Shown: positions 1 to 64,000 of the stretch, piece by piece
How positions within the stretch are numbered: the stretch's first letter is position 1
Layout: every line of letters begins with the position of its first letter
IMG/VR virus record: IMGVR_UViG_3300030101_001745
Location: 37,547 to 101,546 of that record
Origin: a virus
Strand: one strand, 5' to 3'
DNA: 64,000 nucleotides
Notes under the pieces: generated by a model
Databases searched by the model: none
Told to the model about the DNA's origin: nothing
The model's input: the letters and a program-made list of their open reading frames with translations, nothing else
Program-made: the position numbers and the translations under genes

Positions 1-3000
1 GTAATCAGTTCTGCTGAGAGAACCAAACTGTCTGGTATCGAGGCTTCTGCTGATGTTACGGATGCTACGAATGTAGCGGCGGCAGGAGCATTGATGGATG
101 GTGACTTCACTTCTAATGGTTTCTTGAAGAGAACTGGTGCAGGTAGTTATTCAGTAGACACCAACACATACATCACCTCACTGGCAACTACAGGTCTAAC
201 TGATATTTCTCAACTAGAAACCAACTTGGCAAGTATTACTGATGACCATGCTGGACTTGTTACTGCTAAGGCAGTCAAGGCGTATGTGGATAGCATTCCC
301 GGTGGCGTGGGTGGAATGTCATTCATATTGGAAGATGGAGATGGCACGGAACTCACGGTTGCTAATGACAAGGAAATCAAGTTTGTACCATCCAGTCTTC
401 TAACGATAAACTGGACTGATGTTGATAATGGAACGGATGCTGACCCATACGACCTGACATTTACGGTAGATAATGACCTTGCGAACTATGATAACTCAAA
501 CAGTTCATTCTCAACTACAACTGCATTGACTAATGCAACTGCGGCTACTGCCATAACTGGAAAGGTTCTCACAAATCTAGGAACTGGAACTGGTGGAGCG
601 ATAGCGGCAACTGATACTATTCTAGCGGCCATGCAGAAACTAGAAACTAGAACTGCATTGAATGATGCTAAGGTAACTAACACCGATGTAAATGTAAACG
701 AAGCCAACTTAAGAACAAGGCTTGCAGATATCAGTAGCAATGTTACGATTGGTGATGCAACTGATGTAACTGTGACAACATCGGGAGCATTAGTAGTAAC
801 TGGTAACTTAACTGTTAATGGTACTACAACTACTGTTAATACCAACACTGTGAACATAGGCGACAACATAATTGTTCTCAATTCTGATGAGACTGGTACT
901 CCTTCACAGAATGCTGGAATAGAAGTGGAAAGGGGAACTGCTTCTAACAAAACCCTGACATGGGATGAAACTAATGATAAATGGACTGTTGGTTCTGAAA
1001 CATTCGTAGCGGGAGCATTCACAGGAGATTTGACTGGGGATGTTACTGGAGATGTTACAGGAAATGCAGATACTGCTACTACTCTCGCTACGGCTAGAAG
1101 CATAGCAGGACAGTCATTCAATGGTTCTGCTGACATCACAATAGCAACTACTGACCTATCTGATATTTCCGCATTAGATACTGACCTATCATCAGTAAGT
1201 GCTAACGATGATTCTCTTGCTACGGCTAAAGCCATCAAGACCTATGTAGATGCTCAAGTAGATACAGTAGATACGATTGCTGAATTGGCTGATGTTAATC
1301 AGAACAACCCTACTGCTGGACAGGTATTCATTAGAGATACTTCCTCGACACCAGCAAAATGGAAGAACGCACATCTAACAGCAGGAACGAATGTTTCAAT
1401 CACCAATGGTGATGGCTCGATTACAATAGCATCTACTGACACAACGTTCACCGCCGCATCTAACAATGGGCTTGTTCTAAGTGGTACTGCTTTCAGCATT
1501 GACGACCCTGTGAACACCAACATTACTCTGATGAGTTCTGGTTCAGATGGAAGCGCATCAAATCCTGCACAGAGAAATGCAAATACTGCTGACCAATTAC
1601 TAATCTGGGATGATAGCGCAGGTGAATGGGCTTACATAAATCTAGCACATCTGGCAGATTTTGCTGTAGATAATGGTGGAGCAGGTGGAATCAAGGCATT
1701 CAAGACAATCTCAGTTAGTGGTCAAGATGACATTGTTGCAGATGCTTCTGCTGATACTCTAACACTAACTGCGGGTTCAGGAATTACAATAGCCAATACT
1801 GCATCATCGGATACCATTGCTTTCTCAGTTGCAAGTGGGGATATCAGCAACGCAATGCTTGCGAATGACTCAGTAAGTTTCGGTGGTGTAAGTCTAGACT
1901 TAGGACAATCGGATGCAACCCCTGCGTTTGACTTGACAGATGCAACTAACTATCCAACTTCCTCATTGACTGGTACGATTACAAACGCACAACTTGCAGG
2001 TTCTATTGCTAATGCGAAACTAGCAAACTCTAGCATTACTGTAAGCGATGGTTCTAACTCAACGGCTACTGCTCTTGGTGGAACGATTACCTTTGCCGCA
2101 ACTGCAAATGAAACCACAGTAGCGGAGAGTAGTGGCACAGTTACAATAGGATTACCTGATGATGTAACAATTGCTAGTGACTTAACACTATCAGATGGTA
2201 AGGCAGAGATTACACAAAGCGATGGTTCAGCACATGGGTTGAAGGTTTACAGAAACGATGATTCTACCAGTACACCGTTGGTGTATTTCCATGATGACCA
2301 CGCATTCAACGACAGCCCTGTTCTTCATGTAAAAACAGATAGAACAGACGAACATGGAGATGCCGCTATCTTTGAAGGCAGAGTGGGAATGGGTACTACT
2401 GCTCCCGGTACGAACCTACACATCTCAGACGACACGACCTCCTTAGTTACTGGTCTACTAGTCGAAAATGTAGGTAGTGATGGAGACTCAGCAACAGTAG
2501 CAGGTATCGAGATAAAGAATGGTGCAGGTACAGATAGCAGTACGCACATCGAACAGGATGCATTTGGTCAAACAATGATGTATACTGGTCAAGGTGCTAA
2601 GAATCGTTTCTTGCTTGTTAGTGCTGATGCAAGCACTTTCACTGTTGATGGTGATTTGAAGGTAGGCGGAAACGACATCAAATCATCTTCCGGCGATACT
2701 GTAATGACTCTAAGTAATGATGATGTTACCTTTGCTTCTAGAGTTACTATTGGAGATTCATATCTAACAGATGACGGGTCTAACTTTCAACTCTATGGTA
2801 ATTCTGCATTCCAATTCTTTGCTCTTGGTCAATATGGCGCACACACATTCTACACCAAAGATGGCGTAAATGGTGGAAGCAACGTAAAGCAATTCAAGGT
2901 TGATTATAGAGGATTCTTAGAATTAGGAAACAATAGAGACAAGAGTATCTTTGTTGAAGCAACTGCCCATGATGCGGCAGGTAAAGACCTCACAATATCT

Positions 3001-6000
3001 GCCGGAGATACTACTGCCGGAACTACAGACAACATAGCGGGTGGAGACTTAATTCTTGAAAGTGGACAAGGTAAGGGAACTGGTGCAGGTGGAGACATAA
3101 TCTTCAAAGTCGCAAATGCAGGTAGTAGCGGAAGTTCATTGAACTCCCTAGCAACTGCGATGACAATCTCAGATGATACTACGATTTCAACTGCTTCTAA
3201 CTTTACAGTAGGTGGAAACCTAACCGTATCTGGAACTACCACGACTGTAAACTCAAACACAGTGAACATCGGAGATAGCATAATCACATTGAACTCTGAT
3301 GAAACAGGTACACCTTCGCAAGATGGTGGTATAGAGATTGAGAGAGGAACCTCCACAAACAAGTCATTCTTTTGGGATGAGAGCGAGGATGAATGGACAA
3401 TAGGTTCTGAGAACTTCAAAGCAGGTAGTCTTGAGGGTTCAGGTGCGGCAATAACTGCAATAAACGCAAGCAATATCTCAAGCGGAACTCTAGCCGCCGC
3501 AAGAGTTGCTACGTTAAATCAGAATACCACAGGTAGAGCAGGTGGATTAGATGCCGCTAATGACAGGGATTTGGCTCCCGAAGATTTGTCATATGCGAAT
3601 GACTTCAACGTATTCTTCACTTCTAAGGAAGGATTGGAAGATGGTTCTACTTCTGGTAGCAATTACCAAGATGCAATTGTATTGAATACATGGTCTGATG
3701 GAACAGGTGGAGATGCAAACCTACTAGCATTCGACAAGTCCGAGATGAAGATTTACCATTATCAAGCAGACCAAGCCGCTACAAATTGGGGTACTGCAAA
3801 AACAATCGCATACACTTCTGATATTACTGCGGCGGCAGGAGATGGAATCACTCTAGCGAATGGTGCGAATAACAGAATAGTAACTGCTACTGGTTCTGCG
3901 GCACTAACTGGTGAATCGAATCTCACCTACGATGGTTTCACTCTTCTCCTAGAATCACAAGCAACTTCTGGTGAAGCACCTATCTTTGAATTATACAAAA
4001 ACGATAGCGGCCCTGCTGTTGGAGAAGCGATGGGAACAATCAAGTTCTCTGGTGAAAATGACGCTGACCAGAAAGTGACTTATGCTGAGATTCAATCATT
4101 CATAGAAGATGAAACTGATGCTACTGAGAATGCCGCTTTGCAGTTCTTCGTGCAGGAGATGGGAACTCCAAGAGAGAATCTGAGACTTGCATCTAACCAA
4201 ATTACATTCAACAATTCTGAGAGAAACGTAGATGTGCTAATTAAATCAGACGATGGTTCGACAAACTTCTTCTCGGATGCGGGTAACAATCGTATTGGAA
4301 TAGGAACTACAAGCCCTTCTGATGCATTACACATCAGAGCCGCTAGTGACCACCCACTTGTGATTGAAAACACTACCAATGCCGGATTCGCAGGTATTCA
4401 ATTTAGTGACTCTAGTAATTCGTCTTATGCACAGAAGGGAGAGTTGAGATTTAATCACGCAGACTCACAATCGGATGGCTCTGGTGCTTCGTTCCACTTT
4501 ACATCTACTGAATCGTTAAATGTCATTATGCCAAAACTGTCAGTACATTCGACATTATCCGGTAATGATGCTACAACACTAACCGGACAAACTGCATTCA
4601 AGGTAGACTGTGATGATGGGTCAGGACAAGGTGGAGGGCCGGGTTTCCAAATTAGACTAGAAGCAACTAATGACCACAATGGCCCCAATTATCAGAAAAC
4701 CATCATGGGCGATGGTGGAGGTATGAGAGTTAAGAACATCTTTGGAAACTATGGATTCTCAGAATGGTGGTTAGGTGGGACTGCTGATGGTAATAAGCCG
4801 ATTATGTCTCTTGCGGCAGGTGGAAGCACAAGTGCAGGTGCGGCTCAAGATGGAATATTAACACTCTATTCAACTACTTCGGCTTGGGCAAACAATACAT
4901 ATTCACCAACCAATAACACGGCAAAGGTCGTATTAGACGCAGGTGGAAACTCTTACTTTACTGGTGGTAATGTCGGAATAGGAACAGCAAGCCCCACCGG
5001 AACACTAACTGTCACAAGTGCAGGACACGACATTATTCACTTAAACAGAACGGTGAACAATGTTGGTTATGGTGCAGGTATAATCGGAAGGCTAGGAAAC
5101 TCAGCATCCACAACTGCCGCACATGAGTACGCCGGAATCTTCTTGCAGATAGAGGACAACACAGATGGTGCGGAAAAGGGTAGCATAGCATTCAACACAT
5201 CAAGTGGTGGAACTGCGGCAGACTCAGGTAGCACTCATGCTATGCAGATTACATCTGCGGGTAATGTAGGAATAGGCACTACGAGTCCTTCAACACCATT
5301 AGCCACTAACGCAAAAGGATTGGTTGTTGCTGGTACGGGCGGTCAATCGGGTTCCGCACAGGATGGTAGTGAAAGAATCCCAACAATTGTTCTCTACGAT
5401 ACTGTGACAGACTACGGTAGCAACACGGCAACAGTAGGAGAAGCAAGAGGTTCTATCGAGTTCTATTCCTCAGAAACATCGAACAATTATCCGGGGATTG
5501 CTGCTTCTATCAAGGCAATCAACGAAAGCACATACAATAATGCTATGGGTCTTGGTCTGTTTACAAGTAATAACCTAGCAACTGCCACTGAGAAGGTAAG
5601 AATAGACGCTGATGGTAATGTCGGAATAGGCACTACGAATCCTGCTTTCCCATTAGAAGTTGATGGATTCATTTCAACAGCCAGTGGGATTGTCCACATG
5701 GGCGATACTAACAACACCATTTCGTTTGGTACTGACATTCAAAATTTCAATACCGCCGGAACAACGAGGATGAAGATTGATAGCGATGGTGACATAGGAA
5801 TAGGCACTACGACTATAAATGCTAAACTGCATATTCGTGATGAGAATGATGGTAATGACCAATTCTCCGGTATTCGTTTCTTCCCCGCAGATTCAGAGAC
5901 AAGTGCTACTGATAATGACTTCTATCATAATATCACAGGTTTCAGAAAGGGAGGATTGATGCTAAGTGGTGGACAAACCGGAAACTACACTAGAACATAC

Positions 6001-6492
6001 GCAACTCTCAACAATGATGGTTTCAAGGTATTCACGAATGCAGGTGATAACACCGCAGTCAATATGTCTACACAACAAAGACTGTTGATTCCAACGGGTG
6101 GAGGTTCTGCTACACTTTCTGTTGGTCTAGATGTAAGCGGTGCGTTGACGGCTACTACGAAGTCTTTCGATATAGAACACCCAACCAAAGAAGGAAAGAG
6201 ATTGCATCACGGTTCTCTGGAAGGGCCGGAACACGGTGTCTACATCAGAGGTAGATTAGAGGGAGATGTAATCGAACTACCTGACTACTGGCTAGGTCTA
6301 GTTGATGAAGATACAATCACAGTTCAACTAACTCCCAACAAGGGCTTCCAGCAGATTTACGTTGACCATATAGAGGACAACAAGGTATATGTGGGAACAC
6401 AAACAGATACAGCAATAGACTGCTTCTACTTCATACAAGCAGAGAGAAAGGACATTGACAAGGTGGAGGTAGAATATGACGCTGTGGTTTGA
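1..6492 (+). CDS. Giant tail fibre protein, 5' truncated
   Basis: The frame is open from base 1 to the stop at 6490, so the gene starts left of the window; at least 2,163 residues are present. The composition is Thr/Ser/Asn/Gly/Asp rich with almost no Cys, as in beta-structured fibre proteins. Short fibre repeats of the type VGIGTTSP recur at least six times in the C-terminal half. A module of about 85 residues (TTTTVN, VNIGD, LNSDETGTPSQ, IEVERGT) occurs twice, encoded near 790-1060 and 3200-3440. The last 110 residues begin with a conserved fibre-end segment (SFDIEHPTKEGKRL, GSLEGPE) known from marine phage fibres. It would be the distal host-binding fibre. The next gene starts 17 bases before its stop. 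Confidence 0.88.
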   Translation, partial: VISSAERTKLSGIEASADVTDATNVAAAGALMDGDFTSNGFLKRTGAGSYSVDTNTYITSLATTGLTDISQLETNLASITDDHAGLVTAKAVKAYVDSIPGGVGGMSFILEDGDGTELTVANDKEIKFVPSSLLTINWTDVDNGTDADPYDLTFTVDNDLANYDNSNSSFSTTTALTNATAATAITGKVLTNLGTGTGGAIAATDTILAAMQKLETRTALNDAKVTNTDVNVNEANLRTRLADISSNVTIGDATDVTVTTSGALVVTGNLTVNGTTTTVNTNTVNIGDNIIVLNSDETGTPSQNAGIEVERGTASNKTLTWDETNDKWTVGSETFVAGAFTGDLTGDVTGDVTGNADTATTLATARSIAGQSFNGSADITIATTDLSDISALDTDLSSVSANDDSLATAKAIKTYVDAQVDTVDTIAELADVNQNNPTAGQVFIRDTSSTPAKWKNAHLTAGTNVSITNGDGSITIASTDTTFTAASNNGLVLSGTAFSIDDPVNTNITLMSSGSDGSASNPAQRNANTADQLLIWDDSAGEWAYINLAHLADFAVDNGGAGGIKAFKTISVSGQDDIVADASADTLTLTAGSGITIANTASSDTIAFSVASGDISNAMLANDSVSFGGVSLDLGQSDATPAFDLTDATNYPTSSLTGTITNAQLAGSIANAKLANSSITVSDGSNSTATALGGTITFAATANETTVAESSGTVTIGLPDDVTIASDLTLSDGKAEITQSDGSAHGLKVYRNDDSTSTPLVYFHDDHAFNDSPVLHVKTDRTDEHGDAAIFEGRVGMGTTAPGTNLHISDDTTSLVTGLLVENVGSDGDSATVAGIEIKNGAGTDSSTHIEQDAFGQTMMYTGQGAKNRFLLVSADASTFTVDGDLKVGGNDIKSSSGDTVMTLSNDDVTFASRVTIGDSYLTDDGSNFQLYGNSAFQFFALGQYGAHTFYTKDGVNGGSNVKQFKVDYRGFLELGNNRDKSIFVEATAHDAAGKDLTISAGDTTAGTTDNIAGGDLILESGQGKGTGAGGDIIFKVANAGSSGSSLNSLATAMTISDDTTISTASNFTVGGNLTVSGTTTTVNSNTVNIGDSIITLNSDETGTPSQDGGIEIERGTSTNKSFFWDESEDEWTIGSENFKAGSLEGSGAAITAINASNISSGTLAAARVATLNQNTTGRAGGLDAANDRDLAPEDLSYANDFNVFFTSKEGLEDGSTSGSNYQDAIVLNTWSDGTGGDANLLAFDKSEMKIYHYQADQAATNWGTAKTIAYTSDITAAAGDGITLANGANNRIVTATGSAALTGESNLTYDGFTLLLESQATSGEAPIFELYKNDSGPAVGEAMGTIKFSGENDADQKVTYAEIQSFIEDETDATENAALQFFVQEMGTPRENLRLASNQITFNNSERNVDVLIKSDDGSTNFFSDAGNNRIGIGTTSPSDALHIRAASDHPLVIENTTNAGFAGIQFSDSSNSSYAQKGELRFNHADSQSDGSGASFHFTSTESLNVIMPKLSVHSTLSGNDATTLTGQTAFKVDCDDGSGQGGGPGFQIRLEATNDHNGPNYQKTIMGDGGGMRVKNIFGNYGFSEWWLGGTADGNKPIMSLAAGGSTSAGAAQDGILTLYSTTSAWANNTYSPTNNTAKVVLDAGGNSYFTGGNVGIGTASPTGTLTVTSAGHDIIHLNRTVNNVGYGAGIIGRLGNSASTTAAHEYAGIFLQIEDNTDGAEKGSIAFNTSSGGTAADSGSTHAMQITSAGNVGIGTTSPSTPLATNAKGLVVAGTGGQSGSAQDGSERIPTIVLYDTVTDYGSNTATVGEARGSIEFYSSETSNNYPGIAASIKAINESTYNNAMGLGLFTSNNLATATEKVRIDADGNVGIGTTNPAFPLEVDGFISTASGIVHMGDTNNTISFGTDIQNFNTAGTTRMKIDSDGDIGIGTTTINAKLHIRDENDGNDQFSGIRFFPADSETSATDNDFYHNITGFRKGGLMLSGGQTGNYTRTYATLNNDGFKVFTNAGDNTAVNMSTQQRLLIPTGGGSATLSVGLDVSGALTATTKSFDIEHPTKEGKRLHHGSLEGPEHGVYIRGRLEGDVIELPDYWLGLVDEDTITVQLTPNKGFQQIYVDHIEDNKVYVGTQTDTAIDCFYFIQAERKDIDKVEVEYDAVV

Positions 6493-6922
6493 GGAACTCA
6501 AAAAGGAGAAGGATGCTTGCTACCGTAAGGTAAGAAGCAGATACAAGAAGTGGCCTTCTGCTTATGCTTCTGGTGCATTGGTTCAATGTAGAAAGAAGGG
6601 TGCGGCTAATTGGGGTAACTCAAAAAAGAAAAAGAAAGTAAAGAAGGCAGAAGGTTGCGGTTGTGCAGAATGCGAAGAAAAGAAATCTGATGGTCTTTGG
6701 AAAGATTGGGTAAGTTGTGCATCTTGTACTGATGACAAAGAAGGAACGGAGCCGTGTGGTAGAAAGGATGCATCGAAAGGAACAAAAAGAAGATGTAGAC
6801 CAACCTGCTCTGCTTGTGAAGATTACAAGAGAAGAGGCGGAAAACCTAAGAAAAGAAAGTCTGGTACGTTTAGCAGAGAAGAAGACAAGGGACTTCGTGG
6901 TTGGTTTGAAAGGAGAGGTTAA
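6476..6922 (+). CDS. Cys- and Lys-rich protein with WFEELKK start motif
   Basis: 148 residues; overlaps the fibre gene by 17 bases. It begins MTLWFEELKKEK, a form of the Trp motif shared by many proteins of this virus. A segment around residues 20-50 (RSRYKKWPSAYASGALVQC, then GAANWG) resembles a conserved stretch I recall from marine virus proteins of unknown function. The C-terminal half carries many Cys residues in CxxC pairs (CGCAEC, CASC, CSAC) in a Lys/Arg-rich background, suggesting zinc binding and nucleic-acid contact. Placement among late genes suggests a minor virion component; function is unknown. Confidence 0.8.
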   Translation: MTLWFEELKKEKDACYRKVRSRYKKWPSAYASGALVQCRKKGAANWGNSKKKKKVKKAEGCGCAECEEKKSDGLWKDWVSCASCTDDKEGTEPCGRKDASKGTKRRCRPTCSACEDYKRRGGKPKKRKSGTFSREEDKGLRGWFERRG

Positions 6923-6923
6923 G

Positions 6924-7214
6924 ATGACTTGGGAAAAAGTAGTAAAGAAAAAATGCGGGTGTGGGCAAGACCCATGTAAAACATATGGTAGTGTAAAGAA
7001 ATACGACATAGAGAAAGGAAAGGGAGAAAGACATTTCTACATGGAAAACGGTAAACCGAAACAATACATTGGGCCTACACACAAACACCCAGATGGAACG
7101 CTAATGTCTGGTGAGAAACACGTAGAAGGTGAAAGTAAAGTTCTACAACACTTCTACGAATTAAGCGAAGATGCTTTGAGACATCTAAGTAAGGATACTA
7201 CGGAGATAAAGTGA
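6924..7214 (+). CDS. Small protein with MTWEKVVKKK start motif
   Basis: 96 residues. The start is set by the GGAGAGG site just upstream and by the tight join to the previous stop at 6922; the longer frame reaching back to 6717 would lie inside the previous gene. It begins MTWEKVVKKK followed by CGCGQDPC. The middle contains a His/Gly-rich stretch (GPTHKHPDG) that could bind metal. No family recognised. Its N-terminus matches the short Trp motif of the 48.9-59.4 kb virion genes. Confidence 0.78.
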   Translation: MTWEKVVKKKCGCGQDPCKTYGSVKKYDIEKGKGERHFYMENGKPKQYIGPTHKHPDGTLMSGEKHVEGESKVLQHFYELSEDALRHLSKDTTEIK

Positions 7215-7215
7215 A

Positions 7216-7485
7216 ATGGAAATTTGGTTTGACGCAATGTGCAAATCTGGTAGGTGTACCAGAAGCACGAAGAAAACGTCATCCACGGCTAAAGGAAAGA
7301 AGTGGATGAAGTGTGTCAGGAAACCCGGTGGAGGATACAAGAGAGTACATTGGGGTCAAAGGGGAGTAACGGTTTCTGGTAAGAGAAAGGGAAAGAGAAG
7401 AAAGTCTTTCAGAGCAAGACACAAATGTTCTACTTGTAAAGGAGGAAACAATTCCCCGCGATGTATGGCTTGTAGAGATTGGTGA
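7216..7485 (+). CDS. Basic Cys-containing small protein
   Basis: 89 residues, strongly basic, begins MEIWFDAMCKSG and ends in two CxxC-type pairs (CSTC, CMAC). The start lies 2 bases after the previous stop. Its WFDAM start echoes the WFEELKK of the gene at 6476, so these three tandem genes look like related small late proteins. Zinc binding is inferred from the Cys pairs; function unknown. Confidence 0.72.
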   Translation: MEIWFDAMCKSGRCTRSTKKTSSTAKGKKWMKCVRKPGGGYKRVHWGQRGVTVSGKRKGKRRKSFRARHKCSTCKGGNNSPRCMACRDW

Positions 7486-7490
7486 TTGCT

Positions 7491-8261
7491 GTGGGATTCT
7501 ATAGTGGGCCAGTCATAGTTACTGATAGTCTCATCTTTAACTTCGATGCAGGTAATGACAAATGCACAGATGCAGATGATGACCTTACTAGCATGAGGGA
7601 TATAGGTTCAGTAGACCATTCTTCTAGAACAGATAGAGCAATGCATGGTGATGGTATAACTGCGAATATATCATTTCCAACCAACACAGGTGCAGTCAAG
7701 GCAATCAATACAGGAGTCACATTTCGTAGAAGTGATGGCGACTCTGCTGACCCTTCTAACTTTGAAAACAGAATAGATTTGGATGATGATATTCTATTTG
7801 CAGACCAAGATGCTTGGTCTTTTGAGTTTTGGGCGAAGCCCGATTCCGATTCAGAACATACGTTTCTGAGTCTAGCAGGTAGGGGAGCAACAAGTCCGTG
7901 GTTTATTTGGCAACATGGTAGTACCACATTCTATCCTCGCTATCGAGATAACAACGGAAACTACTACAGAGATAGTTCTAACACAAATTGTGCTGACCCC
8001 GATGACTGGCATCAAGTTGTATTTACTGCTGATACTAGCAGGAACATATCCTTCTACAAGGATGGTGAATTGTTAGGTGGCTCTGTTCAAGCCGCAGATA
8101 CTCAAACTCAGATAAACAGACTCATGGCAGGTTATTCATCTGGAACTTCTAGATATGGATTTCAAGGTAGTATGCTTTGCACTAGGATATACGCTAAGAC
8201 ACTATCAGCCGCAGAAGTATTGCAGAACTTCAATGCAACGAGAAGGAGAGTGGGAATATGA
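7491..8261 (+). CDS. LamG / concanavalin A-like fibre protein
   Basis: 256 residues from GTG at 7491, chosen because a GGTGA site lies five bases upstream and because the start then reads GFYSGPVIV, matching the MGVAGGPRI start of the related protein at 8476. In-frame TTG (7479) and GTG (7482) are alternatives. The pattern LIFNFDAGN, then EFWAKPD, WHQVVFTAD, ISFYKDGELLGG and a C-terminal LSAAEVLQNF is typical of LamG-like carbohydrate-binding jelly rolls. It is probably a receptor-binding or decoration protein. Confidence 0.8.
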   Translation: MGFYSGPVIVTDSLIFNFDAGNDKCTDADDDLTSMRDIGSVDHSSRTDRAMHGDGITANISFPTNTGAVKAINTGVTFRRSDGDSADPSNFENRIDLDDDILFADQDAWSFEFWAKPDSDSEHTFLSLAGRGATSPWFIWQHGSTTFYPRYRDNNGNYYRDSSNTNCADPDDWHQVVFTADTSRNISFYKDGELLGGSVQAADTQTQINRLMAGYSSGTSRYGFQGSMLCTRIYAKTLSAAEVLQNFNATRRRVGI

Positions 8262-8476
8262 AATACAGAATAAACGGAGTAGATTATACTGAAAGACAAT
8301 TGGAAAATATACTCGGCGGTGCTGTTGCTAAGTATTGTGATGAAGAGGGAAACCCAATCGTGGAACTACAAGATGCCGCATTACTAGCATTAGAGCAAGG
8401 TAGCAGTTTTACCCCATTGACATTTGAAGAGGCTATGATTCAGTCTAGGTTATTGCATAAGGAGGAAGAGGAATAA
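8258..8476 (+). CDS. Small hypothetical tail-region protein
   Basis: 72 residues, acidic. ATG at 8258 overlaps the previous stop (ATGA) and has AAGGAG upstream; the stop overlaps the next start (TAATG). No domain recognised. Its position between two LamG proteins suggests a fibre accessory or attachment protein, which is inference only. Confidence 0.75.
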   Translation: MKYRINGVDYTERQLENILGGAVAKYCDEEGNPIVELQDAALLALEQGSSFTPLTFEEAMIQSRLLHKEEEE

Positions 8477-9213
8477 TGGGTGTAGCAGGTGGGCCTAGAA
8501 TACCACAAAGCGGTATGCAATTGAATCTCGATGCTTCCAATAGCAAGAGTTCTCCCGGTAGTGGTACAACGTGGTTCGATGTAAGTGGAAATGGCAGAGA
8601 CTTCACTTGGTCATCTGCACCCACATATAACACAAGACCTGTTGTCGGTGGTTATCAACAACCGGATTCGATTGATGCGGCTATGGCTAGTGGCCCCGCC
8701 GCGAATAGTTTTGGTATTGACTCATCAAGTGGTGCTTCTTTTATCTTCTATTGCACTAATGATTCGCTAACGAGTAAAGGTGCATTCAAACTTCCTATGG
8801 GTTCAGGATTAAGCGGCGGAGCATCAAGAGGATATTCAATACATTTACCGTGGGGTAATGGCTACATCTATTTTGACACAAATGGCTCTACATCTACTAG
8901 TAGCGGGGGAGGTAGAGTGAACACCAGTAGCAATATAGGTAGTCATATCAATTTCTTTTGGGTTCATGCTTTTACCAAATCAGCCGATGGTGCTACCATG
9001 AAAATATACAGAGATGGTGAGGTAGTAGCATCTAGGACAAATGCAGGTGCTTGTCCAACATTGAATTCAGACGCATTCACTGTAGGTGGTACTGACGAAT
9101 ACACAAGTGGTTGGGATGCCAAGATGGGTGCTTTCCTATGCTACAACAGGGAACTTAGTGCAGATGAGGTAAAGCAAATAACTGCCGCATTGCGTGGAAG
9201 GGATGGTGCTTAG
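8476..9213 (+). CDS. LamG / concanavalin A-like fibre protein
   Basis: 245 residues. The LNLDAS segment near the N-terminus, TTWFDVSGNGRDF, MKIYRDGEVVASR and the C-terminal LCYNRELSADEVKQI are hallmarks of LamG-like domains. It is paralogous in layout to the gene at 7491, so the virus carries two adjacent sugar-binding-type proteins. The stop is directly followed by the next ATG. Confidence 0.8.
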   Translation: MGVAGGPRIPQSGMQLNLDASNSKSSPGSGTTWFDVSGNGRDFTWSSAPTYNTRPVVGGYQQPDSIDAAMASGPAANSFGIDSSSGASFIFYCTNDSLTSKGAFKLPMGSGLSGGASRGYSIHLPWGNGYIYFDTNGSTSTSSGGGRVNTSSNIGSHINFFWVHAFTKSADGATMKIYRDGEVVASRTNAGACPTLNSDAFTVGGTDEYTSGWDAKMGAFLCYNRELSADEVKQITAALRGRDGA

Positions 9214-10752
9214 ATGGCGGATAGCGATAAGGACATCCTGATTACTCCGAATGTGAGTCAAACTTCCCAACCAGAAATCAAACTGGTAGGTAAAGACAAC
9301 TCCCCAATGTACCTCAAGGTATTGGATGATAACACCCTATCATTTGAAGGAACAGAGGGACAGGTTTTCTCAATCGGGCCTACAATGTCAAGTGGAGATA
9401 TATTCAACGTGAGTGATATCTCTGGTGTGCAGAATATGGCCGTCAATGCCGATGGTTCAATCAAGATTATCCCAACCGGAACAAACCCATCTAGTAATTT
9501 GTATGTAGGAGATTTGAGACATTGCTTCGTCTACGCTAGAGGAACAGGAAACAACAATGCGGCAAACTCTCTGATTTACGTTAATGGTAAGAAGATAGTA
9601 GATAGTGCTACTAGAGGTATGTATCTAACAATAATCAACCAAGTTGATTTGAGTGTTGTATCTTCTACTAACTATGATACATTTTCTAATCAAACCAACA
9701 ACGACAATCTTGCTACTGCCATAGGAAATATGACAGACCAACAGATAGGAATTCTAGTCTCAGAGGATGCTTGGGAAACTAGCAATACTACTAATTCTGC
9801 GAATCTAGTGGCCGCGGCTAAGTTAGTTGGGCTTACAAAACTAGGCAACATAGGAAACGCAAATGCATCCAATAGAAGACCCTACGCGGCTATCTTCATG
9901 GGTTCGGGAGATGATGCGAATGCCGCTAACAAATTCGTAATTGAGAGAATGTCTGATGCTGATGCTGATGCTCCTATGGCTTCGATATCTGCTGTTCTAG
10001 TCTCGGATGGAACTCATGCTTCTATCATGGGTTCTAACAATGTAAATGCGATTTGGGGTGCAGATTCAAACCATGAGGAACCTGCTCTCATCGCAGACGA
10101 GGACAACAACATAGACATTCTAGGTGGTAGTGGTGGAAATGGACAGGTAAACATCAGTAGAACAAGTGGTGCAACTGTCTTCCTACAAGCACAATCCGCA
10201 ACAGGAATAGTGGGAACCTCAAGCAATCATACTCTAGCCCTTACTACAAATGGTTCTCAGAGACTCAAGATAAACAATGTCGGGGGAATCGAAGCAGTAT
10301 CCAACGCGAACGGTTGGAATCTTTGGCATAAGGTGACTTGGGGCAAGAATGACTATGGAACTTCCAATGGGGATGGTCATGGCCTCAAAAGAATGACATT
10401 CGATGATGACGAGGCAGGTTCGCCAGTCTATTCCGTACCTAGAGATATTACGATAAGAGCAGTTGTCATTAGAACCAACGGTGTTGTTCTTTCCGGTACT
10501 ACTGCTCAAGTGGTGAGAATATTCGCAAATGGAAATGCAGGGACAGGAACCCTACTCGATGTTTCCTATAACGCCAGCCAATTCACAAGACACAACTCTG
10601 AGAACTCCAACGCAACTCATCATTCACTAGTGACCACAGGACTCAGTACCTCCTACAATGCAGGTGATACATTAGCGGTAAGAAGAAATTCGGGTGCAGT
10701 TGATATGGGTGATTACATAGTGGATGTTTGGTTTAGTATTGATAATGCTTAG
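9214..10752 (+). CDS. Tail fibre / receptor-binding protein
   Basis: 512 residues, rich in Asn, Ser, Thr and Gly with one late HNLWHK-type aromatic stretch, and with fibre-like sequence such as LALTTNGSQRLKINNVGG. The start immediately follows the previous stop. Late position beside LamG proteins and a tail-fibre chaperone supports a fibre role. The exact fold is not recognised. Confidence 0.72.
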   Translation: MADSDKDILITPNVSQTSQPEIKLVGKDNSPMYLKVLDDNTLSFEGTEGQVFSIGPTMSSGDIFNVSDISGVQNMAVNADGSIKIIPTGTNPSSNLYVGDLRHCFVYARGTGNNNAANSLIYVNGKKIVDSATRGMYLTIINQVDLSVVSSTNYDTFSNQTNNDNLATAIGNMTDQQIGILVSEDAWETSNTTNSANLVAAAKLVGLTKLGNIGNANASNRRPYAAIFMGSGDDANAANKFVIERMSDADADAPMASISAVLVSDGTHASIMGSNNVNAIWGADSNHEEPALIADEDNNIDILGGSGGNGQVNISRTSGATVFLQAQSATGIVGTSSNHTLALTTNGSQRLKINNVGGIEAVSNANGWNLWHKVTWGKNDYGTSNGDGHGLKRMTFDDDEAGSPVYSVPRDITIRAVVIRTNGVVLSGTTAQVVRIFANGNAGTGTLLDVSYNASQFTRHNSENSNATHHSLVTTGLSTSYNAGDTLAVRRNSGAVDMGDYIVDVWFSIDNA

Positions 10753-10760
10753 GTGATTGT

Positions 10761-11075
10761 ATGGTTGAACATGGGATAGAGGATGAAGAAACACCGAGCA
10801 ATGTGACAGTACATTACAATGTAGGGCCGGGGCATCCAGAGTATGATGAGAACGGTCATATTAGTTTTGCTTGGGAAGACCTTAGAGCAAGGAGAGCCAT
10901 GCGCTTGAAGAAAGTAGACATCTATCAAGGTGTATTAGTTTACAATACTCTAACAGAAGAACAACAAAATGAGTTGGCTACATACAGACAGGCACTTCTA
11001 GATTTGCCAAGTGACTACGATGACCCATTTGAGGCAATGGCAAACCTACCAACAATACCATCTTGGCTAAATTAA
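10761..11075 (+). CDS. Tail-fibre assembly chaperone-like protein
   Basis: 104 residues. The C-terminal half (LTEEQQNELATYRQALLDL, then P at the end of a short acidic tail) resembles the phage tail assembly chaperone family (Phage_tail_APC), whose members follow fibre genes and aid their folding. It directly follows the fibre gene, which fits. It is the last gene of the plus-strand late block before a convergent junction. Confidence 0.72.
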   Translation: MVEHGIEDEETPSNVTVHYNVGPGHPEYDENGHISFAWEDLRARRAMRLKKVDIYQGVLVYNTLTEEQQNELATYRQALLDLPSDYDDPFEAMANLPTIPSWLN

Positions 11076-11182
11076 CTCGCAATCCCACCATCGAAAGCGA
11101 TTCAATCTTACTTTCTTCAACGGTAAATCCAAAATGCAACCCCATTGTAAATTAGTTTTCTAGATGACCCTTATAACCCACC
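11076..11182. other. Convergent intergenic junction
   Basis: No gene is seen here. Plus-strand late genes end at 11075 and minus-strand small genes end at 11183, so both transcripts must stop in or near this stretch. A small hairpin (ATCG-AAAG-CGAT) and a pyrimidine-rich stretch on the plus strand are present and may help termination. Confidence 0.4.
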
Positions 11183-11344
11183 CTAGAGAGAACGATTTTT
11201 GGCCCACTCCATGGCGAGGTAATCCAACCTGCCCAACCACGAAATTAGACCACTTGCAAACACAATCATGAAAGGAGTGTAGAAACTCAGAGGTATTTCA
11301 AAAGACAAGTCATGTAAGAAACTCATGTCCAGAATTTCAATCAT
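11183..11344 (-). CDS. Small membrane protein (53 aa)
   Basis: ATG at 11344 overlaps the previous stop (ATGA) and has AGGAG about ten bases upstream. The product has a hydrophobic stretch (FMIVFASGLISWLG) that could span a membrane, followed by a charged C-terminus. Function unknown; it pairs with the membrane peptide just upstream. Confidence 0.6.
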   Translation of the reverse strand: MIEILDMSFLHDLSFEIPLSFYTPFMIVFASGLISWLGRLDYLAMEWAKNRSL

Positions 11345-11463
11345 GGCTCTTCACTCCTAAAATATTTGGCTATTTCTTTGAATTCATTTACTAGAAGAAA
11401 CGAAGCGCAAAAAAGAAAGAAGCCCATTAGGATATAGACGGGAAGAAAGGGTGAGTATTCCAT
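11341..11463 (-). CDS. Small membrane protein (40 aa)
   Basis: ATG at 11463 to TGA at 11341, overlapping the next gene by ATGA. The first half is strongly hydrophobic (VYILMGFFLFCASFLLV), a likely single transmembrane helix, followed by a charged tail. It lies three bases after the stop of the gene at 11467. Two consecutive membrane peptides suggest an envelope-acting function such as lysis or superinfection control, but this is inference. Confidence 0.58.
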   Translation of the reverse strand: MEYSPFLPVYILMGFFLFCASFLLVNEFKEIAKYFRSEEP

Positions 11464-11466
11464 AGT

Positions 11467-11658
11467 TTATCTTACCTGCGCTTTCCAATATTCCCAATCC
11501 CAATCTGGATGTTTTTCCATTAATTTTTCTAATCTAATATCATGCCTATCCTTTTCATTAGCCATCTGGTAAACCTCCCGACATCCATGAAAGCGCGGTG
11601 TAAAAATTACACCATAAATATTGTCGTTAAAATCTACACAATCTACCTTACTACACAT
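11467..11658 (-). CDS. Small hypothetical protein, start uncertain
   Basis: 63 residues from ATG 11658, or 32 residues from ATG 11565. The inner start has a very good GGGAGGT site eight bases upstream while the outer one has none, so the shorter acidic/basic helical product (MANEKDRHDI to the C-terminal WEYWKAQVR) may be the main one. The TATA-rich tandem repeat at 11.76 kb probably holds its promoter. Function unknown. Confidence 0.55.
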   Translation of the reverse strand: MCSKVDCVDFNDNIYGVIFTPRFHGCREVYQMANEKDRHDIRLEKLMEKHPDWDWEYWKAQVR

Positions 11659-11751
11659 TGAGATTTGGTTTTCGGAACTTCATATACTCTCGGATTTGAT
11701 GTTTCGCAAATACTGAAGTTTCTCCGTAGTTCTTCAGTTATTAAAATCGGC

Positions 11752-11811
11752 TTCTATATAGAAAACTACTTTTTCATATAAAAAACTACTTTTTCATATA
11801 GAAAGCAAAAA
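11752..11811 (-). promoter_or_regulatory. TATA-rich 20-bp tandem repeat, candidate promoter
   Basis: Two 20-base units (11761-11780 and 11781-11800) differ at one position and a third unit begins at 11801; a perfect palindrome TTCTATATAGAA (11752-11763) abuts them. Read on the minus strand the units contain TTTATATG and CTATATGA, resembling archaeal TATA elements. They lie upstream of the small genes ending at 11183-11467, downstream of a T-tract, so they probably re-start transcription there. Confidence 0.45.
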
Positions 11812-11825
11812 AAAGTGTTTAGAAA

Positions 11826-11837
11826 CCAAAAAAAAAG
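11826..11837 (-). terminator. T-tract terminator of the minus-strand block
   Basis: A run of nine or more T on the minus strand follows within about 20 bases of the stop of the zinc-ribbon gene at 11858, with a second T-run near 11808-11815. Oligo-T tracts are the usual archaeal termination signal. Confidence 0.5.
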
Positions 11838-11857
11838 TTGACCCAATGGCCGGAAGA

Positions 11858-11995
11858 TTACTCTTCCCGCCAAAGGGCTTTACATTCTTTACATTCCCAG
11901 ATTAGGATTTTTTCTAAAGAGCCAACTACATGGCCTTTGATTCTTCTTGGGATTGTTCTTTTTTCGCAGAACTTGCACTTACTGCGGAGGGACAC
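11858..11995 (-). CDS. Zinc-ribbon microprotein (45 aa)
   Basis: GTG start at 11995 inside the end of the previous gene, with GAGGT seven bases upstream. The product reads CKFC near the start and CKEC near the end, 25 residues apart, a classical four-Cys zinc ribbon with basic residues between. It is the last gene of the long minus-strand block. It may bind nucleic acid; no specific function can be named. Confidence 0.6.
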   Translation of the reverse strand: MSLRSKCKFCEKRTIPRRIKGHVVGSLEKILIWECKECKALWREE

Positions 11996-12155
11996 GACCA
12001 GACCTCTGCTCTTCAAGAATCTGATTTTCCAATCTGGTCATATACTCGTCTATTGTCTTCTCATCATATTTGGAACTACCAAAGGTAGCAAAGAAAAGTA
12101 GGGACATCCCCATGATGAAAAATATCCCTAGAATCCACTCAAATGTCGTTGCCAT
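11979..12155 (-). CDS. Single-pass membrane protein (58 aa)
   Basis: ATG at 12155 overlaps the exonuclease stop (TAATG). Residues about 6-27 (WILGIFFIMGMSLLFFATFG) form a strong transmembrane helix, followed by a charged cytoplasmic-type tail with Glu/Arg residues. No family recognised. Confidence 0.7.
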   Translation of the reverse strand: MATTFEWILGIFFIMGMSLLFFATFGSSKYDEKTIDEYMTRLENQILEEQRSGRVPPQ

Positions 12156-12751
12156 TACCAATCAACTCCTAGGTCGAGGACTTCCTCTTGGTCTAATGAG
12201 AAGCCCTTGACTACTTTATTGTTCTGTCCATGTTCCCACAATTTGTAGACCAATTCGCAATCCATGAGGCAGTATTCTGCTACCTCTGCATAACCGCCCG
12301 CTTTCCAGACTTTGGGAGCATCCTCGCTCTTCATCAGTTTCTCTGCACCTAGCGTATGGTGGACTAGATTATTCAAGGAATACCTCTCCTTGAATTCCTT
12401 TTGTAGTATGTGGCTAGTGTCAATGTATGCTTCCGCATCCATATACTTCTTGATACAATAGATGTCCATCGCATTCTTCAATACTGGTAGGTCAAACCCT
12501 ACTATGTTGTGTCCTAGTAGTTTACCTCCCTTCTCAAAGTGGTCATCCAAGTCAAACTTCAACTCAGACATAGACTTTACAATCGTATTGGGGAGTTTCA
12601 AGTCATCCAATGCCTTGTCTATGTAGATGGTTCCTTTGTCTCCATCGTAAGTACATACAGTAGAGACTCGGAACATGTGGGTATTACCCCACCCACCTAT
12701 CTCATGGGCGTAGTTTTTGGTTTCCAAATCAATTGCTAGTACAGACATCAT
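12155..12751 (-). CDS. DnaQ/PolB-type 3'-5' exonuclease
   Basis: 198 residues. RNase H-fold exonuclease motifs are visible: Exo I with D8 and E10 (AIDLET), Exo II GHNIVGFD with D87, and Exo III near residue 160 (YCLMDCE). This matches predicted 3'-5' exonucleases related to the PolB proofreading domain. It is a stand-alone enzyme in addition to the exonuclease in the PolB N-terminal gene, and may act in proofreading, end trimming or host DNA turnover. Overlaps both neighbours (ATGA, TAATG). Confidence 0.85.
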   Translation of the reverse strand: MMSVLAIDLETKNYAHEIGGWGNTHMFRVSTVCTYDGDKGTIYIDKALDDLKLPNTIVKSMSELKFDLDDHFEKGGKLLGHNIVGFDLPVLKNAMDIYCIKKYMDAEAYIDTSHILQKEFKERYSLNNLVHHTLGAEKLMKSEDAPKVWKAGGYAEVAEYCLMDCELVYKLWEHGQNNKVVKGFSLDQEEVLDLGVDW

Positions 12752-12990
12752 GATTCCTCTGTGTCAGCAGACCAGATAGAATCCAATTTCTTTTTAGCAG
12801 ATTTAGCGGGGTCTGGGTCTTCTATTACAGATTCCCTAGCCATGAACGCAACAAGTTTGTCACCTGCTACGCTTATCATGGTCTTTACTTCCCAACCTTC
12901 CTGTCCATAAGTATTCAAAGATTCGATGATTATCTTCGGACCTTCTGCAACTTGGAAAACAAGATACATGTTTTCATATTGCTTCTTCAT
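12748..12990 (-). CDS. Small DUF4177-like protein
   Basis: 80 residues. The segment LNTYGQEGWEVKTM followed by KLVAFMAR resembles the short DUF4177 pattern (Gly-x-Glu-Gly-Trp-Glu then a beta strand). The Lys-rich C-terminus is extra. Function unknown; translationally coupled to the exonuclease (ATGA) and to the ATPase upstream. Confidence 0.6.
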   Translation of the reverse strand: MKKQYENMYLVFQVAEGPKIIIESLNTYGQEGWEVKTMISVAGDKLVAFMARESVIEDPDPAKSAKKKLDSIWSADTEES

Positions 12991-14474
12991 TCTTTAACCT
13001 CCTTTTCGACAATCTTTGTGTAAACCGACCTTCCCTTCTTGGCCTCGTTGAATACTCCAGTCTTAGCCAATTCTTTGTAGTTTCGGTATATCGTAGCCTG
13101 TCCTTTACCTGTTGATTTACGGACATTCTCCAATAACTGTTGCTTGTTCACTCTCCCTTCACTGTCTGCTACGGTTTTTAGGTTTTCATATTCTGCCTTG
13201 AATACTTTGATTCCTAATTTGTCTTGACCAGATATTCTCTCCTGTCTAAGTGAAGTATCCAACCACGATATGAGAGACTTGTAACATGCTCGTATCAATC
13301 TAGAAGACTGTTGAACGTGCTTGTCTGTGACATAGTATCTGTTCTTCTTGGTTCTGATGGTAGGGGCTTCTGTGATAGCACACAATACTGCCATCCTCGC
13401 CATGCTTCCTTGCATCCTAGTGATGAAGTTGTTAGCCAATGACAACACCGATGGCCTACTTGACTGAACATAATTCTCAAACTTCTTTGTTTCAGCCTTG
13501 ATTGAATCTCTAAAGTTAGGAGCGAATCTCATTGTCTTCGTTCTATCCTTTCCGTTTTCTTCAAAGTGTTCTTTCAGACATTCATACACCTTTACTATCG
13601 CATCTCCAAACTGATTGATAGGTTGTGCGCTATCTGCAACTGTACCATATGAGTCTGCTACTTTTGCACGTAGTTCGTTCTGTAGTTCTATTGGTATCTC
13701 TCTGATGAAGAGTACCGACCTCTGCATTAAACCAGTCTCTGCAATAACCCTAGTCATGTTACTTGGGATGTAGGTAGTTGCGAAGATGCTTCTCTGGCAA
13801 TCGCAAACTAGAACATGGCCCTTAGCCAACTTCTTCTTGATAAGGTGATTATTTCCATGAAGCGAATTCATGAACTTGTTCATGTACATCACAACGTTCT
13901 CCTTGTGTTGTGAACTCTTGAAGACACCAGAATACTCAAACTCGTCATATGCGACTAATCCACTACCTTCCAATGCGCCATACACTTGTACGGGAACATC
14001 CACTACAGTAGCATTACCTTCATCGTCAGTCAACGTTTCTCTTTCTTCTGTTATCGTTCCAATCAAACCTGCATCAGTTGTGTCTTCGACATCCATGATA
14101 TCGAAGTTGGTTCCGTGGTTCGCATTGAGAACCTCAAACACATAGTTGGATACAGGGCCGAAGAAGTTGTACAATTCGGACTTTCCAGTACCAGATGTCT
14201 GCATCCATATCAATTGGATTCTGGTATCATCTGTCCTTCTTCCATGTGGTATTGCGGCCATGTCCTTACATATCTGACCTAGTAGAACAAAGTATGACAA
14301 TGCCGCAGGTATCTCATTGTAGTAAGACACCTCTGATGCAGAATTGACATACTGCTCAACTAGGCTAGGTAACTTCCGTTGCCTTGCCTTCGGGACTTCT
14401 TTTGACAAAGACTCCCAATACTCACGTTCAACGTGAGCCTCTCTTGCTTCTCTTGCTATTTCTTTTTCATTCAT
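12987..14474 (-). CDS. P-loop ATPase, candidate replicative helicase
   Basis: 495 residues from ATG 14474, chosen because GGAG lies nine bases upstream and the previous gene ends at 14477; an earlier in-frame start at 14558 would overlap that gene. A P-loop (QTSGTGKS near residue 95) lacks the usual first Gly; a Walker B-like LVAYDEFE follows. A short conserved stretch SNMTRVIAETGLMQRS fits a sensor/arginine-finger region. The C-terminus looks like a winged helix (TGKGQATIYRNYKELAKTG). Its place among primase, polymerase and clamp genes argues for a helicase or helicase loader; the precise family is not certain. Confidence 0.6.
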   Translation of the reverse strand: MNEKEIAREAREAHVEREYWESLSKEVPKARQRKLPSLVEQYVNSASEVSYYNEIPAALSYFVLLGQICKDMAAIPHGRRTDDTRIQLIWMQTSGTGKSELYNFFGPVSNYVFEVLNANHGTNFDIMDVEDTTDAGLIGTITEERETLTDDEGNATVVDVPVQVYGALEGSGLVAYDEFEYSGVFKSSQHKENVVMYMNKFMNSLHGNNHLIKKKLAKGHVLVCDCQRSIFATTYIPSNMTRVIAETGLMQRSVLFIREIPIELQNELRAKVADSYGTVADSAQPINQFGDAIVKVYECLKEHFEENGKDRTKTMRFAPNFRDSIKAETKKFENYVQSSRPSVLSLANNFITRMQGSMARMAVLCAITEAPTIRTKKNRYYVTDKHVQQSSRLIRACYKSLISWLDTSLRQERISGQDKLGIKVFKAEYENLKTVADSEGRVNKQQLLENVRKSTGKGQATIYRNYKELAKTGVFNEAKKGRSVYTKIVEKEVKE

Positions 14475-14476
14475 AT

Positions 14477-15172
14477 TTATATCTCCATTTTTGTTTCTTT
14501 GTTCAGAGTGTTTATTACTCTCTCTGCTAGAGTTTGGCCTACGCCTTCTATTTCGCACAATTCTGAAATTGTTGCTTCTCCTATTTCCATGATAGAACCA
14601 AATTTGTCTAACATGAGTTTAGCCTTATTCAGACTAATTCCTTTGATTGTAGTCAGAACATCCACCCTCAAATCGGTGGTGGTTATTCTCTTTACAATTC
14701 TAGGAGTGTATACTTCTCTGGTGATTGGTTGCATTTTACATACCGTACAAATCACCTCTGCGGCAGTCAATGAGTCCTTGACCCATACTACACTACAATC
14801 GGTATCTAGTATTATTCTGCCTAATGCACCATAGAACTTTTTCCAAGTCAAGGTGCGTAGGACTTTTGGATTGATATCAGACTTGACATGTGCAAGATGT
14901 TGTCTGAATGCTTTGTCAAATGAACCGTGTACTATCACAAGGTTATTGTCAAAGGCTCTATCCATGTTATCTAGTTGCTTCCACAGTCGCTTGTTCTGTA
15001 CTGACTGTAGGAAGTCGAAGGATGACTTCGCTTCAAAGCAGACGTTGTTGAAGGTATAGTCTCCAAACTCAATCCATTCTTTCTCAAAGGGTATGTTCAT
15101 CTTTCTTGCTTTCTCTTCCACTTGTTCCGTTAGAACAGAATTTTCCCTACTGTCAATAATGAGTTTGTTCAT
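14477..15172 (-). CDS. XPF/ERCC4-type structure-specific endonuclease
   Basis: 231 residues. The N-terminal nuclease domain shows IIDSREN, FGDY and FEAKSSFDF, corresponding to the D...ERK...D core of ERCC4/XPF nucleases, with the middle ERK motif reading EAK. The C-terminus has two helix-hairpin-helix motifs (IKGISLNKAKLML and IEGVGQTLAERVI). Such enzymes cut flaps, forks and branched DNA. GGGAGG precedes the ATG. It probably resolves replication or recombination intermediates before packaging. Confidence 0.85.
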   Translation of the reverse strand: MNKLIIDSRENSVLTEQVEEKARKMNIPFEKEWIEFGDYTFNNVCFEAKSSFDFLQSVQNKRLWKQLDNMDRAFDNNLVIVHGSFDKAFRQHLAHVKSDINPKVLRTLTWKKFYGALGRIILDTDCSVVWVKDSLTAAEVICTVCKMQPITREVYTPRIVKRITTTDLRVDVLTTIKGISLNKAKLMLDKFGSIMEIGEATISELCEIEGVGQTLAERVINTLNKETKMEI

Positions 15173-15303
15173 CTGAAAACCTCCCTGTGATTACATGAAT
15201 TGCATTTCATTACTGCCTTCTGTATCTTTGTACCTGCTCTTTGATAGGGGAGTTTGGTAGCAAACATCCTACCTTTGCATATTGGACACTTAACTCCCCG
15301 CAT
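15169..15303 (-). CDS. Zinc-ribbon microprotein (44 aa)
   Basis: ATG at 15303 has GGAGG about seven bases upstream; the TGA overlaps the XPF start (ATGA). CPIC near the N-terminus and CNSC near the C-terminus form a zinc ribbon separated by a basic segment. Tightly coupled to the XPF nuclease, so a DNA-binding accessory role is possible. Confidence 0.65.
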   Translation of the reverse strand: MRGVKCPICKGRMFATKLPYQRAGTKIQKAVMKCNSCNHREVFR

Positions 15304-15460
15304 TTCTTTTCCTCCCATGTCTATCTACCTTAGAGTAATCTGTCATTGTCTGTATCTTTTTACAGTCTAGGCAAATTCTCTTCTTCACATTGGGAGGTGA
15401 TGGTAGTTTACCCCATCTATTACATGGGCATCTGTTATCCTTGAACCGAATGCTACTCAT
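15290..15460 (-). CDS. Zinc-ribbon microprotein (56 aa)
   Basis: ATG at 15460 is preceded by GGAGGT seven bases upstream; a start further upstream at 15484 is in frame but has no such site. CPC and CLDC pairs in a basic background suggest a zinc ribbon. It overlaps the primase stop by eight bases and the next zinc-ribbon gene by 14. Confidence 0.62.
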   Translation of the reverse strand: MSSIRFKDNRCPCNRWGKLPSPPNVKKRICLDCKKIQTMTDYSKVDRHGRKRNAGS

Positions 15461-16445
15461 CAGGATACCTCCAACACCTGCCAATACAATATCCTTGTGG
15501 TATTAGAACAGACTCGCAACCCGGAGCATGATACCCCTTCTGCACGATTCCCCTAACATATTTCTCACTTAGACCACGATTCCAATCAAGCCAGATACCC
15601 GGCTTCTCTGCTATTGTCTCCAATTCATCCATAACCATACTTACTATCTTCTCCTGTTGTGGTAGCCCGATGTGTCTCTCACCTATGCTTAGTAAATCTC
15701 TATACCATTGAATGAGATACACCCTAGCATAGTGACTAGGATTCTCAACTGTAATGGCGTTCTGCAAGCATGGCAGGATAGGTAGGTTTGCCAGTTTGTC
15801 TGGCATTTCAATCTCGGTGTCTGATACACTAACTGGTTTGACTTTCGGCCAATCAATCAGTTTGCCACCATACACGAAGTCTTCCTGTACTTGTTTCTTC
15901 GCCATCTCAATGATAGTATCAACATTTGCCGTCTTATCCATATCTAGTGGAATACAATAGTATCCATCACTACTTAGGTTGAGTGTGTTTGGTATCCTAC
16001 GAAGTCTGGTGGTCTGAATGCCTGTCCTGTCTAACGTAGGATAATCCTTAGCCAACTCGGTATAATACGCTTGAATGCTTCTGATATCATCTGCTCTCTT
16101 ACCATAAGCGATGATGTGAAAACCTTTGCCAGAAAAGAATGGTCTGAACTTGATACCCTCGTCTTGAAACTTCTTACATACTCCACGGAAATCTCTGTGG
16201 GCATTATCCAATGGTTCACCGTGAGCATCAAAATCCAGAAACATCTTGTCTAGAATAGCAGAACTATCTATCTTGGTATTGTCCGTGAACCTCTCAAACT
16301 CATACACGGTCATGTAGCAGTTCATTCTGCCATTGTTCATGTTCAACCATTTCAGATATTCTTCTCTACTCTTCACTAGTTTTCTTGGTATTTGCCTTGA
16401 GCCTTTGATGTGACTTCCGGCCCAAACTTCCCTTGGGTATCTCAT
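15453..16445 (-). CDS. Archaeo-eukaryotic primase with PriL-like C-terminus
   Basis: 330 residues from ATG 16445 (GGAGA site upstream). The AEP catalytic core is visible: FLDFDAH with D71 and D73, SGKGFH with H110, and the conserved RRIPNTLN segment. The C-terminal third carries four spaced Cys (PCLQNAI, GCESV, YCIGRCW) and a His/Arg helix, like the Fe-S domain of the PriL large subunit. So a single chain seems to combine PriS-like catalysis with a PriL-like initiation domain. It would make primers for the viral PolB. Confidence 0.82.
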   Translation of the reverse strand: MRYPREVWAGSHIKGSRQIPRKLVKSREEYLKWLNMNNGRMNCYMTVYEFERFTDNTKIDSSAILDKMFLDFDAHGEPLDNAHRDFRGVCKKFQDEGIKFRPFFSGKGFHIIAYGKRADDIRSIQAYYTELAKDYPTLDRTGIQTTRLRRIPNTLNLSSDGYYCIPLDMDKTANVDTIIEMAKKQVQEDFVYGGKLIDWPKVKPVSVSDTEIEMPDKLANLPILPCLQNAITVENPSHYARVYLIQWYRDLLSIGERHIGLPQQEKIVSMVMDELETIAEKPGIWLDWNRGLSEKYVRGIVQKGYHAPGCESVLIPQGYCIGRCWRYPDE

Positions 16446-16719
16446 TCTTATCATCTCCATTAAAATTAATATTTGCATTCATTAGTAATTCTTTGACTTC
16501 TATCGCTACGTCTTCCTTCAATCTGGTAATGAGGATTCTCTGAAAGTCCTCACCTATGTCCTGCCATACGAAATCTAATTTCTCCTTAGCAGACATATCT
16601 GTGTATATCCTTTCAGCGAACGTATCAACCAGAGCAGACATATCCTGCATCTCTGCAAAAGTCCATTGTTTTTCTTGTAGCATTTCTTCTATTCTATCTC
16701 TCACTATATCACTCCCCAT
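16366..16719 (-). CDS. Hypothetical acidic helical protein
   Basis: 117 residues, mostly predicted helix in the first 80 (Glu, Met, Ala rich), then a basic tail. ATG at 16719 has no clear Shine-Dalgarno site and lies inside the end of the membrane peptide at 16704. It overlaps the primase start. It could be a primase partner, but nothing in the sequence proves it. Confidence 0.65.
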   Translation of the reverse strand: MGSDIVRDRIEEMLQEKQWTFAEMQDMSALVDTFAERIYTDMSAKEKLDFVWQDIGEDFQRILITRLKEDVAIEVKELLMNANINFNGDDKNEIPKGSLGRKSHQRLKANTKKTSEE

Positions 16720-16835
16720 ATTTTTGCTATTAGTAATAGCGACAAGAGTATGTTTACTCCTGCGGCTATCGTTCTGAACAAGGCCATTCTAGCAAAACGG
16801 TCTTGACTCCAGTATTCCAATTCATCTCCATTCAT
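16704..16835 (-). CDS. Single-pass membrane protein (43 aa)
   Basis: ATG at 16835 directly abuts the previous TGA, with GAGAGGA upstream. A hydrophobic helix (IAAGVNILLSLLLIAKIWGV) occupies the C-terminal half. It ends 16 bases inside the next gene. One of several single-helix proteins scattered in the replication block. Confidence 0.6.
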   Translation of the reverse strand: MNGDELEYWSQDRFARMALFRTIAAGVNILLSLLLIAKIWGVI

Positions 16836-16952
16836 TCATTCTTCCTCTCTTATTTGTTCCTCTATGCATTTTCTACACCATCTATTTCCCATCATTATGA
16901 AATCATTACATGTCTCACATTTTACGGTGACTATGCCATTCAAACTAACCAT
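16836..16952 (-). CDS. Zinc-ribbon microprotein (38 aa)
   Basis: ATG at 16952 lies inside the last codons of the PolB C-terminal gene. CETC and CRKC pairs 16 residues apart form a compact zinc ribbon; an acidic tail follows. Codon spacing and tight coupling on both sides support it. Confidence 0.58.
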   Translation of the reverse strand: MVSLNGIVTVKCETCNDFIMMGNRWCRKCIEEQIREEE

Positions 16953-17854
16953 TCCCCCAAGGCACTTTGATTTCTATCTTTCTTAATTGCCTGTAAGTCC
17001 CATTCCATTGCATGATAGATTGGTGTGGCTTTCTTTAGAACCGACTCTGCATAATGTCTCCAATCTGGTTCATGCCATGACTCCGATAGTTCCTTCTCCG
17101 TTATGAAGGAGAAGTAGGATGGTCTTGTTGACCTACCAGAGAACGGATGTGTGTATGTGGCGGGAGAGTGTGGGTCAATCCTAAAGTACAGATATGAATC
17201 TGTAATAGGTGTATCCGATATAGTATCGTGATACAATACACCCTCTATCCCAGAACCGATGGTAGGTCGCTTTCCTTCTGATGTGACATAATCTGGTTTA
17301 TCACAACACTCTCTTCCCATCTGCTTTCTCTCCATCAACTCATGAAGGGTAAAGTTACTCTTCCAACCGTTCTTCCTACAGTTGTTACAGATTACCTTGA
17401 ACCTAGATTCTTTGTATCTCGTTCTTGTTAGAACATCGCTAACAGGAATCTTACCTTTTAATACTGCATTGTAAAGACCATGTAGGTAATCAGTTACCTC
17501 TTCTTCACTACATGCATTGACCCACATGTTCAAGACTTGTGTTTGTGTCTCCTTACCTAGTTTAGTGATAGACTGTCTCTTGGCAGTAAAACCAGTCATT
17601 GAGAACTCGTCTTCTTCAAGGAACTCCCCATCTTTCCAAGTAATCAACCCTGCGTTCCTGTTCTTTGTCACACCTACACCTAGAGTTTTGAAATACTTCT
17701 CAAACTCTAACTGTACAGGATGCTCATCCAAACCTAGAATGTTTGGAAACAACTTCTGTACTTCCTTGTTTATATGCTCTACTGCTTCCTTACCTTTCTC
17801 AACAGATTCACAATCTACATAGATGGAATCCGTGTGTCCATAAACTACCTTCAT
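16940..17854 (-). CDS. polB-C: Family B DNA polymerase, C-terminal part (motif C, thumb)
   Basis: 304 residues. It begins MKVVYGHTDSIYVDCE, the polymerase motif C with its second catalytic Asp kept but the first Asp (usual YGDTDS) replaced by His. Next comes the conserved VTKNRNAGLI palm/thumb segment, then a Cys-containing finger (CNNC...CC) near residue 165. AAGGAGA lies just before the ATG, so this is an independently translated subunit. It must pair with the 559-residue product at 18318 to make a working active site, since motifs A and B are there. Confidence 0.85.
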   Translation of the reverse strand: MKVVYGHTDSIYVDCESVEKGKEAVEHINKEVQKLFPNILGLDEHPVQLEFEKYFKTLGVGVTKNRNAGLITWKDGEFLEEDEFSMTGFTAKRQSITKLGKETQTQVLNMWVNACSEEEVTDYLHGLYNAVLKGKIPVSDVLTRTRYKESRFKVICNNCRKNGWKSNFTLHELMERKQMGRECCDKPDYVTSEGKRPTIGSGIEGVLYHDTISDTPITDSYLYFRIDPHSPATYTHPFSGRSTRPSYFSFITEKELSESWHEPDWRHYAESVLKKATPIYHAMEWDLQAIKKDRNQSALGEWLV

Positions 17855-18087
17855 TATTCTCTCTCCTTGTAATTATCATGGTCTTTAGGTAACTTGTGTT
17901 GCCTTCTTTCCATCATGTTTCTAAGATAACCGCTAATGTTAGTGGCTCCTGTTCGGAAACGCTTCTCAGCAATCTTGTCTCCTTTCGGAACCATTTCGGC
18001 CATTAGGCCATCTAACCATGCTCTTCTTCCTACCCAATCTAATATTTCATATTCTACGTGTGCTACGCTTCTCGCTCTTCTTTCCAT
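17854..18087 (-). CDS. Basic small protein between the PolB halves
   Basis: 77 residues, rich in Arg and Glu, predicted mostly helical (WVGRRAWLDGLMAEM, then RNMMERRQHK). It overlaps the gene upstream by 25 bases and its stop overlaps the PolB C-terminal start. No family recognised. Its constant coupling with polymerase parts makes a replisome role possible, but this is inference. Confidence 0.65.
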   Translation of the reverse strand: MERRARSVAHVEYEILDWVGRRAWLDGLMAEMVPKGDKIAEKRFRTGATNISGYLRNMMERRQHKLPKDHDNYKERE

Positions 18088-18266
18088 TTTATCAATTCCT
18101 TTTTTATTTTCATAATCATTTTTTCATCTAAATGTGGGAATGGATTCACCATTCTCAGATAGTCGTGTAGCCAATGTCCGATACATACTTTGCACACGAA
18201 ACCATGTTCCGTCATACAACCCTCGGACTCTACATGACATACCGTACATCTAGCCACCTCTCCCAT
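18063..18266 (-). CDS. Zinc-finger protein between the PolB halves (67 aa)
   Basis: ATG at 18266 has GGAGG nine bases upstream. CTVC and CKVC pairs, with an extra Cys and His between them, form a zinc finger in the first 35 residues, followed by a helical, Lys-rich tail. Function unknown. It is one of the genes that separate the two polymerase genes. Confidence 0.68.
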   Translation of the reverse strand: MGEVARCTVCHVESEGCMTEHGFVCKVCIGHWLHDYLRMVNPFPHLDEKMIMKIKKELIKWKEEREA

Positions 18267-18321
18267 GTCGCTTCCTCCATGCTTTCCTCGCTTTGAAGTA
18301 AGACTCCCAAGTTTGGCTCAT
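18250..18321 (-). CDS. Candidate 23-residue basic peptide
   Basis: ATG at 18321 overlaps the PolB N-terminal stop (ATGA) and has GAGG eight bases upstream; the stop lies inside the zinc-finger gene. The peptide starts MSQTWESYFKARKAW and is strongly basic, faintly recalling the Trp motif of other proteins here. Length alone makes it uncertain. Confidence 0.35.
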   Translation of the reverse strand: MSQTWESYFKARKAWRKRHGRGG

Positions 18322-19997
18322 TCGTATCGCCTCGCTTGGTAGGCCGCTTCTCTAATTGCTTCTCTAGCACTAGCAGTAATTGCCTCTGCTAATTCGATAT
18401 CACACCAACCGTATCCTTGGAATCCAACAATCCCATAGAACGAAGCCATTAATCTCTTGACCGCTAGTTGGTTGTTGTTCCACATAACGTACTCGGATTT
18501 GTCAGATGCATTTTTCATATTCACCTTGTACTCATTCCTCAACTTCTTCAATCCCAAAAGAGAACGTGGCAGAAGTCCTAAGTCATCCGTCTTGAAGTAT
18601 CTCATATTCGTGTGAGTTGATTCACTGAAATCCTTGGGAGTGCTGATATTTACTGCAAACTCAGTTGGTACTCTCGATTTTGTCTCCCACGAAATGTTTC
18701 TTGCAATCATCATGCTCGGATACAGACCCGCGAAGTCAAATGCGGCTACACCGAAATGTAGCCCATTTGTGCCTTCACTAAGCGGGTCATATACCATCGC
18801 CCCATCATATGACCTAGACTCTCCTTTCTTGCCTGTAGGAGCCTTCCAAGAAGCATTACGCATGAAGTAAATTCCTGCCATCTTAGTCGCATGATGACAT
18901 GCATCATACGGTGCTTTCAGAAGTCTCTGTAGAGATAGTATTGCTTCCGTGATGTGATTGGTAGTATCTAGTTCAACTAGCAATTCTACGTCTATCCTAG
19001 CATACTCCAGATAGACATCTGAATCCTCCAACCAAGCCCTAGCAAAGAATTCGTTCTTGTCTGGAAACCTATTACTCACTAGTTTCTTCTTTCCAAGAAC
19101 GGTTTCACCTATGTAGTCAAGTGCCATTGAAGGCAATGTTCCTCTCTGAGAATCCAACCATTGTCTTTCAAACGCCGCATCTAGAGCAACACATATCCTA
19201 CCCTTGATTGGTTGGTATGTAGGTGAGTAACTGTTCACCTTTCTCTTATCCATAGCGACTTGCTTTGTCTTCTTATCCCAATACACTCCACTAACTTCAT
19301 CACAAGGAGAAAGCAGTTGAGCATCTAACTTGTTATGGATGAGCCTCTCAATCAACTTAGGCAGGTCGAACTTCCAACCGAACCAAGAGATAAGCATGTC
19401 TGGGTCATGGAAGATGATATCGCTAAGGAAAGCCTGTAGCATCTTCTTCTCAGAAGAATAAAACTTCGCACCTTGTCCTAGCCCATCTGTGTCTCTACCA
19501 TCTGGATACCAAACATATGTCTTGTACCAATTGTCATAACTGTCGTATGTAGCAATACAAGTAATCGCGCCGTCATGTTCTCCACCTTGCATCCATTCCA
19601 TATCCCAATACAACTTTCTCATTTCATACTCTGGAAAGAAATCCGGGTTCTCTATAGCATACCTGTGATGATGTGCAACATCTCCTTCGTATGTGTCAAT
19701 ATTGTTTCTGTCAAACCAGTTTCTCATCAACTTAGCATAGTGTGGTTTTGGTGGTGACCAAGAAACTTGCTTTAGTCTATCACCGTCAAGATTGACGAAA
19801 TCAGTCTTCTCGTATGATGGCTTCAATGTGAAACTACCATAGGCATCTCTACCCTTGCACTCATTCATCTCAACCTCACTATCCTTGATGTAGAACCTAG
19901 GCTTGAATTCATCGAAGGATACTTCCTTCGTCTGAACCTTCTTGTATTCATCTCTCCATCTAAGCAGTATTCCCTTTGTCGTAGTATCAATAATCAT
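18318..19997 (-). CDS. polB-N: Family B DNA polymerase, N-terminal part (exonuclease, motifs A and B)
   Basis: 559 residues. Proofreading exonuclease: Exo I D132/E134 (YWDMEW), Exo II SWFGWKFD ending at D211, where the usual Asn is not seen, and Exo III YARID ending at D336. Polymerase motif A is DFAGLYPS at 421-428 and motif B KRLMASFYG at 514-522. The chain stops about where a usual PolB would continue into motif C, which starts the separate gene at 17854. GAGGCGA precedes the ATG. Together the two genes encode the viral replicative polymerase. Confidence 0.9.
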   Translation of the reverse strand: MIIDTTTKGILLRWRDEYKKVQTKEVSFDEFKPRFYIKDSEVEMNECKGRDAYGSFTLKPSYEKTDFVNLDGDRLKQVSWSPPKPHYAKLMRNWFDRNNIDTYEGDVAHHHRYAIENPDFFPEYEMRKLYWDMEWMQGGEHDGAITCIATYDSYDNWYKTYVWYPDGRDTDGLGQGAKFYSSEKKMLQAFLSDIIFHDPDMLISWFGWKFDLPKLIERLIHNKLDAQLLSPCDEVSGVYWDKKTKQVAMDKRKVNSYSPTYQPIKGRICVALDAAFERQWLDSQRGTLPSMALDYIGETVLGKKKLVSNRFPDKNEFFARAWLEDSDVYLEYARIDVELLVELDTTNHITEAILSLQRLLKAPYDACHHATKMAGIYFMRNASWKAPTGKKGESRSYDGAMVYDPLSEGTNGLHFGVAAFDFAGLYPSMMIARNISWETKSRVPTEFAVNISTPKDFSESTHTNMRYFKTDDLGLLPRSLLGLKKLRNEYKVNMKNASDKSEYVMWNNNQLAVKRLMASFYGIVGFQGYGWCDIELAEAITASAREAIREAAYQARRYE

Positions 19998-19998
19998 T

Positions 19999-20766
19999 CT
20001 ATCGCCTCAAGTAAGGTGCTTTGACCAACAAAGAGTTAGCAGTAGTTATGATAACCGGAGAGTCATCTCGCAAATAAAGAGTCACATAGTTGTCGCTTCC
20101 CAGAAACTTGGTAATGTTACCAGTAAACTCAACAGATGCACCATCACCACTTGACTCAGCAACGAGTATGTCAGCAGTAAATCCGTCTGTCATACTACGT
20201 TGACTCGATAGGGTCAAGGACTCACCATCAAAGACAAACTTGTATCTAGCCAAGTTAGTGACATCACAACCCTTCACCGCATTGAGCAACTCCGTGGTTG
20301 GTATCTTCACCATGTTGTCATACTTGGTCTTACCAAACGTGGGGTAGTCTTCTTCTGAAAGGATTGCATCAAACCTCTCCCTAACTAGATTCACCATAGT
20401 GATTGCCGGATGCTCTACGACAACAGGTAACTTAGCCTTACTGTTACCATCGTCTAGAGTCACAAAGCCATCAACCGACATGGTGACATCATCCTCAAAG
20501 GGACTCAGATACTTACCCAACTTGGTGATATCCAACACACACGTTCCGTCTAGCGAATCACCATCCTCTTGCAATATACTATCTTTAATAATACAAGCAG
20601 TAGTGTTGTCACCATTGGTTAGTATTGTCTGACCATTCACCACTTCGATGTGAACGTAGTTGGATAGTACGCCATTCTTTGCAGACTCACCATCGTAATA
20701 CTTTCCTCTCATCTCTACTCTATCTAACATTTCATTAAATTCATTCTTCTTCATTTCTATTCTCAT
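19999..20766 (-). CDS. pcna: PCNA-like sliding clamp
   Basis: 255 residues, the usual PCNA length. The sequence alternates short beta strands and ends in DDSPVIITTANSLLVKAPYL, matching the conserved C-terminal strand and APxL end of PCNA. Many acidic residues fit the clamp's outer surface. It is directly upstream of the PolB N-terminal gene (one base between stop and next ATG), and RFC-S for loading lies at 25.3 kb. Start ATG 20766 has GAGG upstream. Confidence 0.85.
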   Translation of the reverse strand: MRIEMKKNEFNEMLDRVEMRGKYYDGESAKNGVLSNYVHIEVVNGQTILTNGDNTTACIIKDSILQEDGDSLDGTCVLDITKLGKYLSPFEDDVTMSVDGFVTLDDGNSKAKLPVVVEHPAITMVNLVRERFDAILSEEDYPTFGKTKYDNMVKIPTTELLNAVKGCDVTNLARYKFVFDGESLTLSSQRSMTDGFTADILVAESSGDGASVEFTGNITKFLGSDNYVTLYLRDDSPVIITTANSLLVKAPYLRR

Positions 20767-20902
20767 TTTTATTCCTCAAATATTCTTCATATTCTCCTTC
20801 CAATGTTCCCCAATCCTCACATTCGGAACATACTGTAGCACCATAATAGCACAGGTTCTCATGACAAACCGTACATTCAACTGCGTGTCTATTCTTCCCC
20901 AT
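20741..20902 (-). CDS. Zinc-ribbon microprotein (53 aa)
   Basis: ATG at 20902 has GAGGCGA about seven bases upstream and overlaps the previous gene by 14 bases; its end overlaps the PCNA start by 26 bases in another frame. CTVC and CSEC pairs (plus one more Cys) form a zinc ribbon, followed by an acidic, Asn-rich tail. Confidence 0.6.
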   Translation of the reverse strand: MGKNRHAVECTVCHENLCYYGATVCSECEDWGTLEGEYEEYLRNKNENRNEEE

Positions 20903-21176
20903 GATTCATCGCCTCATATCTTGCAAGTCGTTGCTCTAACTCAAACTTACCAAACTCTATCACAGACCGTAGAGATGTCTCAAACTTCTCATCTCCGAAC
21001 AGGCTTGCCATTCTGTAGGGTATCACTATCAAACAGTCACATGCATCACAACATCTACCATCAGCAACAGGTTGAGCATTGTTTCCATGTGTCCAATACA
21101 CCTTACCATTGTGGCTTCTGTGTTCTATGTCTTTCTTACAAAGAACACATTGTATAACTTCCTCACTCATACCCAT
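20889..21176 (-). CDS. Small zinc-finger protein
   Basis: 95 residues from ATG 21176; a second ATG at 21170 overlaps the previous stop (ATGA) and may be the true start. CVLC near the N-terminus and CCDAC around residue 43, with two His between, suggest a zinc-binding fold; the rest is helical. Function unknown. Confidence 0.7.
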   Translation of the reverse strand: MGMSEEVIQCVLCKKDIEHRSHNGKVYWTHGNNAQPVADGRCCDACDCLIVIPYRMASLFGDEKFETSLRSVIEFGKFELEQRLARYEAMNHGEE

Positions 21177-22033
21177 CCCGCCATACTAGCAGTAGGACAT
21201 ATGCTGAAATAACTGCAACTAGCACAAGACCTTTCGTTGTACTTACCTTCAAAGGCATTATTCTCGTAAGCATGTACCAAGTTGGCGATGCCTTTCAACA
21301 TAGCACTCTCACTAATCTTCTTCACCTTCTCCACTTGGATATGGTTTGCTACGGGAAAGTACCAACCCCAATGGGTCATCTCATATTGTGGGTCTATGCC
21401 CTTTTCTCTAAGGTGAGCATCAGTTGATTCATCAAATAGCAACTTGTAGAATGCCATTTCCTTTCTCATACCTGTAGCCTTATGTTTGCCCCATGCACCT
21501 GTTTTCAACTCCATGGGAATGTAACCACCTTCACTGAAATACAACCTGTCGATTATACCTTGCAGGTGAACCAGATAGTTTCTCTTTAACTCAACATGGT
21601 CAAAGGCACTAGCCCTAACTAGAAACTCAGCATCCAACATTACTTCATTTAAGACTGGTAGGAAATCCTCAGTTTCTCCTTCATCCTTAGCATCCATCAA
21701 ACGATTAGCATCGAAACATGCCATCGAATAGTAGACATCTGTGTAGTCATCTATTGGATAGAGACTGTAGTTGTATGCTATCAATTCCTCTAGTGTCTCC
21801 ATACTCTCTGCCTTCTTCAAGTCGTAGACGTTGAAGTAATCCTCTCTGGCATTGTGTATGATAGTCCCTTTGGTCATAGCCTCAGTAGTATCCTGTGGTA
21901 GTCTCTCTCGATAGTTGAAGTGATATTTCTGTGGACACCAGTTGTATGAGCCTTGCGAAGATTTTGTTATCTTCAATATAGGCCCATCTGGATACTCATC
22001 TACCTTCCAATCATATGTGAATTCTCTCATCAT
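21167..22033 (-). CDS. Cas4/RecB-like PD-(D/E)XK nuclease with Fe-S cysteines
   Basis: 288 residues. The pattern matches Cas4/AddB-type nucleases: a first Cys in YNWCPQKY, GTIIH with the motif I His, a catalytic D followed by ELK (IIDRLYF...MELKTG), and a C-terminal Cys triplet CASCSYFSIC that would complete a 4Fe-4S cluster. Such enzymes degrade or resect DNA ends. It is not in a CRISPR context; next to a Sak4-like recombinase it more likely makes 3' overhangs for viral recombination. Confidence 0.82.
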   Translation of the reverse strand: MMREFTYDWKVDEYPDGPILKITKSSQGSYNWCPQKYHFNYRERLPQDTTEAMTKGTIIHNAREDYFNVYDLKKAESMETLEELIAYNYSLYPIDDYTDVYYSMACFDANRLMDAKDEGETEDFLPVLNEVMLDAEFLVRASAFDHVELKRNYLVHLQGIIDRLYFSEGGYIPMELKTGAWGKHKATGMRKEMAFYKLLFDESTDAHLREKGIDPQYEMTHWGWYFPVANHIQVEKVKKISESAMLKGIANLVHAYENNAFEGKYNERSCASCSYFSICPTASMAGWV

Positions 22034-22293
22034 TCTTTCAAGTCTCCTATGGGGTTATTCTTCTTCATTCCATACCACCCTTCTGTTACGAAGGGCAGAC
22101 CCATATACTCAGCATAGTGCTTCTCTGTGCAGAAACCTCTGATGCCTACAGGCGTATCTTCAACGTAGAAGGTAGCAGGTTCATCGCACAATGCACAAGT
22201 GAACACTTCTCTATGTCTGAATTCAGCCAACTTACTTTTTGAAAGACCTATGATTACTTTAGCACCTGTTGGGTCTGCCCTTCCATACTTCAT
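22030..22293 (-). CDS. Small zinc-finger protein (87 aa)
   Basis: CALC around residue 33 and a later Cys/His pair (FCTEKHY) suggest a zinc-binding centre resembling MYM/TRASH-type fingers. The C-terminus is Lys/Asn rich. It overlaps the nuclease start (ATGATGA). Function unknown. Confidence 0.68.
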   Translation of the reverse strand: MKYGRADPTGAKVIIGLSKSKLAEFRHREVFTCALCDEPATFYVEDTPVGIRGFCTEKHYAEYMGLPFVTEGWYGMKKNNPIGDLKE

Positions 22294-22473
22294 CTAAAGC
22301 ACCTCGTAGAGCAGTATGACATTCACCAATATAGAAATCCAACATGCAGTCTTCCAGAAACCCTCTCTTTTGATGTGGAAGTTGTGCATCCACATAACTA
22401 AGTCATTGGCTTCCTTGTCCTTGGCCTTGTAGTATTCCTCATCCGTTTCGTAATGATATCTCTTGACTGACAT
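22294..22473 (-). CDS. Single-pass membrane protein (59 aa)
   Basis: ATG at 22473 overlaps the Sak4-like stop (TGATG) with AGGTAGG upstream. A charged N-terminal half is followed by a C-terminal hydrophobic helix (CWISILVNVILLYEVL), giving a tail-anchored topology. The next gene's ATG directly follows its stop. Confidence 0.65.
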   Translation of the reverse strand: MSVKRYHYETDEEYYKAKDKEANDLVMWMHNFHIKREGFWKTACWISILVNVILLYEVL

Positions 22474-23351
22474 CAGAACCTACCTTCCACAAACGGGGGG
22501 AACCCGAACCATTCGTTTTCCTTCTCCCCAGAGTTGACCTTGAAGGTTTCCCAAGTCTTACCAACTGCTGAAGGATTGGTCTTGCAATCTCTTAAGATAG
22601 CCTTGTAGGACACATCGTTTCCAAGAGTTACCTTCTCGCACCATACAGTCTGTAGCATTCTCTGTGGTGTGTTCTTGTGCCAATCTGCTTCCCAATGTGT
22701 TGGGCCTTCGCTTAGATTAGCACTACCATAGATAGGCTTCAGGTGTGTGATGATGAACCTATGTGTATCTAGGTTCATGAATGTATCTTGTATTCTCTTG
22801 TAGATATCATTTCTTACCTTCCATTGGAAAGGTTTCACAGTCAGATTGATTGTATCTCTAATGATGTCCTGTCTGTCTTGGTTCATGTTCACCAATGCTT
22901 CTCGCATTATGTCTCCAGAACCATCGTACACCTTGTCCATACCATCTATTGCAACTGCCTTTACCTTGCCTTTCTCAATCTCTTCCTTGGTTTCATCTAG
23001 CCATGCTAGAGCATTCTCAAAGGTTTCATTCCAATCATACGTTCCATCTGCTCTCAGAACATTAGGAACGTAGATGTCTATTCCTTCATCTCTATCATGA
23101 GCAGAATCCCATGTAGCCAAAGCACCGTCATCGAAGTCAAGTACACGAACCGTGTACCCATCTTTCTTCTCCTGTTCGCTTCTGCAATCTAGAACGATAC
23201 CTGTCTTGGTAGTCTTGGGATGCCCAAGGACTGCACAGAGAAGAAACTCATTGTCTCTCCTTTGTCTAGCAAGTCTCTGTTGCCTTATTGCTTCTCTTCG
23301 TTCTTCATAAGATATCCTATCTTCTTTCTTGTTCGTTGTATTCCATGCCAT
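22473..23351 (-). CDS. RecA-like Sak4-type recombinase ATPase
   Basis: 292 residues from ATG 23351, which has GGTGAT just upstream; earlier in-frame starts at 23384-23354 lack a site. A Walker A of the Sak4 type, GHPKTTKT (about 43-50), has Thr in place of the usual Gly; a Walker B-like AVAIDGMD follows. A His-containing FIITHLKPIYG strand fits the RecA core. Sak4-like proteins are single-strand annealing partners that work with a viral SSB; the OB-fold protein at 23610 lies one gene away. Confidence 0.72.
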   Translation of the reverse strand: MAWNTTNKKEDRISYEERREAIRQQRLARQRRDNEFLLCAVLGHPKTTKTGIVLDCRSEQEKKDGYTVRVLDFDDGALATWDSAHDRDEGIDIYVPNVLRADGTYDWNETFENALAWLDETKEEIEKGKVKAVAIDGMDKVYDGSGDIMREALVNMNQDRQDIIRDTINLTVKPFQWKVRNDIYKRIQDTFMNLDTHRFIITHLKPIYGSANLSEGPTHWEADWHKNTPQRMLQTVWCEKVTLGNDVSYKAILRDCKTNPSAVGKTWETFKVNSGEKENEWFGFPPFVEGRF

Positions 23352-23613
23352 CATTATCACCATTTTCATATTGTACCTTATCATTTCCTGTTATCTTTAG
23401 GAGTTTATTTAGTCCTTCATAGGACACTCTGAGCCTTATCTCCTTACCAGACATGGTATGGAGTTTAACCCAGAACTCACCAGTTTCGTGGTTCTTCTTC
23501 CAAGTAGTGAAGTCAACGTTGTTCACAGGGACAGAATAACTGCCCCCATGAATTACGTGGTCACCGCTTCCCATTGATGAGATTGTGAATGAGGGATAAT
23601 ATCCCTTACTCAC
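23317..23613 (-). CDS. Hypothetical protein (98 aa), GTG start
   Basis: GTG at 23613 overlaps the OB-fold gene stop (GTGA) with GAGGGAG upstream. The product has several predicted beta strands (FWVKLHTM, EIRLRVSYEGL) and an acidic Asn-rich end. No family recognised. Its place between the SSB-like and Sak4-like genes suggests a recombination accessory. Confidence 0.65.
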   Translation of the reverse strand: MSKGYYPSFTISSMGSGDHVIHGGSYSVPVNNVDFTTWKKNHETGEFWVKLHTMSGKEIRLRVSYEGLNKLLKITGNDKVQYENGDNDGMEYNEQERR

Positions 23614-24920
23614 TTGTCTCCCTCGCTAAAGCCTAGGTCATCAGCATCGGGTAAAATCCAGTCATCATCATCACCATCGCTAGTGATTGCATCTGGAACC
23701 GAGCCTGTGATACTGGTAGGTAGTAGCCCTAGTACATTGATTGATACTGGTCTTAACTCACCAGTCTCTTGGTCTGTACCTTGGGTTGTTCTTCCTACTA
23801 CTACGACCTCAGAACCGATACCGAAGTTGATTGGTATCTTCTCTGGAATCCAACATGTCACACCTAGAGACTGTTGCTCCCCACCATAGTCGAAGTCACC
23901 TGCTCCGAAGGTAGTGATGTCATCTAGGTTGATTATCCTGTTTCCAGTCTTCTCTGATACATTCATGTTGATGCTATTCACAGTACCATCCGTGAAGACG
24001 AACCTATCTGTGTAAGCCTTCTCTTCGACAGTAGCGTGGTACGCCTCAAGGTCGATTAGAGGACTGTAGTTAGCAGACGAATGCTCCATGAGTGCATCTT
24101 GGAATTCACTCACATCCTCGTCATCAAAGTCCATCTTCAACTCATGGGTGTTATCTAGGTCATCGTCATACAGCAGAGAACCTAGGGTCGTTGCCTTAGC
24201 CCCATGTATCTTGCTTGGGTCGTTGCTATTCAAGACACAGGAGAAGTGTAGAAGCCTGAAGGTATCTGGTGTGAACTCTTCAGCAGATGGGCCTCGGTAG
24301 TGGAAGAACCACTTACCCATCTTACCATCTACCATTCCGAAGAATACACCTTGCATTCTCCATTCCTCCTTTGGTAGAGGTTTTCCATACCGAGCCTTGT
24401 TCCAGTCTTGGTCAAGCGTGTCTAGGGGAATCACAAAGGTTCCCTCGCTTACCTCAACGTGGTTCTCAGGTAGTTGTGGTAGGTTCTTCTCTACTTCCTT
24501 ACCTCGGTATGTCTGCTTCACATCATACGTTCCGTCAGACGTAGCAGTAGCGATAGCAACAATACCCATGTTGTAGGCATTACTACCATCTCTCTCGTAC
24601 TCAGCAACTGCTTTCTCCCTCTGAATCGCCATCATATCAAACGGGTCATCGGCAGTTGCAAAGAAGCCAGATGCTTGCTTGTAAAACGCATTGCTTCCAC
24701 CGGAGTTACTGCTTCCGGCAGGTGCAGGTTTTGCTTGCATTGACCTCAAGTTGACGAAATACTGTCGCCATAACGACAGAGCCAACTGCTCATTCTCGGA
24801 GGGGTCTACGTTGTTCTTTTCACAGATTGACGTAAACTTCTCCAATGCTTCTTCAACATCCATTCCTAGATGCTTCGCGGCATTTCCTATTTCTGTTTCC
24901 ATTTTCTTACTTATTTCCAT
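23610..24920 (-). CDS. OB-fold ssDNA-binding protein candidate
   Basis: 436 residues from ATG 24920 (GGTG six bases upstream; a GTG at 24929 is the alternative). The C-terminal half contains beta-rich segments typical of an OB fold (EVVVVGRTTQ, VSINVLGLLP), and the chain ends in a very acidic tail (DGDDDDWILPDADD) with an aromatic residue, like the protein-interaction tails of SSBs. An SSB role fits the neighbouring Sak4-like recombinase and replisome genes. Assignment rests on this pattern and context. Confidence 0.5.
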   Translation of the reverse strand: MEISKKMETEIGNAAKHLGMDVEEALEKFTSICEKNNVDPSENEQLALSLWRQYFVNLRSMQAKPAPAGSSNSGGSNAFYKQASGFFATADDPFDMMAIQREKAVAEYERDGSNAYNMGIVAIATATSDGTYDVKQTYRGKEVEKNLPQLPENHVEVSEGTFVIPLDTLDQDWNKARYGKPLPKEEWRMQGVFFGMVDGKMGKWFFHYRGPSAEEFTPDTFRLLHFSCVLNSNDPSKIHGAKATTLGSLLYDDDLDNTHELKMDFDDEDVSEFQDALMEHSSANYSPLIDLEAYHATVEEKAYTDRFVFTDGTVNSINMNVSEKTGNRIINLDDITTFGAGDFDYGGEQQSLGVTCWIPEKIPINFGIGSEVVVVGRTTQGTDQETGELRPVSINVLGLLPTSITGSVPDAITSDGDDDDWILPDADDLGFSEGDK

Positions 24921-24929
24921 TTTTTTCAC

Positions 24930-25169
24930 CTATTGTTTTCTTTTTTTTGTTTTTAGAATTTCCAATACGGCTTCGGCACTTATGACCACTCCGGCCAATA
25001 TCCAAAACCAATCGGAATCTAATGTTAATACCCCTGCTAGTTTTAGCAAGGGGAGTATAGTTAGGAGTAATCCCCCAACTAGTATTATCTCATACCTTAG
25101 CATGAGATGTTTGAAGTCGTCAAAGTTAACTTCGCCGTCTTCATTCAAATCTAATATTTTCTTCACCAT
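24930..25169 (-). CDS. EF-hand-like plus two-helix membrane protein
   Basis: 79 residues from ATG 25169 with GGTGATA upstream. The N-terminus holds a calcium-loop-like DLNEDGEVNFDDF, with Asp/Asn/Asp/Gly at EF-hand positions. Two hydrophobic helices follow (IILVGGLLLTILPLLKLAGV and WFWILAGVVISAEAVLEI) and a Lys-rich tail. This combination suggests a small membrane protein with a Ca-binding cytoplasmic or outer loop. Function unknown. Confidence 0.68.
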   Translation of the reverse strand: MVKKILDLNEDGEVNFDDFKHLMLRYEIILVGGLLLTILPLLKLAGVLTLDSDWFWILAGVVISAEAVLEILKTKKRKQ

Positions 25170-25186
25170 TATTATCACCATTCATA

Positions 25187-25273
25187 TTACCATCTTCCTC
25201 TCGGCCCGCTATCCATTAGTTTGTAAATAAATCTCCATACAACAAATATCAATAGAACCGTCAAGCCATCCAT
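25187..25273 (-). CDS. Membrane microprotein (28 aa)
   Basis: ATG at 25273 overlaps the RFC stop (TGATG). The product starts MDGLTVLLIFVVWRFIYKL, a short transmembrane helix, then a polar end. Very short, but its coupling to RFC and the presence of similar peptides elsewhere in the block support it. Confidence 0.45.
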   Translation of the reverse strand: MDGLTVLLIFVVWRFIYKLMDSGPRGRW

Positions 25274-26190
25274 CAAATCAACTGTCCTATCATCCAAGAA
25301 GCCAGAACCTTTGGAGTCATATTACTGCTTCTCCATTCTGCCTCTCCGATGACCCTCAACATTTTGAATTTTCTATCGGAATCCATATCAGACTTAATAA
25401 CAACATCATGGAGATTAATGCAAATCTCCTTCATTGTCGCAGAGTCTTGAATCAATTTATGCACACCCGATATAGAATTGTCATAGTCATTAGAATTTAG
25501 ATTAGATACTAGTGTTGTATATGGTTGAAGGGACTTGTCTATCTGGCTTGAGAGTGTCGAATCACTATTCACAGATGCCTGTAACTCGCCTATCCCCCTT
25601 CTCAAATCACCATGTAAGTGACTAATAAAAGTTGTCAAGTCCTCTATGGTGTACCGATTCTTGTGTCCTTCTTGGTCTAGGATGTCACATAGGACATCCA
25701 TGATGTGGTCATCACTAATCCTGCCGAAGCCATAGTTTGCACATCTAGATTGTAGTGGATAGATAATCCTGAACTTCTCATTGGCAGTCATGATGAATCT
25801 GCAATTATCAGCATACCTCTCCATGATTCTCTTGAGAGCGTTCTGCGAATCCTTGGTCATACCATCCATCTCATCCAATAGGATAATCTTGAATGGTGCA
25901 TCACCGATGACTTGGGTAGAAGCAATCTCCTTGATTTTGTTTCTAACCGTATCCAACCTTCTGTCGTCTGATGCATTAATCTCAAAGAAGTTACCAGACT
26001 TGAATTCGCCTAGTATCTCATTGGACAAAGCAGTAGCCGCCGCAGTCTTACCTACACCTGCTACACCATACAACAAGACGTTCATCATGTCATCTGGATT
26101 CTTCACCCATCTCTCAGCATCCATAACGAATCCCGGTTGTCCAACTATCTTGCTCAATCTATCTGGTCTATATTTCTCTGTCCACAACAT
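25273..26190 (-). CDS. rfcS: Replication factor C small subunit (clamp loader)
   Basis: 305 residues from ATG 26190, the canonical MLWTEKYRP start; GGTGA lies eight bases upstream and the ATG overlaps the previous stop (TAATG). Walker A is GVAGVGKT (about 42-49), Walker B ILLDEMD (about 103-109) and the RFC signature SRC is at 148-150. It would load the viral PCNA. A full-length archaeal large subunit is not seen; the degenerate P-loop protein at 27052 may substitute. Confidence 0.92.
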   Translation of the reverse strand: MLWTEKYRPDRLSKIVGQPGFVMDAERWVKNPDDMMNVLLYGVAGVGKTAAATALSNEILGEFKSGNFFEINASDDRRLDTVRNKIKEIASTQVIGDAPFKIILLDEMDGMTKDSQNALKRIMERYADNCRFIMTANEKFRIIYPLQSRCANYGFGRISDDHIMDVLCDILDQEGHKNRYTIEDLTTFISHLHGDLRRGIGELQASVNSDSTLSSQIDKSLQPYTTLVSNLNSNDYDNSISGVHKLIQDSATMKEICINLHDVVIKSDMDSDRKFKMLRVIGEAEWRSSNMTPKVLASWMIGQLI

Positions 26191-26705
26191 TATGCATTCA
26201 CCCCGTACCATGATGTATACCACCAAGGTTTGTTCTTCTTCCAAGTAGCAATCCTTGCTTTGTCTTGGATGTAGTATTGTCTGTACTTATCTATCTCAGA
26301 CATATCATCGAATCCCTTGACCTGTCTGCATTTCATGTTCTCTGAAATAGCAATGGCAAAGGGAGTCAATCCTATGTCTGGTAGTGCTTCGACTACATCA
26401 ATCCAAATGTGGTTGTAGTCATTCATTGTTAGTTCGCACTTGTGAGTCTTGCCATACCTAGAGGTATACTCTTCACAAAGAGAACCTGCGTGTTCCCATA
26501 GCCATAGGAAGTTATCTCTGCTTTCCCTAGCCCAGATGGTACAAGGATGGTTCAACATTACTGGTCTGTAAGGGCTATCGAATCCTAGGTAGTCTGCGAT
26601 AGTTGACATCATCTGCAAACTTTCCAAAGGCATCTTTACTACGTGCTTGTCGATTACGTTGCTTGCTGAAACAACTGGCGACTTATCTGTACAAAATATA
26701 TTCAT
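26190..26705 (-). CDS. Conserved phage-type protein, DKHVVKM motif
   Basis: 171 residues. The start (MNIF, then DKHVVKMPLESLQM) and the middle (HPCTIWARES, WLWEHAG, EYTSRYGKTHKCE) match a family I recall from marine tailed phages, with invariant His, Lys and Arg suggesting an enzyme active site. The biochemical activity is not known to me. It lies between RFC-S and a MazG-like protein, compatible with nucleotide or DNA metabolism. Confidence 0.7.
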   Translation of the reverse strand: MNIFCTDKSPVVSASNVIDKHVVKMPLESLQMMSTIADYLGFDSPYRPVMLNHPCTIWARESRDNFLWLWEHAGSLCEEYTSRYGKTHKCELTMNDYNHIWIDVVEALPDIGLTPFAIAISENMKCRQVKGFDDMSEIDKYRQYYIQDKARIATWKKNKPWWYTSWYGVNA

Positions 26706-26888
26706 TCACTCTTCCTCCTGTATCAATCTCTCTAGGTAAACTGCTAAGTCCATCGCTTCTTCTTGAGCATGGATTAGCCATTCCTTGCGTGTTAGGTCTT
26801 TACGTTCCATAGTAGTGCCGTATTTTCTCTGCCCTGCTACGCTTCTTCTTGCTATCTTTATTATCACATTGTCTTCTATCTCACTCAT
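26706..26888 (-). CDS. MazG-like nucleotide pyrophosphohydrolase
   Basis: 60 residues from ATG 26888, which overlaps the previous stop (ATGA). The pattern RQRKYGTTMERKDLT followed by EWLIHAQEEAMDLAVYL matches short phage MazG/dUTPase-like all-alpha NTP pyrophosphatases; the EExxD metal-binding pattern is visible in EEAMD. It would hydrolyse excess or modified NTPs. Shorter than stand-alone family members, so it may act as an oligomer. Confidence 0.68.
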   Translation of the reverse strand: MSEIEDNVIIKIARRSVAGQRKYGTTMERKDLTRKEWLIHAQEEAMDLAVYLERLIQEEE

Positions 26889-27049
26889 TGTTTCACATTC
26901 CCTTGATTGTTCCACGTTATACTGTGGAAATACTCCTTCGCACTCATTGGCTTACTGGTGTTCACCCATCTCATAGGAAATGCTTGCATTCCCGTTCCAG
27001 ATGTTTGTAGCCATATCATTTCTATTCTTTCATCTATTTCTTCTTCCAT
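26885..27049 (-). CDS. Small protein with decayed P-loop-like segment
   Basis: 54 residues; ATG 27049 has AGGTGG upstream and TGA overlaps the next ATG. Residues 11-20 read MIWLQTSGTG, almost the same as the IWMQTSGTGKS of the P-loop ATPase at 12987, but the Lys-Ser needed for nucleotide binding are replaced by Met-Gln. The DNA is also similar around this segment. It may be a fragment copied from that gene. Function unknown. Confidence 0.6.
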   Translation of the reverse strand: MEEEIDERIEMIWLQTSGTGMQAFPMRWVNTSKPMSAKEYFHSITWNNQGNVKQ

Positions 27050-27051
27050 TT

Positions 27052-27906
27052 TTATATCCACCTTCTTAGGTCATTGTTAGCGTAAGTTACATCTAACTTC
27101 TTCTTTCTTGTCTTAGCACCTAACTTCAACATTCTAGTCTCTGTGCCATCTAATTCGTTCTTCATGTAGGCTTTGAAACCTTCATCTTTCATCAGGTCAG
27201 CGAGAAGGTATCTCTCTGTACCCTTGAGTCCTAACTTGTAGCAAATCTTCTCCAAGTTGTTTCTCTTCATTCTCTTCGGCATTTGTATCTTCCTGTACAT
27301 TCTACCATCATGTGCATACGCAAGCAACTCGTAGAAGTAATCGTTAGACCACCTACGCTTCACTATGCAATCCGCAAATGATAACTTGTTGGGATGCACA
27401 TTAGGAGATAACCAAGAAACAAACTGAACATCCGGTGGGGCATTCAGTTTCAACTTGGTAGCAACATCATCTCTATCTGCATTCTTTAGATAGTCCATTA
27501 CCAAGGAATAGATGTCAATCTCGTAATTGACTGGTTCCTCGGCATGTGGTGCTTTCTCCTTCAACTCATCACGTAGTACCCTAGACCGCTTCAACATACA
27601 CATGTCGAAGATTGGCTTTGGTACATCCTTCTGATTATCAGATGTCAATACCACTTGACCGTTGTATCCAGATAGAGTCCTCATTATCAAATCCTTCTTG
27701 GGTTTGAAATTCACCTCTTGGATTATGATACCCCTCTCTAATGGGATGCTCCAGATATCCTCGATGTCATACTCATTAGCGTATGTGATAATCGGAGTAT
27801 CTGATACGAAAGACATCGCTTTGTCTATCTTCTTGCTTCCGGGTTTTCCTACAATTATTATTGGTTTGCTATCATTATGTTTCTTTATCGTTTTTATTAA
27901 ACTCAT
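27052..27906 (-). CDS. Degenerate P-loop protein, possible second clamp-loader subunit
   Basis: 284 residues. An N-terminal IIIVGKPGSKK looks like a Walker A motif whose final residues are degraded. Alternating hydrophobic strands (PIITYAN, GIIIQEVNF, GQVVLTSDN) fit a AAA+ core without catalysis, followed by an all-helical C-terminal part, as in delta-type clamp-loader subunits. It lies two genes from RFC-S. The start MSLIKTIKKH is close to the Trp-motif proteins but without Trp. Assignment is tentative. Confidence 0.5.
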   Translation of the reverse strand: MSLIKTIKKHNDSKPIIIVGKPGSKKIDKAMSFVSDTPIITYANEYDIEDIWSIPLERGIIIQEVNFKPKKDLIMRTLSGYNGQVVLTSDNQKDVPKPIFDMCMLKRSRVLRDELKEKAPHAEEPVNYEIDIYSLVMDYLKNADRDDVATKLKLNAPPDVQFVSWLSPNVHPNKLSFADCIVKRRWSNDYFYELLAYAHDGRMYRKIQMPKRMKRNNLEKICYKLGLKGTERYLLADLMKDEGFKAYMKNELDGTETRMLKLGAKTRKKKLDVTYANNDLRRWI

Positions 27907-28255
27907 TCAATTCGCCTCTTACTTCAAAGAGTTCATCGTAGTGGCAATTACATGAATGGCATTCTACTTGCGCCATGTACCACTTCAATCCATTCTTTAT
28001 TCCATTCTCATCTTCATCTTGGACACCTGCTTCAAAGTAGAAGTGTCCTTCTCTGTTTTCCCCACATTCCCTACATCCCTTCTTCAACATCTCAAATACA
28101 TAGTGGTCGATTATCTCATCATCGGAGATAGGTGGGAATGTAGGCGACATTGATATTCTCAATTGGCATGGGGAACAATGTCTTTTCTGGAACCCCGTTG
28201 GTCGGAGTTCACATCTAGGGCATAGATTGATGCCCTTAATCTCGGTCCTCTTCAC
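27875..28255 (-). CDS. Multi-zinc-finger protein (126 aa), GTG start
   Basis: Three Cys clusters (CPRC/CSPC, CREC, CHSCNC) indicate at least two zinc sites. GTG at 28255 is the only upstream start in frame; the best purine site (AGGAG) is rather far, so the start is less certain. The C-terminal end overlaps the next gene by 32 bases. Probably nucleic-acid binding; no family recognised. Confidence 0.65.
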   Translation of the reverse strand: MKRTEIKGINLCPRCELRPTGFQKRHCSPCQLRISMSPTFPPISDDEIIDHYVFEMLKKGCRECGENREGHFYFEAGVQDEDENGIKNGLKWYMAQVECHSCNCHYDELFEVRGELNEFNKNDKET

Positions 28256-28265
28256 AGGAATCGTC

Positions 28266-28688
28266 TTAGACTCCTAGTATTTCAATAATCTGATTTAACC
28301 CATCTTGGGTAAGGTGTTCTCCTACAGAGTAGAAAGCCCACACCCTTGCGAACTTTTCCCATCTCCCACCTAGTCTATACTCTAGAGGCAGATTATTTCC
28401 ACAGTTGGGTGCGATTAACATCAAAGCCATCAGATTGTCAATCGAATCAATTCTGGCAATAGTAAGTCCCTTCTTGTTAATCGTAGACTCAATGCGATTT
28501 TGAAGCAATGTTCGTTGCATAGCCTTCAATAACATAGAATGATGCTCATCTATCTTACCTCTTAACTTGAAATTCACCATCATGGTTACTCTGTACCCCA
28601 AAGCAGAGTCTGCATTCTTGGATACTCTGATTACGGGTTGTGCCTTTGCGTAGAGCATTCCCGCAAGATAGTCCCTACTGAACATCAT
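28266..28688 (-). CDS. LAGLIDADG-like fold protein, apparently inactive
   Basis: 140 residues. The start (SRDYLAGMLYAKAQPVIRV) is laid out like a LAGLIDADG helix followed by a beta strand, but the catalytic Asp position is not acidic. GYRVTMMVNFKL, LLKAMQRTLLQ and a late Arg/Trp segment fit the rest of a single-domain homing-endonuclease fold. It overlaps the ligase stop (ATGATGA). It may be a domesticated DNA-binding relative; confidence in the fold is moderate. Confidence 0.42.
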   Translation of the reverse strand: MMFSRDYLAGMLYAKAQPVIRVSKNADSALGYRVTMMVNFKLRGKIDEHHSMLLKAMQRTLLQNRIESTINKKGLTIARIDSIDNLMALMLIAPNCGNNLPLEYRLGGRWEKFARVWAFYSVGEHLTQDGLNQIIEILGV

Positions 28689-30232
28689 GCCTCACCTCTT
28701 ACGTCATCTAAGGTATTGCAATCAGCAGGATACTTGTCATGTCGGATTCTCTGTACTCTAGGGAATCTAAGACCGTAGTTTCCATTGGAATCTCTTGATA
28801 CTAAATCAGCAGTCACCTGTAGTACAATCCTTGGTAGTACGTGAAACGTGTCTGTCTTGTTGTCATATCTTTCGACTATCCTCTTGAGTTGTGTAGTCAA
28901 TGACAAAAGGTCTTCATCACTAAGACCAGAGCCAACAGAACCCACAGATGTATAGCCATCATCACTAACGACTCCCACCTCAAACGTACCAAAGACATCG
29001 CTTCTCTTTCCGCCACCATACTTGGTTGATAATATCACGACATCGAAATCTATCCTCGGTGGCTTGTGCTTCAACAAAGCCTTACTTCTCTTAGATTCGT
29101 AAGGCGCATTCAAATCTTTAATCATGATACCTTCGTATCCCTCATTGATTGCGTAGTTGTAGGAAGCAACGCGGTCATTCGATAGAACCCTTGCAATGTG
29201 TGGTCTTAGCACAACAAACTTCTCTAGTTGTTCTAGTCTTGTTCTATATGGCATATCAAGAAGAGACTCAAACCCATCATACATTATGTCGAAGACGACC
29301 AGTTTTACTGGGCAATCTGCTACGGCTTGAGCCTTGTCTTTAGAATGCACTCTCGTTCCTAGTTTCTTGTGTTCTGCGGGAGAACCATCATGGTTGACTG
29401 GATAAATCTCCCCGTCAACAATGAAGGTATCTGTACAGTCTTCCAATATACTAACTACATCTGGATACTGTTCAGTAACTAACTTACCTGCTCTGTTGAA
29501 TATCATAGTAGTATCTGGAGAATGATGTATCTGATACCTGTTACCATCATACTTGATATCAATCACGTATTCTTCTGGTAGTGGTTGGTTGTCTTCTAAC
29601 TTCTTAGCAAGCATCGGCTTGATGTACCTACCAATGTGACTTACTTCTGGTAGATGCGTTTCCCAATCATCTGGATTTGCTTCTGCATATGACAATAACG
29701 TAATCATATCAAAGTCTCTCAACCTTGAAACGAACCTAGAACCATGTCGTTGTGCCATGGCTTTCGTTACTGTTGATGTACTAACGCCATTCCTAGGTGT
29801 CTTCAACCAATATCTAACAAACCACTTCAACTCCAAAGAATCCATCTGTCTGAGAATTTCTTCGTACATGGAATACGCTTGACCATTTATAGAAGAACAA
29901 TCCATATTGAACAATCTCAATACGGTTGTTATGGTAATGTCAGAAGGTGTTTCTGAAACACCACCGAACATATACACACCTTCACCCAAGTCACCATATG
30001 ACTCCGCATACGACTTTATTTCTTCTTCATGCACTCCTAGTATAGAAGCCAACCAAGAGATTGCTCTCTTCTCTCCTATATTGCTAGGCCCATAATCACC
30101 CAAGAGTACAGTCATCATCCCGGCCCATCCGGTGTTGAAAGAACTGAAATTTCTCTCTATTGCTTCGACCTTTGCATTTGTACTGTTTACATTCTCTATT
30201 ACTTCAAGCATCCTCGCCATTCTTATCCACAT
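28685..30232 (-). CDS. lig: ATP-dependent DNA ligase
   Basis: 515 residues from ATG 30232 (GGTGAT five bases upstream; ATG 30220 is an alternative). The adenylation motif reads DIKYDGNR with K about 227; FIVDGEIYP and the later KHKPPRIDFDVV are ligase motifs III and V. A helical N-terminal DNA-binding domain and a C-terminal OB domain fit the archaeal/eukaryotic LigI type. It would seal Okazaki fragments made by the viral replisome. Confidence 0.9.
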   Translation of the reverse strand: MWIRMARMLEVIENVNSTNAKVEAIERNFSSFNTGWAGMMTVLLGDYGPSNIGEKRAISWLASILGVHEEEIKSYAESYGDLGEGVYMFGGVSETPSDITITTVLRLFNMDCSSINGQAYSMYEEILRQMDSLELKWFVRYWLKTPRNGVSTSTVTKAMAQRHGSRFVSRLRDFDMITLLSYAEANPDDWETHLPEVSHIGRYIKPMLAKKLEDNQPLPEEYVIDIKYDGNRYQIHHSPDTTMIFNRAGKLVTEQYPDVVSILEDCTDTFIVDGEIYPVNHDGSPAEHKKLGTRVHSKDKAQAVADCPVKLVVFDIMYDGFESLLDMPYRTRLEQLEKFVVLRPHIARVLSNDRVASYNYAINEGYEGIMIKDLNAPYESKRSKALLKHKPPRIDFDVVILSTKYGGGKRSDVFGTFEVGVVSDDGYTSVGSVGSGLSDEDLLSLTTQLKRIVERYDNKTDTFHVLPRIVLQVTADLVSRDSNGNYGLRFPRVQRIRHDKYPADCNTLDDVRGEA

Positions 30233-30437
30233 TTTTATCACCAATTTTATTGAGAATTTTCAAGAGATTCCCTAACTCATCTTTGTTTATTCTTATGCCC
30301 TTCCTTGTGGGCTTTCCTTCGTTGAACCATCGAACGTCAATTACTTCGATGTTCCAATATTCTCCCTCTTGTACCACCAACTCCGTTGTTGCACTTCTAG
30401 GAAACCTAGCCACTATCTTCATCTTATCATTACTCAA
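30204..30437 (-). CDS. PC4/Sub1-like ssDNA-binding protein
   Basis: 77 residues from TTG 30437 (overlapping TGA of the previous gene), or 72 from ATG 30422. The pattern of four strands ending in IDVRWFNEGKPTRKGIRI and a helix (DELGNLLKILNKI) matches the PC4 transcription-coactivator fold: the D-x-R, PTxKGI and helix are diagnostic. PC4 proteins bind ssDNA as dimers and can melt promoters. It may aid replication or TFB-dependent transcription. Confidence 0.72.
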   Translation of the reverse strand: MSNDKMKIVARFPRSATTELVVQEGEYWNIEVIDVRWFNEGKPTRKGIRINKDELGNLLKILNKIGDKNVDKNGEDA

Positions 30438-30829
30438 TCGCTCATCCCCCTTTTGAAATTTGAAAGATGAAGTACGGAAGTGAAGTACCTTGGAGACTCT
30501 AACTCATCAACTCTATGAGCAACCCAAATTACTCCACCGACACTACTTATCTTCACCAACTCATACGTCTTGTCACCTACTTCAAACATGTCTTCTGTTT
30601 GTACCATAGGCACAAGACCGAAGTGCTTCGACAACTCAGACGATACTTCTTCTAGATTCTCAGCAACGTACTTTACAATCAACTGTTGCTGAATGGGAAC
30701 CTTTGCACCGACATTGACTTCTATCTTACCCGACATGTCACATACCTTACACTTGTTTCCTTCGCAAATGGGGCATGTTATCTGCGCTCCAATAGGAGCA
30801 GGAAAATTGATAGAAATCGCTCGCTTCAT
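30434..30829 (-). CDS. Zinc-finger protein (131 aa)
   Basis: CPIC and CKVC at residues about 19-30 form a zinc finger of the DnaJ-like CxxCxGxxxC type; the rest is a mixed alpha/beta domain. It overlaps both neighbours (ATGA upstream, TTGA downstream). Function unknown; neighbouring PC4-like protein suggests nucleic-acid work. Confidence 0.68.
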   Translation of the reverse strand: MKRAISINFPAPIGAQITCPICEGNKCKVCDMSGKIEVNVGAKVPIQQQLIVKYVAENLEEVSSELSKHFGLVPMVQTEDMFEVGDKTYELVKISSVGGVIWVAHRVDELESPRYFTSVLHLSNFKRGMSD

Positions 30830-31134
30830 GCAACTACCAAACCTTCTTCTTCCATTCTTTCCCAGAAACCTAGAGCATCTTGGGCGGCTTGTATAACCAT
30901 CGGCATACCATTTGTCTTTCTTTTCTTCTCAAGAAAATCTAGAAAATTCTCTAAGTATGCTTGTCCTAAACCTCTACCCCTATTGGATTCATCTACTATC
31001 CCGAAGTCTACTATTTCCCAACGAGAATCACCCTCATTGTTTATGTCTAGCCTTGCTTCGCCTGTGGCTTGACCGTCATCAGATTCCCATTCCTCATGTT
31101 GTTCAAAATCCTTCAATACGTCTTCCCAAGTCAT
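30826..31134 (-). CDS. GNAT acetyltransferase with MTWEDVLK start motif
   Basis: 102 residues from ATG 31134, which overlaps the lipoprotein stop (ATGA). The acetyl-CoA loop is seen in IVDESNRGRGLGQAYL, followed by a helix and a final FWERMEEEGL, typical of GNATs. It begins MTWEDVLKDF, the Trp motif otherwise found in the virion gene block, so it may be packaged with the particle. Substrate unknown. Confidence 0.75.
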   Translation of the reverse strand: MTWEDVLKDFEQHEEWESDDGQATGEARLDINNEGDSRWEIVDFGIVDESNRGRGLGQAYLENFLDFLEKKRKTNGMPMVIQAAQDALGFWERMEEEGLVVA

Positions 31135-31508
31135 AGTTCCCACAACCTATACATAACAGTACAATTGTACTGATATCCTTCCAAGTCTATTAACACCAAG
31201 GATACTTCTCCCATTGCAGGTGCATGTTGTTGTTTGAATCTCGTATTTTCAATCAAGAAGTAGGGTTTCATCTCTACTGTTTGATTGGTAGTTTCGTTGT
31301 ACATAACTACACTCGCTGAGAATACCTCAAACAATGTAGTGTTGTCACCAAACGATATCGTTGGTAGTGTGGTGTTATTCTCGTAGGTGAAGTTGTGATA
31401 CTCTGTAACCCATAGAGGTTTGTCATCCTCTACTGGTGGGTCTGGTATCATCTCAGCACAACCTGCCAGTGACGAAGATAGAAGGAGTAATGCCAGTAGG
31501 ACTCTCAT
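31131..31508 (-). CDS. Secreted lipoprotein with many N-glycosylation sites
   Basis: 125 residues from ATG 31508 with GGAGG nine bases upstream. A signal peptide (MRVLLALLLLSSSLAGC) ends in a lipobox LAGC, so the mature protein would start with a lipid-anchored Cys. The mature part holds at least five N-x-S/T sequons (NFT, NTT, NET, NQT, NCT), unusual density that suggests exposure on the host surface and glycosylation by the archaeal OST. It may mask receptors or block superinfection. Confidence 0.75.
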   Translation of the reverse strand: MRVLLALLLLSSSLAGCAEMIPDPPVEDDKPLWVTEYHNFTYENNTTLPTISFGDNTTLFEVFSASVVMYNETTNQTVEMKPYFLIENTRFKQQHAPAMGEVSLVLIDLEGYQYNCTVMYRLWEL

Positions 31509-31510
31509 CA

Positions 31511-31663
31511 CTATGCTTCCTCCGTTTGTTTCTTAATGAACTTCTCGACTATTGCCATCCTACCTTCTAACTTGATTAGTCTCTCTTGCAATTCCACAAC
31601 AACGTTCACTAAGTCATCTCTAGACCAGTCTTGATACAACGTGTATAGCATATGCTTACGCAT
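31511..31663 (-). CDS. Coiled-coil microprotein (50 aa)
   Basis: ATG at 31663 overlaps the previous stop (TGATG). The product has a heptad-like helix (LVNVVVELQERLIKLEGRM) after a Tyr/Trp N-terminal part. It precedes the lipoprotein gene with almost no gap. Function unknown. Confidence 0.6.
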   Translation of the reverse strand: MRKHMLYTLYQDWSRDDLVNVVVELQERLIKLEGRMAIVEKFIKKQTEEA

Positions 31664-31908
31664 CAGAATCCCTCTTCCAATGTCGCTTGGCTACCTTCGA
31701 TTTCATCATCTGTCTCTTGACCGTGAAGCGTGTCCATCATAATCTCATACGACTTCTGCATCTTCTTGTTGTCCCATTGTATATCCTCGCACCATCCTAG
31801 TTTCTCCAGTTCAGTCCTACAATATACAAGTAGGTCTAGGTATTGCTTTCGCTCCTTCTCTATCTTGTTTACTTTCTTCTTTATGTTATCCAATTCTTTT
31901 CCTATCAT
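31663..31908 (-). CDS. Coiled-coil protein (81 aa)
   Basis: GAGGA precedes the ATG at 31908. The first 40 residues are a Lys/Glu coiled coil (LDNIKKKVNKIEKERKQYL), then an acidic tail. Two bases separate it from the JAB-domain gene upstream. Function unknown. Confidence 0.68.
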   Translation of the reverse strand: MIGKELDNIKKKVNKIEKERKQYLDLLVYCRTELEKLGWCEDIQWDNKKMQKSYEIMMDTLHGQETDDEIEGSQATLEEGF

Positions 31909-31910
31909 TT

Positions 31911-32393
31911 TTATTCCTCTTCTATTTTTGGACTTTGAAGCAGTCCATACTTTACTTGCTTTACTATCTCCCTCTTTACGTCATATGCCCAATACTCGTT
32001 ATCACCCAATACTATTGCATTGGCGAGCATTGGCTTCCATGTGTTCAGCGTCTTCCAATCAGTTCCACTGAAATATGCTTGACCAAATGGATGTGTGTGA
32101 ATCCAACACTTGAATGGTAATTTCATACCTTCCAATTCTTCTTCGTCTGCCCCTTCAAAGGAAACGAAACTAGGTGTTCCGACATTGATGAAGACGGTGT
32201 TCTTCGCGTCAACGACTACCTGTACTTCTCTAGGTATGTCGAAAGCCTTCATCGACTTCTCCCAGATAACTGAGAGAAACGCTTCTAATTCGTTGTTTGG
32301 GTTGTTGTATGGTACTGGCCCTGTGGTCAGCGATATACAGGATACAAACGCATCAACAATCTCTCTCTTCCAATTCTCATTCTTAATCTCCAT
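31911..32393 (-). CDS. JAB1/MPN (JAMM) metallopeptidase
   Basis: 160 residues. The JAMM zinc motif is complete: H99-x-H101, then seven residues, S109-x-x-D112 (HTHPFGQAYFSGTD), with a candidate upstream catalytic Glu around 80-88. This family cleaves ubiquitin-like proteins from partners or trims their C-termini. It lies in the same operon as an E1-like enzyme, and a ubiquitin-like protein with a GG-IR end is encoded at 38.4 kb. Overlaps the upstream gene (TAATG). Confidence 0.85.
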   Translation of the reverse strand: MEIKNENWKREIVDAFVSCISLTTGPVPYNNPNNELEAFLSVIWEKSMKAFDIPREVQVVVDAKNTVFINVGTPSFVSFEGADEEELEGMKLPFKCWIHTHPFGQAYFSGTDWKTLNTWKPMLANAIVLGDNEYWAYDVKREIVKQVKYGLLQSPKIEEE

Positions 32394-32635
32394 TATGCTC
32401 CACCCATTTCTTTAATCATGACATCCATCTGATTCTCAAATTCATGATATGCTTTGTGACCTGCAATGAAGCCACCCGCATGTCTCTTCGTTCCTAGAAA
32501 CGCTTCACCACATACGGGGCATGTGACTTTCACAATCTGTGCTTGTGGATAGTACCCATCTGTCGATAGAATGTCCACAATATTGTCAATGTCATCCTCT
32601 GTTAAATCCTCTATTTTCTCTGCATCACTCATCAT
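32393..32635 (-). CDS. C2H2-like zinc-finger protein ending in Gly-Gly-Ala
   Basis: 80 residues, N-terminal acidic helix, then CPVC with two His (RHAGGFIAGHKAYH) forming a C2H2-type finger. The last residues are EMGGA, a diglycine near the C-terminus as in ubiquitin-like precursors; this may be chance. It lies between the E1-like and JAB genes with ATGATGA and TAATG overlaps. Function unknown, possibly an adaptor or substrate of that system. Confidence 0.7.
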   Translation of the reverse strand: MMSDAEKIEDLTEDDIDNIVDILSTDGYYPQAQIVKVTCPVCGEAFLGTKRHAGGFIAGHKAYHEFENQMDVMIKEMGGA

Positions 32636-32874
32636 TCATCACCTGTTTTCATAGTGTCTTCTATCATTGATATCTCATCAACTACATTCTGTGTAGCAGG
32701 ATTGATAATCATCAATCGCACGTTCTTTTGGTAGCCACAAGACTGACACCCATAAACATACAGTACGGGTATCCGTGGTTGGTTTTGTACCAATGCAATT
32801 GGTGTTCCGATATCTAATGTCCATACCATAGGGTCACCACACTTGCATGTCCAATAATCACTAGCGAACTTCAT
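32632..32874 (-). CDS. Zinc-ribbon protein (80 aa)
   Basis: CKCG near residue 9 and CQSCG near residue 43 frame a four-Cys zinc ribbon with beta strands (PVLYVYGCQSCG). Coupled to the E1-like gene (ATGA). The strict gene order E1, zinc ribbon, C2H2 finger, JAB suggests a shared process, but no direct role is visible. Confidence 0.7.
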   Translation of the reverse strand: MKFASDYWTCKCGDPMVWTLDIGTPIALVQNQPRIPVLYVYGCQSCGYQKNVRLMIINPATQNVVDEISMIEDTMKTGDE

Positions 32875-33455
32875 ACATTCAGCACCACCTTGTCAACAAC
32901 ATCATCGTGGTCATTGAACCACTTCTGAATCCATTGTGCGGCATAACCTGCAATCAGCATGTGCATACAGTTTACTTCCTTACCAGTACCATCCCAATCT
33001 CCGCCTTGGCAGGAGAAAGAACCCTCTGGTCCGTTCAACAGTGTATCTTGGAAGTTCTTATCCACCTTGTAAGAAATCAAAGCCGCATTGCGACCTTGCG
33101 CTCTCAAATCAAGCCACTTGACTTTAGCATCATCACCGTGGCCTTGACGATATAGCATTCTTCTTACTGCTAGATTATCAGCACAACAGATAACCAAGTC
33201 GTATCCCTGCAACTGCTTCTCTGTTAGAACAAGATATGGTTGTGCTTCATACATACCACCCATATCAGAAGAGAAGCAATAGACCTTGAGTTCCCCTAGG
33301 TCATCTGCGCTAAAGTTCTGATACCGCAGATTCTTCTGCTCAACCTTATCATTGTCAAAGGCAGTAACCTGATACACACCAAGTCTGTTCAGTATTGGAA
33401 TTAGATAACTACCTATTCCACCTGCCCCAATCAATAGCACCTTACGATGCCTCAT
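32871..33455 (-). CDS. E1/ThiF-like ubiquitin-activating enzyme
   Basis: 194 residues, shorter than cellular ThiF/MoeB (about 240-250). The adenylation nucleotide-binding motif GAGGIG is at residues 10-15, followed by the aspartate-containing FDNDKVEQKNLRYQNF, a Lys (ELKVY) and CCADNLAVRR, which match the ATP-contacting residues of E1 enzymes. Several Cys in the C-terminal half could form the thioester. The CxxC zinc pairs of MoeB are absent. It should activate a GG-ending ubiquitin-like protein. Confidence 0.85.
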   Translation of the reverse strand: MRHRKVLLIGAGGIGSYLIPILNRLGVYQVTAFDNDKVEQKNLRYQNFSADDLGELKVYCFSSDMGGMYEAQPYLVLTEKQLQGYDLVICCADNLAVRRMLYRQGHGDDAKVKWLDLRAQGRNAALISYKVDKNFQDTLLNGPEGSFSCQGGDWDGTGKEVNCMHMLIAGYAAQWIQKWFNDHDDVVDKVVLNV

Positions 33456-34416
33456 TCAGAAGCACCTCGTTCTTGTTTCTTTCATTGTTTTTCTTTCCAT
33501 TTTCATTTTCATTCCTCACTCTTATTCCTTTAACTACGTCTTCTATGTCATAACAAGATAAACTTGCTCTGTCTATTGACAATAATTCGCACATTTCCTT
33601 AGCATTATTCCTAATGCCGTAATCAGAACATAGCCAATACTTCACTATGTCTGTTTGTGTAATTGGTTCTCCTATCATTTTAGTAGCAATCCAAACACCT
33701 GCTCCTATTCTATTATTAGATAGTCGCATATTTAGGTCTTCATAGACCCTAGAAACATATTCTATGAACAAAAAAGCCGCATTTCTCTGCGATTCTGTTA
33801 CTTTTTTCATGTTTCCAAGTAAAGAATCTACTGATTCTTGTGGTGTTTCTTTAGCAAACACATATGACTTTCTTGCATATTTTGCTATTTTCTTAGCAAT
33901 TTTAGAGAGATATCTCTTGTCCACTCTAGTAATCCTAGCATGTTTGTCTAGACTAGTTATGATACCTGCTTCTTTCAATACAAAGAAAGTCACACCTGCC
34001 GCTTTACGTTCGTTTGAGTATCCTCTGAGATAGTCGTCTTTGAACATAGCCAGATAATACGCCTTCGCGCTTTCCTTCAAATCCTTAGACGCACCATACT
34101 CAGATAGATACATCATCATCTTGGTATCAACTTCTTTCGTTGCGGCTTTTCTTTTGTGTGTCGCCCAAGTCTCTGTTCTTACATTCTGTTGCCAAAGGTG
34201 AAACTTCTTGTTTACAAACGCCTCACTCTTAGTAATGAAAGAACCTAGATGTCCTTTGTCTGGACTCTTGTTGGGTTGACCACTATCATCCCACTTGACA
34301 AGAACGTGCTTCTCAAAGGGAGCAGTCACGTTGACATACCCACACTCTGAGCATACGTTCTCGCCAAGTGCTTCGTTGAATACTAGGTTGCGAGACTTAC
34401 ACAGTTCGCACTTCAT
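33442..34416 (-). CDS. tfb: Transcription factor B (TFIIB-like)
   Basis: 324 residues. An N-terminal zinc ribbon (C3, C6, C22, C25) recruits RNA polymerase; two cyclin-like repeats follow (ERKAAGVTFFVLKEAG and NNRIGAGVWIATKMIG). The C-terminus has an extra Asn/Lys/Glu-rich tail. A viral TFB could redirect host RNA polymerase to viral promoters with different BRE elements. Overlaps the gene upstream (ATGA) and the E1-like gene downstream. Confidence 0.88.
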   Translation of the reverse strand: MKCELCKSRNLVFNEALGENVCSECGYVNVTAPFEKHVLVKWDDSGQPNKSPDKGHLGSFITKSEAFVNKKFHLWQQNVRTETWATHKRKAATKEVDTKMMMYLSEYGASKDLKESAKAYYLAMFKDDYLRGYSNERKAAGVTFFVLKEAGIITSLDKHARITRVDKRYLSKIAKKIAKYARKSYVFAKETPQESVDSLLGNMKKVTESQRNAAFLFIEYVSRVYEDLNMRLSNNRIGAGVWIATKMIGEPITQTDIVKYWLCSDYGIRNNAKEMCELLSIDRASLSCYDIEDVVKGIRVRNENENGKKNNERNKNEVLLNEAS

Positions 34417-36089
34417 TGTAAGGCTCTCCTTCTTGCTCGCCTTTCTCTCCTTCTGGCTCTCCTAGCATCTTCACGCTCACGTTGTAGTCTCCTTTCCTCC
34501 AACTCTCGTTCAAGTTGTTCTGCGGCTTCCTTCTCTGCTTTGGCCTTCTTCTGAGCCTCATTCGCTTCCTTGGTTTGCCTTCGCTTCTTCTGCTTGCTAT
34601 AGTGAATAGCCATCAACTCGTTAGCAGGTATCCTAGGCTGATTAACCAATACGTCATCAGTTGTTCTATCTCTGACATATCCGTGAATCGTGTATACTCT
34701 GTGAGAAGCAGACTCGTCATTCAGAAGTACCATTGCCCTAGCCGCAATCTGGTCGCCTATGCTTGAGTTGTTGTGTAGGTTATCTATGCAAATGCTATGG
34801 CTAATCTCCCTACCTCGGAACTTCAATCTTGAACTTGACATGTTCTTCTCATTAGAAGTGACACAGTATGTCGAAACATTCTGATGTCCTACCTTCATAC
34901 CGCCTCTACCAGTAATGACCCAATCTCTCACTCTTCCCTTGACATGAATTGCTTGGTCTTCGATACCGGGCCAGTTGACATAGGTTAGTTGTGGGTACTC
35001 TGCATCTAGTCCTCTTAGGAGTTGAGTTGCTCTGTCTTCTACCATAGCATGTTTCCTGTTCTGCTTCAACCATGCGAGCATCATCTTCTCTTGTCCAGAT
35101 GTAGGTTCTGATGGGAATAGATACTTACCTTCCGAATCCTTACTCTTGTCTTCTGTGAATAACTCAATCCACAAATCTCTAGGAGTAATGCCTAGCCATC
35201 TCTTGCTTCTCTTAGCACCATGCCTATACACATTCAAGAATTGGTTCCATTCCTTCGTGGTTATTCCTGCCCAGATATCTTCTGATATCTCAATGGCTAC
35301 TTCTTTCAGACCGATACTCTTGGTGTTGAGCATCACTTCCTGCTTCCTTCCCATCTCATAGAAGAAGTAAGGACTCCTATTCTCAATAGCATAGAGAACA
35401 TTGTGTGGTGTCTCTGTAACCTTGATGATATACTCTTCCAAGACCTCTGCACTTCTGCAATATACTGCTCTCATTAGAATCTTGGCTACTGCATAGATTG
35501 CATCCTTCTTTAGCATCCTAGTGTGGTCAACGTAAAACGAAGACTTCTTTCTCTGAATAGTAAGTGTGACTTCTCCATCTGGAAACTTCCAACCCAGATA
35601 GTGCCTGTAGTTCTTATCATCAGCACCAAGCAGATTGTACTGCTTCTTGGTCGGGCCAAACAGATATTGCTCAACAGTCTTCGCCACTTCAAACAATAGT
35701 GGGTCTTCACTGTGGTTCTGACCTATACCAAGGACTCTCGGTACGTTAATCTCTCTCTCACCAAACTTGTTCATGCTCTTTGTGAAAGAACTAGGTTCAT
35801 GGTAGTACCAATCTTGGTCGGTATCTTGGTGAAGATACTCTCTCTTTCCTTTGACATATATCACTGGCATGTCTTCTTCAAAGACTGACATAGATATGTC
35901 AAGTTTCTTTAGCCTATCTTCAAACCATTCACGGTCATTTGACAAATATACTCTGTGGCGGTGAGAGCCATACAACTGCTTCATCAGTAACTTGTTGTTC
36001 GTGTTGAACAAGAACGATGTGTGCATGTATTCTGTGCCGCGACCTGCTCTTCTATCTCCAATCGAGGGTATTCCTAATTTTATTTTCAT
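34413..36089 (-). CDS. Large hypothetical protein with basic coiled-coil tail
   Basis: 558 residues from ATG 36089 (GGAGAG seven bases upstream). The first 480 residues are mixed alpha/beta with no family I can name; the last 75 form a charged coiled coil (EAQKKAKAEKEAAEQLEREL) ending in a very Arg-rich stretch, suggesting nucleic-acid binding. It lies between RNR and TFB. Given its size it is likely an important enzyme or structural factor of replication or transcription. Confidence 0.65.
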   Translation of the reverse strand: MKIKLGIPSIGDRRAGRGTEYMHTSFLFNTNNKLLMKQLYGSHRHRVYLSNDREWFEDRLKKLDISMSVFEEDMPVIYVKGKREYLHQDTDQDWYYHEPSSFTKSMNKFGEREINVPRVLGIGQNHSEDPLLFEVAKTVEQYLFGPTKKQYNLLGADDKNYRHYLGWKFPDGEVTLTIQRKKSSFYVDHTRMLKKDAIYAVAKILMRAVYCRSAEVLEEYIIKVTETPHNVLYAIENRSPYFFYEMGRKQEVMLNTKSIGLKEVAIEISEDIWAGITTKEWNQFLNVYRHGAKRSKRWLGITPRDLWIELFTEDKSKDSEGKYLFPSEPTSGQEKMMLAWLKQNRKHAMVEDRATQLLRGLDAEYPQLTYVNWPGIEDQAIHVKGRVRDWVITGRGGMKVGHQNVSTYCVTSNEKNMSSSRLKFRGREISHSICIDNLHNNSSIGDQIAARAMVLLNDESASHRVYTIHGYVRDRTTDDVLVNQPRIPANELMAIHYSKQKKRRQTKEANEAQKKAKAEKEAAEQLERELEERRLQREREDARRARRRERRARRRALQ

Positions 36090-36381
36090 ATTCATTCTCT
36101 CCATAATTTTTCATGTAGTATTGTTTTCTATTGTATAATTCCTTCATTGCTTCACCCGGATAGGTGTCAAACATCTTCTTACAACTACGATGTAATTGAT
36201 GTCCTAGTATTCTGTTCAACCTTGCTCTAGACATGTTACCACTCTTGGCAACTTCTATCGCTTGCTCAACGTAAGCCTTACTCGCATTGTCTGGACATAT
36301 ACGGATTATCTCATCTCTGATGAAATCAATCTCGTCTACGTCAAAGTAATGACCTAACTTACGGGTGATTTGGAATCTCAC
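36052..36381 (-). CDS. Hypothetical helical protein (109 aa), GTG start
   Basis: GTG at 36381 overlaps the RNR stop (GTGA). The product is mostly helical (EIDFIRDEIIRIC, RARLNRILGHQLHRS) with Lys/Arg/Tyr. No family recognised. Overlaps the next gene by 38 bases. Confidence 0.65.
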   Translation of the reverse strand: MRFQITRKLGHYFDVDEIDFIRDEIIRICPDNASKAYVEQAIEVAKSGNMSRARLNRILGHQLHRSCKKMFDTYPGEAMKELYNRKQYYMKNYGENEYENKIRNTLDWR

Positions 36382-38270
36382 AGTATCTCACACGTTCCCC
36401 CAGAACATGCGAGTTCACCTTGAAGTTGAGTGTTGTCGTCATCCTCCATTATCTGTGAGGTGTCTAACTTCTTTAGTAGTGGTAGGTATTTCTCAAAAGT
36501 CTCTTTGTTACATGCCGTGTTAGGCATCTGCATTTCTATACCATCCTCAACATCGAAACTGAAAGGTAGTAGAGAAAGTCCATTGTAGGAATCTCTGTTT
36601 ATCCACATCCAATCTCTCACCAAATCCCATTCATTCTCACGAACGTTAACTGTTGCTGAAACGTTGTGAGTATTCATTCCGTCTATGTGACCGGGCTTCA
36701 CCCAATTCTCTGTCACATGCTTCACTCTCTCTAAGAAGTCTATAGCAGACTCCGAGCGAGTGACTGCACCTTCTGGTGCTTTTTGAGGAACGAAGACTAC
36801 TATGTTGCCTTCTTCCCATCTATCGTCTTCTATCAAATCTGGAATGTTCTCCATTAGATACTTGGCAATAGGTTCCTCTTTGTTATATCTGATAGTCCTA
36901 ATGAAGTAGTCAGACCACCAAGGGTGAATCCCCGATGATGTTCCGAATACCAGACTAGCAGTTCCTTCTGGTTTAACACAGGTAAGTCTAGCGGCAGGAT
37001 TGATGCCTAGTTTCTCTGCCCAATCCCTGTTCACCATCTTGACGACATCGACTGCTTCATTCAAGTCTAAGTCATCCAACTTACCATTGGCGATACCAGT
37101 CATAGATACACCAAGTAGTGCATCCTTCTCAGTAGTCTTCTTCCATCCTTGACGTAGGAAGTGGAAGTCTGTGTAGGTCGCTTGCAATGTTCCTAGGAAC
37201 GCCGCCGCTTCTACTCTAGCATTCAATTCCTCTTGTGATTCTACGTCTGATACGTTACAGGTAGTCAAGTTACAGAACTGCATGTCCCGTAATCCAATTT
37301 CTGCACAAGGATTGGTTCCCCATTCCTTATCGTTAGTGAAGTAGAAACCCGGCTCATGTCCACCATTTGCCTGTATTATCTCCCACAAGGAATCGTAGAA
37401 TTTCTTGGTTACTCTGTTCCTAACTAGAACCGCAGAGTTGTTAGCATGTTTCCTATATGGGTGACTCTCGTATGTAGTCACCGTCTTCGCAGTCAACATC
37501 TCTCTGTCGTCTGCACTAAATAGTGAAATCATCGCTGACCTTCTGATACCACCAGATAGTACGGCCTCTGCTATTCTACATAGCATGTCATGTACTTCTA
37601 TTGGTCTGAGTTGTGTGAAATTCTCCTTGTCAATCAACATACCTTCTATGATAGTGAGGCAGTTTCTCAATGGTGTTGGGCCGGGAGCCTTGCCACCACT
37701 AGTCTTGAGTAACGCTCCCTTCGGTCTGATATCTGAGTAGTCGAAGCGCGGTGTAGTGCTTCTCTTACCAGTATAAGACTCAAAGAGTACGTTGATTGCT
37801 TCTGCCCATCCTTCTTGTGAATCACCTATCAGATGTCTGTAGGTTCTATCTGGGTTAGGCTTCATGACTTGTGGTAGTTGTGCTATGTGATGCTTCTGCA
37901 CCGAATAGCCTACACCAGTCCCACCTAGTAGTAGAAACATTGCTTCCCCGAAGCACCTAATATCTGTAATGTTCATGAATGAACAGTTGTAGATTCTGTT
38001 AGGTGAACGTAGAATAGCATCTCCTGCAAATTGGTAGGAACGCATAGAAGGTGATACCTTCAACGTCTTCACATAGTCATTGTATACCTTTACAATCTTG
38101 GTGCAGACAGTTTCGTTCCCTTTGAATTTGTCAAGGTGCATGTTCATGTTCCTTGTGATTATTTCATCGAGTGTCTCTCTCCTTCCCAACTCCCAATCAT
38201 ACCTAGCATATTTCGTAGGTACAATCAAATCGCTCATCATTTGTTGTTCTATTTCTAATTTATTTTGCAT
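36378..38270 (-). CDS. nrdJ: Class II (cobalamin-dependent) ribonucleotide reductase
   Basis: 630 residues. Hallmarks are the first redox Cys in NRIYNCSFMNI (C96), the finger loop NPCAEIGL with the radical Cys, the paired Cys in MQFCNLTTCN, and a C-terminal CSGGTCEI tail that would shuttle reducing equivalents. A glycine-rich LLLGGTGVGYSVQ follows the first Cys. The arrangement fits monomeric RTPR-type class II enzymes, which need adenosylcobalamin and no NrdB subunit. It supplies dNTPs for viral replication. A long folded leader precedes it. Confidence 0.85.
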   Translation of the reverse strand: MQNKLEIEQQMMSDLIVPTKYARYDWELGRRETLDEIITRNMNMHLDKFKGNETVCTKIVKVYNDYVKTLKVSPSMRSYQFAGDAILRSPNRIYNCSFMNITDIRCFGEAMFLLLGGTGVGYSVQKHHIAQLPQVMKPNPDRTYRHLIGDSQEGWAEAINVLFESYTGKRSTTPRFDYSDIRPKGALLKTSGGKAPGPTPLRNCLTIIEGMLIDKENFTQLRPIEVHDMLCRIAEAVLSGGIRRSAMISLFSADDREMLTAKTVTTYESHPYRKHANNSAVLVRNRVTKKFYDSLWEIIQANGGHEPGFYFTNDKEWGTNPCAEIGLRDMQFCNLTTCNVSDVESQEELNARVEAAAFLGTLQATYTDFHFLRQGWKKTTEKDALLGVSMTGIANGKLDDLDLNEAVDVVKMVNRDWAEKLGINPAARLTCVKPEGTASLVFGTSSGIHPWWSDYFIRTIRYNKEEPIAKYLMENIPDLIEDDRWEEGNIVVFVPQKAPEGAVTRSESAIDFLERVKHVTENWVKPGHIDGMNTHNVSATVNVRENEWDLVRDWMWINRDSYNGLSLLPFSFDVEDGIEMQMPNTACNKETFEKYLPLLKKLDTSQIMEDDDNTQLQGELACSGGTCEIL

Positions 38271-38448
38271 TATCTAAAACCCCCTTAAGTAGTAGGCATT
38301 CCACCTACACGGCAACCACTCGTTGCTGGGAGACTAAGGGTGCGAAATGCACTACTTAGTAGTTACCGCTAATGAATATAATACCCATAAGCGGCTTGCG
38401 TTTTTCCGACCAAGATTACTCTTGATTGTAGGGCTTAACCTACCTTGT
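38271..38448 (-). ncRNA. Structured 5' leader of the ribonucleotide reductase gene
   Basis: This 178-base gap holds no supported gene but a chain of perfect stems. From the Ubl gene side: 38428-38432/38439-38443, 38411-38415/38420-38424, 38366-38370/38390-38394, then a compound domain closed by AAGTAGT (38287-38293)/ACTACTT (38351-38357) and GCATT/AATGC, enclosing CACC/GGTG and a GCAAC/GTTGC hairpin (38312-38326). Such order suggests a cis-regulatory RNA, perhaps a riboswitch, for the reductase. No B12-box sequence was recognised. Confidence 0.5.
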
Positions 38449-38655
38449 TCAGCGAATTCCACCGACAACCGCAGGTGCAAGCGTGACGTTCTCTACGCTC
38501 TCCCAATTGACGGTATCAACAGTTTCGCGCGTGACCATCTCACCATCAACGAACACCCAATGTGTTGGGTGGTCCGTTATCTGTTCGATGACCTCGGCGG
38601 CTGATGCAACCATCTCGGTATGTCCGGTTTCATTCATTATAGTCAATTTTACCAT
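38449..38655 (-). CDS. Ubiquitin/ThiS-like beta-grasp protein with GG-IR end
   Basis: 68 residues with GGAGG nine bases upstream of the ATG. The order strand (VKLTIMN), strand, helix (AAEVIEQI), strand (HWVFVDGEMV), short turns and a last strand (ENVTLAPAVVGG) follows the ThiS/MoaD/ubiquitin beta-grasp pattern. G65-G66 are followed by I67-R68, so trimming by two residues would expose a diglycine end. The E1-like and JAB genes at 31.9-33.5 kb supply matching activation and processing activities. Confidence 0.75.
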   Translation of the reverse strand: MVKLTIMNETGHTEMVASAAEVIEQITDHPTHWVFVDGEMVTRETVDTVNWESVENVTLAPAVVGGIR

Positions 38656-38677
38656 AATTCATTACCTCCTTTCATTT

Positions 38678-38926
38678 TCATTCTTGTCCCTGTTGGGACA
38701 TGTTCGCTATCTGTCCTTTCAGTTCTTGGACTCTTCCGGTTAAGACGTTAATGGTCTGCTCATAATGCGAGCAGAGTGCCATGTACTGTTGTAGTTGGTT
38801 TGCCAGATTCTGCGCGGTTCCCTGTAATTGTTGGTTGTTCGCGGCCATCTGTTGCAAAGCCATCTCAGTCTCGTCTTCGGCCTTCTTATCTTCATTTTTC
38901 TTTTCGTTTTTCTTGCTCATTTTCAT
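38678..38926 (-). CDS. Gln-rich coiled-coil protein (82 aa)
   Basis: ATG at 38926 overlaps the previous stop (ATGA); ATG 38920 is an alternative with better spacing to GGAGGCG. A Lys/Glu N-terminus precedes a long Gln/Asn/Leu heptad region (NNQQLQGTAQNLANQLQQYM). Likely oligomeric. It lies directly upstream of the ubiquitin-like gene. Confidence 0.7.
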   Translation of the reverse strand: MKMSKKNEKKNEDKKAEDETEMALQQMAANNQQLQGTAQNLANQLQQYMALCSHYEQTINVLTGRVQELKGQIANMSQQGQE

Positions 38927-40239
38927 TCGCCTCCGTCAGTAAGTTGACGACTCTCTATCTCCCTTTCAAGTTTTATCTCTTGCATAGCCCTAACGCTATC
39001 CAAGATGTTCCTCAAAGTGGAGATTTGTTGTTCTGCTTCCTCGGATGTCATATCCGGTTTCATCTGATATGGAAACCTAGGAACATAGTCCGTTCTTCTG
39101 GCCTCAACTAGTTGTGACCTGTAACTACTAATCTTATCCTTCTGTTCCTTGGTTGCCAGATTGGACATCGTATCCAATGTCTTCTCCAATCTGTCGATGT
39201 CTGCCTTTCCGAGTTTAGGTTCATCACCACTATCTCGGATAGCATAATACATCTTCTTCAAGAAACGCTTGTCCCAAGGAGTCGGAGCATCTTGCCAACT
39301 GAATAGTGGGATACCAAAACGCTTGCAGTTATTGGTGAACCTTGTTTCCACCATTCCACGTGCTTCCATCTTGGCATCAAACTCAGCATCGAAGTTCTCC
39401 AACCATTCGATTCTCTGTTGCTTGGTCATGTCCTTCTTCTCTATGTCCTCAAGATGTTCCTCAATCAAAGAAGAGAACCTGTTCATGTCCAACCATAGTC
39501 TCTCGTTAGGATATCCTCTGGTAGTCTGCTGATTCCTAGGATTCTCTGGATGGTTCCATCTCCATACAATCGAAGCCATTTCTCTCCTTCGTGCAGGGCC
39601 AGAACCCTCTGCTCTCTTCCTAAGATATCTAACGCGCTTGTGTTGTCTGAGTGTACTATCCCAATAGTGCTTGGTGGGATGATATCTAACATTGATTCTC
39701 AGGTCTGCTTCCTTGACCTCATCGAACATCTCTTCAAACTCTTCTCCGTTCTCTGCCCACCATGCATCTTGAATCATGGACTTCACGCGAACGTTAATCC
39801 AATCCTGAATCATTCTCTCGGTGATTGCATCCATGTCAACACCAGTAGACTCTGATATCTCTCTTAGAATCAAGTAAGAAGTAATGTGGTCTGAACCAAC
39901 ACACTCTATGTTTCCGTTCTCGGTATTCTCTATCTCAAAGTGATACACGATGTTGTGTCCACAAAGACATTGATTACATCCATTGGTAGAGTTAGTAACC
40001 CAATCTGGTGCATTCTCGTTTCTTCCATAGGGGTCAGTAACGTTGTACCTAGATGACCACCATACATTACCAGTTGCCTTCCATTCTTTCTTAGCGTCTT
40101 CATAGTTATCAGCAACAGACAACTCAACCATCTTCTGCTTGAGAACCCTGTCCCATCTACCTTCACCTAAGTCACGCTTGGCTTCTATCTTCTCTGTGAC
40201 ACCGTCTTCGATGTCATCTCTAGTATATACTACATCCAT
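38923..40239 (-). CDS. Large protein with Cys-rich VGSDHI domain
   Basis: 438 residues. Around residues 88-120 a metal-binding domain reads CNQCLCGH, then NTENGNIECVGSDHI, a pattern known from phage proteins in which CxCGH is followed by a VGSxC/H motif. The rest is mostly helical with many Trp, Arg and Glu (two long charged helices). No enzymatic signature seen. It is the first gene of the sub-block that ends with the reductase. Confidence 0.65.
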   Translation of the reverse strand: MDVVYTRDDIEDGVTEKIEAKRDLGEGRWDRVLKQKMVELSVADNYEDAKKEWKATGNVWWSSRYNVTDPYGRNENAPDWVTNSTNGCNQCLCGHNIVYHFEIENTENGNIECVGSDHITSYLILREISESTGVDMDAITERMIQDWINVRVKSMIQDAWWAENGEEFEEMFDEVKEADLRINVRYHPTKHYWDSTLRQHKRVRYLRKRAEGSGPARRREMASIVWRWNHPENPRNQQTTRGYPNERLWLDMNRFSSLIEEHLEDIEKKDMTKQQRIEWLENFDAEFDAKMEARGMVETRFTNNCKRFGIPLFSWQDAPTPWDKRFLKKMYYAIRDSGDEPKLGKADIDRLEKTLDTMSNLATKEQKDKISSYRSQLVEARRTDYVPRFPYQMKPDMTSEEAEQQISTLRNILDSVRAMQEIKLEREIESRQLTDGGE

Positions 40240-40243
40240 GATA

Positions 40244-40342
40244 TCAACCTACGAACGGTAGTAGTGGTGCAACTACAATATACAAAAAGAACATCGCCAT
40301 TACTATGAACACATTTACTATTGCCATGAATAGAAAAAGCAT
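40244..40342 (-). CDS. Membrane microprotein (32 aa)
   Basis: ATG 40342 abuts the previous TAG. Nearly the whole product is hydrophobic (LFMAIVNVFIVMAMFFLYIVV), a single transmembrane helix. Similar peptides occur at 11.3, 16.7 and 25.2 kb. Confidence 0.5.
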   Translation of the reverse strand: MLFLFMAIVNVFIVMAMFFLYIVVAPLLPFVG

Positions 40343-40582
40343 CTAAGCCATCCTCTCATTGTCTCTCTGCTCTGTCAGGAATCCTGCTAGTATAGCATCT
40401 ATCTTATCGAACAGTGGTTGTCCACATCCACCGATAGTCTTGCGATGTAGTGACAACCATATCTTGTGATAAGCATTGATTACTACCTTTGGCTCATCAT
40501 CGTCATTCATTGTTATTACAACAGGTGGCAACTCTTCATCGTTGACCAACCTGAATTCAACTGTTTTTCCATTTTCATTCAT
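40343..40582 (-). CDS. Hypothetical small protein (79 aa)
   Basis: Begins MNENGKTVEFRLV and has a beta-rich acidic first half (PPVVITMNDDDEPKVVIN) and a helical second half. Three bases separate it from the gene upstream. No family recognised. Confidence 0.62.
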   Translation of the reverse strand: MNENGKTVEFRLVNDEELPPVVITMNDDDEPKVVINAYHKIWLSLHRKTIGGCGQPLFDKIDAILAGFLTEQRDNERMA

Positions 40583-40585
40583 CTT

Positions 40586-40786
40586 TCATTCCTCTTCCAT
40601 TAAAGTTTCATATTTCTCTAGCAGTCTTCTTTCCTCTGCTAGTCCTTCTTCGTAGCAACCTATGCTACAATATCCTTCATAACTGTGAAACGTGTCTGTT
40701 AAATCTCCACAGACTTCACAATCATATGTTATTACTTCATCAAATTCATCTGGCCCTACGACCATGTGGTTCTCAATTCGTTCCAT
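40586..40786 (-). CDS. Zinc-finger protein (66 aa)
   Basis: GGAGAG precedes the ATG at 40786. CEVC and a CSIGC pair 16 residues apart form a zinc-binding knuckle, similar to TRASH/MYM fingers, then an acidic helical tail. Overlaps the gene upstream by 14 bases. Confidence 0.68.
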   Translation of the reverse strand: MERIENHMVVGPDEFDEVITYDCEVCGDLTDTFHSYEGYCSIGCYEEGLAEERRLLEKYETLMEEE

Positions 40787-41690
40787 CTTCTTCTCTCCAT
40801 CTTATGTCCTTTCCACTTTCATATGCTTCATTGAAAGCAGACTTCCAATCCTCTGCATTGTTTGAGTTTCGCTTTAGCAACTCACCGATAGCAGAATCGG
40901 CTAACTCCAATTGATTCTCATTGAAGATAGGTGTCACACTCAGAAGTTGTTCCTCTGCAAACACCGGATAGGTTCCGGGTGCTATTGGATTCAACCCGCG
41001 TGACATTCTTATCTTGTCTCTGTTGTCAAGAGTAAGTTCTACGTCTAATTCGCCACGTTCATCTACAACCTTACAACCCTTACAGAAACCATGTTCCATG
41101 ATTTCCTCAGAGTCCTTGCAGATGTGTGCGTTTGGTGTAGCGCAACAACCGGACCTATCTATCTCACCCTTTACAGGATAAGGATAGTCGCTTGTCGGTT
41201 CACCGTTGATAGTAGTTGTTCGGTTAGAAGCATACCTTACTTTCCGCTTCTCTCTCTTGGGTCTGTTCTCAAACCACTTCCATACGTTCTTGCTTTTCAG
41301 CCAGACGGCAGGTGCAAACACCTTGATGTCGTCTGCTTTCTGAACAACGTACAACACACCATCAACCCATCTTACTACTAGCCACTCATTACCATCTGGC
41401 ATTGTGACTAGACTTCCAACTACTGCTTCTCTTTCAAGAGCAAACCGTAGTCTCTCATGGAAGTGTAGTGGATTTCCAGTTTTACCTACGCTAGATACCA
41501 ATGTCCTACTCATGTTACTTACTGGATTATCCAACTGTTGAGTAGGCATGTCTTCTGGTTGAAGGATACTAGTATCCCCATCTCTACTGAACAGAACCGA
41601 CTCCGTGTTGAGTAGTTCTATCTGGTCTACTTCATCAGCACGAAAGGTCTTCTGTGTTCCATCTGTAAATCTTATTGCCCAATATCTCAT
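40773..41690 (-). CDS. Hypothetical protein with Cys cluster (305 aa)
   Basis: The first half has beta-rich segments (YWAIRFTDGTQ, NEWLVVRWVDGVLYVVQ) that look like two small barrel domains; the second half has a Cys/His cluster (CCATPNAHIC, then FCKGC) for metal. No family recognised. Starts with an ATGA overlap. Confidence 0.65.
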   Translation of the reverse strand: MRYWAIRFTDGTQKTFRADEVDQIELLNTESVLFSRDGDTSILQPEDMPTQQLDNPVSNMSRTLVSSVGKTGNPLHFHERLRFALEREAVVGSLVTMPDGNEWLVVRWVDGVLYVVQKADDIKVFAPAVWLKSKNVWKWFENRPKREKRKVRYASNRTTTINGEPTSDYPYPVKGEIDRSGCCATPNAHICKDSEEIMEHGFCKGCKVVDERGELDVELTLDNRDKIRMSRGLNPIAPGTYPVFAEEQLLSVTPIFNENQLELADSAIGELLKRNSNNAEDWKSAFNEAYESGKDIRWREEDGTN

Positions 41691-41881
41691 TCTTCATCAT
41701 CTCCTAGGTTATTCATCTCTGGTGCGTGAGTTGCAAGAAAGTCATACTCGGCACAATCTTCGCATTCTTCCAATGATGGCACATCATCGCGCTCACCATT
41801 TGCGTAGTTGTTAACGAGTACAACTCCCTTGCCCCCACATAACTTACAATCGTGTTGAGAGTATATTAAGTGTTCAACCAA
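41687..41881 (-). CDS. DnaJ-type zinc-knuckle protein (64 aa)
   Basis: TTG at 41881 is favoured because GGTGAT lies just upstream, the site type seen repeatedly here; GTG at 41890 is in frame as an alternative. CKLCGGKG and CEDC are a DnaJ-like zinc knuckle. Acidic C-terminus. Overlaps the helicase stop. Function unknown. Confidence 0.6.
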   Translation of the reverse strand: MVEHLIYSQHDCKLCGGKGVVLVNNYANGERDDVPSLEECEDCAEYDFLATHAPEMNNLGDDEE

Positions 41882-43322
41882 CTCTATCACCCACGTAGTT
41901 GAGAGTCTTCATTGCTCTAGTGATGGCAACATAACACAGATTGGTTTCCTGTTGCCTATCAGCAGGAGTAGTTGCCATAGGATGTGGCATGAGTTGTGGT
42001 TCCAGAATCCATACGTTTTCTGCTTCAAGACCCTTGGCCTTGTGGATAGTGGAGAAGACAACTCCTGCTTTCTTTCCTTGCTCACCGAATATCTCCTTGA
42101 TGTTATCTAGAAGACCACCGACTGTGTTCACATTTCCAGCAAGAGCCAGAATGCAATCGTACTTATCAGTCAAGGACTGAATCTGCTTGTCCTTCTCCTG
42201 TAGTTTCAGAGCATTGATTCTCTTGTCAACATGGTCTGCCAGTGCAGGTAAGAATCTCTCAAGAGTCATTGACGAATCATCTGTCACCTTCTTGACTAGA
42301 ACCTGTAGTGAATAGCCGATGTCTCTACCTAGAACGTAAGCAGGTATGCCTTGGGTAATTAGAGAAAAGCACTCTGAAACCAGAGGCGCGTTTACTCTGC
42401 ATAGAACCAAGTCGCCACCCTTTGGCACGAATGCCGCATTGACATTCACCTCACCTTCTGGTGCATCTTCCCTGCATGTGTAATCTGAGAAGAATCGGTT
42501 GGCTTCTGCTACGATAGACTTTGGACATCTCCATGTGATACTAAGAGTGTAGTCCTTGACTCCGCGAGTAGACTTGTTCACTAGTTCCTCTCTGAATATA
42601 TCTATACTAGCAGAGTCTGCTCCACGGAAACCATAGATTGCTTGCTTGGTATCTCCAACAACTATCATCCTACCACCATTACATGCGCGTAGTATTAGTT
42701 GCCTTTGTGACTCATTGAAGTCCTGTGCCTCATCAACGAAGACAGTATCATAGTGTTCTACTGGTAGTTCTAGAACTACAGGTAGCCATATCATGTCATC
42801 GAAATCCACTACAGAGATATCTTCACACATGTTCCTTATTGTTGGAAGCATGTCGATTGCCATCTTCTCATCCTTGATGCCATCGAACTCAATGTTATAC
42901 TGGTCGATGATTGCTTTGATATCTGAGATGGATTGCCAATCTGCTAGTGAAGACTTCAACAGGCTGATTAGTTTGTTTAGAGCAGGTGCTGATTTGTATT
43001 CAGGACCGAAGATGTTCCGAATGATGTTGTAGACTTTCTTGGTGTCCACCTTTGCATCTTTCCTGAACCTCTTGATAGAAGACAACCCAAGACTGTGAAA
43101 GGTCATAGCCTTACAATCAAGTGGTAGTTTCTTACCAAGTTCAGTCGCAATTGATTTGTTGAATGCCAAGAATCCTTTCTTGCCACCACGAATCCTCTTC
43201 GCGCCTTCTACGATAGTGAACGTTTTACCCGTTCCTGCACCAGCCTTAACGACCATGTGACTATCGCCATTCTCCATTTCATTCCATATTTCTTCTTGTT
43301 CTTTTGTTCCTACTATTGTCAT
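41874..43322 (-). CDS. UvrD/Rep-like superfamily 1 helicase
   Basis: 482 residues from ATG 43322 (GGAG eight bases upstream). Motif I GAGTGKT at 28-34, motif II VFVDEAQDF, motif III GDTKQAIYGFRGA, motif V STIHKAKGLE and motif VI YVAITRAMKTL are all intact, so it should be active. Members unwind with 3'-5' polarity and act in replication restart, rolling-circle replication or repair. It is the first gene of the minus-strand block, next to the divergent control region. Confidence 0.92.
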   Translation of the reverse strand: MTIVGTKEQEEIWNEMENGDSHMVVKAGAGTGKTFTIVEGAKRIRGGKKGFLAFNKSIATELGKKLPLDCKAMTFHSLGLSSIKRFRKDAKVDTKKVYNIIRNIFGPEYKSAPALNKLISLLKSSLADWQSISDIKAIIDQYNIEFDGIKDEKMAIDMLPTIRNMCEDISVVDFDDMIWLPVVLELPVEHYDTVFVDEAQDFNESQRQLILRACNGGRMIVVGDTKQAIYGFRGADSASIDIFREELVNKSTRGVKDYTLSITWRCPKSIVAEANRFFSDYTCREDAPEGEVNVNAAFVPKGGDLVLCRVNAPLVSECFSLITQGIPAYVLGRDIGYSLQVLVKKVTDDSSMTLERFLPALADHVDKRINALKLQEKDKQIQSLTDKYDCILALAGNVNTVGGLLDNIKEIFGEQGKKAGVVFSTIHKAKGLEAENVWILEPQLMPHPMATTPADRQQETNLCYVAITRAMKTLNYVGDRVG

Positions 43323-44640
43323 TTTCATTTCTCCTTTGGAGTGTAATATTGTAGCGAGGGGCAGAGTCATCAAGCATGCCTGACTAGTGCTTCGTATGTA
43401 CCCTAGCCTGACATATGCCGCAAGACTATACGATTACTTTGTGTAGGAATCTCTACACACAAATAGCCCTGAGAGCGTACCGTTACGATAATCGGTAACA
43501 TGAAGTCGAGTGACAGTTAATGTATCTAAAAATCACCCATTATAACAAAATTTTACTCAAATTCCCTTTCTCTTCTGACTCTGGCATCCTTCGTTCATAA
43601 CTTATCTCAGAAGATATTCTCTGCATTACTGCTAAACCTCGCTCTAACTTGGAAGTGTCGCACATTTCCCAATATGTTCTCTACTCGCGTACCTCGCGTA
43701 TGAACAGAGTTCTGCATCCAAGCGTTAACCCATAAAGCGGCATAATAGGCATACAAATCCCTGAATATACCTATTGAAAAATGCTTTAGGGTTTGAGTGT
43801 AAAAGATTCGTTGTTTGTTACTGCATACAAACTCGCTCTTGCGAGTAAAACAACAGGTACGAACACCCACGAAAGTCCACTTGGAATACAAGATTCAAAC
43901 TTGTTTCAACCATGTGGTGCAATCATGTTAAAGGTGGCCCAATTCAACATCGCCCTTGTATGTCTGACATTCAGTATAGGACTGAATATAATCACTAGCC
44001 CCCGTAGTAAAAGTAGGTGTAGAACGGAGAGGTTCTCTAGGGGGAGAACCCGCTGGTAAACAAGAACACGACAGTAGAAAAGTGTTTTTCTCCGTATTAC
44101 CTAGCAAACTACGTCCTACTAATCGGGGGTAGGAGTATGATAATCATTTCGATTATTTTGAGATGGTGGGAGGATATCGCGGCAATGTGGATATCCCCCC
44201 GTCTTGGGTAAAGCCCCAAGAAAAGGTGTGAGTGGTTATGGGGAGAGAACAAGAACGTGCTATGCCGTTGCTACGCAGGGAAATTGGGCTTCTTAACTAA
44301 CGGGCTTGTTAAGCGATTTGTTTTATGACGCTGACGACTACTGTTGGATTTCTCCTTTATAGCGCACAGTTGGCAGAGAAGCCATCTCTACCAAGCCAGT
44401 TACTACACCCGTTCAGAGCCACGGCTAAGTGGTCATAGGAAAGAGTGGAGTCAACCCCTGTATCTTTACTTGTTTCATCCGAAGATGTTCCGTAGAACTC
44501 CCCGTTTCGACCCTTGTGATTTACTCACAATGTCCCACTACTTCATTCATGGGACAAACATGGTATTACCCATATGACAAAGACACCGTTTACTAAGTCG
44601 CTAAACTGTTCAACGATGCCTCATGTCACCTTTCAATCAA
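43323..44640. ncRNA. Hairpin-dense gene-free region, candidate long structured RNA
   Basis: About 1.3 kb without a supported gene; short frames here have unnatural composition. Perfect or near-perfect stems are frequent: 43440-43446/43453-43459, 43478-43482/43493-43497, 43831-43836/43841-43846, 44031-44037/44044-44050, 44115-44119/44129-44133, 44172-44178/44190-44196, 44203-44208/44215-44220 and 44292-44297/44308-44313. This is far denser than in the coding regions. It could encode one or several structured RNAs, either strand, or be the long leader of the helicase operon. No known RNA family or tRNA was recognised. Confidence 0.45.
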
Positions 44641-45200
<560 letters not shown>

Positions 45201-45220
45201 ATCTAGAAATCTGCCATACA

Positions 45221-45242
45221 ACCATATGGTTAGGCACTTTGT
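45221..45242. promoter_or_regulatory. Palindromic operator copy 1
   Basis: Core ACCATATGGT at 45221-45230 with the right arm ACTTTG at 45236-45241; the left CAAAGT arm is degraded. No obvious gene starts 50 bases away on the plus side; on the minus side it faces the AT-rich region and could drive a leftward transcript. Confidence 0.55.
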
Positions 45243-45273
45243 CGCCTCGACCTGACTATCTAGGGGTGGGAGA

Positions 45274-45293
45274 GCAGGTGAATTAACACCTGC
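45274..45293 (-). terminator. Perfect hairpin after the 156-residue gene
   Basis: GCAGGTG (45274-45280), six-base loop, CACCTGC (45287-45293), flanked by a C-run. It lies about 40 bases after the minus-strand stop at 45335 and probably ends that transcript. Confidence 0.5.
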
Positions 45294-45334
45294 CCCCCCG
45301 AAGGAGTGTTCAGAAGGGTTCCGAACGTTCACAA

Positions 45335-45805
45335 TCAGAGAGAACCTCCGATTGTTGCCAGAAGACTCTTCTCAGAGCCGTCCCATTCATCGGCCTTGTA
45401 CATTGCTTCGGCCGCCTCCTGTATTTTCTCACTGTGATAGGTGGCCCAATGCTCACCATTCTCAAAGTGGTCGAACTTGCACTTTCCGTGTGGAATCCAT
45501 AGTGCGCGTACAGTTGAAGATGAGTCAAATGCTTGACCCATTGCTACAACAGCCGCGATTGCTAGGTCTACAACAGCCTGTGCCGCCGCAGGAAGAGAGA
45601 AACCTCTACTGTTGACCGGGCTATCTGGGTAATCTCTTACCGTTTCCCTTACAGCAGTAGCGATTCGGCTCTGCCTATCTGGGTTGTCCGTTCCCTTCGC
45701 TATCTGTCTCTTCACATACTCAGCATCGACTTCATCCATCGTGCCTAGGTTTGCAAAGTCATTCATCGTTTTACTAAATTCTGTCCAATTATCCATTGCC
45801 GTCAT
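45335..45805 (-). CDS. Cassette protein A (156 aa), paralogue of the 46356 product
   Basis: Start ATG 45805 has GGTGA seven bases upstream; frames reaching back to 45913 would cross operator copy 2. The segment RIATAVRETVRDYPDSPV resembles RLSTSIKEVFEDLPDSPF of the gene at 46356, so the two are probably distant paralogues. It is otherwise Ala-rich helical with a C-terminal Trp/His part. It is the only leftward gene of the cassette array, divergently transcribed from operator copy 2. Function unknown. Confidence 0.7.
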   Translation of the reverse strand: MTAMDNWTEFSKTMNDFANLGTMDEVDAEYVKRQIAKGTDNPDRQSRIATAVRETVRDYPDSPVNSRGFSLPAAAQAVVDLAIAAVVAMGQAFDSSSTVRALWIPHGKCKFDHFENGEHWATYHSEKIQEAAEAMYKADEWDGSEKSLLATIGGSL

Positions 45806-45888
45806 TTTATTCACCTTTTCTTTGTTGTGGGGTTCTTTACCCTCTGAACAATTGCTCTTGGCCCTTCGGATACATAAGGCGAGTCGAG

Positions 45889-45919
45889 CAAAGTGACTAC
45901 CATATGGTTGCACACTTTG
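45889..45919. promoter_or_regulatory. Palindromic operator copy 2 (divergent)
   Basis: CAAAGTG (45889-45895), ACCATATGGT (45899-45908) and CACTTTG (45913-45919) form an almost perfect inverted repeat. It lies between the leftward gene at 45335 and the rightward gene at 45957, 48 bases before the latter's ATG, and may control both. A conserved ACCCTATGTACCCA, possibly a TATA/initiator element, follows it. Confidence 0.7.
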
Positions 45920-45956
45920 AACTGTACCCTATGTACCCAGATGGTCACAGGATACT

Positions 45957-46217
45957 ATGTCATTAGTGATATACGAAGTATGCAAGAAAGAGCCAAAACA
46001 GAGGACGCATTATGGAATAGAGGTCTTCCTGAACCATGAAGCAGCAAAGAAGCATCTCAGAGAACTGAATGCTATATCGAACAACAGATTATTCAGACAA
46101 TATCATAAATTGTCTGGGACTGGTCGAAACAGCAAGGATTATTTTGAGGCCCAGAGAATCCAGCATAAAATTACCGAAGGAACATGGCAAATCATAGAGA
46201 GGATAGTGGAAACCTAG
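45957..46217 (+). CDS. Cassette protein B (86 aa)
   Basis: ATG at 45957 lies 48 bases after operator copy 2. The product is basic and helical (NHEAAKKHLRELNAISNNRL) with aromatic ends; it reads like a small nucleic-acid or protein-binding protein. A strong G/C hairpin follows the stop, so the gene is a self-contained unit. Function unknown. Confidence 0.7.
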   Translation: MSLVIYEVCKKEPKQRTHYGIEVFLNHEAAKKHLRELNAISNNRLFRQYHKLSGTGRNSKDYFEAQRIQHKITEGTWQIIERIVET

Positions 46218-46228
46218 CCTCGCATACT

Positions 46229-46257
46229 GAGGGGGGGAGTACCTCCATCCCCCCCTC
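46229..46257 (+). terminator. Nine-base G/C hairpin after cassette B
   Basis: GAGGGGGGG (46229-46237) pairs perfectly with CCCCCCCTC (46249-46257) around an 11-base loop. There is no U-tract, unlike the usual archaeal terminator, so it may be a processing or RNA-stability element. Confidence 0.6.
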
Positions 46258-46281
46258 ACCAAATCGAGGTAGTTTACCAAA

Positions 46282-46316
46282 CAAAGTATGTACAAACCAT
46301 ATGGTTGTTACTTTTG
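46282..46316. promoter_or_regulatory. Palindromic operator copy 3
   Basis: CAAAGT (46282-46287), ACCATATGGT (46296-46305), then ACTTTTG (46310-46316). It lies 50 bases before the ATG at 46356 and is followed by ACCCTATATACCCA, matching the sequence after copy 2. Confidence 0.7.
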
Positions 46317-46355
46317 TTCATTACCCTATATACCCATGTCGGTATTAGGTGATAC

Positions 46356-46955
46356 ATGGCAATAAGCGATGAAGAATGGAAAGAAACAAGAACGAAAGTG
46401 GAAGAGTGGGAGAAAGAACACCCAGACCTTGACAAAGAGCAGAAATCAGAGTTGAAGGTAGTACACAAGTGGTTAGACAAGGGTGACAAGATGTCAACAA
46501 GGCGAGGTAGGCTGAGTACATCAATCAAGGAGGTCTTTGAAGACCTTCCAGACTCACCCTTCATCACTGTGAAGATACCAGACGGCCTAACTGCCGAGAT
46601 GATAGCGAGCCGAGAGGCCATTATCACCGATATCAAGGCAGAGAGAACCCGGTCTTGGGAGAATAATGTCTCAGTGAGGATTGTTGAGACTGCTTCTGGC
46701 CGTTCCGATGGTGGATGGTTCATTAGTGGCTCAGAATTCTCTCAGAGGGATGAAACGGCAATCAGAAACGCTCTGAATGCTCAGTTTAGGGGCCACAATG
46801 CAGAACCAAGAACCGGAGATGCATATGGTCGCTGTTGGGACGGCACTTACGAGCCAGAGAGCGAGGATTGGTCTTGGACAGTCTCCTTCACCCAGATTCC
46901 GAAGGCCGACAGGCCCGAGAAACCTAAGAAGAAGGCCAAGAAGTCTTCTAACTAG
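46356..46955 (+). CDS. Cassette protein C (199 aa)
   Basis: AGGTGAT precedes the ATG. An N-terminal charged helix (WKETRTKVEEWEKEHPDLDKEQ) is followed by the DLPDSPF segment shared with the 45335 product, a second domain with Gly/Ser/Trp (GGWFISGSEF, WSWTVSFTQIP), and a Lys-rich tail. It is a single-gene cassette with its own operator and hairpin. Function unknown; early host-directed or DNA-binding roles are possible. Confidence 0.72.
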   Translation: MAISDEEWKETRTKVEEWEKEHPDLDKEQKSELKVVHKWLDKGDKMSTRRGRLSTSIKEVFEDLPDSPFITVKIPDGLTAEMIASREAIITDIKAERTRSWENNVSVRIVETASGRSDGGWFISGSEFSQRDETAIRNALNAQFRGHNAEPRTGDAYGRCWDGTYEPESEDWSWTVSFTQIPKADRPEKPKKKAKKSSN

Positions 46956-46988
46956 GCAAATCGACTACCGAGGAACCACGTAACCCCA

Positions 46989-47020
46989 GAGGGGGGGTCA
47001 GAACACCGACCTCCCCCTTG
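46989..47020 (+). terminator. G/C hairpin after cassette C
   Basis: GAGGGGGGGTC (46989-46999) pairs with GACCTCCCCCTT (47008-47019) with one bulged base. Same type and location as the hairpin after cassette B. Confidence 0.5.
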
Positions 47021-47048
47021 TGGGCCAACTTGAGGAATTTTCCGATAA

Positions 47049-47084
47049 CAAAGTAATTACAAACCATATGGTAGTAGCACTTTG
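47049..47084. promoter_or_regulatory. Palindromic operator copy 4
   Basis: CAAAGT (47049-47054), ACCATATGGT (47063-47072), CACTTTG (47078-47084). The ATG of the following gene is 51 bases downstream of the core. TTACCTTAACCCC follows, similar to the sequence after copies 2, 3 and 5. Confidence 0.72.
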
Positions 47085-47123
47085 CTCGCTAATTACCTTA
47101 ACCCCGAAAGGCCACAGGGAACC

Positions 47124-47390
47124 ATGGCACAATTCAGAGGCACAATACAAGGTAATAGAGGCGAAGCGTCAAGACTCGGAGACAAATCAAGCGGTTTAGT
47201 AATGACTAGCAACGGTTGGGAGTCTGGAATCAAGATTAGAGCATACTATGACGCAGAATCAAACAAAGACTGGTTCATACTATGGTCAACTGGTGGTTCT
47301 AACGCACGAACAAGTAATAGGCTACTTGGTGTCTTCACATTAGATAAAGACGGTCAACATTCCTTTCAACTGGAGGGGGTGGAGAGATGA
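47124..47390 (+). CDS. Cassette protein D1 (88 aa)
   Basis: ATG 47124 is chosen over an in-frame TTG at 47082, because the latter lies inside the operator and the 50-base spacing then matches the other cassettes. The product is beta-rich (GWESGIKIRAYYDAESNKDW, FILWSTGGSN, LLGVFTLD), a small barrel-like protein. Overlaps the next gene (ATGA). Function unknown. Confidence 0.7.
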   Translation: MAQFRGTIQGNRGEASRLGDKSSGLVMTSNGWESGIKIRAYYDAESNKDWFILWSTGGSNARTSNRLLGVFTLDKDGQHSFQLEGVER

Positions 47391-47578
47391 ACACCGGACA
47401 AGTAGATTTGAAACAGTATCAATATGAAATAGATGTCGGGCATTCTAAGTCCGGCTCTAACCATGTAGTAGTATTGAAGTCGCTCAAGGTAAGAAGTGAC
47501 GACTTGAATACTGCACTACAAGAAATATACGCGGCTCTTCGCAGTTTCAACGATTCTGTTGAAGAGTTCCACAAATAA
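47387..47578 (+). CDS. Cassette protein D2 (63 aa)
   Basis: Translationally coupled to D1 (GGAGAGATGA). Beta strands at the start (YQYEIDVGHS, NHVVVLKSLKV) and a C-terminal helix (LNTALQEIYAALRSF) give a compact alpha/beta product. No family recognised. Confidence 0.68.
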   Translation: MNTGQVDLKQYQYEIDVGHSKSGSNHVVVLKSLKVRSDDLNTALQEIYAALRSFNDSVEEFHK

Positions 47579-47905
47579 CACTCCTATAGGACTGAAAGAA
47601 GGATAAGTTTCCACACCCAAGATGAATATGCATGTATGACACATGGGTAGCAACGCGAAACTCCGTAGCCATCGCTAACAACCAACATAACCTAGGCAAT
47701 TTGTTGGGTTGAGAGAAGCATTCGATAGTAAGACTAAGGTACGCGAAAAGCGTGATTCCGAAATTCCTGCTTACAACATTCTAGGTGAACCTCTACCTTC
47801 TGGATGTCCTATAGATACAACTCCTAGTCGGGGGTTGGAGATTGCTGTCCTTGAACATTGAATTAACTCGCAAATTCAGCAATTAAACTCCTTCCCCCGA
47901 CAAAC
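47579..47905 (+). ncRNA. Folded intergenic RNA candidate within the cassette array
   Basis: This 327-base stretch has no supported gene. CTATAGGAC (47584-47592) pairs perfectly with GTCCTATAG (47806-47814), closing a domain that contains CATGT/ACATG, CCAACA/TGTTGG and an ACGC-GAAAA-GCGT stem-loop. It is followed by a long imperfect hairpin, GTCGGGGG (47827-47834)/CCCCCGAC (47894-47901) with inner ATTGCTG/CAGCAAT. The last hairpin matches the G-rich hairpins after other cassettes; the first part looks like an independent folded RNA. Confidence 0.45.
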
Positions 47906-47924
47906 TTCAGGTGCTTGTCCTGAC

Positions 47925-47957
47925 CAAAGTGTACAATACCATATGGTAGTAACTTTG
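47925..47957. promoter_or_regulatory. Palindromic operator copy 5
   Basis: CAAAGT (47925-47930), ACCATATGGT (47938-47947), ACTTTG (47952-47957). The next ATG (47996) is 48 bases after the core, as for copies 2-4. Confidence 0.72.
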
Positions 47958-47995
47958 TCAACTTACCTTATCATCTCACCTCGCCAGATACAGAC

Positions 47996-48250
47996 ATGAA
48001 CAAAACTAGGAGAACTAATCTAGAAATAATCTGTGATGAAATAGAGATTGCTAAGAGTGACATCCGAATGATGATGGATAGTATAATCGAGCATAGGATA
48101 AAGACAGGTACAACACGAAACCCGTTGCCTAACGATTACTACATTCACTGTGGATGGATTGAGAGTCTTATCTGGATGGAAACTAAGATGGAAGACTTAG
48201 AAGAGAGGATAGGAAACGGTTGGCAGTTCTCAAAGGGAGGTCAACCCTGA
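47996..48250 (+). CDS. Cassette protein E1 (84 aa)
   Basis: Mostly helical (LEIICDEIEIAKSDIRMMMD) with a later Trp/Gly part (YYIHCGWIESLIWMETK). First of three coupled genes after operator copy 5. The stop overlaps the next ATG (TGATG). Function unknown. Confidence 0.7.
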   Translation: MNKTRRTNLEIICDEIEIAKSDIRMMMDSIIEHRIKTGTTRNPLPNDYYIHCGWIESLIWMETKMEDLEERIGNGWQFSKGGQP

Positions 48251-48423
48251 TGCCTGAGTATGTAGTGACAAAAACTGTGACAGAAGAGCATGTTTTCATC
48301 ATTGATGCTAGTGATGAGTTAGCCGCAGAGATAGAAGCACTAAATCATGACAAGTATTACTGTAATGCAACTAGTGCTAGTTATACCGATGTGAGCATAA
48401 CTGATGTAAAGGAGTTGTGCTGA
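48250..48423 (+). CDS. Cassette protein E2 (57 aa)
   Basis: ATG 48250 overlaps the previous stop and is used instead of an in-frame start at 48220. The product is acidic alpha/beta (YVVTKTVTEEHVFIIDASDE). Stop overlaps the next ATG. Function unknown. Confidence 0.68.
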   Translation: MPEYVVTKTVTEEHVFIIDASDELAAEIEALNHDKYYCNATSASYTDVSITDVKELC

Positions 48424-48758
48424 TGGCTTACAATCCTAATTTTGACTATGCAGAAGATAAACCTACCATCAAAGGCAGAAATACCAACACTTGGTCTAAT
48501 AGACACAAGGAAGTAATTGAAGGTAAGGCAGGAGACAGCATCAGTAGAAAACAAGGACAAAGAGCCTACTGGTTTAGGTATGGTGCTTGGAGAGAGCAGT
48601 TTGAAAATAACAAAGGTAAAGTCCAAGAGGGCAAGATTAACCTTTGGTTTGCTCAGAGGCTCGCATCACAGTATCCTCACTGGCCCATTTCAGAGAAGCA
48701 CCAAGTATTACTGGACAGGGAAGCAGAGAGACTCGCAAAGGAGGCGGAGGGAAGATAG
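48423..48758 (+). CDS. Cassette protein E3 (111 aa)
   Basis: ATG 48423 has GGAG nine bases upstream; an in-frame TTG at 48417 is less likely. The product is basic with many aromatic residues (AYWFRYGAWREQFENN, FAQRLASQYPHWP) and a helical C-terminus. It could bind nucleic acid. A hairpin overlaps its stop codon. Confidence 0.7.
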   Translation: MAYNPNFDYAEDKPTIKGRNTNTWSNRHKEVIEGKAGDSISRKQGQRAYWFRYGAWREQFENNKGKVQEGKINLWFAQRLASQYPHWPISEKHQVLLDREAERLAKEAEGR

Positions 48759-48777
48759 GTAATCTTCTCTCCCCTCC
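48746..48777 (+). terminator. Hairpin at the end of cassette E
   Basis: GGAGGGAAGAT (48746-48756), five-base loop, then ATCTTC and a CTCC-rich strand to 48777. The stem overlaps the stop codon of E3 and precedes operator copy 6. Confidence 0.5.
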
Positions 48778-48798
48778 CATCAGGTATGATTATCCTAA

Positions 48799-48826
48799 CA
48801 AAGTATTCTACAACCATATGGCTTTG
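48799..48826. promoter_or_regulatory. Palindromic operator copy 6
   Basis: CAAAGT (48799-48804), ACCATATGGC (48813-48822) and CTTTG (48822-48826); the right arm is closer than in other copies. It precedes the first gene of the rightward virion block by about 80 bases, so it may link that block to the cassette regulon. Confidence 0.55.
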
Positions 48827-48903
48827 CAGTTCAAATTTTTTTCTCAGGTAGATAACAAACAGGGGGCCAAGGTTAATCTAATTGGTAACTTTCGGGCCTA
48901 CCA

Positions 48904-49146
48904 ATGGTATCTAACTCATCTTGGTTTAACATTATCAAGCAAAATGATGAAGCGGGTAAAAGAGGTAGCGATAAAAAACGGGCTACCCATACAAAAGAAC
49001 AAACTACCTTGCCCCAAGAACTCCTAGATACTGCGTTATCGGAAGAACAGGTAAAAGAGATAAAGAGGCGCAATCCAAAGGTAGTTCCCGCGAAGGGAGT
49101 AGAAGAAGGAGGTAACTTGAAGCAAACTAAACTAGGTGATTATTAA
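48904..49146 (+). CDS. Small basic protein with SWFNIIK motif
   Basis: 80 residues. It begins MVSNSSWFNIIKQN, the Trp motif, followed by a Lys/Arg-rich stretch and an acidic/basic helical C-terminus. First gene of the rightward late block. Function unknown; probably a virion-associated protein by motif and place. Confidence 0.65.
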   Translation: MVSNSSWFNIIKQNDEAGKRGSDKKRATHTKEQTTLPQELLDTALSEEQVKEIKRRNPKVVPAKGVEEGGNLKQTKLGDY

Positions 49147-49277
49147 TTTCTACCTAGAAGGTGAACCTTATCTTGGGAATGGAGCAAGGTAGGAAGGTAA
49201 AATTTCGCTAGTGGCACAAAAATTACGGCCCAATTTTTGAGAATCTTTGTTTGCTCTACCAACTAACAGGTGATAAG
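49147..49277 (+). promoter_or_regulatory. Intergenic region before the next late gene
   Basis: 131 bases without a gene. CTACCT and AGGTAG (near 49150 and 49189) form an inverted repeat, and a stretch ending in ATTTTTGAG follows. It may hold a terminator plus a late promoter; no clear TATA element is evident. Confidence 0.3.
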
Positions 49278-49460
49278 ATGTCAAAAGTACCCTCAAAGAC
49301 AAGAATGAATAACGAGGCATGGTTTGACATACTCAGAATGGCGGGTGCTGTCACAAGCACCTCTTCTGGAACAAGTGCATTATTCAATAACAAAACGGGG
49401 GGCTACTCAATTGCGAACAAGAAAAAGAAGCGCAGGAAACGGCGAGATAAGGAAGGCTGA
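49278..49460 (+). CDS. Small protein with AWFDILR motif (60 aa)
   Basis: ATG 49278 has GGTGATAAG directly upstream. The N-terminus contains NEAWFDILRMAG, another Trp motif, then a Ser/Thr/Gly linker and a very Lys/Arg-rich end. The following gene continues in the +1 frame with overlap, so the two might be joined by frameshifting. Function unknown. Confidence 0.6.
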   Translation: MSKVPSKTRMNNEAWFDILRMAGAVTSTSSGTSALFNNKTGGYSIANKKKKRRKRRDKEG

Positions 49461-50670
49461 GTTAATCCCCATAACTGATGCAAGCGGGCAAATAGTGATG
49501 GTTCCGCTACCCGGTGGATTGAACGATTTAGCCAAGCGGTTGAAAAAGTGGAAAAATGCCGCAAAGAGTCTTTCTGGTGACAAGTTATTCGTAGCAAGCG
49601 GAGACAATCTCCTGAAGATAATAGAGGCTCATGGAATCACAGGTAGAACGAAGGGAGGTGGCCCCCAAGGTACTGGTGAGAGAAGCGGTAGTGCCATGCT
49701 CGATGTTCTGGATAAACTGTCAAAACCGGGTAAGAGTATGCCCGGACAGAACCTTACCGCGCTGAAGAAACTGGAAGCATTGATGAAAGAGGTAGATAGG
49801 TCAGAAAGCAATCTCAATCCACAGAACGTGATGTTCAGCAACCCCACAGATTTCAATGATGCTGGAATTACCATAGACACCGAGCCAGTTTACGGACACT
49901 ACGTTACCCCAGAGTATGTTGATAGGATAGATACGAGGGCAGATGCTCTTGGCGACAAGTTTGAGGGAAGGAATTGGGGAAAGGCCGCGCCAGAAGATTG
50001 GTACAATGGCAACAAAGGACAAGCAAAGCCTCCTATGTGGCAAGCCATGTATGGTGATGGTACTGGTGAATTCAAAAGTGAAAGCCTGTATACCATAGTA
50101 AAAGACCTCAGAGAGTCATGGGGCAAGTCAACAGGTGCGGGTGGTGGAATACCCAAGCAGAACAGAATCAAGATTCAGTCAACAGCAGGTAAGGGCAGTT
50201 GGCAGAAGGCAATCAAACTAGATGGTATTGAAGACATAGCCAATGATATAATTGACAATATCAAATCCCAGAAGAGACAGAGCAAGTACGTTCGCAGGTC
50301 TGGAACCTTGAACTGGTCTGAGGTAGCAAGCGAGTTTGAGAAGAACCCCATACCCACAGATGGTGAGAGTGACGAGGCGCAAGAACTAGCAGGTCTTAGG
50401 GAGAACATAGAATTAGATTTCATCTGGATATCATTCCCTGCTAGGAAACAAGTCAACAGACTGATGTTCCATTTCATGAAGAAGGCGAATCTGGTTCTAG
50501 ATAACGACTTGCCAAAACTAGGTACAGGTGCAGACACGCTATACCTGTTCGTATCCTTGAAACAGGAGAGAGCGCAACAAGCATCTCGACAGAGAGCAGA
50601 GGAATACAGGCAGAAGAAAGATGGGGAGAAGAACATGAAGAAGTCATGGGAGGAAATTCTCAAATGTTAA
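49408..50670 (+). CDS. Virion-region protein ending in SWEEILKC
   Basis: About 420 residues if TTG 49408 is used (GGGGGG eight bases upstream); ATG 49498 would give 390. No family recognised. It has an N-terminal Lys-rich helix region, a long central part with Gly/Pro/Asn, and a charged C-terminus that ends MKKSWEEILKC, a C-terminal copy of the Trp motif. It may be a capsid-internal or head-tail protein. A +1 shift from the 49278 gene could supply an N-terminal copy too. Confidence 0.65.
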   Translation, partial: QLRTRKRSAGNGEIRKAELIPITDASGQIVMVPLPGGLNDLAKRLKKWKNAAKSLSGDKLFVASGDNLLKIIEAHGITGRTKGGGPQGTGERSGSAMLDVLDKLSKPGKSMPGQNLTALKKLEALMKEVDRSESNLNPQNVMFSNPTDFNDAGITIDTEPVYGHYVTPEYVDRIDTRADALGDKFEGRNWGKAAPEDWYNGNKGQAKPPMWQAMYGDGTGEFKSESLYTIVKDLRESWGKSTGAGGGIPKQNRIKIQSTAGKGSWQKAIKLDGIEDIANDIIDNIKSQKRQSKYVRRSGTLNWSEVASEFEKNPIPTDGESDEAQELAGLRENIELDFIWISFPARKQVNRLMFHFMKKANLVLDNDLPKLGTGADTLYLFVSLKQERAQQASRQRAEEYRQKKDGEKNMKKSWEEILKC

Positions 50671-50750
50671 CTTGCTGTGATATGAAGATATCAAGAGAGA
50701 ATCTTGCAATCACCGTATGTCCATATTGTGGTGGCGGTGGTAGAAAATGA
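50664..50750 (+). CDS. Zinc-knuckle microprotein (28 aa)
   Basis: ATG 50664 overlaps the previous stop, has GGAGG nine bases upstream, and its TGA overlaps the next ATG (ATGA). CC and CPYCG give four Cys for one zinc, followed by a Gly/Arg/Lys end. Short, but the coupling on both sides is convincing. Confidence 0.55.
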   Translation: MLTCCDMKISRENLAITVCPYCGGGGRK

Positions 50751-52168
50751 GTTGGATGACAGTGTTGAAACAACCTGATAATTTCGATGAGCAGATGGCT
50801 AATCTAAAACAACGTCAACAACAGACCAAGAACATAACAAATACACGTTTGGCTAACATACAGCAAAATAGATTAAATCAAGCATATCAATCTGGAAATC
50901 AACAGACTCAGAATGTGCTTCCGCAAGTTACTGCAACTGGAACTGAGGAACAAGGCAAAGCACAAGATGACAACTTCGCGTTCTTTGAGCAACAACAAGC
51001 CGAGACAGACGCGGCTAGAGGAAAAGCCAACGCAGAGAAGCAAAAGAAACAAGCACAACTAGCGAGACAGAAAGACAAGGAAGCGGCTAACAGACGTAGA
51101 TTGATGGAAGGTGCTAAGGCCAAGGTAGGACAACAAGCCTCTAGGTTACTAGGCGAACCTTCGTTACCGAATGTGGAAACGGGAGCAAGAGTTGCAGGTT
51201 TACCCGGCAAGGTAATTCCAGCAGTTGGAAGTGTCATGGATGCTGTGCGCCCTAGTAGTATTGCTTCGGCAGTAAATACAGTAACTGGTGGTGCGGCAAA
51301 TAGGGTTACCAAACCGGGAAGAGAAAAGATAGGAAGACTTGCTAGTGCGGTAGGACAGAGAGTAGCAGACCCTGCGACTAGATTAGCAAGTGGTCAACAA
51401 CTCAGTGAAGAAAAGCAGAAGGAGCAAGAGAGAATACAATCAGAGATGGGAGATTACGCTACGGATGCTAGGGCAAGGAGCATTCTAACTAGGAATGTCA
51501 ATCCAGACGGCACTAGGAGAAAGAAGGATGAGATGAACATAACTGCTGAAGATGAGAAAGTCATAGCAGAGATTCAGAGAATAGAGAGCATACTAGAAGA
51601 CCCAGATAAATTGGCGGCAGGTAATCCAAAAACGGGTAGACCTTATTCTGATGCTGAGATAGAGGCAATGAGATTAAAGATAGAGAACTTGTATGGTGGA
51701 GGAATTAGCGACCCGAAAACAGGTAAGGCACTTCCCATACCAACGCAGAAGAAAAGGAAGTCATCTGCCGCGAGTAATTGGTTTAGCCGATTACTGTACG
51801 GAGACAGAACCAATCCAAAAGCAACAAAGGAAGTAACAAAAATGAAGAAAGTAGATTCAGACCAAGAGTACGACCACTACCGAGTGAACAAGCAACCGCC
51901 TGTTCCACCACTAGCAGAACCTCCGGGTGCGCCACCTCCAGTGGACATGTCTGGAATGGACCCTGCTTCAATGGGGATAGGAATGCCAATAATTCCACAG
52001 ACACCTGCACCTGCGCCTAACATGTCACAAGGGCCACCAGACCCAGAGACTGGAGAACCCAGAACAAGGGGAAAGGAATTCACGGTTGACCCAGAAGAGG
52101 AAGCCGATGACGAAATGGAAACTAGCATGAACAAGAGTGAGTGGTTCAATACATTGAAGACAGAGTGA
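50747..52168 (+). CDS. Virion-region protein with Trp motif at both ends
   Basis: 473 residues. Begins MSWMTVLKQP and ends KSEWFNTLKTE; an internal SNWFSRLL near residue 345 resembles both. The first 120 residues are Gln/Ala/Lys coiled coil, the middle Ala/Gly/Arg rich (possible membrane-active helix AVGSVMDAV), and residues about 385-430 are Pro/Gly/Met rich. Such composition fits a scaffold or ejected internal protein. No enzyme motif seen. Confidence 0.68.
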   Translation: MSWMTVLKQPDNFDEQMANLKQRQQQTKNITNTRLANIQQNRLNQAYQSGNQQTQNVLPQVTATGTEEQGKAQDDNFAFFEQQQAETDAARGKANAEKQKKQAQLARQKDKEAANRRRLMEGAKAKVGQQASRLLGEPSLPNVETGARVAGLPGKVIPAVGSVMDAVRPSSIASAVNTVTGGAANRVTKPGREKIGRLASAVGQRVADPATRLASGQQLSEEKQKEQERIQSEMGDYATDARARSILTRNVNPDGTRRKKDEMNITAEDEKVIAEIQRIESILEDPDKLAAGNPKTGRPYSDAEIEAMRLKIENLYGGGISDPKTGKALPIPTQKKRKSSAASNWFSRLLYGDRTNPKATKEVTKMKKVDSDQEYDHYRVNKQPPVPPLAEPPGAPPPVDMSGMDPASMGIGMPIIPQTPAPAPNMSQGPPDPETGEPRTRGKEFTVDPEEEADDEMETSMNKSEWFNTLKTE

Positions 52169-52172
52169 TTAC

Positions 52173-52829
52173 ATGATTACCAGAAAGCGATGTCAACTCT
52201 GCCAGCATGAGAATCGTGACCAACTTGAGGCAGACCTAGATGACATGGTGATTACTGCTGATGAGTTAGATAGATTGGAGAACTGGCCTAGTGGGACATC
52301 TGCCAAGCACCAGAGGAACCACATGACAGGATACACCAAGTCTGCGAATCCGAAGTGTGTACTCTGTACTTCCGAGAGTCGCTCTGAGTTGGAAACGAGA
52401 ATTCACTCTGGCGAAATCTCACCGTCTGAGGTTGCTGATTTCCTAGGTTGCACAGACGACCAAGTGTTCAGGCACATGACACATCACCTACAACCATTGG
52501 TGCAACAATCTGCGGCGAACCTAATCGCACAGAAGGAAGTCAATGAGATAGATACTCTAAGCAACAACATCAACAGGCTTGAGGCCAAGGTGGATGAGTT
52601 GTTCGCACAGGATGCTCTTGACCCCAAGTACATTGACTCGCTAACCAAGTTGGCAAAGGAAATTCGTGAGAGCCTCAAGTACCTCATGGAGTTCAAGGGC
52701 AAGTTAGTCCACAAGAGACAGGACACAGTTATCGTTCACCAGATGCAAGTAATCAAGGAGGTTCTAGCACAGAACCATCCTGATGTCTGGTTGGATGTGA
52801 GGAAGCAGATGGAGAGTCAGATGCAATGA
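52173..52829 (+). CDS. Terminase small subunit candidate, twin zinc/HTH modules
   Basis: 218 residues. Two similar modules start with CQLC and CVLC and end with His pairs (HQRNHM and HMTHH), about 70 residues apart, each with a helix-turn-helix-like segment (EVADFLGCTDDQVFRH). A coiled coil follows (SNNINRLEAKVDELF). Duplicated DNA-binding units plus an oligomerising coil fit a small terminase subunit, and TerL lies 6 kb downstream. Assignment is inference. Confidence 0.55.
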   Translation: MITRKRCQLCQHENRDQLEADLDDMVITADELDRLENWPSGTSAKHQRNHMTGYTKSANPKCVLCTSESRSELETRIHSGEISPSEVADFLGCTDDQVFRHMTHHLQPLVQQSAANLIAQKEVNEIDTLSNNINRLEAKVDELFAQDALDPKYIDSLTKLAKEIRESLKYLMEFKGKLVHKRQDTVIVHQMQVIKEVLAQNHPDVWLDVRKQMESQMQ

Positions 52830-53311
52830 GTTGGCAAACCATATTGAAGAAGCCATACTCCGTTGGTGGAACAGAAACTCCCTTTTTATATCAAGGAAGC
52901 CAATCAGAAGAAGATACGGGCTACTGGACACCTTACTTTAATCAAGCCGTAGTTTATGCTGTCTACGGTTCTGAAGCCGACACAAAAAGACCTATGAAAG
53001 ATACAGGCAAACCTACAATAAAGCAAGCAAAAGAAACTGAAGAAGACATTGACTTGGAAGATGACCCGGAATATACAATGGCGGGTATGGGTAAGTTGGA
53101 CTATACTTTGGTTTCGGATAAAGTGATTAAGGAATCAATAGATGATTTGATTGAACAACTAGAGTTTGTCGGTTATGATGAATTTGGGAGTAATGGGGTT
53201 AACTACGCACCTGTTCAACAGTTCAATCAATTAATGGAAACTACTGCAAAGTTCTATTCAAACGAAGAGAGAATACAACACGCTGAGAAAATGAAGGAGA
53301 AGATGCAATGA
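52826..53311 (+). CDS. Virion-region protein with MSWQTILKK start
   Basis: 161 residues, ATGA overlap with the previous gene. After the Trp motif comes an aromatic Gly/Tyr region (GYWTPYFNQAVVYAVYG), an acidic linker and a helical C-terminus. No family recognised. Its stop overlaps the next ATG. Confidence 0.7.
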   Translation: MSWQTILKKPYSVGGTETPFLYQGSQSEEDTGYWTPYFNQAVVYAVYGSEADTKRPMKDTGKPTIKQAKETEEDIDLEDDPEYTMAGMGKLDYTLVSDKVIKESIDDLIEQLEFVGYDEFGSNGVNYAPVQQFNQLMETTAKFYSNEERIQHAEKMKEKMQ

Positions 53312-53571
53312 GTTGGGAATCTATCATAAAGAAAAAATCTGATTTAACACTACCGAGAGGAATTCAAAAAGTTCTACAAGCAGAAGAAAAAGAATATGAT
53401 AGAGGTCTACTTGTTAAACTTTTGAAAAATGGAGGTTATGAAGTTGCATATTGGTATGACGAGCATAAGCCATATCCAGTTGAGGTTCTAGTTGATGGTA
53501 AATCTATCAAGAAGGATGCTAAGAAAGTGACTTTGAAGTTCCATCCTGAATTAAAGGAGAAATCAAAATGA
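53308..53571 (+). CDS. Virion-region protein with MSWESIIKK start (87 aa)
   Basis: After MSWESIIKKK the chain is alpha/beta (YDRGLLVKLLKNGGYEVAYW, VEVLVDGKSI) and Lys-rich. Coupled upstream (ATGA). Function unknown; N-terminus as in its neighbours. Confidence 0.7.
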   Translation: MSWESIIKKKSDLTLPRGIQKVLQAEEKEYDRGLLVKLLKNGGYEVAYWYDEHKPYPVEVLVDGKSIKKDAKKVTLKFHPELKEKSK

Positions 53572-53630
53572 TATTTACAACTAAGATGGATTTTGAGACA
53601 TGGTATAACCAAGGAGAGATATACAGATGA
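53568..53630 (+). CDS. Possible 20-residue peptide
   Basis: ATG 53568 overlaps the previous stop (ATGA) and TGA 53628 overlaps the next ATG. The peptide (starting MIFTTKMDFETWYNQGE) has a Trp near its end. The arrangement imitates real coupled genes but the length makes it doubtful; it may only carry the ribosome site of the next gene. Confidence 0.25.
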   Translation: MIFTTKMDFETWYNQGEIYR

Positions 53631-53914
53631 AATGGAAAGAAGTGATAAAGAAGAAAGGATTGCCAAAGGATTTCGTACCTAGTGATGACTTTAGGGCAGA
53701 TGCAAAGAGATTAGGAATTGCTGTGCGACCAACTCCGTTAACTGATGATGAAATTGAAGAACACATCATAGGGCGGTCTAAGACACCACAGGAGAGGGTA
53801 TCTACAACACCATCTACAGGTCAAGATGAAGAAGCCGCCAAGAGAACCAAGGAAAAGGAAGCGGAACTTCTGGCTAGAATACAAGAAAGGAATAAGAAGG
53901 CAAGGCAGGAATAG
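53627..53914 (+). CDS. Virion-region protein with MKWKEVIKKK start (95 aa)
   Basis: Begins MKWKEVIKKKG and continues as a charged, mostly helical protein with a C-terminal coiled coil (EAAKRTKEKEAELLARIQER). AAGGAG precedes the ATG. No family recognised. Confidence 0.7.
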   Translation: MKWKEVIKKKGLPKDFVPSDDFRADAKRLGIAVRPTPLTDDEIEEHIIGRSKTPQERVSTTPSTGQDEEAAKRTKEKEAELLARIQERNKKARQE

Positions 53915-53916
53915 AT

Positions 53917-55818
53917 ATGTCATGGCAAGACCTACTTAGGGCAGATATAGAATCTGAGAAAACCCCCAAGAAGGTTGACCCTGAAAAGTCAGTTAACAGT
54001 TGGAGAAGAACATCCACTAAATCTAGAATCTTTAGAGTTCTTAGTGGGTTAGAACGTGAACGTTTCAAGTATGGGAAGAAGGAAGACCCCAAGGATAAGG
54101 GCGTTGAGACATTAGATGATGCAGGATTCATTCAAGCAATAAAGGACAGGATGCTTGACCTTCGTTCTGTAAAGAGAGTGTTGGAAAAAGAGATGAGCAA
54201 GTTCAACGACATGAGCGATGAGGAATTCCTAGAGTATAACGATGAAGATATGCTGATGGATGATGAGTGGAGAGCCAACTACAAACAGGCGATGGATGCG
54301 ATAAAGAATCTAACTAGTGGTGGTAGAACAATATCTCCAGAGGTATCGCAACTTGCTAGGAAGTTCGTCAATGGGGATACCCAACCTCTTGTAGATAGGA
54401 TGAAGCAAGCACTTGAAGAGAAACTAGATACTGGAGAAAGAAAGTATCACCGATTCTTGAAAGACCTAAGAGCATGGGAGAACAAGAATGACGAACTGTT
54501 GGATAAGGTAGAGGAACTAGCGAACGAGGAAATAACTGCCTTGTTTGAGAAAGCGGGTTTCTCAGAAGCGATGCAAGCAGAGAGTCAGCAGATTGGTGAC
54601 ATCACAGGACAGTTCGCAGTAAGATACTTGGAGGAAGTGGGTAACAAGGTAGGCTCTTCTGGTAGAAGTTCCAAATTTGCAGGTAGAACTGAGTTTTTGC
54701 CATTTAGGAAGGGGTTGTCATTAGCAGGTAAGGATGATTTCTTCAATGACATATTCATTAGAGACAAAATTCTGTCTCCGGGTATGATTTACATCCTAGA
54801 GAATGAGCAACTAGGTAATATTGACAATATCGGTAGAAAAAGTAGGGCAGAGAACAATGTTTTTGCCAATTTGAAGAGAGAATATGAAAACAATCCAGAA
54901 GGAGAGGGGCTTTCGGCTCTTGCAAGGCTCTTCGGAGAAAATATCACCGATAAAAAGAAGTTTTTACAGGAATTGAGTAAAAATGCGCCTCGTTTGAATG
55001 AATTCAAAGCAATGGTCGAGTCTCAGAGGTTCTCGATACCAGAAAATGACTACGAAGCACTAATTTTAGATGAGAGTGAGGTGGATACTGAGTCCATTAG
55101 TCGTTCTTCCCTGCGAAAATTGAAAAATTCCGAATTTTCACACGTTTTGGAAGGTAAATCGAGAGATGAGGTGTTTGAGTTCCTTTCTCCCATGCAAAAA
55201 GTCCTAAAAAAGATGGAAAAAAGCGGGGAGGGCGGAAGATACGTTCTAAATCCAGAAGCAGACACCATCGAAGAAGACAAAGATGCAATTTCTGCTCTTT
55301 TTTCTGAATCAATCGAGTCTCAGAGAGAAAAAATGGCTCAAGAGGCATTGAACCTACTAGATAAGACTGGTTCAAGAGGCGCAAGAACCTTTGAGGAAAC
55401 AACCACGGTTCCAACTAGGTACTGGAAGAAGATAAAGAGGAATATCAAGGAGAGTGACCCAACGAGTCTGAGTCTTGGTAAGATTATCGTAGTTTTATCT
55501 ACTTTGGAGAAGGCAACCCTACAAAGCAAGGAAGTCGAGCAAGCCGCTAAGGAATATTTTGGATTCTTGCAATTCGTAGCAGACGAAGGTGATGATGAAG
55601 ATACCAATGCGGAAATCATCGAACAGAACAGGAAAGAAGTGGAAGAGAAGAAGGAAGCACTTGAAACTGCATTAAGTAGCAAGTATTCGACCATCAGAAG
55701 TAAATTTCTAGAGATGCTTCGTATAAAGATGAATAGAATCTTAGCAAATCCACAAAAATATCCAACAAAAGGACAATTTAACATGGCTAGTTGGCTGAAG
55801 ACACAGGTGGCAGTATGA
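53917..55818 (+). CDS. Large virion-region protein with MSWQDLLRAD start
   Basis: 633 residues, very charged, predicted almost entirely helical (Lys/Glu/Arg), with several coiled coils. After the Trp motif comes an Arg/Ser-rich region. It ends FNMASWLKTQVAV, another Trp-Leu-Lys segment. No catalytic motif recognised. A large helical protein upstream of the terminase and portal could be an internal, ejected or scaffold protein. Confidence 0.68.
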   Translation: MSWQDLLRADIESEKTPKKVDPEKSVNSWRRTSTKSRIFRVLSGLERERFKYGKKEDPKDKGVETLDDAGFIQAIKDRMLDLRSVKRVLEKEMSKFNDMSDEEFLEYNDEDMLMDDEWRANYKQAMDAIKNLTSGGRTISPEVSQLARKFVNGDTQPLVDRMKQALEEKLDTGERKYHRFLKDLRAWENKNDELLDKVEELANEEITALFEKAGFSEAMQAESQQIGDITGQFAVRYLEEVGNKVGSSGRSSKFAGRTEFLPFRKGLSLAGKDDFFNDIFIRDKILSPGMIYILENEQLGNIDNIGRKSRAENNVFANLKREYENNPEGEGLSALARLFGENITDKKKFLQELSKNAPRLNEFKAMVESQRFSIPENDYEALILDESEVDTESISRSSLRKLKNSEFSHVLEGKSRDEVFEFLSPMQKVLKKMEKSGEGGRYVLNPEADTIEEDKDAISALFSESIESQREKMAQEALNLLDKTGSRGARTFEETTTVPTRYWKKIKRNIKESDPTSLSLGKIIVVLSTLEKATLQSKEVEQAAKEYFGFLQFVADEGDDEDTNAEIIEQNRKEVEEKKEALETALSSKYSTIRSKFLEMLRIKMNRILANPQKYPTKGQFNMASWLKTQVAV

Positions 55819-58800
55819 CGGTTGATGAATCAGAGTTTGCTATGTGGTTGAAGTCTCCAATGGATGACATTGAAGATTTTTATCTCGCTCAGATAGGGAA
55901 GGACTATCTGGAAGGAGGTAGCAAGTACAATCCTAGGAACATCAAGCAGGATTTACCAAAAGGACAGGAGTTGACTGGTGACAATCTAGATTCAGTATTC
56001 CAAGCACAGATTGGTGAACAGATAGACGGTGAACTAGATGTTCTCATGGAGAATAAGAAAAGGGAATACAAGAGGGAGAAAGACCTACTTTACAGATATC
56101 TTATAGATGATAGCAACGGTTTCACTTCTACGAAAAAGGATGAGAGCAAACTGATTCTCTCTGCTGATGGGGATTACACCGTTCAGCCACATATTGGGGA
56201 GACTGTGAGAGATATACAATCAAAGGGACTTTTGTTCGATGACTTCAAAGATGCGATTAGGCCACTTTTGAAAACCACCTTACGTGGGACGAACATCGGT
56301 AAGAGCCTCTTTGAAGAACAACTGAGATATGCAGTTACTCAGTTATCTGGCGAGAAGGGAATGAAGGCAGGAGATTTGACAAGTTCCTTTGAGGGAGATG
56401 TACAAGCAGTCACAAGAGTTCTTGGTAGGTTCATCAATTTGGTTTCTAGCAAACCAATGAGCGTTTCAGAAAGAAAGCAGGTAATGCAAGGTGAGAGGGA
56501 TGCTAGTGGTTTCGTATACAGGCCGGAGGACAAGACACAGGCAAGGCAACATCTACGAGTTATGGAAGACCAAACTTCATCTCAGTTGGAACCTCTGACA
56601 AATCAGATTAGAGAATTCATAGAAGAGGATGAAGAAGCAGATATCAAAATTACCAGAGCAAATATATCTGGTGAGTATCTCATTGGTGACTTGAACCTAG
56701 CAGACCTTGAGAGCAGAGATGAGATTTACAAGTATTGGGAAGAAGTAGCCACCAAGGACTTCAAGAATCTCCAAGTCAAGTATAATGATTTGAGAAAGGC
56801 TTTCCTCAAGCACAAGGATATCCTCATTGGTGAAGGAGATAATATCAATGAACCTCTAAGCAAACTGATAGATGAGTACCTTGAGTTCGATGCTAAATTT
56901 GAATCTGCATATGATGATGGTATGAATTACGTCTTGCCATTCAAGGCATCACCTATGCAAGCCGCCGCTAAAGATTCATCTGATAAGGTGAGGACTCTCT
57001 TCGATACATTCCTACGAGACATGAATCTGGTAGATACAGGGTCACAGACCGAGTTGGACATGGAGACTCTACGAGAGAGACTTCTAGAAATAGGTGCAGT
57101 AGAGAGAGATGAAACAAGAACTACTGTGACTCAGAGAGGACAAGGAGAAGATGAGACTACTTCTGCATCAGCAAGAACCGAGATAGGGACTGACGGCAAA
57201 AGGCCCATCGAAGACGCGGGCGCACAGTACAGGTCTGAAAGACAGGCTGAGAAAGCAAGATACCTTGAGAGTATAGGAGAAACAGTTAGAGAAATAGATG
57301 AGTTGATAGAAGCCAAAGAAAAGTTTGACTTTGACGCATTGGCAGAAGATGTTGACCCACTATTCGCATATGCATTCGCCAAGGATGGTAGTGCATTCAA
57401 GAACACCGCCATCCTAGAGCGCGAACTAAACAAACTCAAGATAGGATTGGAAACCAACATCTTCGGTTTGGACTTGGATTATGACGAGAAGATTACAGAT
57501 TGGATAGAGTCTCTTTCCAAGGCCGCTACACAAGGAGATACTAGACAGGTATACTACCTTCCACTATCTGCTACCCTAGAAGAAATAATACTAGGAAAGG
57601 GCAGGGAATCAAAGGGCAAGGCTCTGTTCAGAATCATAGAAGCAGTATCTCCTAGAAGACTGGAAACTAACAAGAAGAACATCAGCCAATTCTTGGAACT
57701 TATAGCATCGTTCGTGGAGAAGGGAGACAGAAGGTCTGGCCCATCCAGTAGCGTTAGAACGAAGACCAGTCAACAAGCAATTACTACAGACCCAATGGGA
57801 ATAGACTCCATCTTCCCAGCCAGAAGCAATGACGAATCTTATCTCAATGACATACAAACCGTGAGAAGAGAATTCGATGACCTTCTAGATGCAGTTATTG
57901 ATTACTATGTCATACCCATTGAGGGAATGTACATGCCTTTCGATGATGACAGTTCATTCATTAGTGAACAAACAAGTGGGGGTGTGTTTGGTGCATTGAC
58001 GAAGGGAATGGTAGATGATGGACTGTTCGCAGTCATGGCGAAGGAGAAGGAAGATGGAACGTTCGTTGATAGAGAAGACATCATTGATTTCGCTGATGTC
58101 TTGAAAACTATGTCTGAACCTAGTTTCGGAGAAAACGCGAAAAATTTCAAGTTAATGCTAACAGAGTTACAGAAGGATGTAATGTCTAGAGTATATGGTC
58201 AAAGTCCCAAATCAACATTAGGGGAGAAGATGAAGGAAGAGTTAGGTTCGTACTTCTTCCATATGGCAAAGAGAAACAATGTCGATGACTATGAGAACAT
58301 ACTTCTTTGGAACACCCCTGCAAGAGTATGGAAGGACAGGCACAAGGAGAATCCAAGGAAAGCCGCCGCACCCTTCATCTCATTTGTTAATCACGTTAGA
58401 AGAAATGCTGGAGGTTCTGGCAAGGGTTCCAAGAGTGGAACTGGTAGTGACAAGAGTAGATACTTGAGAGAAAAAGGAAGAGGTAGTGATGACTCTGAAC
58501 TTAGAGAGGCACTACAGGTCTTCAATGAAATCAGAGAGAGATTCAACATTACGAAGAGTATCGAAGAGATGAGGATTCTTGCCGCACATGATGGAATAAG
58601 AAAGATGTTAGGTAAGCCAGTCTACTATGGAACATCCAATCTAGATGACTTCGGACATATAGCCAAGGCACAAGATACGCTAGTGAAGTCTTACAATGTA
58701 GACATTTCAGCAGTAGAGATTGAGAACATTGTTAATGAATTTGATTCTATGGAGTCACTTGCTAAGAAATATGGAGTTCCTTCTGATAGTGTCTATTATC

Positions 58801-58820
58801 TCAAAGCGAATTTCAGGTGA
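55815..58820 (+). CDS. Very large helical virion-region protein (1001 aa)
   Basis: ATG 55815 overlaps the previous stop (ATGA) and replaces an in-frame TTG at 55791. The start contains FAMWLKSPMDD, again with Trp-Leu-Lys. The chain is acidic, helical and without Cys, with a Gly/Ser-rich linker near residue 880 and an HTH-like end (MESLAKKYGVPSDSVYYLK). The size suggests an internal core, tape-measure-like or ejected protein. No enzyme motif recognised. Confidence 0.68.
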   Translation: MTVDESEFAMWLKSPMDDIEDFYLAQIGKDYLEGGSKYNPRNIKQDLPKGQELTGDNLDSVFQAQIGEQIDGELDVLMENKKREYKREKDLLYRYLIDDSNGFTSTKKDESKLILSADGDYTVQPHIGETVRDIQSKGLLFDDFKDAIRPLLKTTLRGTNIGKSLFEEQLRYAVTQLSGEKGMKAGDLTSSFEGDVQAVTRVLGRFINLVSSKPMSVSERKQVMQGERDASGFVYRPEDKTQARQHLRVMEDQTSSQLEPLTNQIREFIEEDEEADIKITRANISGEYLIGDLNLADLESRDEIYKYWEEVATKDFKNLQVKYNDLRKAFLKHKDILIGEGDNINEPLSKLIDEYLEFDAKFESAYDDGMNYVLPFKASPMQAAAKDSSDKVRTLFDTFLRDMNLVDTGSQTELDMETLRERLLEIGAVERDETRTTVTQRGQGEDETTSASARTEIGTDGKRPIEDAGAQYRSERQAEKARYLESIGETVREIDELIEAKEKFDFDALAEDVDPLFAYAFAKDGSAFKNTAILERELNKLKIGLETNIFGLDLDYDEKITDWIESLSKAATQGDTRQVYYLPLSATLEEIILGKGRESKGKALFRIIEAVSPRRLETNKKNISQFLELIASFVEKGDRRSGPSSSVRTKTSQQAITTDPMGIDSIFPARSNDESYLNDIQTVRREFDDLLDAVIDYYVIPIEGMYMPFDDDSSFISEQTSGGVFGALTKGMVDDGLFAVMAKEKEDGTFVDREDIIDFADVLKTMSEPSFGENAKNFKLMLTELQKDVMSRVYGQSPKSTLGEKMKEELGSYFFHMAKRNNVDDYENILLWNTPARVWKDRHKENPRKAAAPFISFVNHVRRNAGGSGKGSKSGTGSDKSRYLREKGRGSDDSELREALQVFNEIRERFNITKSIEEMRILAAHDGIRKMLGKPVYYGTSNLDDFGHIAKAQDTLVKSYNVDISAVEIENIVNEFDSMESLAKKYGVPSDSVYYLKANFR

Positions 58821-58824
58821 TTAG

Positions 58825-59364
58825 TTGATTAGAAAATTCCATCCAAGACTGAGAGATTTGTCCCAAGGACAAGAACAGGTAGATGTTCAGATTGGCTCAG
58901 AGGAAGACATGAAGGAATTGTGGGATGCAAGTAATCCAGACATGCAACATGAGATGCGTTCTAATGACAAGTGGAAGTACCCAGTAGAAAATTGGTTTGG
59001 GACAATTGTTAGAGAAGGTGACAAGAGTAGACTCGTATCGGTAATAGGACACGCAGTTAGAGAGGGTAAGGAAGGTAAACCATACGCATACTTCGGTGGG
59101 GCAAAGACACATCCTGACTATCGAGGTAGGGGGTTGATGAGGGGCATACGAGAAAAGGCACTAGAAGGAATTCGTGGGATGCCGAGAATTGCAGGTTTCT
59201 CTACCATGAGACAAAAATCTGGACTTACATTGGACAAGCCAGAAACTGATGAGGTAATTCCAGATGATGTCTTGGCGTTCATGAATGAGAGAATCAAGCA
59301 CCTAGAGAACGTAGATGATTGGGGTGTGTCAAAGTGGATGCAGGTGTTGAGAAGACATGTCTGA
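58825..59364 (+). CDS. GNAT acetyltransferase with C-terminal Trp motif
   Basis: 179 residues from TTG 58825, with GGTGA six bases upstream. The acetyl-CoA loop is HPDYRGRGLMRGI, preceded by a strand (AYFGGAKTH) and followed by a helix, as in GNATs. The end reads VSKWMQVLRR, similar to the Trp motif of the neighbours. A late-gene acetyltransferase bearing this tag may be carried in the particle. Substrate unknown. The next gene starts eight bases before its stop. Confidence 0.75.
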   Translation: MIRKFHPRLRDLSQGQEQVDVQIGSEEDMKELWDASNPDMQHEMRSNDKWKYPVENWFGTIVREGDKSRLVSVIGHAVREGKEGKPYAYFGGAKTHPDYRGRGLMRGIREKALEGIRGMPRIAGFSTMRQKSGLTLDKPETDEVIPDDVLAFMNERIKHLENVDDWGVSKWMQVLRRHV

Positions 59365-60796
59365 TATGGAAGGTTTAGATTTCGTTTCAGAAATGGATAT
59401 GGAGATATCCAAGACATCGTTTCCCTACTTCTTCCAGAACGTTTTGGGAATGATGTTTCCAAAGTATATGGAAGAGTGGTTGGAAACCATGCAAGGTACA
59501 GATAGAACAGTCATTGTATGTAGTCGTGACCATGGAAAATCTGTCTTCATGCATTGTTGGGTAGTATGGAATCTAGTATTCCAAGAACCTCCATATCAGA
59601 TGCTATACATCTCATCGAACCAGAAGCAGACTCTAGTTCACATGAGGGAGATTGACAGATACTTCAATCACCCATCTCTTAAGAAATACAGACCAAGTAG
59701 AGGATGGGCTATTGGTAACATCCAACTAACCAATGGTAACGCGATTCTAGAGCGTTCCGTTGGTTCTCAGATTCGTGGCCTTCACCCACAGGAAATTATC
59801 ATTGACGACCCTTTGAAGGAGTTTAGTCTCGCAGGTATTCAGCGAGTTACGGATTGGTTCTTTGGTGATATGATACCGACACTACATCATACATCTAATC
59901 TCAGAATGATTGGAACCCCTTTCACATACACAGATATCTTCGCGCAGTTAGAAGACAACCAAGCCTACACTGTTAGAAAGTATCCGTGTTTGAATTCCTT
60001 GAATGAACCATTGTGGCCGGAACGCTGGGACTACGATGCGCTAATGCAAAGAAAGGCTGAGATAGGTTCTTTGAAGTTTACAAGAGAGTACCTTTGTGTC
60101 CCTATTTCCACTGGAACTGCATTGTTCAATCCTGAATTTGTAGAGAAATGTAAGAATAAGGATTACGTGTTAAAATTAGGTCATAGAAAAGATAAGGGCT
60201 ACAAGTATTATGTTGGTGTTGACCCAGCGATATCAACAGATGGTGACTACAATGTAATCACTGTGTTGGAAGTAGATGAGAACAAGAACAAGACTATAGT
60301 TCACATAGATAGAGCGAAGAACGTTGAGTTTAGAGAAAACATAGAGAAGATAAGATTGATTGGACAGATATTCCAACCAGAAGAGATTCTCTATGAAACT
60401 AATACATTTGCCAAAGCATTTACACAGGAACTGAGAAGCATCTCCGATTTGAATATAAGAGATTTCAACACAACTAGAAAGAACAAGCAAGAGATAATTC
60501 TCGCATTGCAAATGAACATAGAAAATGAAAAGTTGAATTTTCCGTATGGTGATGCCGCAAGTAGACGGATTAGTAACATGATAGTAGAGGAACTGTCTAT
60601 GTTCTCCATTACTCACTCTGGTAAATTTGAAGGTGTGGGAGCGCACGATGATTTGGTTATGAGTCTCGCTTTAGCCAATGCCGCATCTCAACATCAAGGT
60701 GAGGTTTTCATGTTATTAGATGACATGGACATCTTTGAAGACCCCACAAGAACAATTAACAATCCCCGTAACGGAATACTTGGGTTGAACTTCTAG
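59357..60796 (+). CDS. terL: Terminase large subunit
   Basis: 479 residues. ATPase: Walker A variant CSRDHGKS at 55-62, Walker B EIIIDDP near 146-152, and a coupling motif IGTPFTY. Nuclease (RNase H fold): GVDPAIS with its Asp, an acidic YETN strand and a final AHDDLVMSLALA. These are the full set for a DNA-packaging motor of tailed viruses. It translocates and cuts concatemeric DNA through the portal encoded at 62276. Confidence 0.92.
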   Translation: MSDMEGLDFVSEMDMEISKTSFPYFFQNVLGMMFPKYMEEWLETMQGTDRTVIVCSRDHGKSVFMHCWVVWNLVFQEPPYQMLYISSNQKQTLVHMREIDRYFNHPSLKKYRPSRGWAIGNIQLTNGNAILERSVGSQIRGLHPQEIIIDDPLKEFSLAGIQRVTDWFFGDMIPTLHHTSNLRMIGTPFTYTDIFAQLEDNQAYTVRKYPCLNSLNEPLWPERWDYDALMQRKAEIGSLKFTREYLCVPISTGTALFNPEFVEKCKNKDYVLKLGHRKDKGYKYYVGVDPAISTDGDYNVITVLEVDENKNKTIVHIDRAKNVEFRENIEKIRLIGQIFQPEEILYETNTFAKAFTQELRSISDLNIRDFNTTRKNKQEIILALQMNIENEKLNFPYGDAASRRISNMIVEELSMFSITHSGKFEGVGAHDDLVMSLALANAASQHQGEVFMLLDDMDIFEDPTRTINNPRNGILGLNF

Positions 60797-60807
60797 GGGG
60801 TGAAAAA

Positions 60808-62274
60808 ATAGGCGTTAAAGGTGATAAATTCAGACAAGCGGCACAACTTGCTGATGAACAAGAAGCGTTGGAGCAAGAACAACAGAATCTAATTGACGAC
60901 TTAGATGGTACTCAGAAGCAATGGCTTCTTTCAGTTTCACTAGATGACCATCTTTCTATTGAGAAAAACTTTGCTAGGGAATTTGAGATATCACTAACAG
61001 ATGCAAGAAAGATGTTGAAGAATTCAGTTAACAAGTATGAGATAGAGGGACAGGACATTCCTCAGATGATTAAGAGTCTCAGAAAATACAGAAGGTCATT
61101 GAAAGGCGAACCAAGACAAGCAATCACGAAATCAATTGATGGTTTGATTGAGGCATACTCAGACCATTTGGACAAATCAATAGATTCCATTTATTGGATA
61201 GCCAAGTACAAGCCCGTACTAAAGGAGATGAATTGTAGTGAAGACAATCTCCTGAAACTATCAAAGATTCAAGATGTAGCCACTAGAAGGGAATTGGTAG
61301 ACGTTCTTTGTAAGTATTGGGAAGACAGGCAAGACTTCAACATGGTAGAATATCAGAAGGGATATGGAGAGTTAAGCAAGTCGATGACTGCATCTAAGAG
61401 AGAGTTCAAGCAGATTATCAAGAATCATATTCATCGTGAGAATCAGAAGGATGTCTTAGCAGATTACATAGTAAAGTCGGTTTCAGAGGAACCCGGCATT
61501 TCTTCTAGACAGATACATGAGAGACTTCCTAAGAATCTATTCAAGAAATCTAGTCCAACTATCATCTCAAAGATAGCGAAGGTCAATAACATAACACAGG
61601 TAGATGGTGCATTCTACAAGTTATCAGATGATATCAAGAAAGACATCTATGCCTATACTGCCGCCTTCATAGATTCGGATGGATACATAACAATGGATAG
61701 GAACTTCAATCCTAGAGTTGGACTGGTTGCTACAGGAGATAGAGGCAAGGCATTCATGATGGAGATGCACAAGTCTCTTGGATGTGGCAGATTACACCTA
61801 GACCAGAAATCACCACAAGATACTAGACCAGTTAACAGGCTGAACTTCTACTCTGCGGCTGATGTCACAGAGTTACTAACAAAGTGTCTTCCACACTTCA
61901 AGATGAAGAAGGGCAATGCGGAGATACTTCTTGAATTAGTTAGAATGAAGAAGTCTCACAAAAAGGCCGATTGGTACAAGCAGAGAAGAGAGGAACTGTT
62001 CAAGTTGATGAAGTACGAGAACCATAAAGACCATGTTGGCTTCAACTGGTCAGAGTTTGATATTGATGTCAATAGCATAGAGAAACTCTATGGTAATTCT
62101 AAGATGAACGAAATGGATAAGATAGAAGGTATCTTGAAGTCGTCTGATGTGGATGATGCCATAGACGACTTGGAAGAGATTGCTGAAGAGCATGATTTAT
62201 CCGAGGATGAATGGAGTTCAGTAGATGATGCATCGGATTATCTCTTTGAACACAAAGTAATGGAGAAGGAGTGA
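60808..62274 (+). CDS. LAGLIDADG-domain protein between TerL and portal
   Basis: 488 residues if translation starts at ATA 60808, which has GGGGTGA at ideal spacing; the first standard start in frame is TTG 60868 with no site. The N-terminal 200 residues are helical and charged, then a winged-helix-like part (EEPGISSRQIHERL). A LAGLIDADG domain follows (AAFIDSDGYI, LGCGRLHL, LTKCLPHF), with the catalytic Asp kept. The acidic C-terminus is coiled. It may be a homing endonuclease fused to, or recruited as, a packaging or head protein. Confidence 0.7.
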   Translation: MGVKGDKFRQAAQLADEQEALEQEQQNLIDDLDGTQKQWLLSVSLDDHLSIEKNFAREFEISLTDARKMLKNSVNKYEIEGQDIPQMIKSLRKYRRSLKGEPRQAITKSIDGLIEAYSDHLDKSIDSIYWIAKYKPVLKEMNCSEDNLLKLSKIQDVATRRELVDVLCKYWEDRQDFNMVEYQKGYGELSKSMTASKREFKQIIKNHIHRENQKDVLADYIVKSVSEEPGISSRQIHERLPKNLFKKSSPTIISKIAKVNNITQVDGAFYKLSDDIKKDIYAYTAAFIDSDGYITMDRNFNPRVGLVATGDRGKAFMMEMHKSLGCGRLHLDQKSPQDTRPVNRLNFYSAADVTELLTKCLPHFKMKKGNAEILLELVRMKKSHKKADWYKQRREELFKLMKYENHKDHVGFNWSEFDIDVNSIEKLYGNSKMNEMDKIEGILKSSDVDDAIDDLEEIAEEHDLSEDEWSSVDDASDYLFEHKVMEKE

Positions 62275-62275
62275 C

Positions 62276-63925
62276 ATGGTAGAAGAGAAGAGAAGATTCA
62301 GCATATTCAATTTGTTTAGGCAATCAACGCCTAAACCACAGGACAGGACAATATACAATCCGGGAATTCAAGAAAAAGACACATCTTATTTTCTAACGAG
62401 TCCAGTCATATACTCACTAGCAAAGCAATCCACAATAGTCAGGACTTGCATCACCCAACTAAAGCAAGAGATATTCCGAAGGGGATACAAGTGGGAAGAA
62501 GCATTTGTTCTCAAGTGTGGTGATTGTGGTGAGAAGCATGAGAGTCCAGTCAAGAAATGTAAGTCATGTGGTTCTGCAAACTTACAGAAGCCAGACAAAG
62601 CGCAATTAGATTATGCTCATAAATTCCTAGAAGGATACGTCAACAAGTCCGAACAATTATTCATTGACGTTCTGAAAGAACTAGAGGATGACTTGAACAT
62701 AATGGATGATGCATACTTAGTGCTAGTAAAGGAATACTACATGGATAACACCAATTGCATCAAGATGCACAGAATAAAGGAATTGTATCGAGGTGACCCT
62801 GTAACTATGCACATCTATTCAAATGAGGTTGGTGAAAGGGGAGTAAAGGGATTCACATGTCTAAAACACAGGAATCACATTTCCGAAGAAGCATCCGACC
62901 TTTGCGAACACTGTAATTCTGCTTTACATGCTGTGCATTATGTCAACAGGGCAAATGGTGAAGAGCAGTATTTCATAGAAGGAGAGGTCGTACACTTCAG
63001 CAAGTATTCACCATCTAGGCTGTATGGTGTCTCACCGATTCTTACTCTCTGGAACATGGTAACGACCTTGATGGCAATGGAGAACTACGTTAACTCATCA
63101 TACACCAAGGCTAGAATGCCAAGAGGATTGTTGGCAGTACAAACCAGAAACATAGATTCGATGAAGTCGTTCTGGCGTAGTGTAAAGGAGAAGATGGAAG
63201 TTGACCCTCACTTTATTCCAGTCATGGGCGTAGAAGCAGAGAACGGCAAAGGTTCTGTCGAGTGGGTCAAATTCATGGACAGTTTGAAGGAGATGGATTA
63301 CATTGCCGTCAAAGACGAACTCCGAGATAGAATCTCAGCATTCTACGGTGTGAGTAAAATCTTCATGGCAGACAACTCCGCAAGTGGTGGATTAAACAAC
63401 GAGGGTATGCAGATACTAGTAACCAATCGAGCAGTAGAGATGGCTCAGACTATCTGGAACAACTATGTGTTTCCCTTCATGGTCAAGCAGTTTGGAATTA
63501 CAGACTGGACTCTCAAGTTACCACCTTCCGAAGAAGAGGATGAAATTGCTAAGTTGAGGAAGAGGGAGATTGAGGTTAACGTTGCGGCGGCAATCAAGAA
63601 CCTAGGATTTGAGGTTGACATGGATGATGAAGGTAGATTCAACTACTTCAAGCCAGAACCAAAAGAACAAGAAGGTGCTAAGGGCGAGGAAGATTCACCA
63701 ATAGAACTAGACCCATACGCAGGTACTAACATTGACCAATCACAACTAGGACAGATGATGGAGTCTGGTAACAAGCCAACAATGGCAGAGGCAGGACAAC
63801 CCGCAGAGGTAAAATCAAGAAACAAGCCATCTATGAACAAAGGCCCAGACAAGAGATTTAGCGGATTACCTAGAGAAGCAGGTAATGAAAACGTGGATAA
63901 AAGGACAGAGAGGCGAGTCGGTTGA
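62276..63925 (+). CDS. Portal protein with inserted zinc ribbons
   Basis: 549 residues. The pattern SPVIYSLAKQSTIVRTCITQL, then EVVHFSKYSPSRLYGVSPIL, and the wing/stem segment ISAFYGVSKIFMADNSASGG with a downstream helix (QTIWNNYVFPFM) fits HK97/SPP1-type portal proteins. Two Cys clusters (CGDCG/CKSCG near 82-100 and a C...CEHC pair near 200-220) are zinc ribbons not usual in portals. A disordered acidic/basic C-terminus follows. It should form the dodecameric DNA entry ring. Confidence 0.82.
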   Translation: MVEEKRRFSIFNLFRQSTPKPQDRTIYNPGIQEKDTSYFLTSPVIYSLAKQSTIVRTCITQLKQEIFRRGYKWEEAFVLKCGDCGEKHESPVKKCKSCGSANLQKPDKAQLDYAHKFLEGYVNKSEQLFIDVLKELEDDLNIMDDAYLVLVKEYYMDNTNCIKMHRIKELYRGDPVTMHIYSNEVGERGVKGFTCLKHRNHISEEASDLCEHCNSALHAVHYVNRANGEEQYFIEGEVVHFSKYSPSRLYGVSPILTLWNMVTTLMAMENYVNSSYTKARMPRGLLAVQTRNIDSMKSFWRSVKEKMEVDPHFIPVMGVEAENGKGSVEWVKFMDSLKEMDYIAVKDELRDRISAFYGVSKIFMADNSASGGLNNEGMQILVTNRAVEMAQTIWNNYVFPFMVKQFGITDWTLKLPPSEEEDEIAKLRKREIEVNVAAAIKNLGFEVDMDDEGRFNYFKPEPKEQEGAKGEEDSPIELDPYAGTNIDQSQLGQMMESGNKPTMAEAGQPAEVKSRNKPSMNKGPDKRFSGLPREAGNENVDKRTERRVG

Positions 63926-64000
63926 GCAGATTGCTTGAAGTCGCAAGAAAATGGAAAGAAGAAATTGACAAACTAAATGAAGAGACAGATGAAAGAATTA
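63922..64000 (+). CDS. Start of the next late gene, cut by window edge
   Basis: TTG 63922 overlaps the portal stop (TTGA) and has GAGGCGA upstream. The 26 codons visible encode a charged helix (LLEVARKWKEEIDKLNEE). After a portal gene a maturation protease, scaffold or capsid gene is usual, but the fragment is too short to say. Confidence 0.5.
   Translation, partial: MSRLLEVARKWKEEIDKLNEETDERI

Follow-up and report, generated by a model that had tools for sequence, protein, structure and literature searches.

What is the role of a short tryptophan-based peptide, referred to here as the tag, that recurs at the ends of otherwise unrelated proteins encoded around the head genes of a tailed virus? 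The window analyzed here, a stretch of 64,000 nucleotides, comes from a tailed-virus record of 101.5 kb whose gene content is magrovirus-like. The yardstick is that of the Magrovirales (viruses of MGII archaea), which have genomes of 90-100 kb and a characteristic gene set (PMC10768690). This gene set is found in the record, namely: two-part PolB, RFC small subunit, capsid maturation protease, HK97-type major capsid protein (MCP), TerL, portal and ATP-dependent ligase. No classified Magrovirales member (e.g. ON649702) is present among the phage-collection matches, and a host search of genome contigs yielded nothing but three stray contigs of a Maricaulis MAG. The ocean viruses that bear the tag probably infect archaea.

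The tagged genes and their anchors are listed in Table 1. The genes for the protease and the MCP are adjacent, lie beside tagged genes, and were assigned by profile matches to PF04586 Peptidase_S78 (2e-10) and PF17236 SU10_MCP (1e-8), respectively. With TerL, portal, protease and MCP in this order, the first-pass annotation was right to speak of a virion region.

Table 1. Genes of the window listed as tagged, and untagged head-gene anchors (window positions).
Protein	Coordinates	Strand	Tag	Remarks
Protein with MTLWFEELKK	6476..6922	+	MTLWFEELKK	motif not strictly fitted
96-aa protein	6924..7214	+	MTWEKVVK (N-terminal)	outside head region
Second GNAT-type protein	30826..31134	-	MTWEDVLK (N-terminal)	among replication genes
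80-aa protein (N-terminus MVSNSSWFNIIK)	48904..49146	+	SSWFNIIK (N-terminal)	W-to-K codons 48922-48939
Small basic protein	49305..49460	+	MNNEAWFDILR (N-terminal)	tag codons 49320-49337; start codon uncertain
390-aa protein	49498..50670	+	SWEEILKC (C-terminal)	tag codons 50647-50664
473-aa protein	50747..52168	+	MSWMTVLK (N-terminal), SEWFNTLKTE (C-terminal)	MSWMTVLK 50747-50770; C-terminal W-to-K codons 52142-52159
161-aa protein	52826..53311	+	MSWQTILK (N-terminal)	
87-aa protein	53308..53571	+	MSWESIIK (N-terminal)	
95-aa protein	53627..53914	+	MKWKEVIK (N-terminal)	
633-aa protein	53917..55818	+	MSWQDLLR (N-terminal)	
GNAT-type acetyltransferase	58825..59364	+	SKWMQVLRRHV (C-terminal)	tag codons 59335-59352; directly upstream of TerL
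Terminase large subunit (TerL)	59357..60796	+		untagged; anchor of head region
Portal protein	62276..63925	+		untagged

The tag has the consensus M-[STN]-W-x-[DEN]-[IV]-[LIV]-K (short form M-S-W-x-D-I-L-K, eight residues), conservation ends exactly at its K, and some copies stand downstream of extra N-terminal residues. All of the N- and C-terminal peptides that had been listed for the stretch between 48904 and 59364 are present in the sequence. Among the additional matches claimed beyond that stretch, MTWEKVVKK (6924) and MTWEDVLK (31134) do fit the motif, but the carrier at 31134 is located among replication genes; LWFEELKK (6476) has to be withdrawn as its first hydrophobic position is E. 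The tag is more widespread than that annotation stated: three further carriers (MEWKEILR, MGWEDIIK and MSWQSILK; L001 122, 2730 and 3079) are encoded by head genes at the opposite end of the record.

Across 12 near-complete genomes with 1375 predicted proteins, the motif is matched at 125 N-termini and 14 C-termini, whereas 1.7 and 1.5 matches, respectively, are expected from the internal motif rate; chance is thus rejected as its origin. It was also asked whether the motif is equally frequent away from the head genes, which it is not: 30% of the head-region genes carry it vs. 0.4% elsewhere, i.e. 135 of the 443 genes lying from -17.5 to +10.5 kb relative to TerL as compared with 4 of 932 (12 genomes; Fisher p = 2e-67). 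In 5-kb bins around TerL, nearly every tag falls within -20 to +10 kb. On the tail side, from the MCP onward, there are 0/60 tagged genes at +10 to 15 kb, 2/79 at +15 to 20 kb, and zero beyond. Outside the head region are four tagged genes plus the uncalled gene at 6924. A motif-only DNA scan was directed at 2.9 million viral contigs, and 72 of the 76 loci among the matches listed from it encode relatives of these viruses. At the level of sequence, the tag is confined to genes of the head region and, within the scanned sample, to a single virus lineage. No earlier description of it was found in the searchable open-access literature. Since no tag-like ends were seen in the head regions of the cultured halovirus relatives HVTV-1 and HCTV-1, these do not provide a known model.

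The proteins that share the tag are otherwise unrelated, as had been noted at first pass. They fall into about 200 families, 103 of them singletons in the loci sampled, and an alignment of 148 tagged representatives has a mean column identity of 3% with the consensus still reading MSWxxILK. Pfam and PHROGs searches leave nearly all of these representatives without assignment, apart from isolated PAP2, zinc-ribbon, DUF5754 and EF-hand matches, and PDB profile searches with A3, A7 and A8 gave no convincing match. A lysine-rich 109-aa tagged protein is found in most loci; AlphaFold predicts its family to be helical (mean pLDDT 81), with the tag as a short helix of low confidence, and no known fold was matched. 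Among relatives of the 390-aa protein, which are 21-28% identical to it, the C-terminal W is invariant. In the 633-aa family, the aligned relatives share 16-21% identity with the window protein, and only three columns are invariant, two of them being W3 and L7. The tag is therefore under strong selection, as W3 and L7 stay invariant where the body has dropped below 22% identity.

Two of the carriers are GNAT-type proteins. PF00583 is matched in 8 of the 31 members of the GNAT family encoded upstream of TerL (best 2.8e-8); the window member itself matches weakly (PF13527, 0.0039), and the second GNAT-type protein matches PF00583 at 4.7e-4, just above the cut-off. In the TerL-upstream family, most lineages have a C-terminal tag and one nested clade (100/100 support) has an N-terminal one, which supports the earlier proposal that the tag works at either end of the chain. 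Because the tag switches ends in this family and most of its synonymous codons vary, it behaves as a portable protein signal.

A related motif is found on the protease-scaffold fusion, whose C-tail reads M-[SD]-W-x-[DE]-I-H-x-[LM] after a variable linker. The form [ST]-W-x-[DE]-[ILV]-H is matched by this tail in 12/12 genomes; in a second clade, 29 of the 30 distinct scaffold tails end in W-x-x-I, with H next in nearly all. A 75-aa head protein has the C-terminus M-[DS]-W-[DES]-[DE]-I. A conserved terminal W-x-[DE]-[ILV] occurs in only 3 of 59 core families. As judged by sequence, the tag resembles the scaffold tail over a 6-residue core, and the L-K end is absent from the tail. An AlphaFold model of a natural read-through joining scaffold tail and MCP (A6) has a pLDDT of 35 and is uninformative on docking.

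The end of the tag, [IV]-[LI]-K, resembles a possible processing site. Only three proteins, the MCP, the protease and the 75-aa protein, conserve the pattern [ILVM]-[LM]-K-[SA]; the tag end is similar to [IL]-[LM]-K-[SA], but the residue after the tag K is not restricted to S/A, unlike in the MCP. Cleavage cannot be general, since a C-terminal tag cut after K would remain on the cargo. Two segments at the edges of the protease domain, F-S-I-L-K-S-D and F-D-I-L-K, were considered as cleavage sites and dropped, as they can belong to the protease fold.

Taken together, we consider it likely, with a probability of roughly 0.7, that the tag is a capsid-loading peptide that would work in the manner of the capsid-targeting sequence (CTS) of phage T4, be usable at either protein end, and dock at the site used by the scaffold tail. 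In a short amphipathic helix, W(i), [IV](i+3) and [LIV](i+4) would share one face, and this face may bind the procapsid-interior site of the protease-scaffold C-tail, either on the MCP or within the scaffold core. Any protein having the tag at a free end would then co-assemble as cargo, loaded into the head ahead of the DNA. Where the tag is N-terminal, its [IV]-[LI]-K end may in addition serve as a site for the S78 maturation protease, freeing the cargo from the shell. The cargo, GNAT acetyltransferases included, would remain inside the head after maturation and probably be carried into the cell along with the DNA. The sorting into the procapsid that was proposed at first pass agrees both with where the tagged genes lie and with the resemblance of the tag to the protease-scaffold C-tail.

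Several other readings were weighed. The tag might be a head-assembly docking peptide for the scaffold core or portal vertex, with carriers that are structural or scaffold proteins, most of them leaving or being degraded at maturation. The core motif common to the scaffold and the 75-aa protein is consistent with this, and the widespread, lysine-rich, predicted helical 109-aa protein without known fold would suit a core protein; about 200 fast-replaced families, half of them singletons, and two GNAT enzymes are unlike fixed scaffold parts, and we regard this reading as unlikely. Alternatively, the tag may address another target, such as a membrane or complex of the host, a part of the tail or a degradation pathway, its clustering with head genes being a late-gene effect. 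The carrier at 31134, lying among replication genes, would agree with such a target, but the tail genes from the MCP onward, presumably late too, are almost untagged and the motif core reappears at the scaffold C-terminus, which makes this distinctly improbable.

A shared N-terminus might also reflect a translation-start or other DNA/RNA-level element with no protein signal. Tagged genes do have strong G-rich ribosome-binding sites, and 96% of tags use AGT for the Ser at residue 2, vs. 62% for other second-codon serines. However, codon choice for Ile, Leu, Val, Lys and Asp in the tag is about as variable as elsewhere in these genes, and the motif is found at C-termini and behind extra N-terminal residues. 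A translation-start element is rejected, being contradicted by the C-terminal tags, and we give very little credence to any reading of this kind. Equally hard to credit is that the carriers are one paralogous family with bodies diverged past recognition, the tag being a relic of descent or of 5′-end recombination without targeting: the fixed AGT does suggest that many tags stem from one founder sequence, but the invariance of W3 and L7 on the diverged 633-aa body speaks for strong selection on the tag, and the end switch of the GNAT family is not simple descent.

The capsid-loading reading can be extended to a broader claim, which we hold tentatively and put a little short of even odds: in a widespread lineage of ocean archaeal viruses, an end-independent tag mimics the virus's own scaffold tail, such that about eight codons would make any gene a cargo gene, and some 5-18 tagged proteins per virus, drawn from a pool of at least about 200 families including acetyltransferases, would be delivered to the archaeal host alongside the DNA. 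If true, the head-region genes without assignment in uncultured ocean archaeal viruses become a list of predicted virion cargo that can be read from sequence, and what archaeal tailed viruses inject besides DNA becomes a testable question. It would also suggest that cargo loading by short terminal peptides has separate origins in T4-like phages and in this lineage of archaeal viruses, and engineered capsids would gain an eight-residue loading tag that can be placed at either protein end.

Encapsulins, which are compartments of cells, have neither a scaffold nor a protease nor a packaged genome. Going by published description, their targeting peptides are short, are found on unrelated enzymes and load these into an HK97-fold shell (PMC10960027, PMC8346489), and on these points they are like the tag in its proposed role. 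In the giant phages SPN3US and phiKZ, N-terminal propeptides are proposed to target proteins to the inner head, and the prohead protease cuts many of these proteins (PMC5694885). Those propeptides are mostly longer than 100 residues, whereas the tag has 8.

Scaffolding proteins of the P22 and herpesvirus type have a C-terminal coat-binding segment. The scaffold described here appears similar, in that a variable linker leads to a short conserved motif at its end, which would be expected of a coat-binding tail; unlike in those systems, its core motif would be reused on cargo, and binding to the MCP is putative here.

The closest parallel is the T4 CTS, in which residues 4 and 7 direct targeting and residues 8 and 10 processing (PMC9026906). 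T4 IpII and IpIII start with MKTYQEFIAE, as read from the record, which has the same aromatic-hydrophobic-hydrophobic spacing at i, i+3 and i+4. As with the CTS of IPI-III and Alt, a short terminal peptide is found on unrelated proteins, the set of cargo genes, putative here, is variable and a prohead protease is encoded. The T4 cargo includes Alt, an enzyme acting on the host, and GNAT acetyltransferases are among the carriers here. In contrast to the CTS, the tag is W-based, ends in K rather than E, is found at either terminus and on a much larger number of carrier families, is similar to the C-tail of the virus's own scaffold, and belongs to an archaeal-type virus lineage. The tag would thus work like the T4 CTS without being a homologous member of it, as its sequence is a different one and C-terminal carriers exist.

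Many otherwise unrelated proteins of the head region carry at one terminus a short peptide, M-[STN]-W-x-[DEN]-[IV]-[LIV]-K (the tag). The first-pass annotation had proposed a capsid-targeting role for a W-x-x-[IVL]-[ILV]-[KR] motif; the peptides that it listed are all found in the sequence, although the one at 6476 is not a strict fit to the motif. We sampled 80 relatives anchored on the terminase large subunit (TerL) and eleven near-complete genomes, giving 12 whole genomes with that of the window. Of 552 occurrences of the motif in the loci surrounding TerL, 499 lie no more than 10 residues from the N-terminus or 8 from the C-terminus, and the 12 whole genomes, each with 5 to 18 tagged genes, contain 125 N-terminal tags vs. 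1.7 expected from the internal rate. The motif is concentrated in head genes, as the proposed role implied: it is present in 135 of 443 genes within -17.5 to +10.5 kb of TerL vs. 4 of 932 other genes (p = 2e-67, a descriptive value since these limits were set after the distribution was seen; 5-kb bins agree without that choice). Tagged genes rise from -20 kb, reach a maximum at -10 to -5 kb (59/96), persist to +10 kb, and fall to zero in the +10 to +15 kb bin, the site of the protease and the major capsid protein (MCP).

The pattern recurs in a separate clade, reached through a scaffold that shares 57% identity with the first, where 39 non-redundant tags match the motif. When a viral collection was scanned at the DNA level with the motif only, 72 of 76 loci among the matches listed encode relatives of this virus group, and no predicted gene begins with the tag in the remaining 4. 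The cultured relatives HVTV-1 and HCTV-1 showed no tag-like ends among their head-region proteins. In place of tagged genes they encode, between portal and protease, a 1210-1313-aa protein annotated as a zeta toxin. The tag is real, strong and lineage-wide.

Coordinates of the features discussed (window positions unless prefixed; L001, other end of the window's own record; L016, a relative's locus)
Feature	Position	Remark
Tail-region open frame	record, -3926 to 6492 relative to window	uninterrupted, 3472 codons
Cys-rich basic domain	7216-7485	separate gene
GNAT joined at tag to Cys-rich basic domain	L016:7354-8142	also in genome G004
Second GNAT	31134	N-terminal tag
194-aa protein	52245-52829	
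633-aa family	53917-55818	
TerL	59357-60796	identity confirmed
468-aa protein	60868-62274	
Portal	62276-63925	identity confirmed
ATP-dependent DNA ligase (PF01068)	L001:4458-7034	

The window spans positions 37,547-101,546 of a virus record of 101,546 bp. By gene content the virus fits Magrovirales as described in PMC10768690; no classified member of that group is among the phage-collection matches. Predicted genes cover 93% of the window (our own gene calls), and the replication half encodes a two-part PolB, an RFC small subunit, a B12-type ribonucleotide reductase and a UvrD helicase. The record's other end, which judged from relatives carries on the head gene order, encodes the ligase, a fusion of a Peptidase_S78 prohead protease with a scaffold-like C-terminal region (protease-scaffold) and an SU10-type HK97-fold MCP. 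In 12/12 genomes the ligase gene lies inside the head block, immediately before the protease-scaffold gene, an unusual location for a replication/repair enzyme. Three contigs of a Maricaulis sp. IN14 MAG (L225-L227) also encode the protease-scaffold of this group, and are probably mis-binned virus DNA.

Among 291 non-redundant N-terminal tags, the consensus is M-[S 55%, N 11, T 10]-W-[F, E, K, Q]-[D, E, N]-[I 65, V 24]-[L 61, I 18, V 18]-K. Collecting non-redundant M-x-W starts irrespective of the remaining motif gave 375, among which 315 show the hydrophobic pair; position 8 of these 315 is K in 285 and R in 14, and 11 of the other 16 have K one residue further on. The carriers form about 200 families, 103 of them singletons, and their lack of any other relationship, as first claimed, is upheld by an alignment of 148 representatives (mean identity 3%, consensus MSWxxILK).

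Judged from its sequence, the tag is a protein signal. Its D, E, I, V, L and K codons resemble the codon use of the same genes. In the 633-aa family W3 and L7 account for two of the three invariant columns, although the aligned relatives have 16-21% identity to the window protein; the C-terminal W is likewise invariant in a 390-aa family. Ser2, in turn, is AGT in 96% of tags vs. 62% at other second-codon serines, and never AGC at any locus, whereas other second-codon serines are AGC in ~11%. This bias suggests common descent of many tags (a founder effect) or a start-context/DNA-level constraint.

That the tag is used at either end of the chain, as also proposed, is supported by the acetyltransferase (GNAT) directly upstream of TerL, assigned by PF00583 in 8/31 members. 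In most lineages it has a C-terminal tag or a looser version, and three N-tagged relatives form a 100/100 clade nested among the C-tagged ones; the homologue in a further genome, G013, begins with the same N-terminal start. At its C-terminus, the 468-aa protein is similar to a 52-aa tagged protein (MNWFNIVKKKPVDEAIDDLEEVAD...) that relatives encode separately; in the window this domain is fused and untagged.

Past a poorly conserved linker, the protease-scaffold ends in [MIL]-[ST]-W-[GDS]-[DE]-[ILV]-H-x-[LIF], a strict pattern missing in 6 of 45 distinct tails, 5 of them apparently truncated. In most second-clade sequences this tail reads M-[DN]-W-[SN]-[DE]-I-H-K-M, and 29/30 distinct tails retain W-x-x-I; the last residues of a 75-aa head protein are M-[DS]-W-[DES]-[DE]-I. 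Because tag and tail have the core M-[SD]-W-x-[DE]-I in common, we infer a shared docking site, such that tagged cargo would dock where the scaffold tail itself does. A terminal W-x-[DE]-[ILV] is conserved in only 3 of 59 core families, namely the protease-scaffold, the 75-aa protein and the 194-aa protein. The last is conserved and might be the small terminase subunit; close to its C-terminus it reads VWLDVRKQME, and it keeps W-x-[DE]-[ILV] in 12/12 genomes, perhaps as a third bearer of the motif, perhaps by coincidence.

The [IV]-[LI]-K end of the tag is similar to [ILVM]-[LM]-K-[SA], which is also conserved in only 3/59 core families: the 75-aa protein, the protease, whose copy may sit in a segment belonging to the protease fold, and the MCP, where LLK-[SA] lies ~28 residues from the start with an invariant K (30 sequences). 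In some families one extra residue sits between W-x-x-[IV] and the closing L-K, as if two elements had been combined. Against cleavage of the tag, any residue follows K, the information content there being at background level (291 N-terminal tags), and C-terminal tags would stay on. Cleavage of the N-terminal tags is conceivable, with the odds somewhat against it.

Taken together, capsid loading is the best explanation of the tag (probability roughly 0.7), with docking partner, cleavage and injection as putative parts. In the open-access literature searched for magroviruses, whether by themselves or combined with capsid targeting or an N-terminal motif, no earlier description of the motif was found. 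In T4, internal proteins have a 10-19-residue N-terminal propeptide, the capsid-targeting sequence (CTS), and in that of IPIII targeting depends on residues 4 and 7 and processing on residues 8 and 10 (PMC9026906). In the T4 record this sequence is MKTYQEFIAE, in which Y4, F7 and I8 are spaced as W3, I6 and L7 of the tag. The tag differs from the CTS in its sequence, in its last residue, in the termini that carry it and in virus lineage, and would therefore work like the CTS without homology to it.
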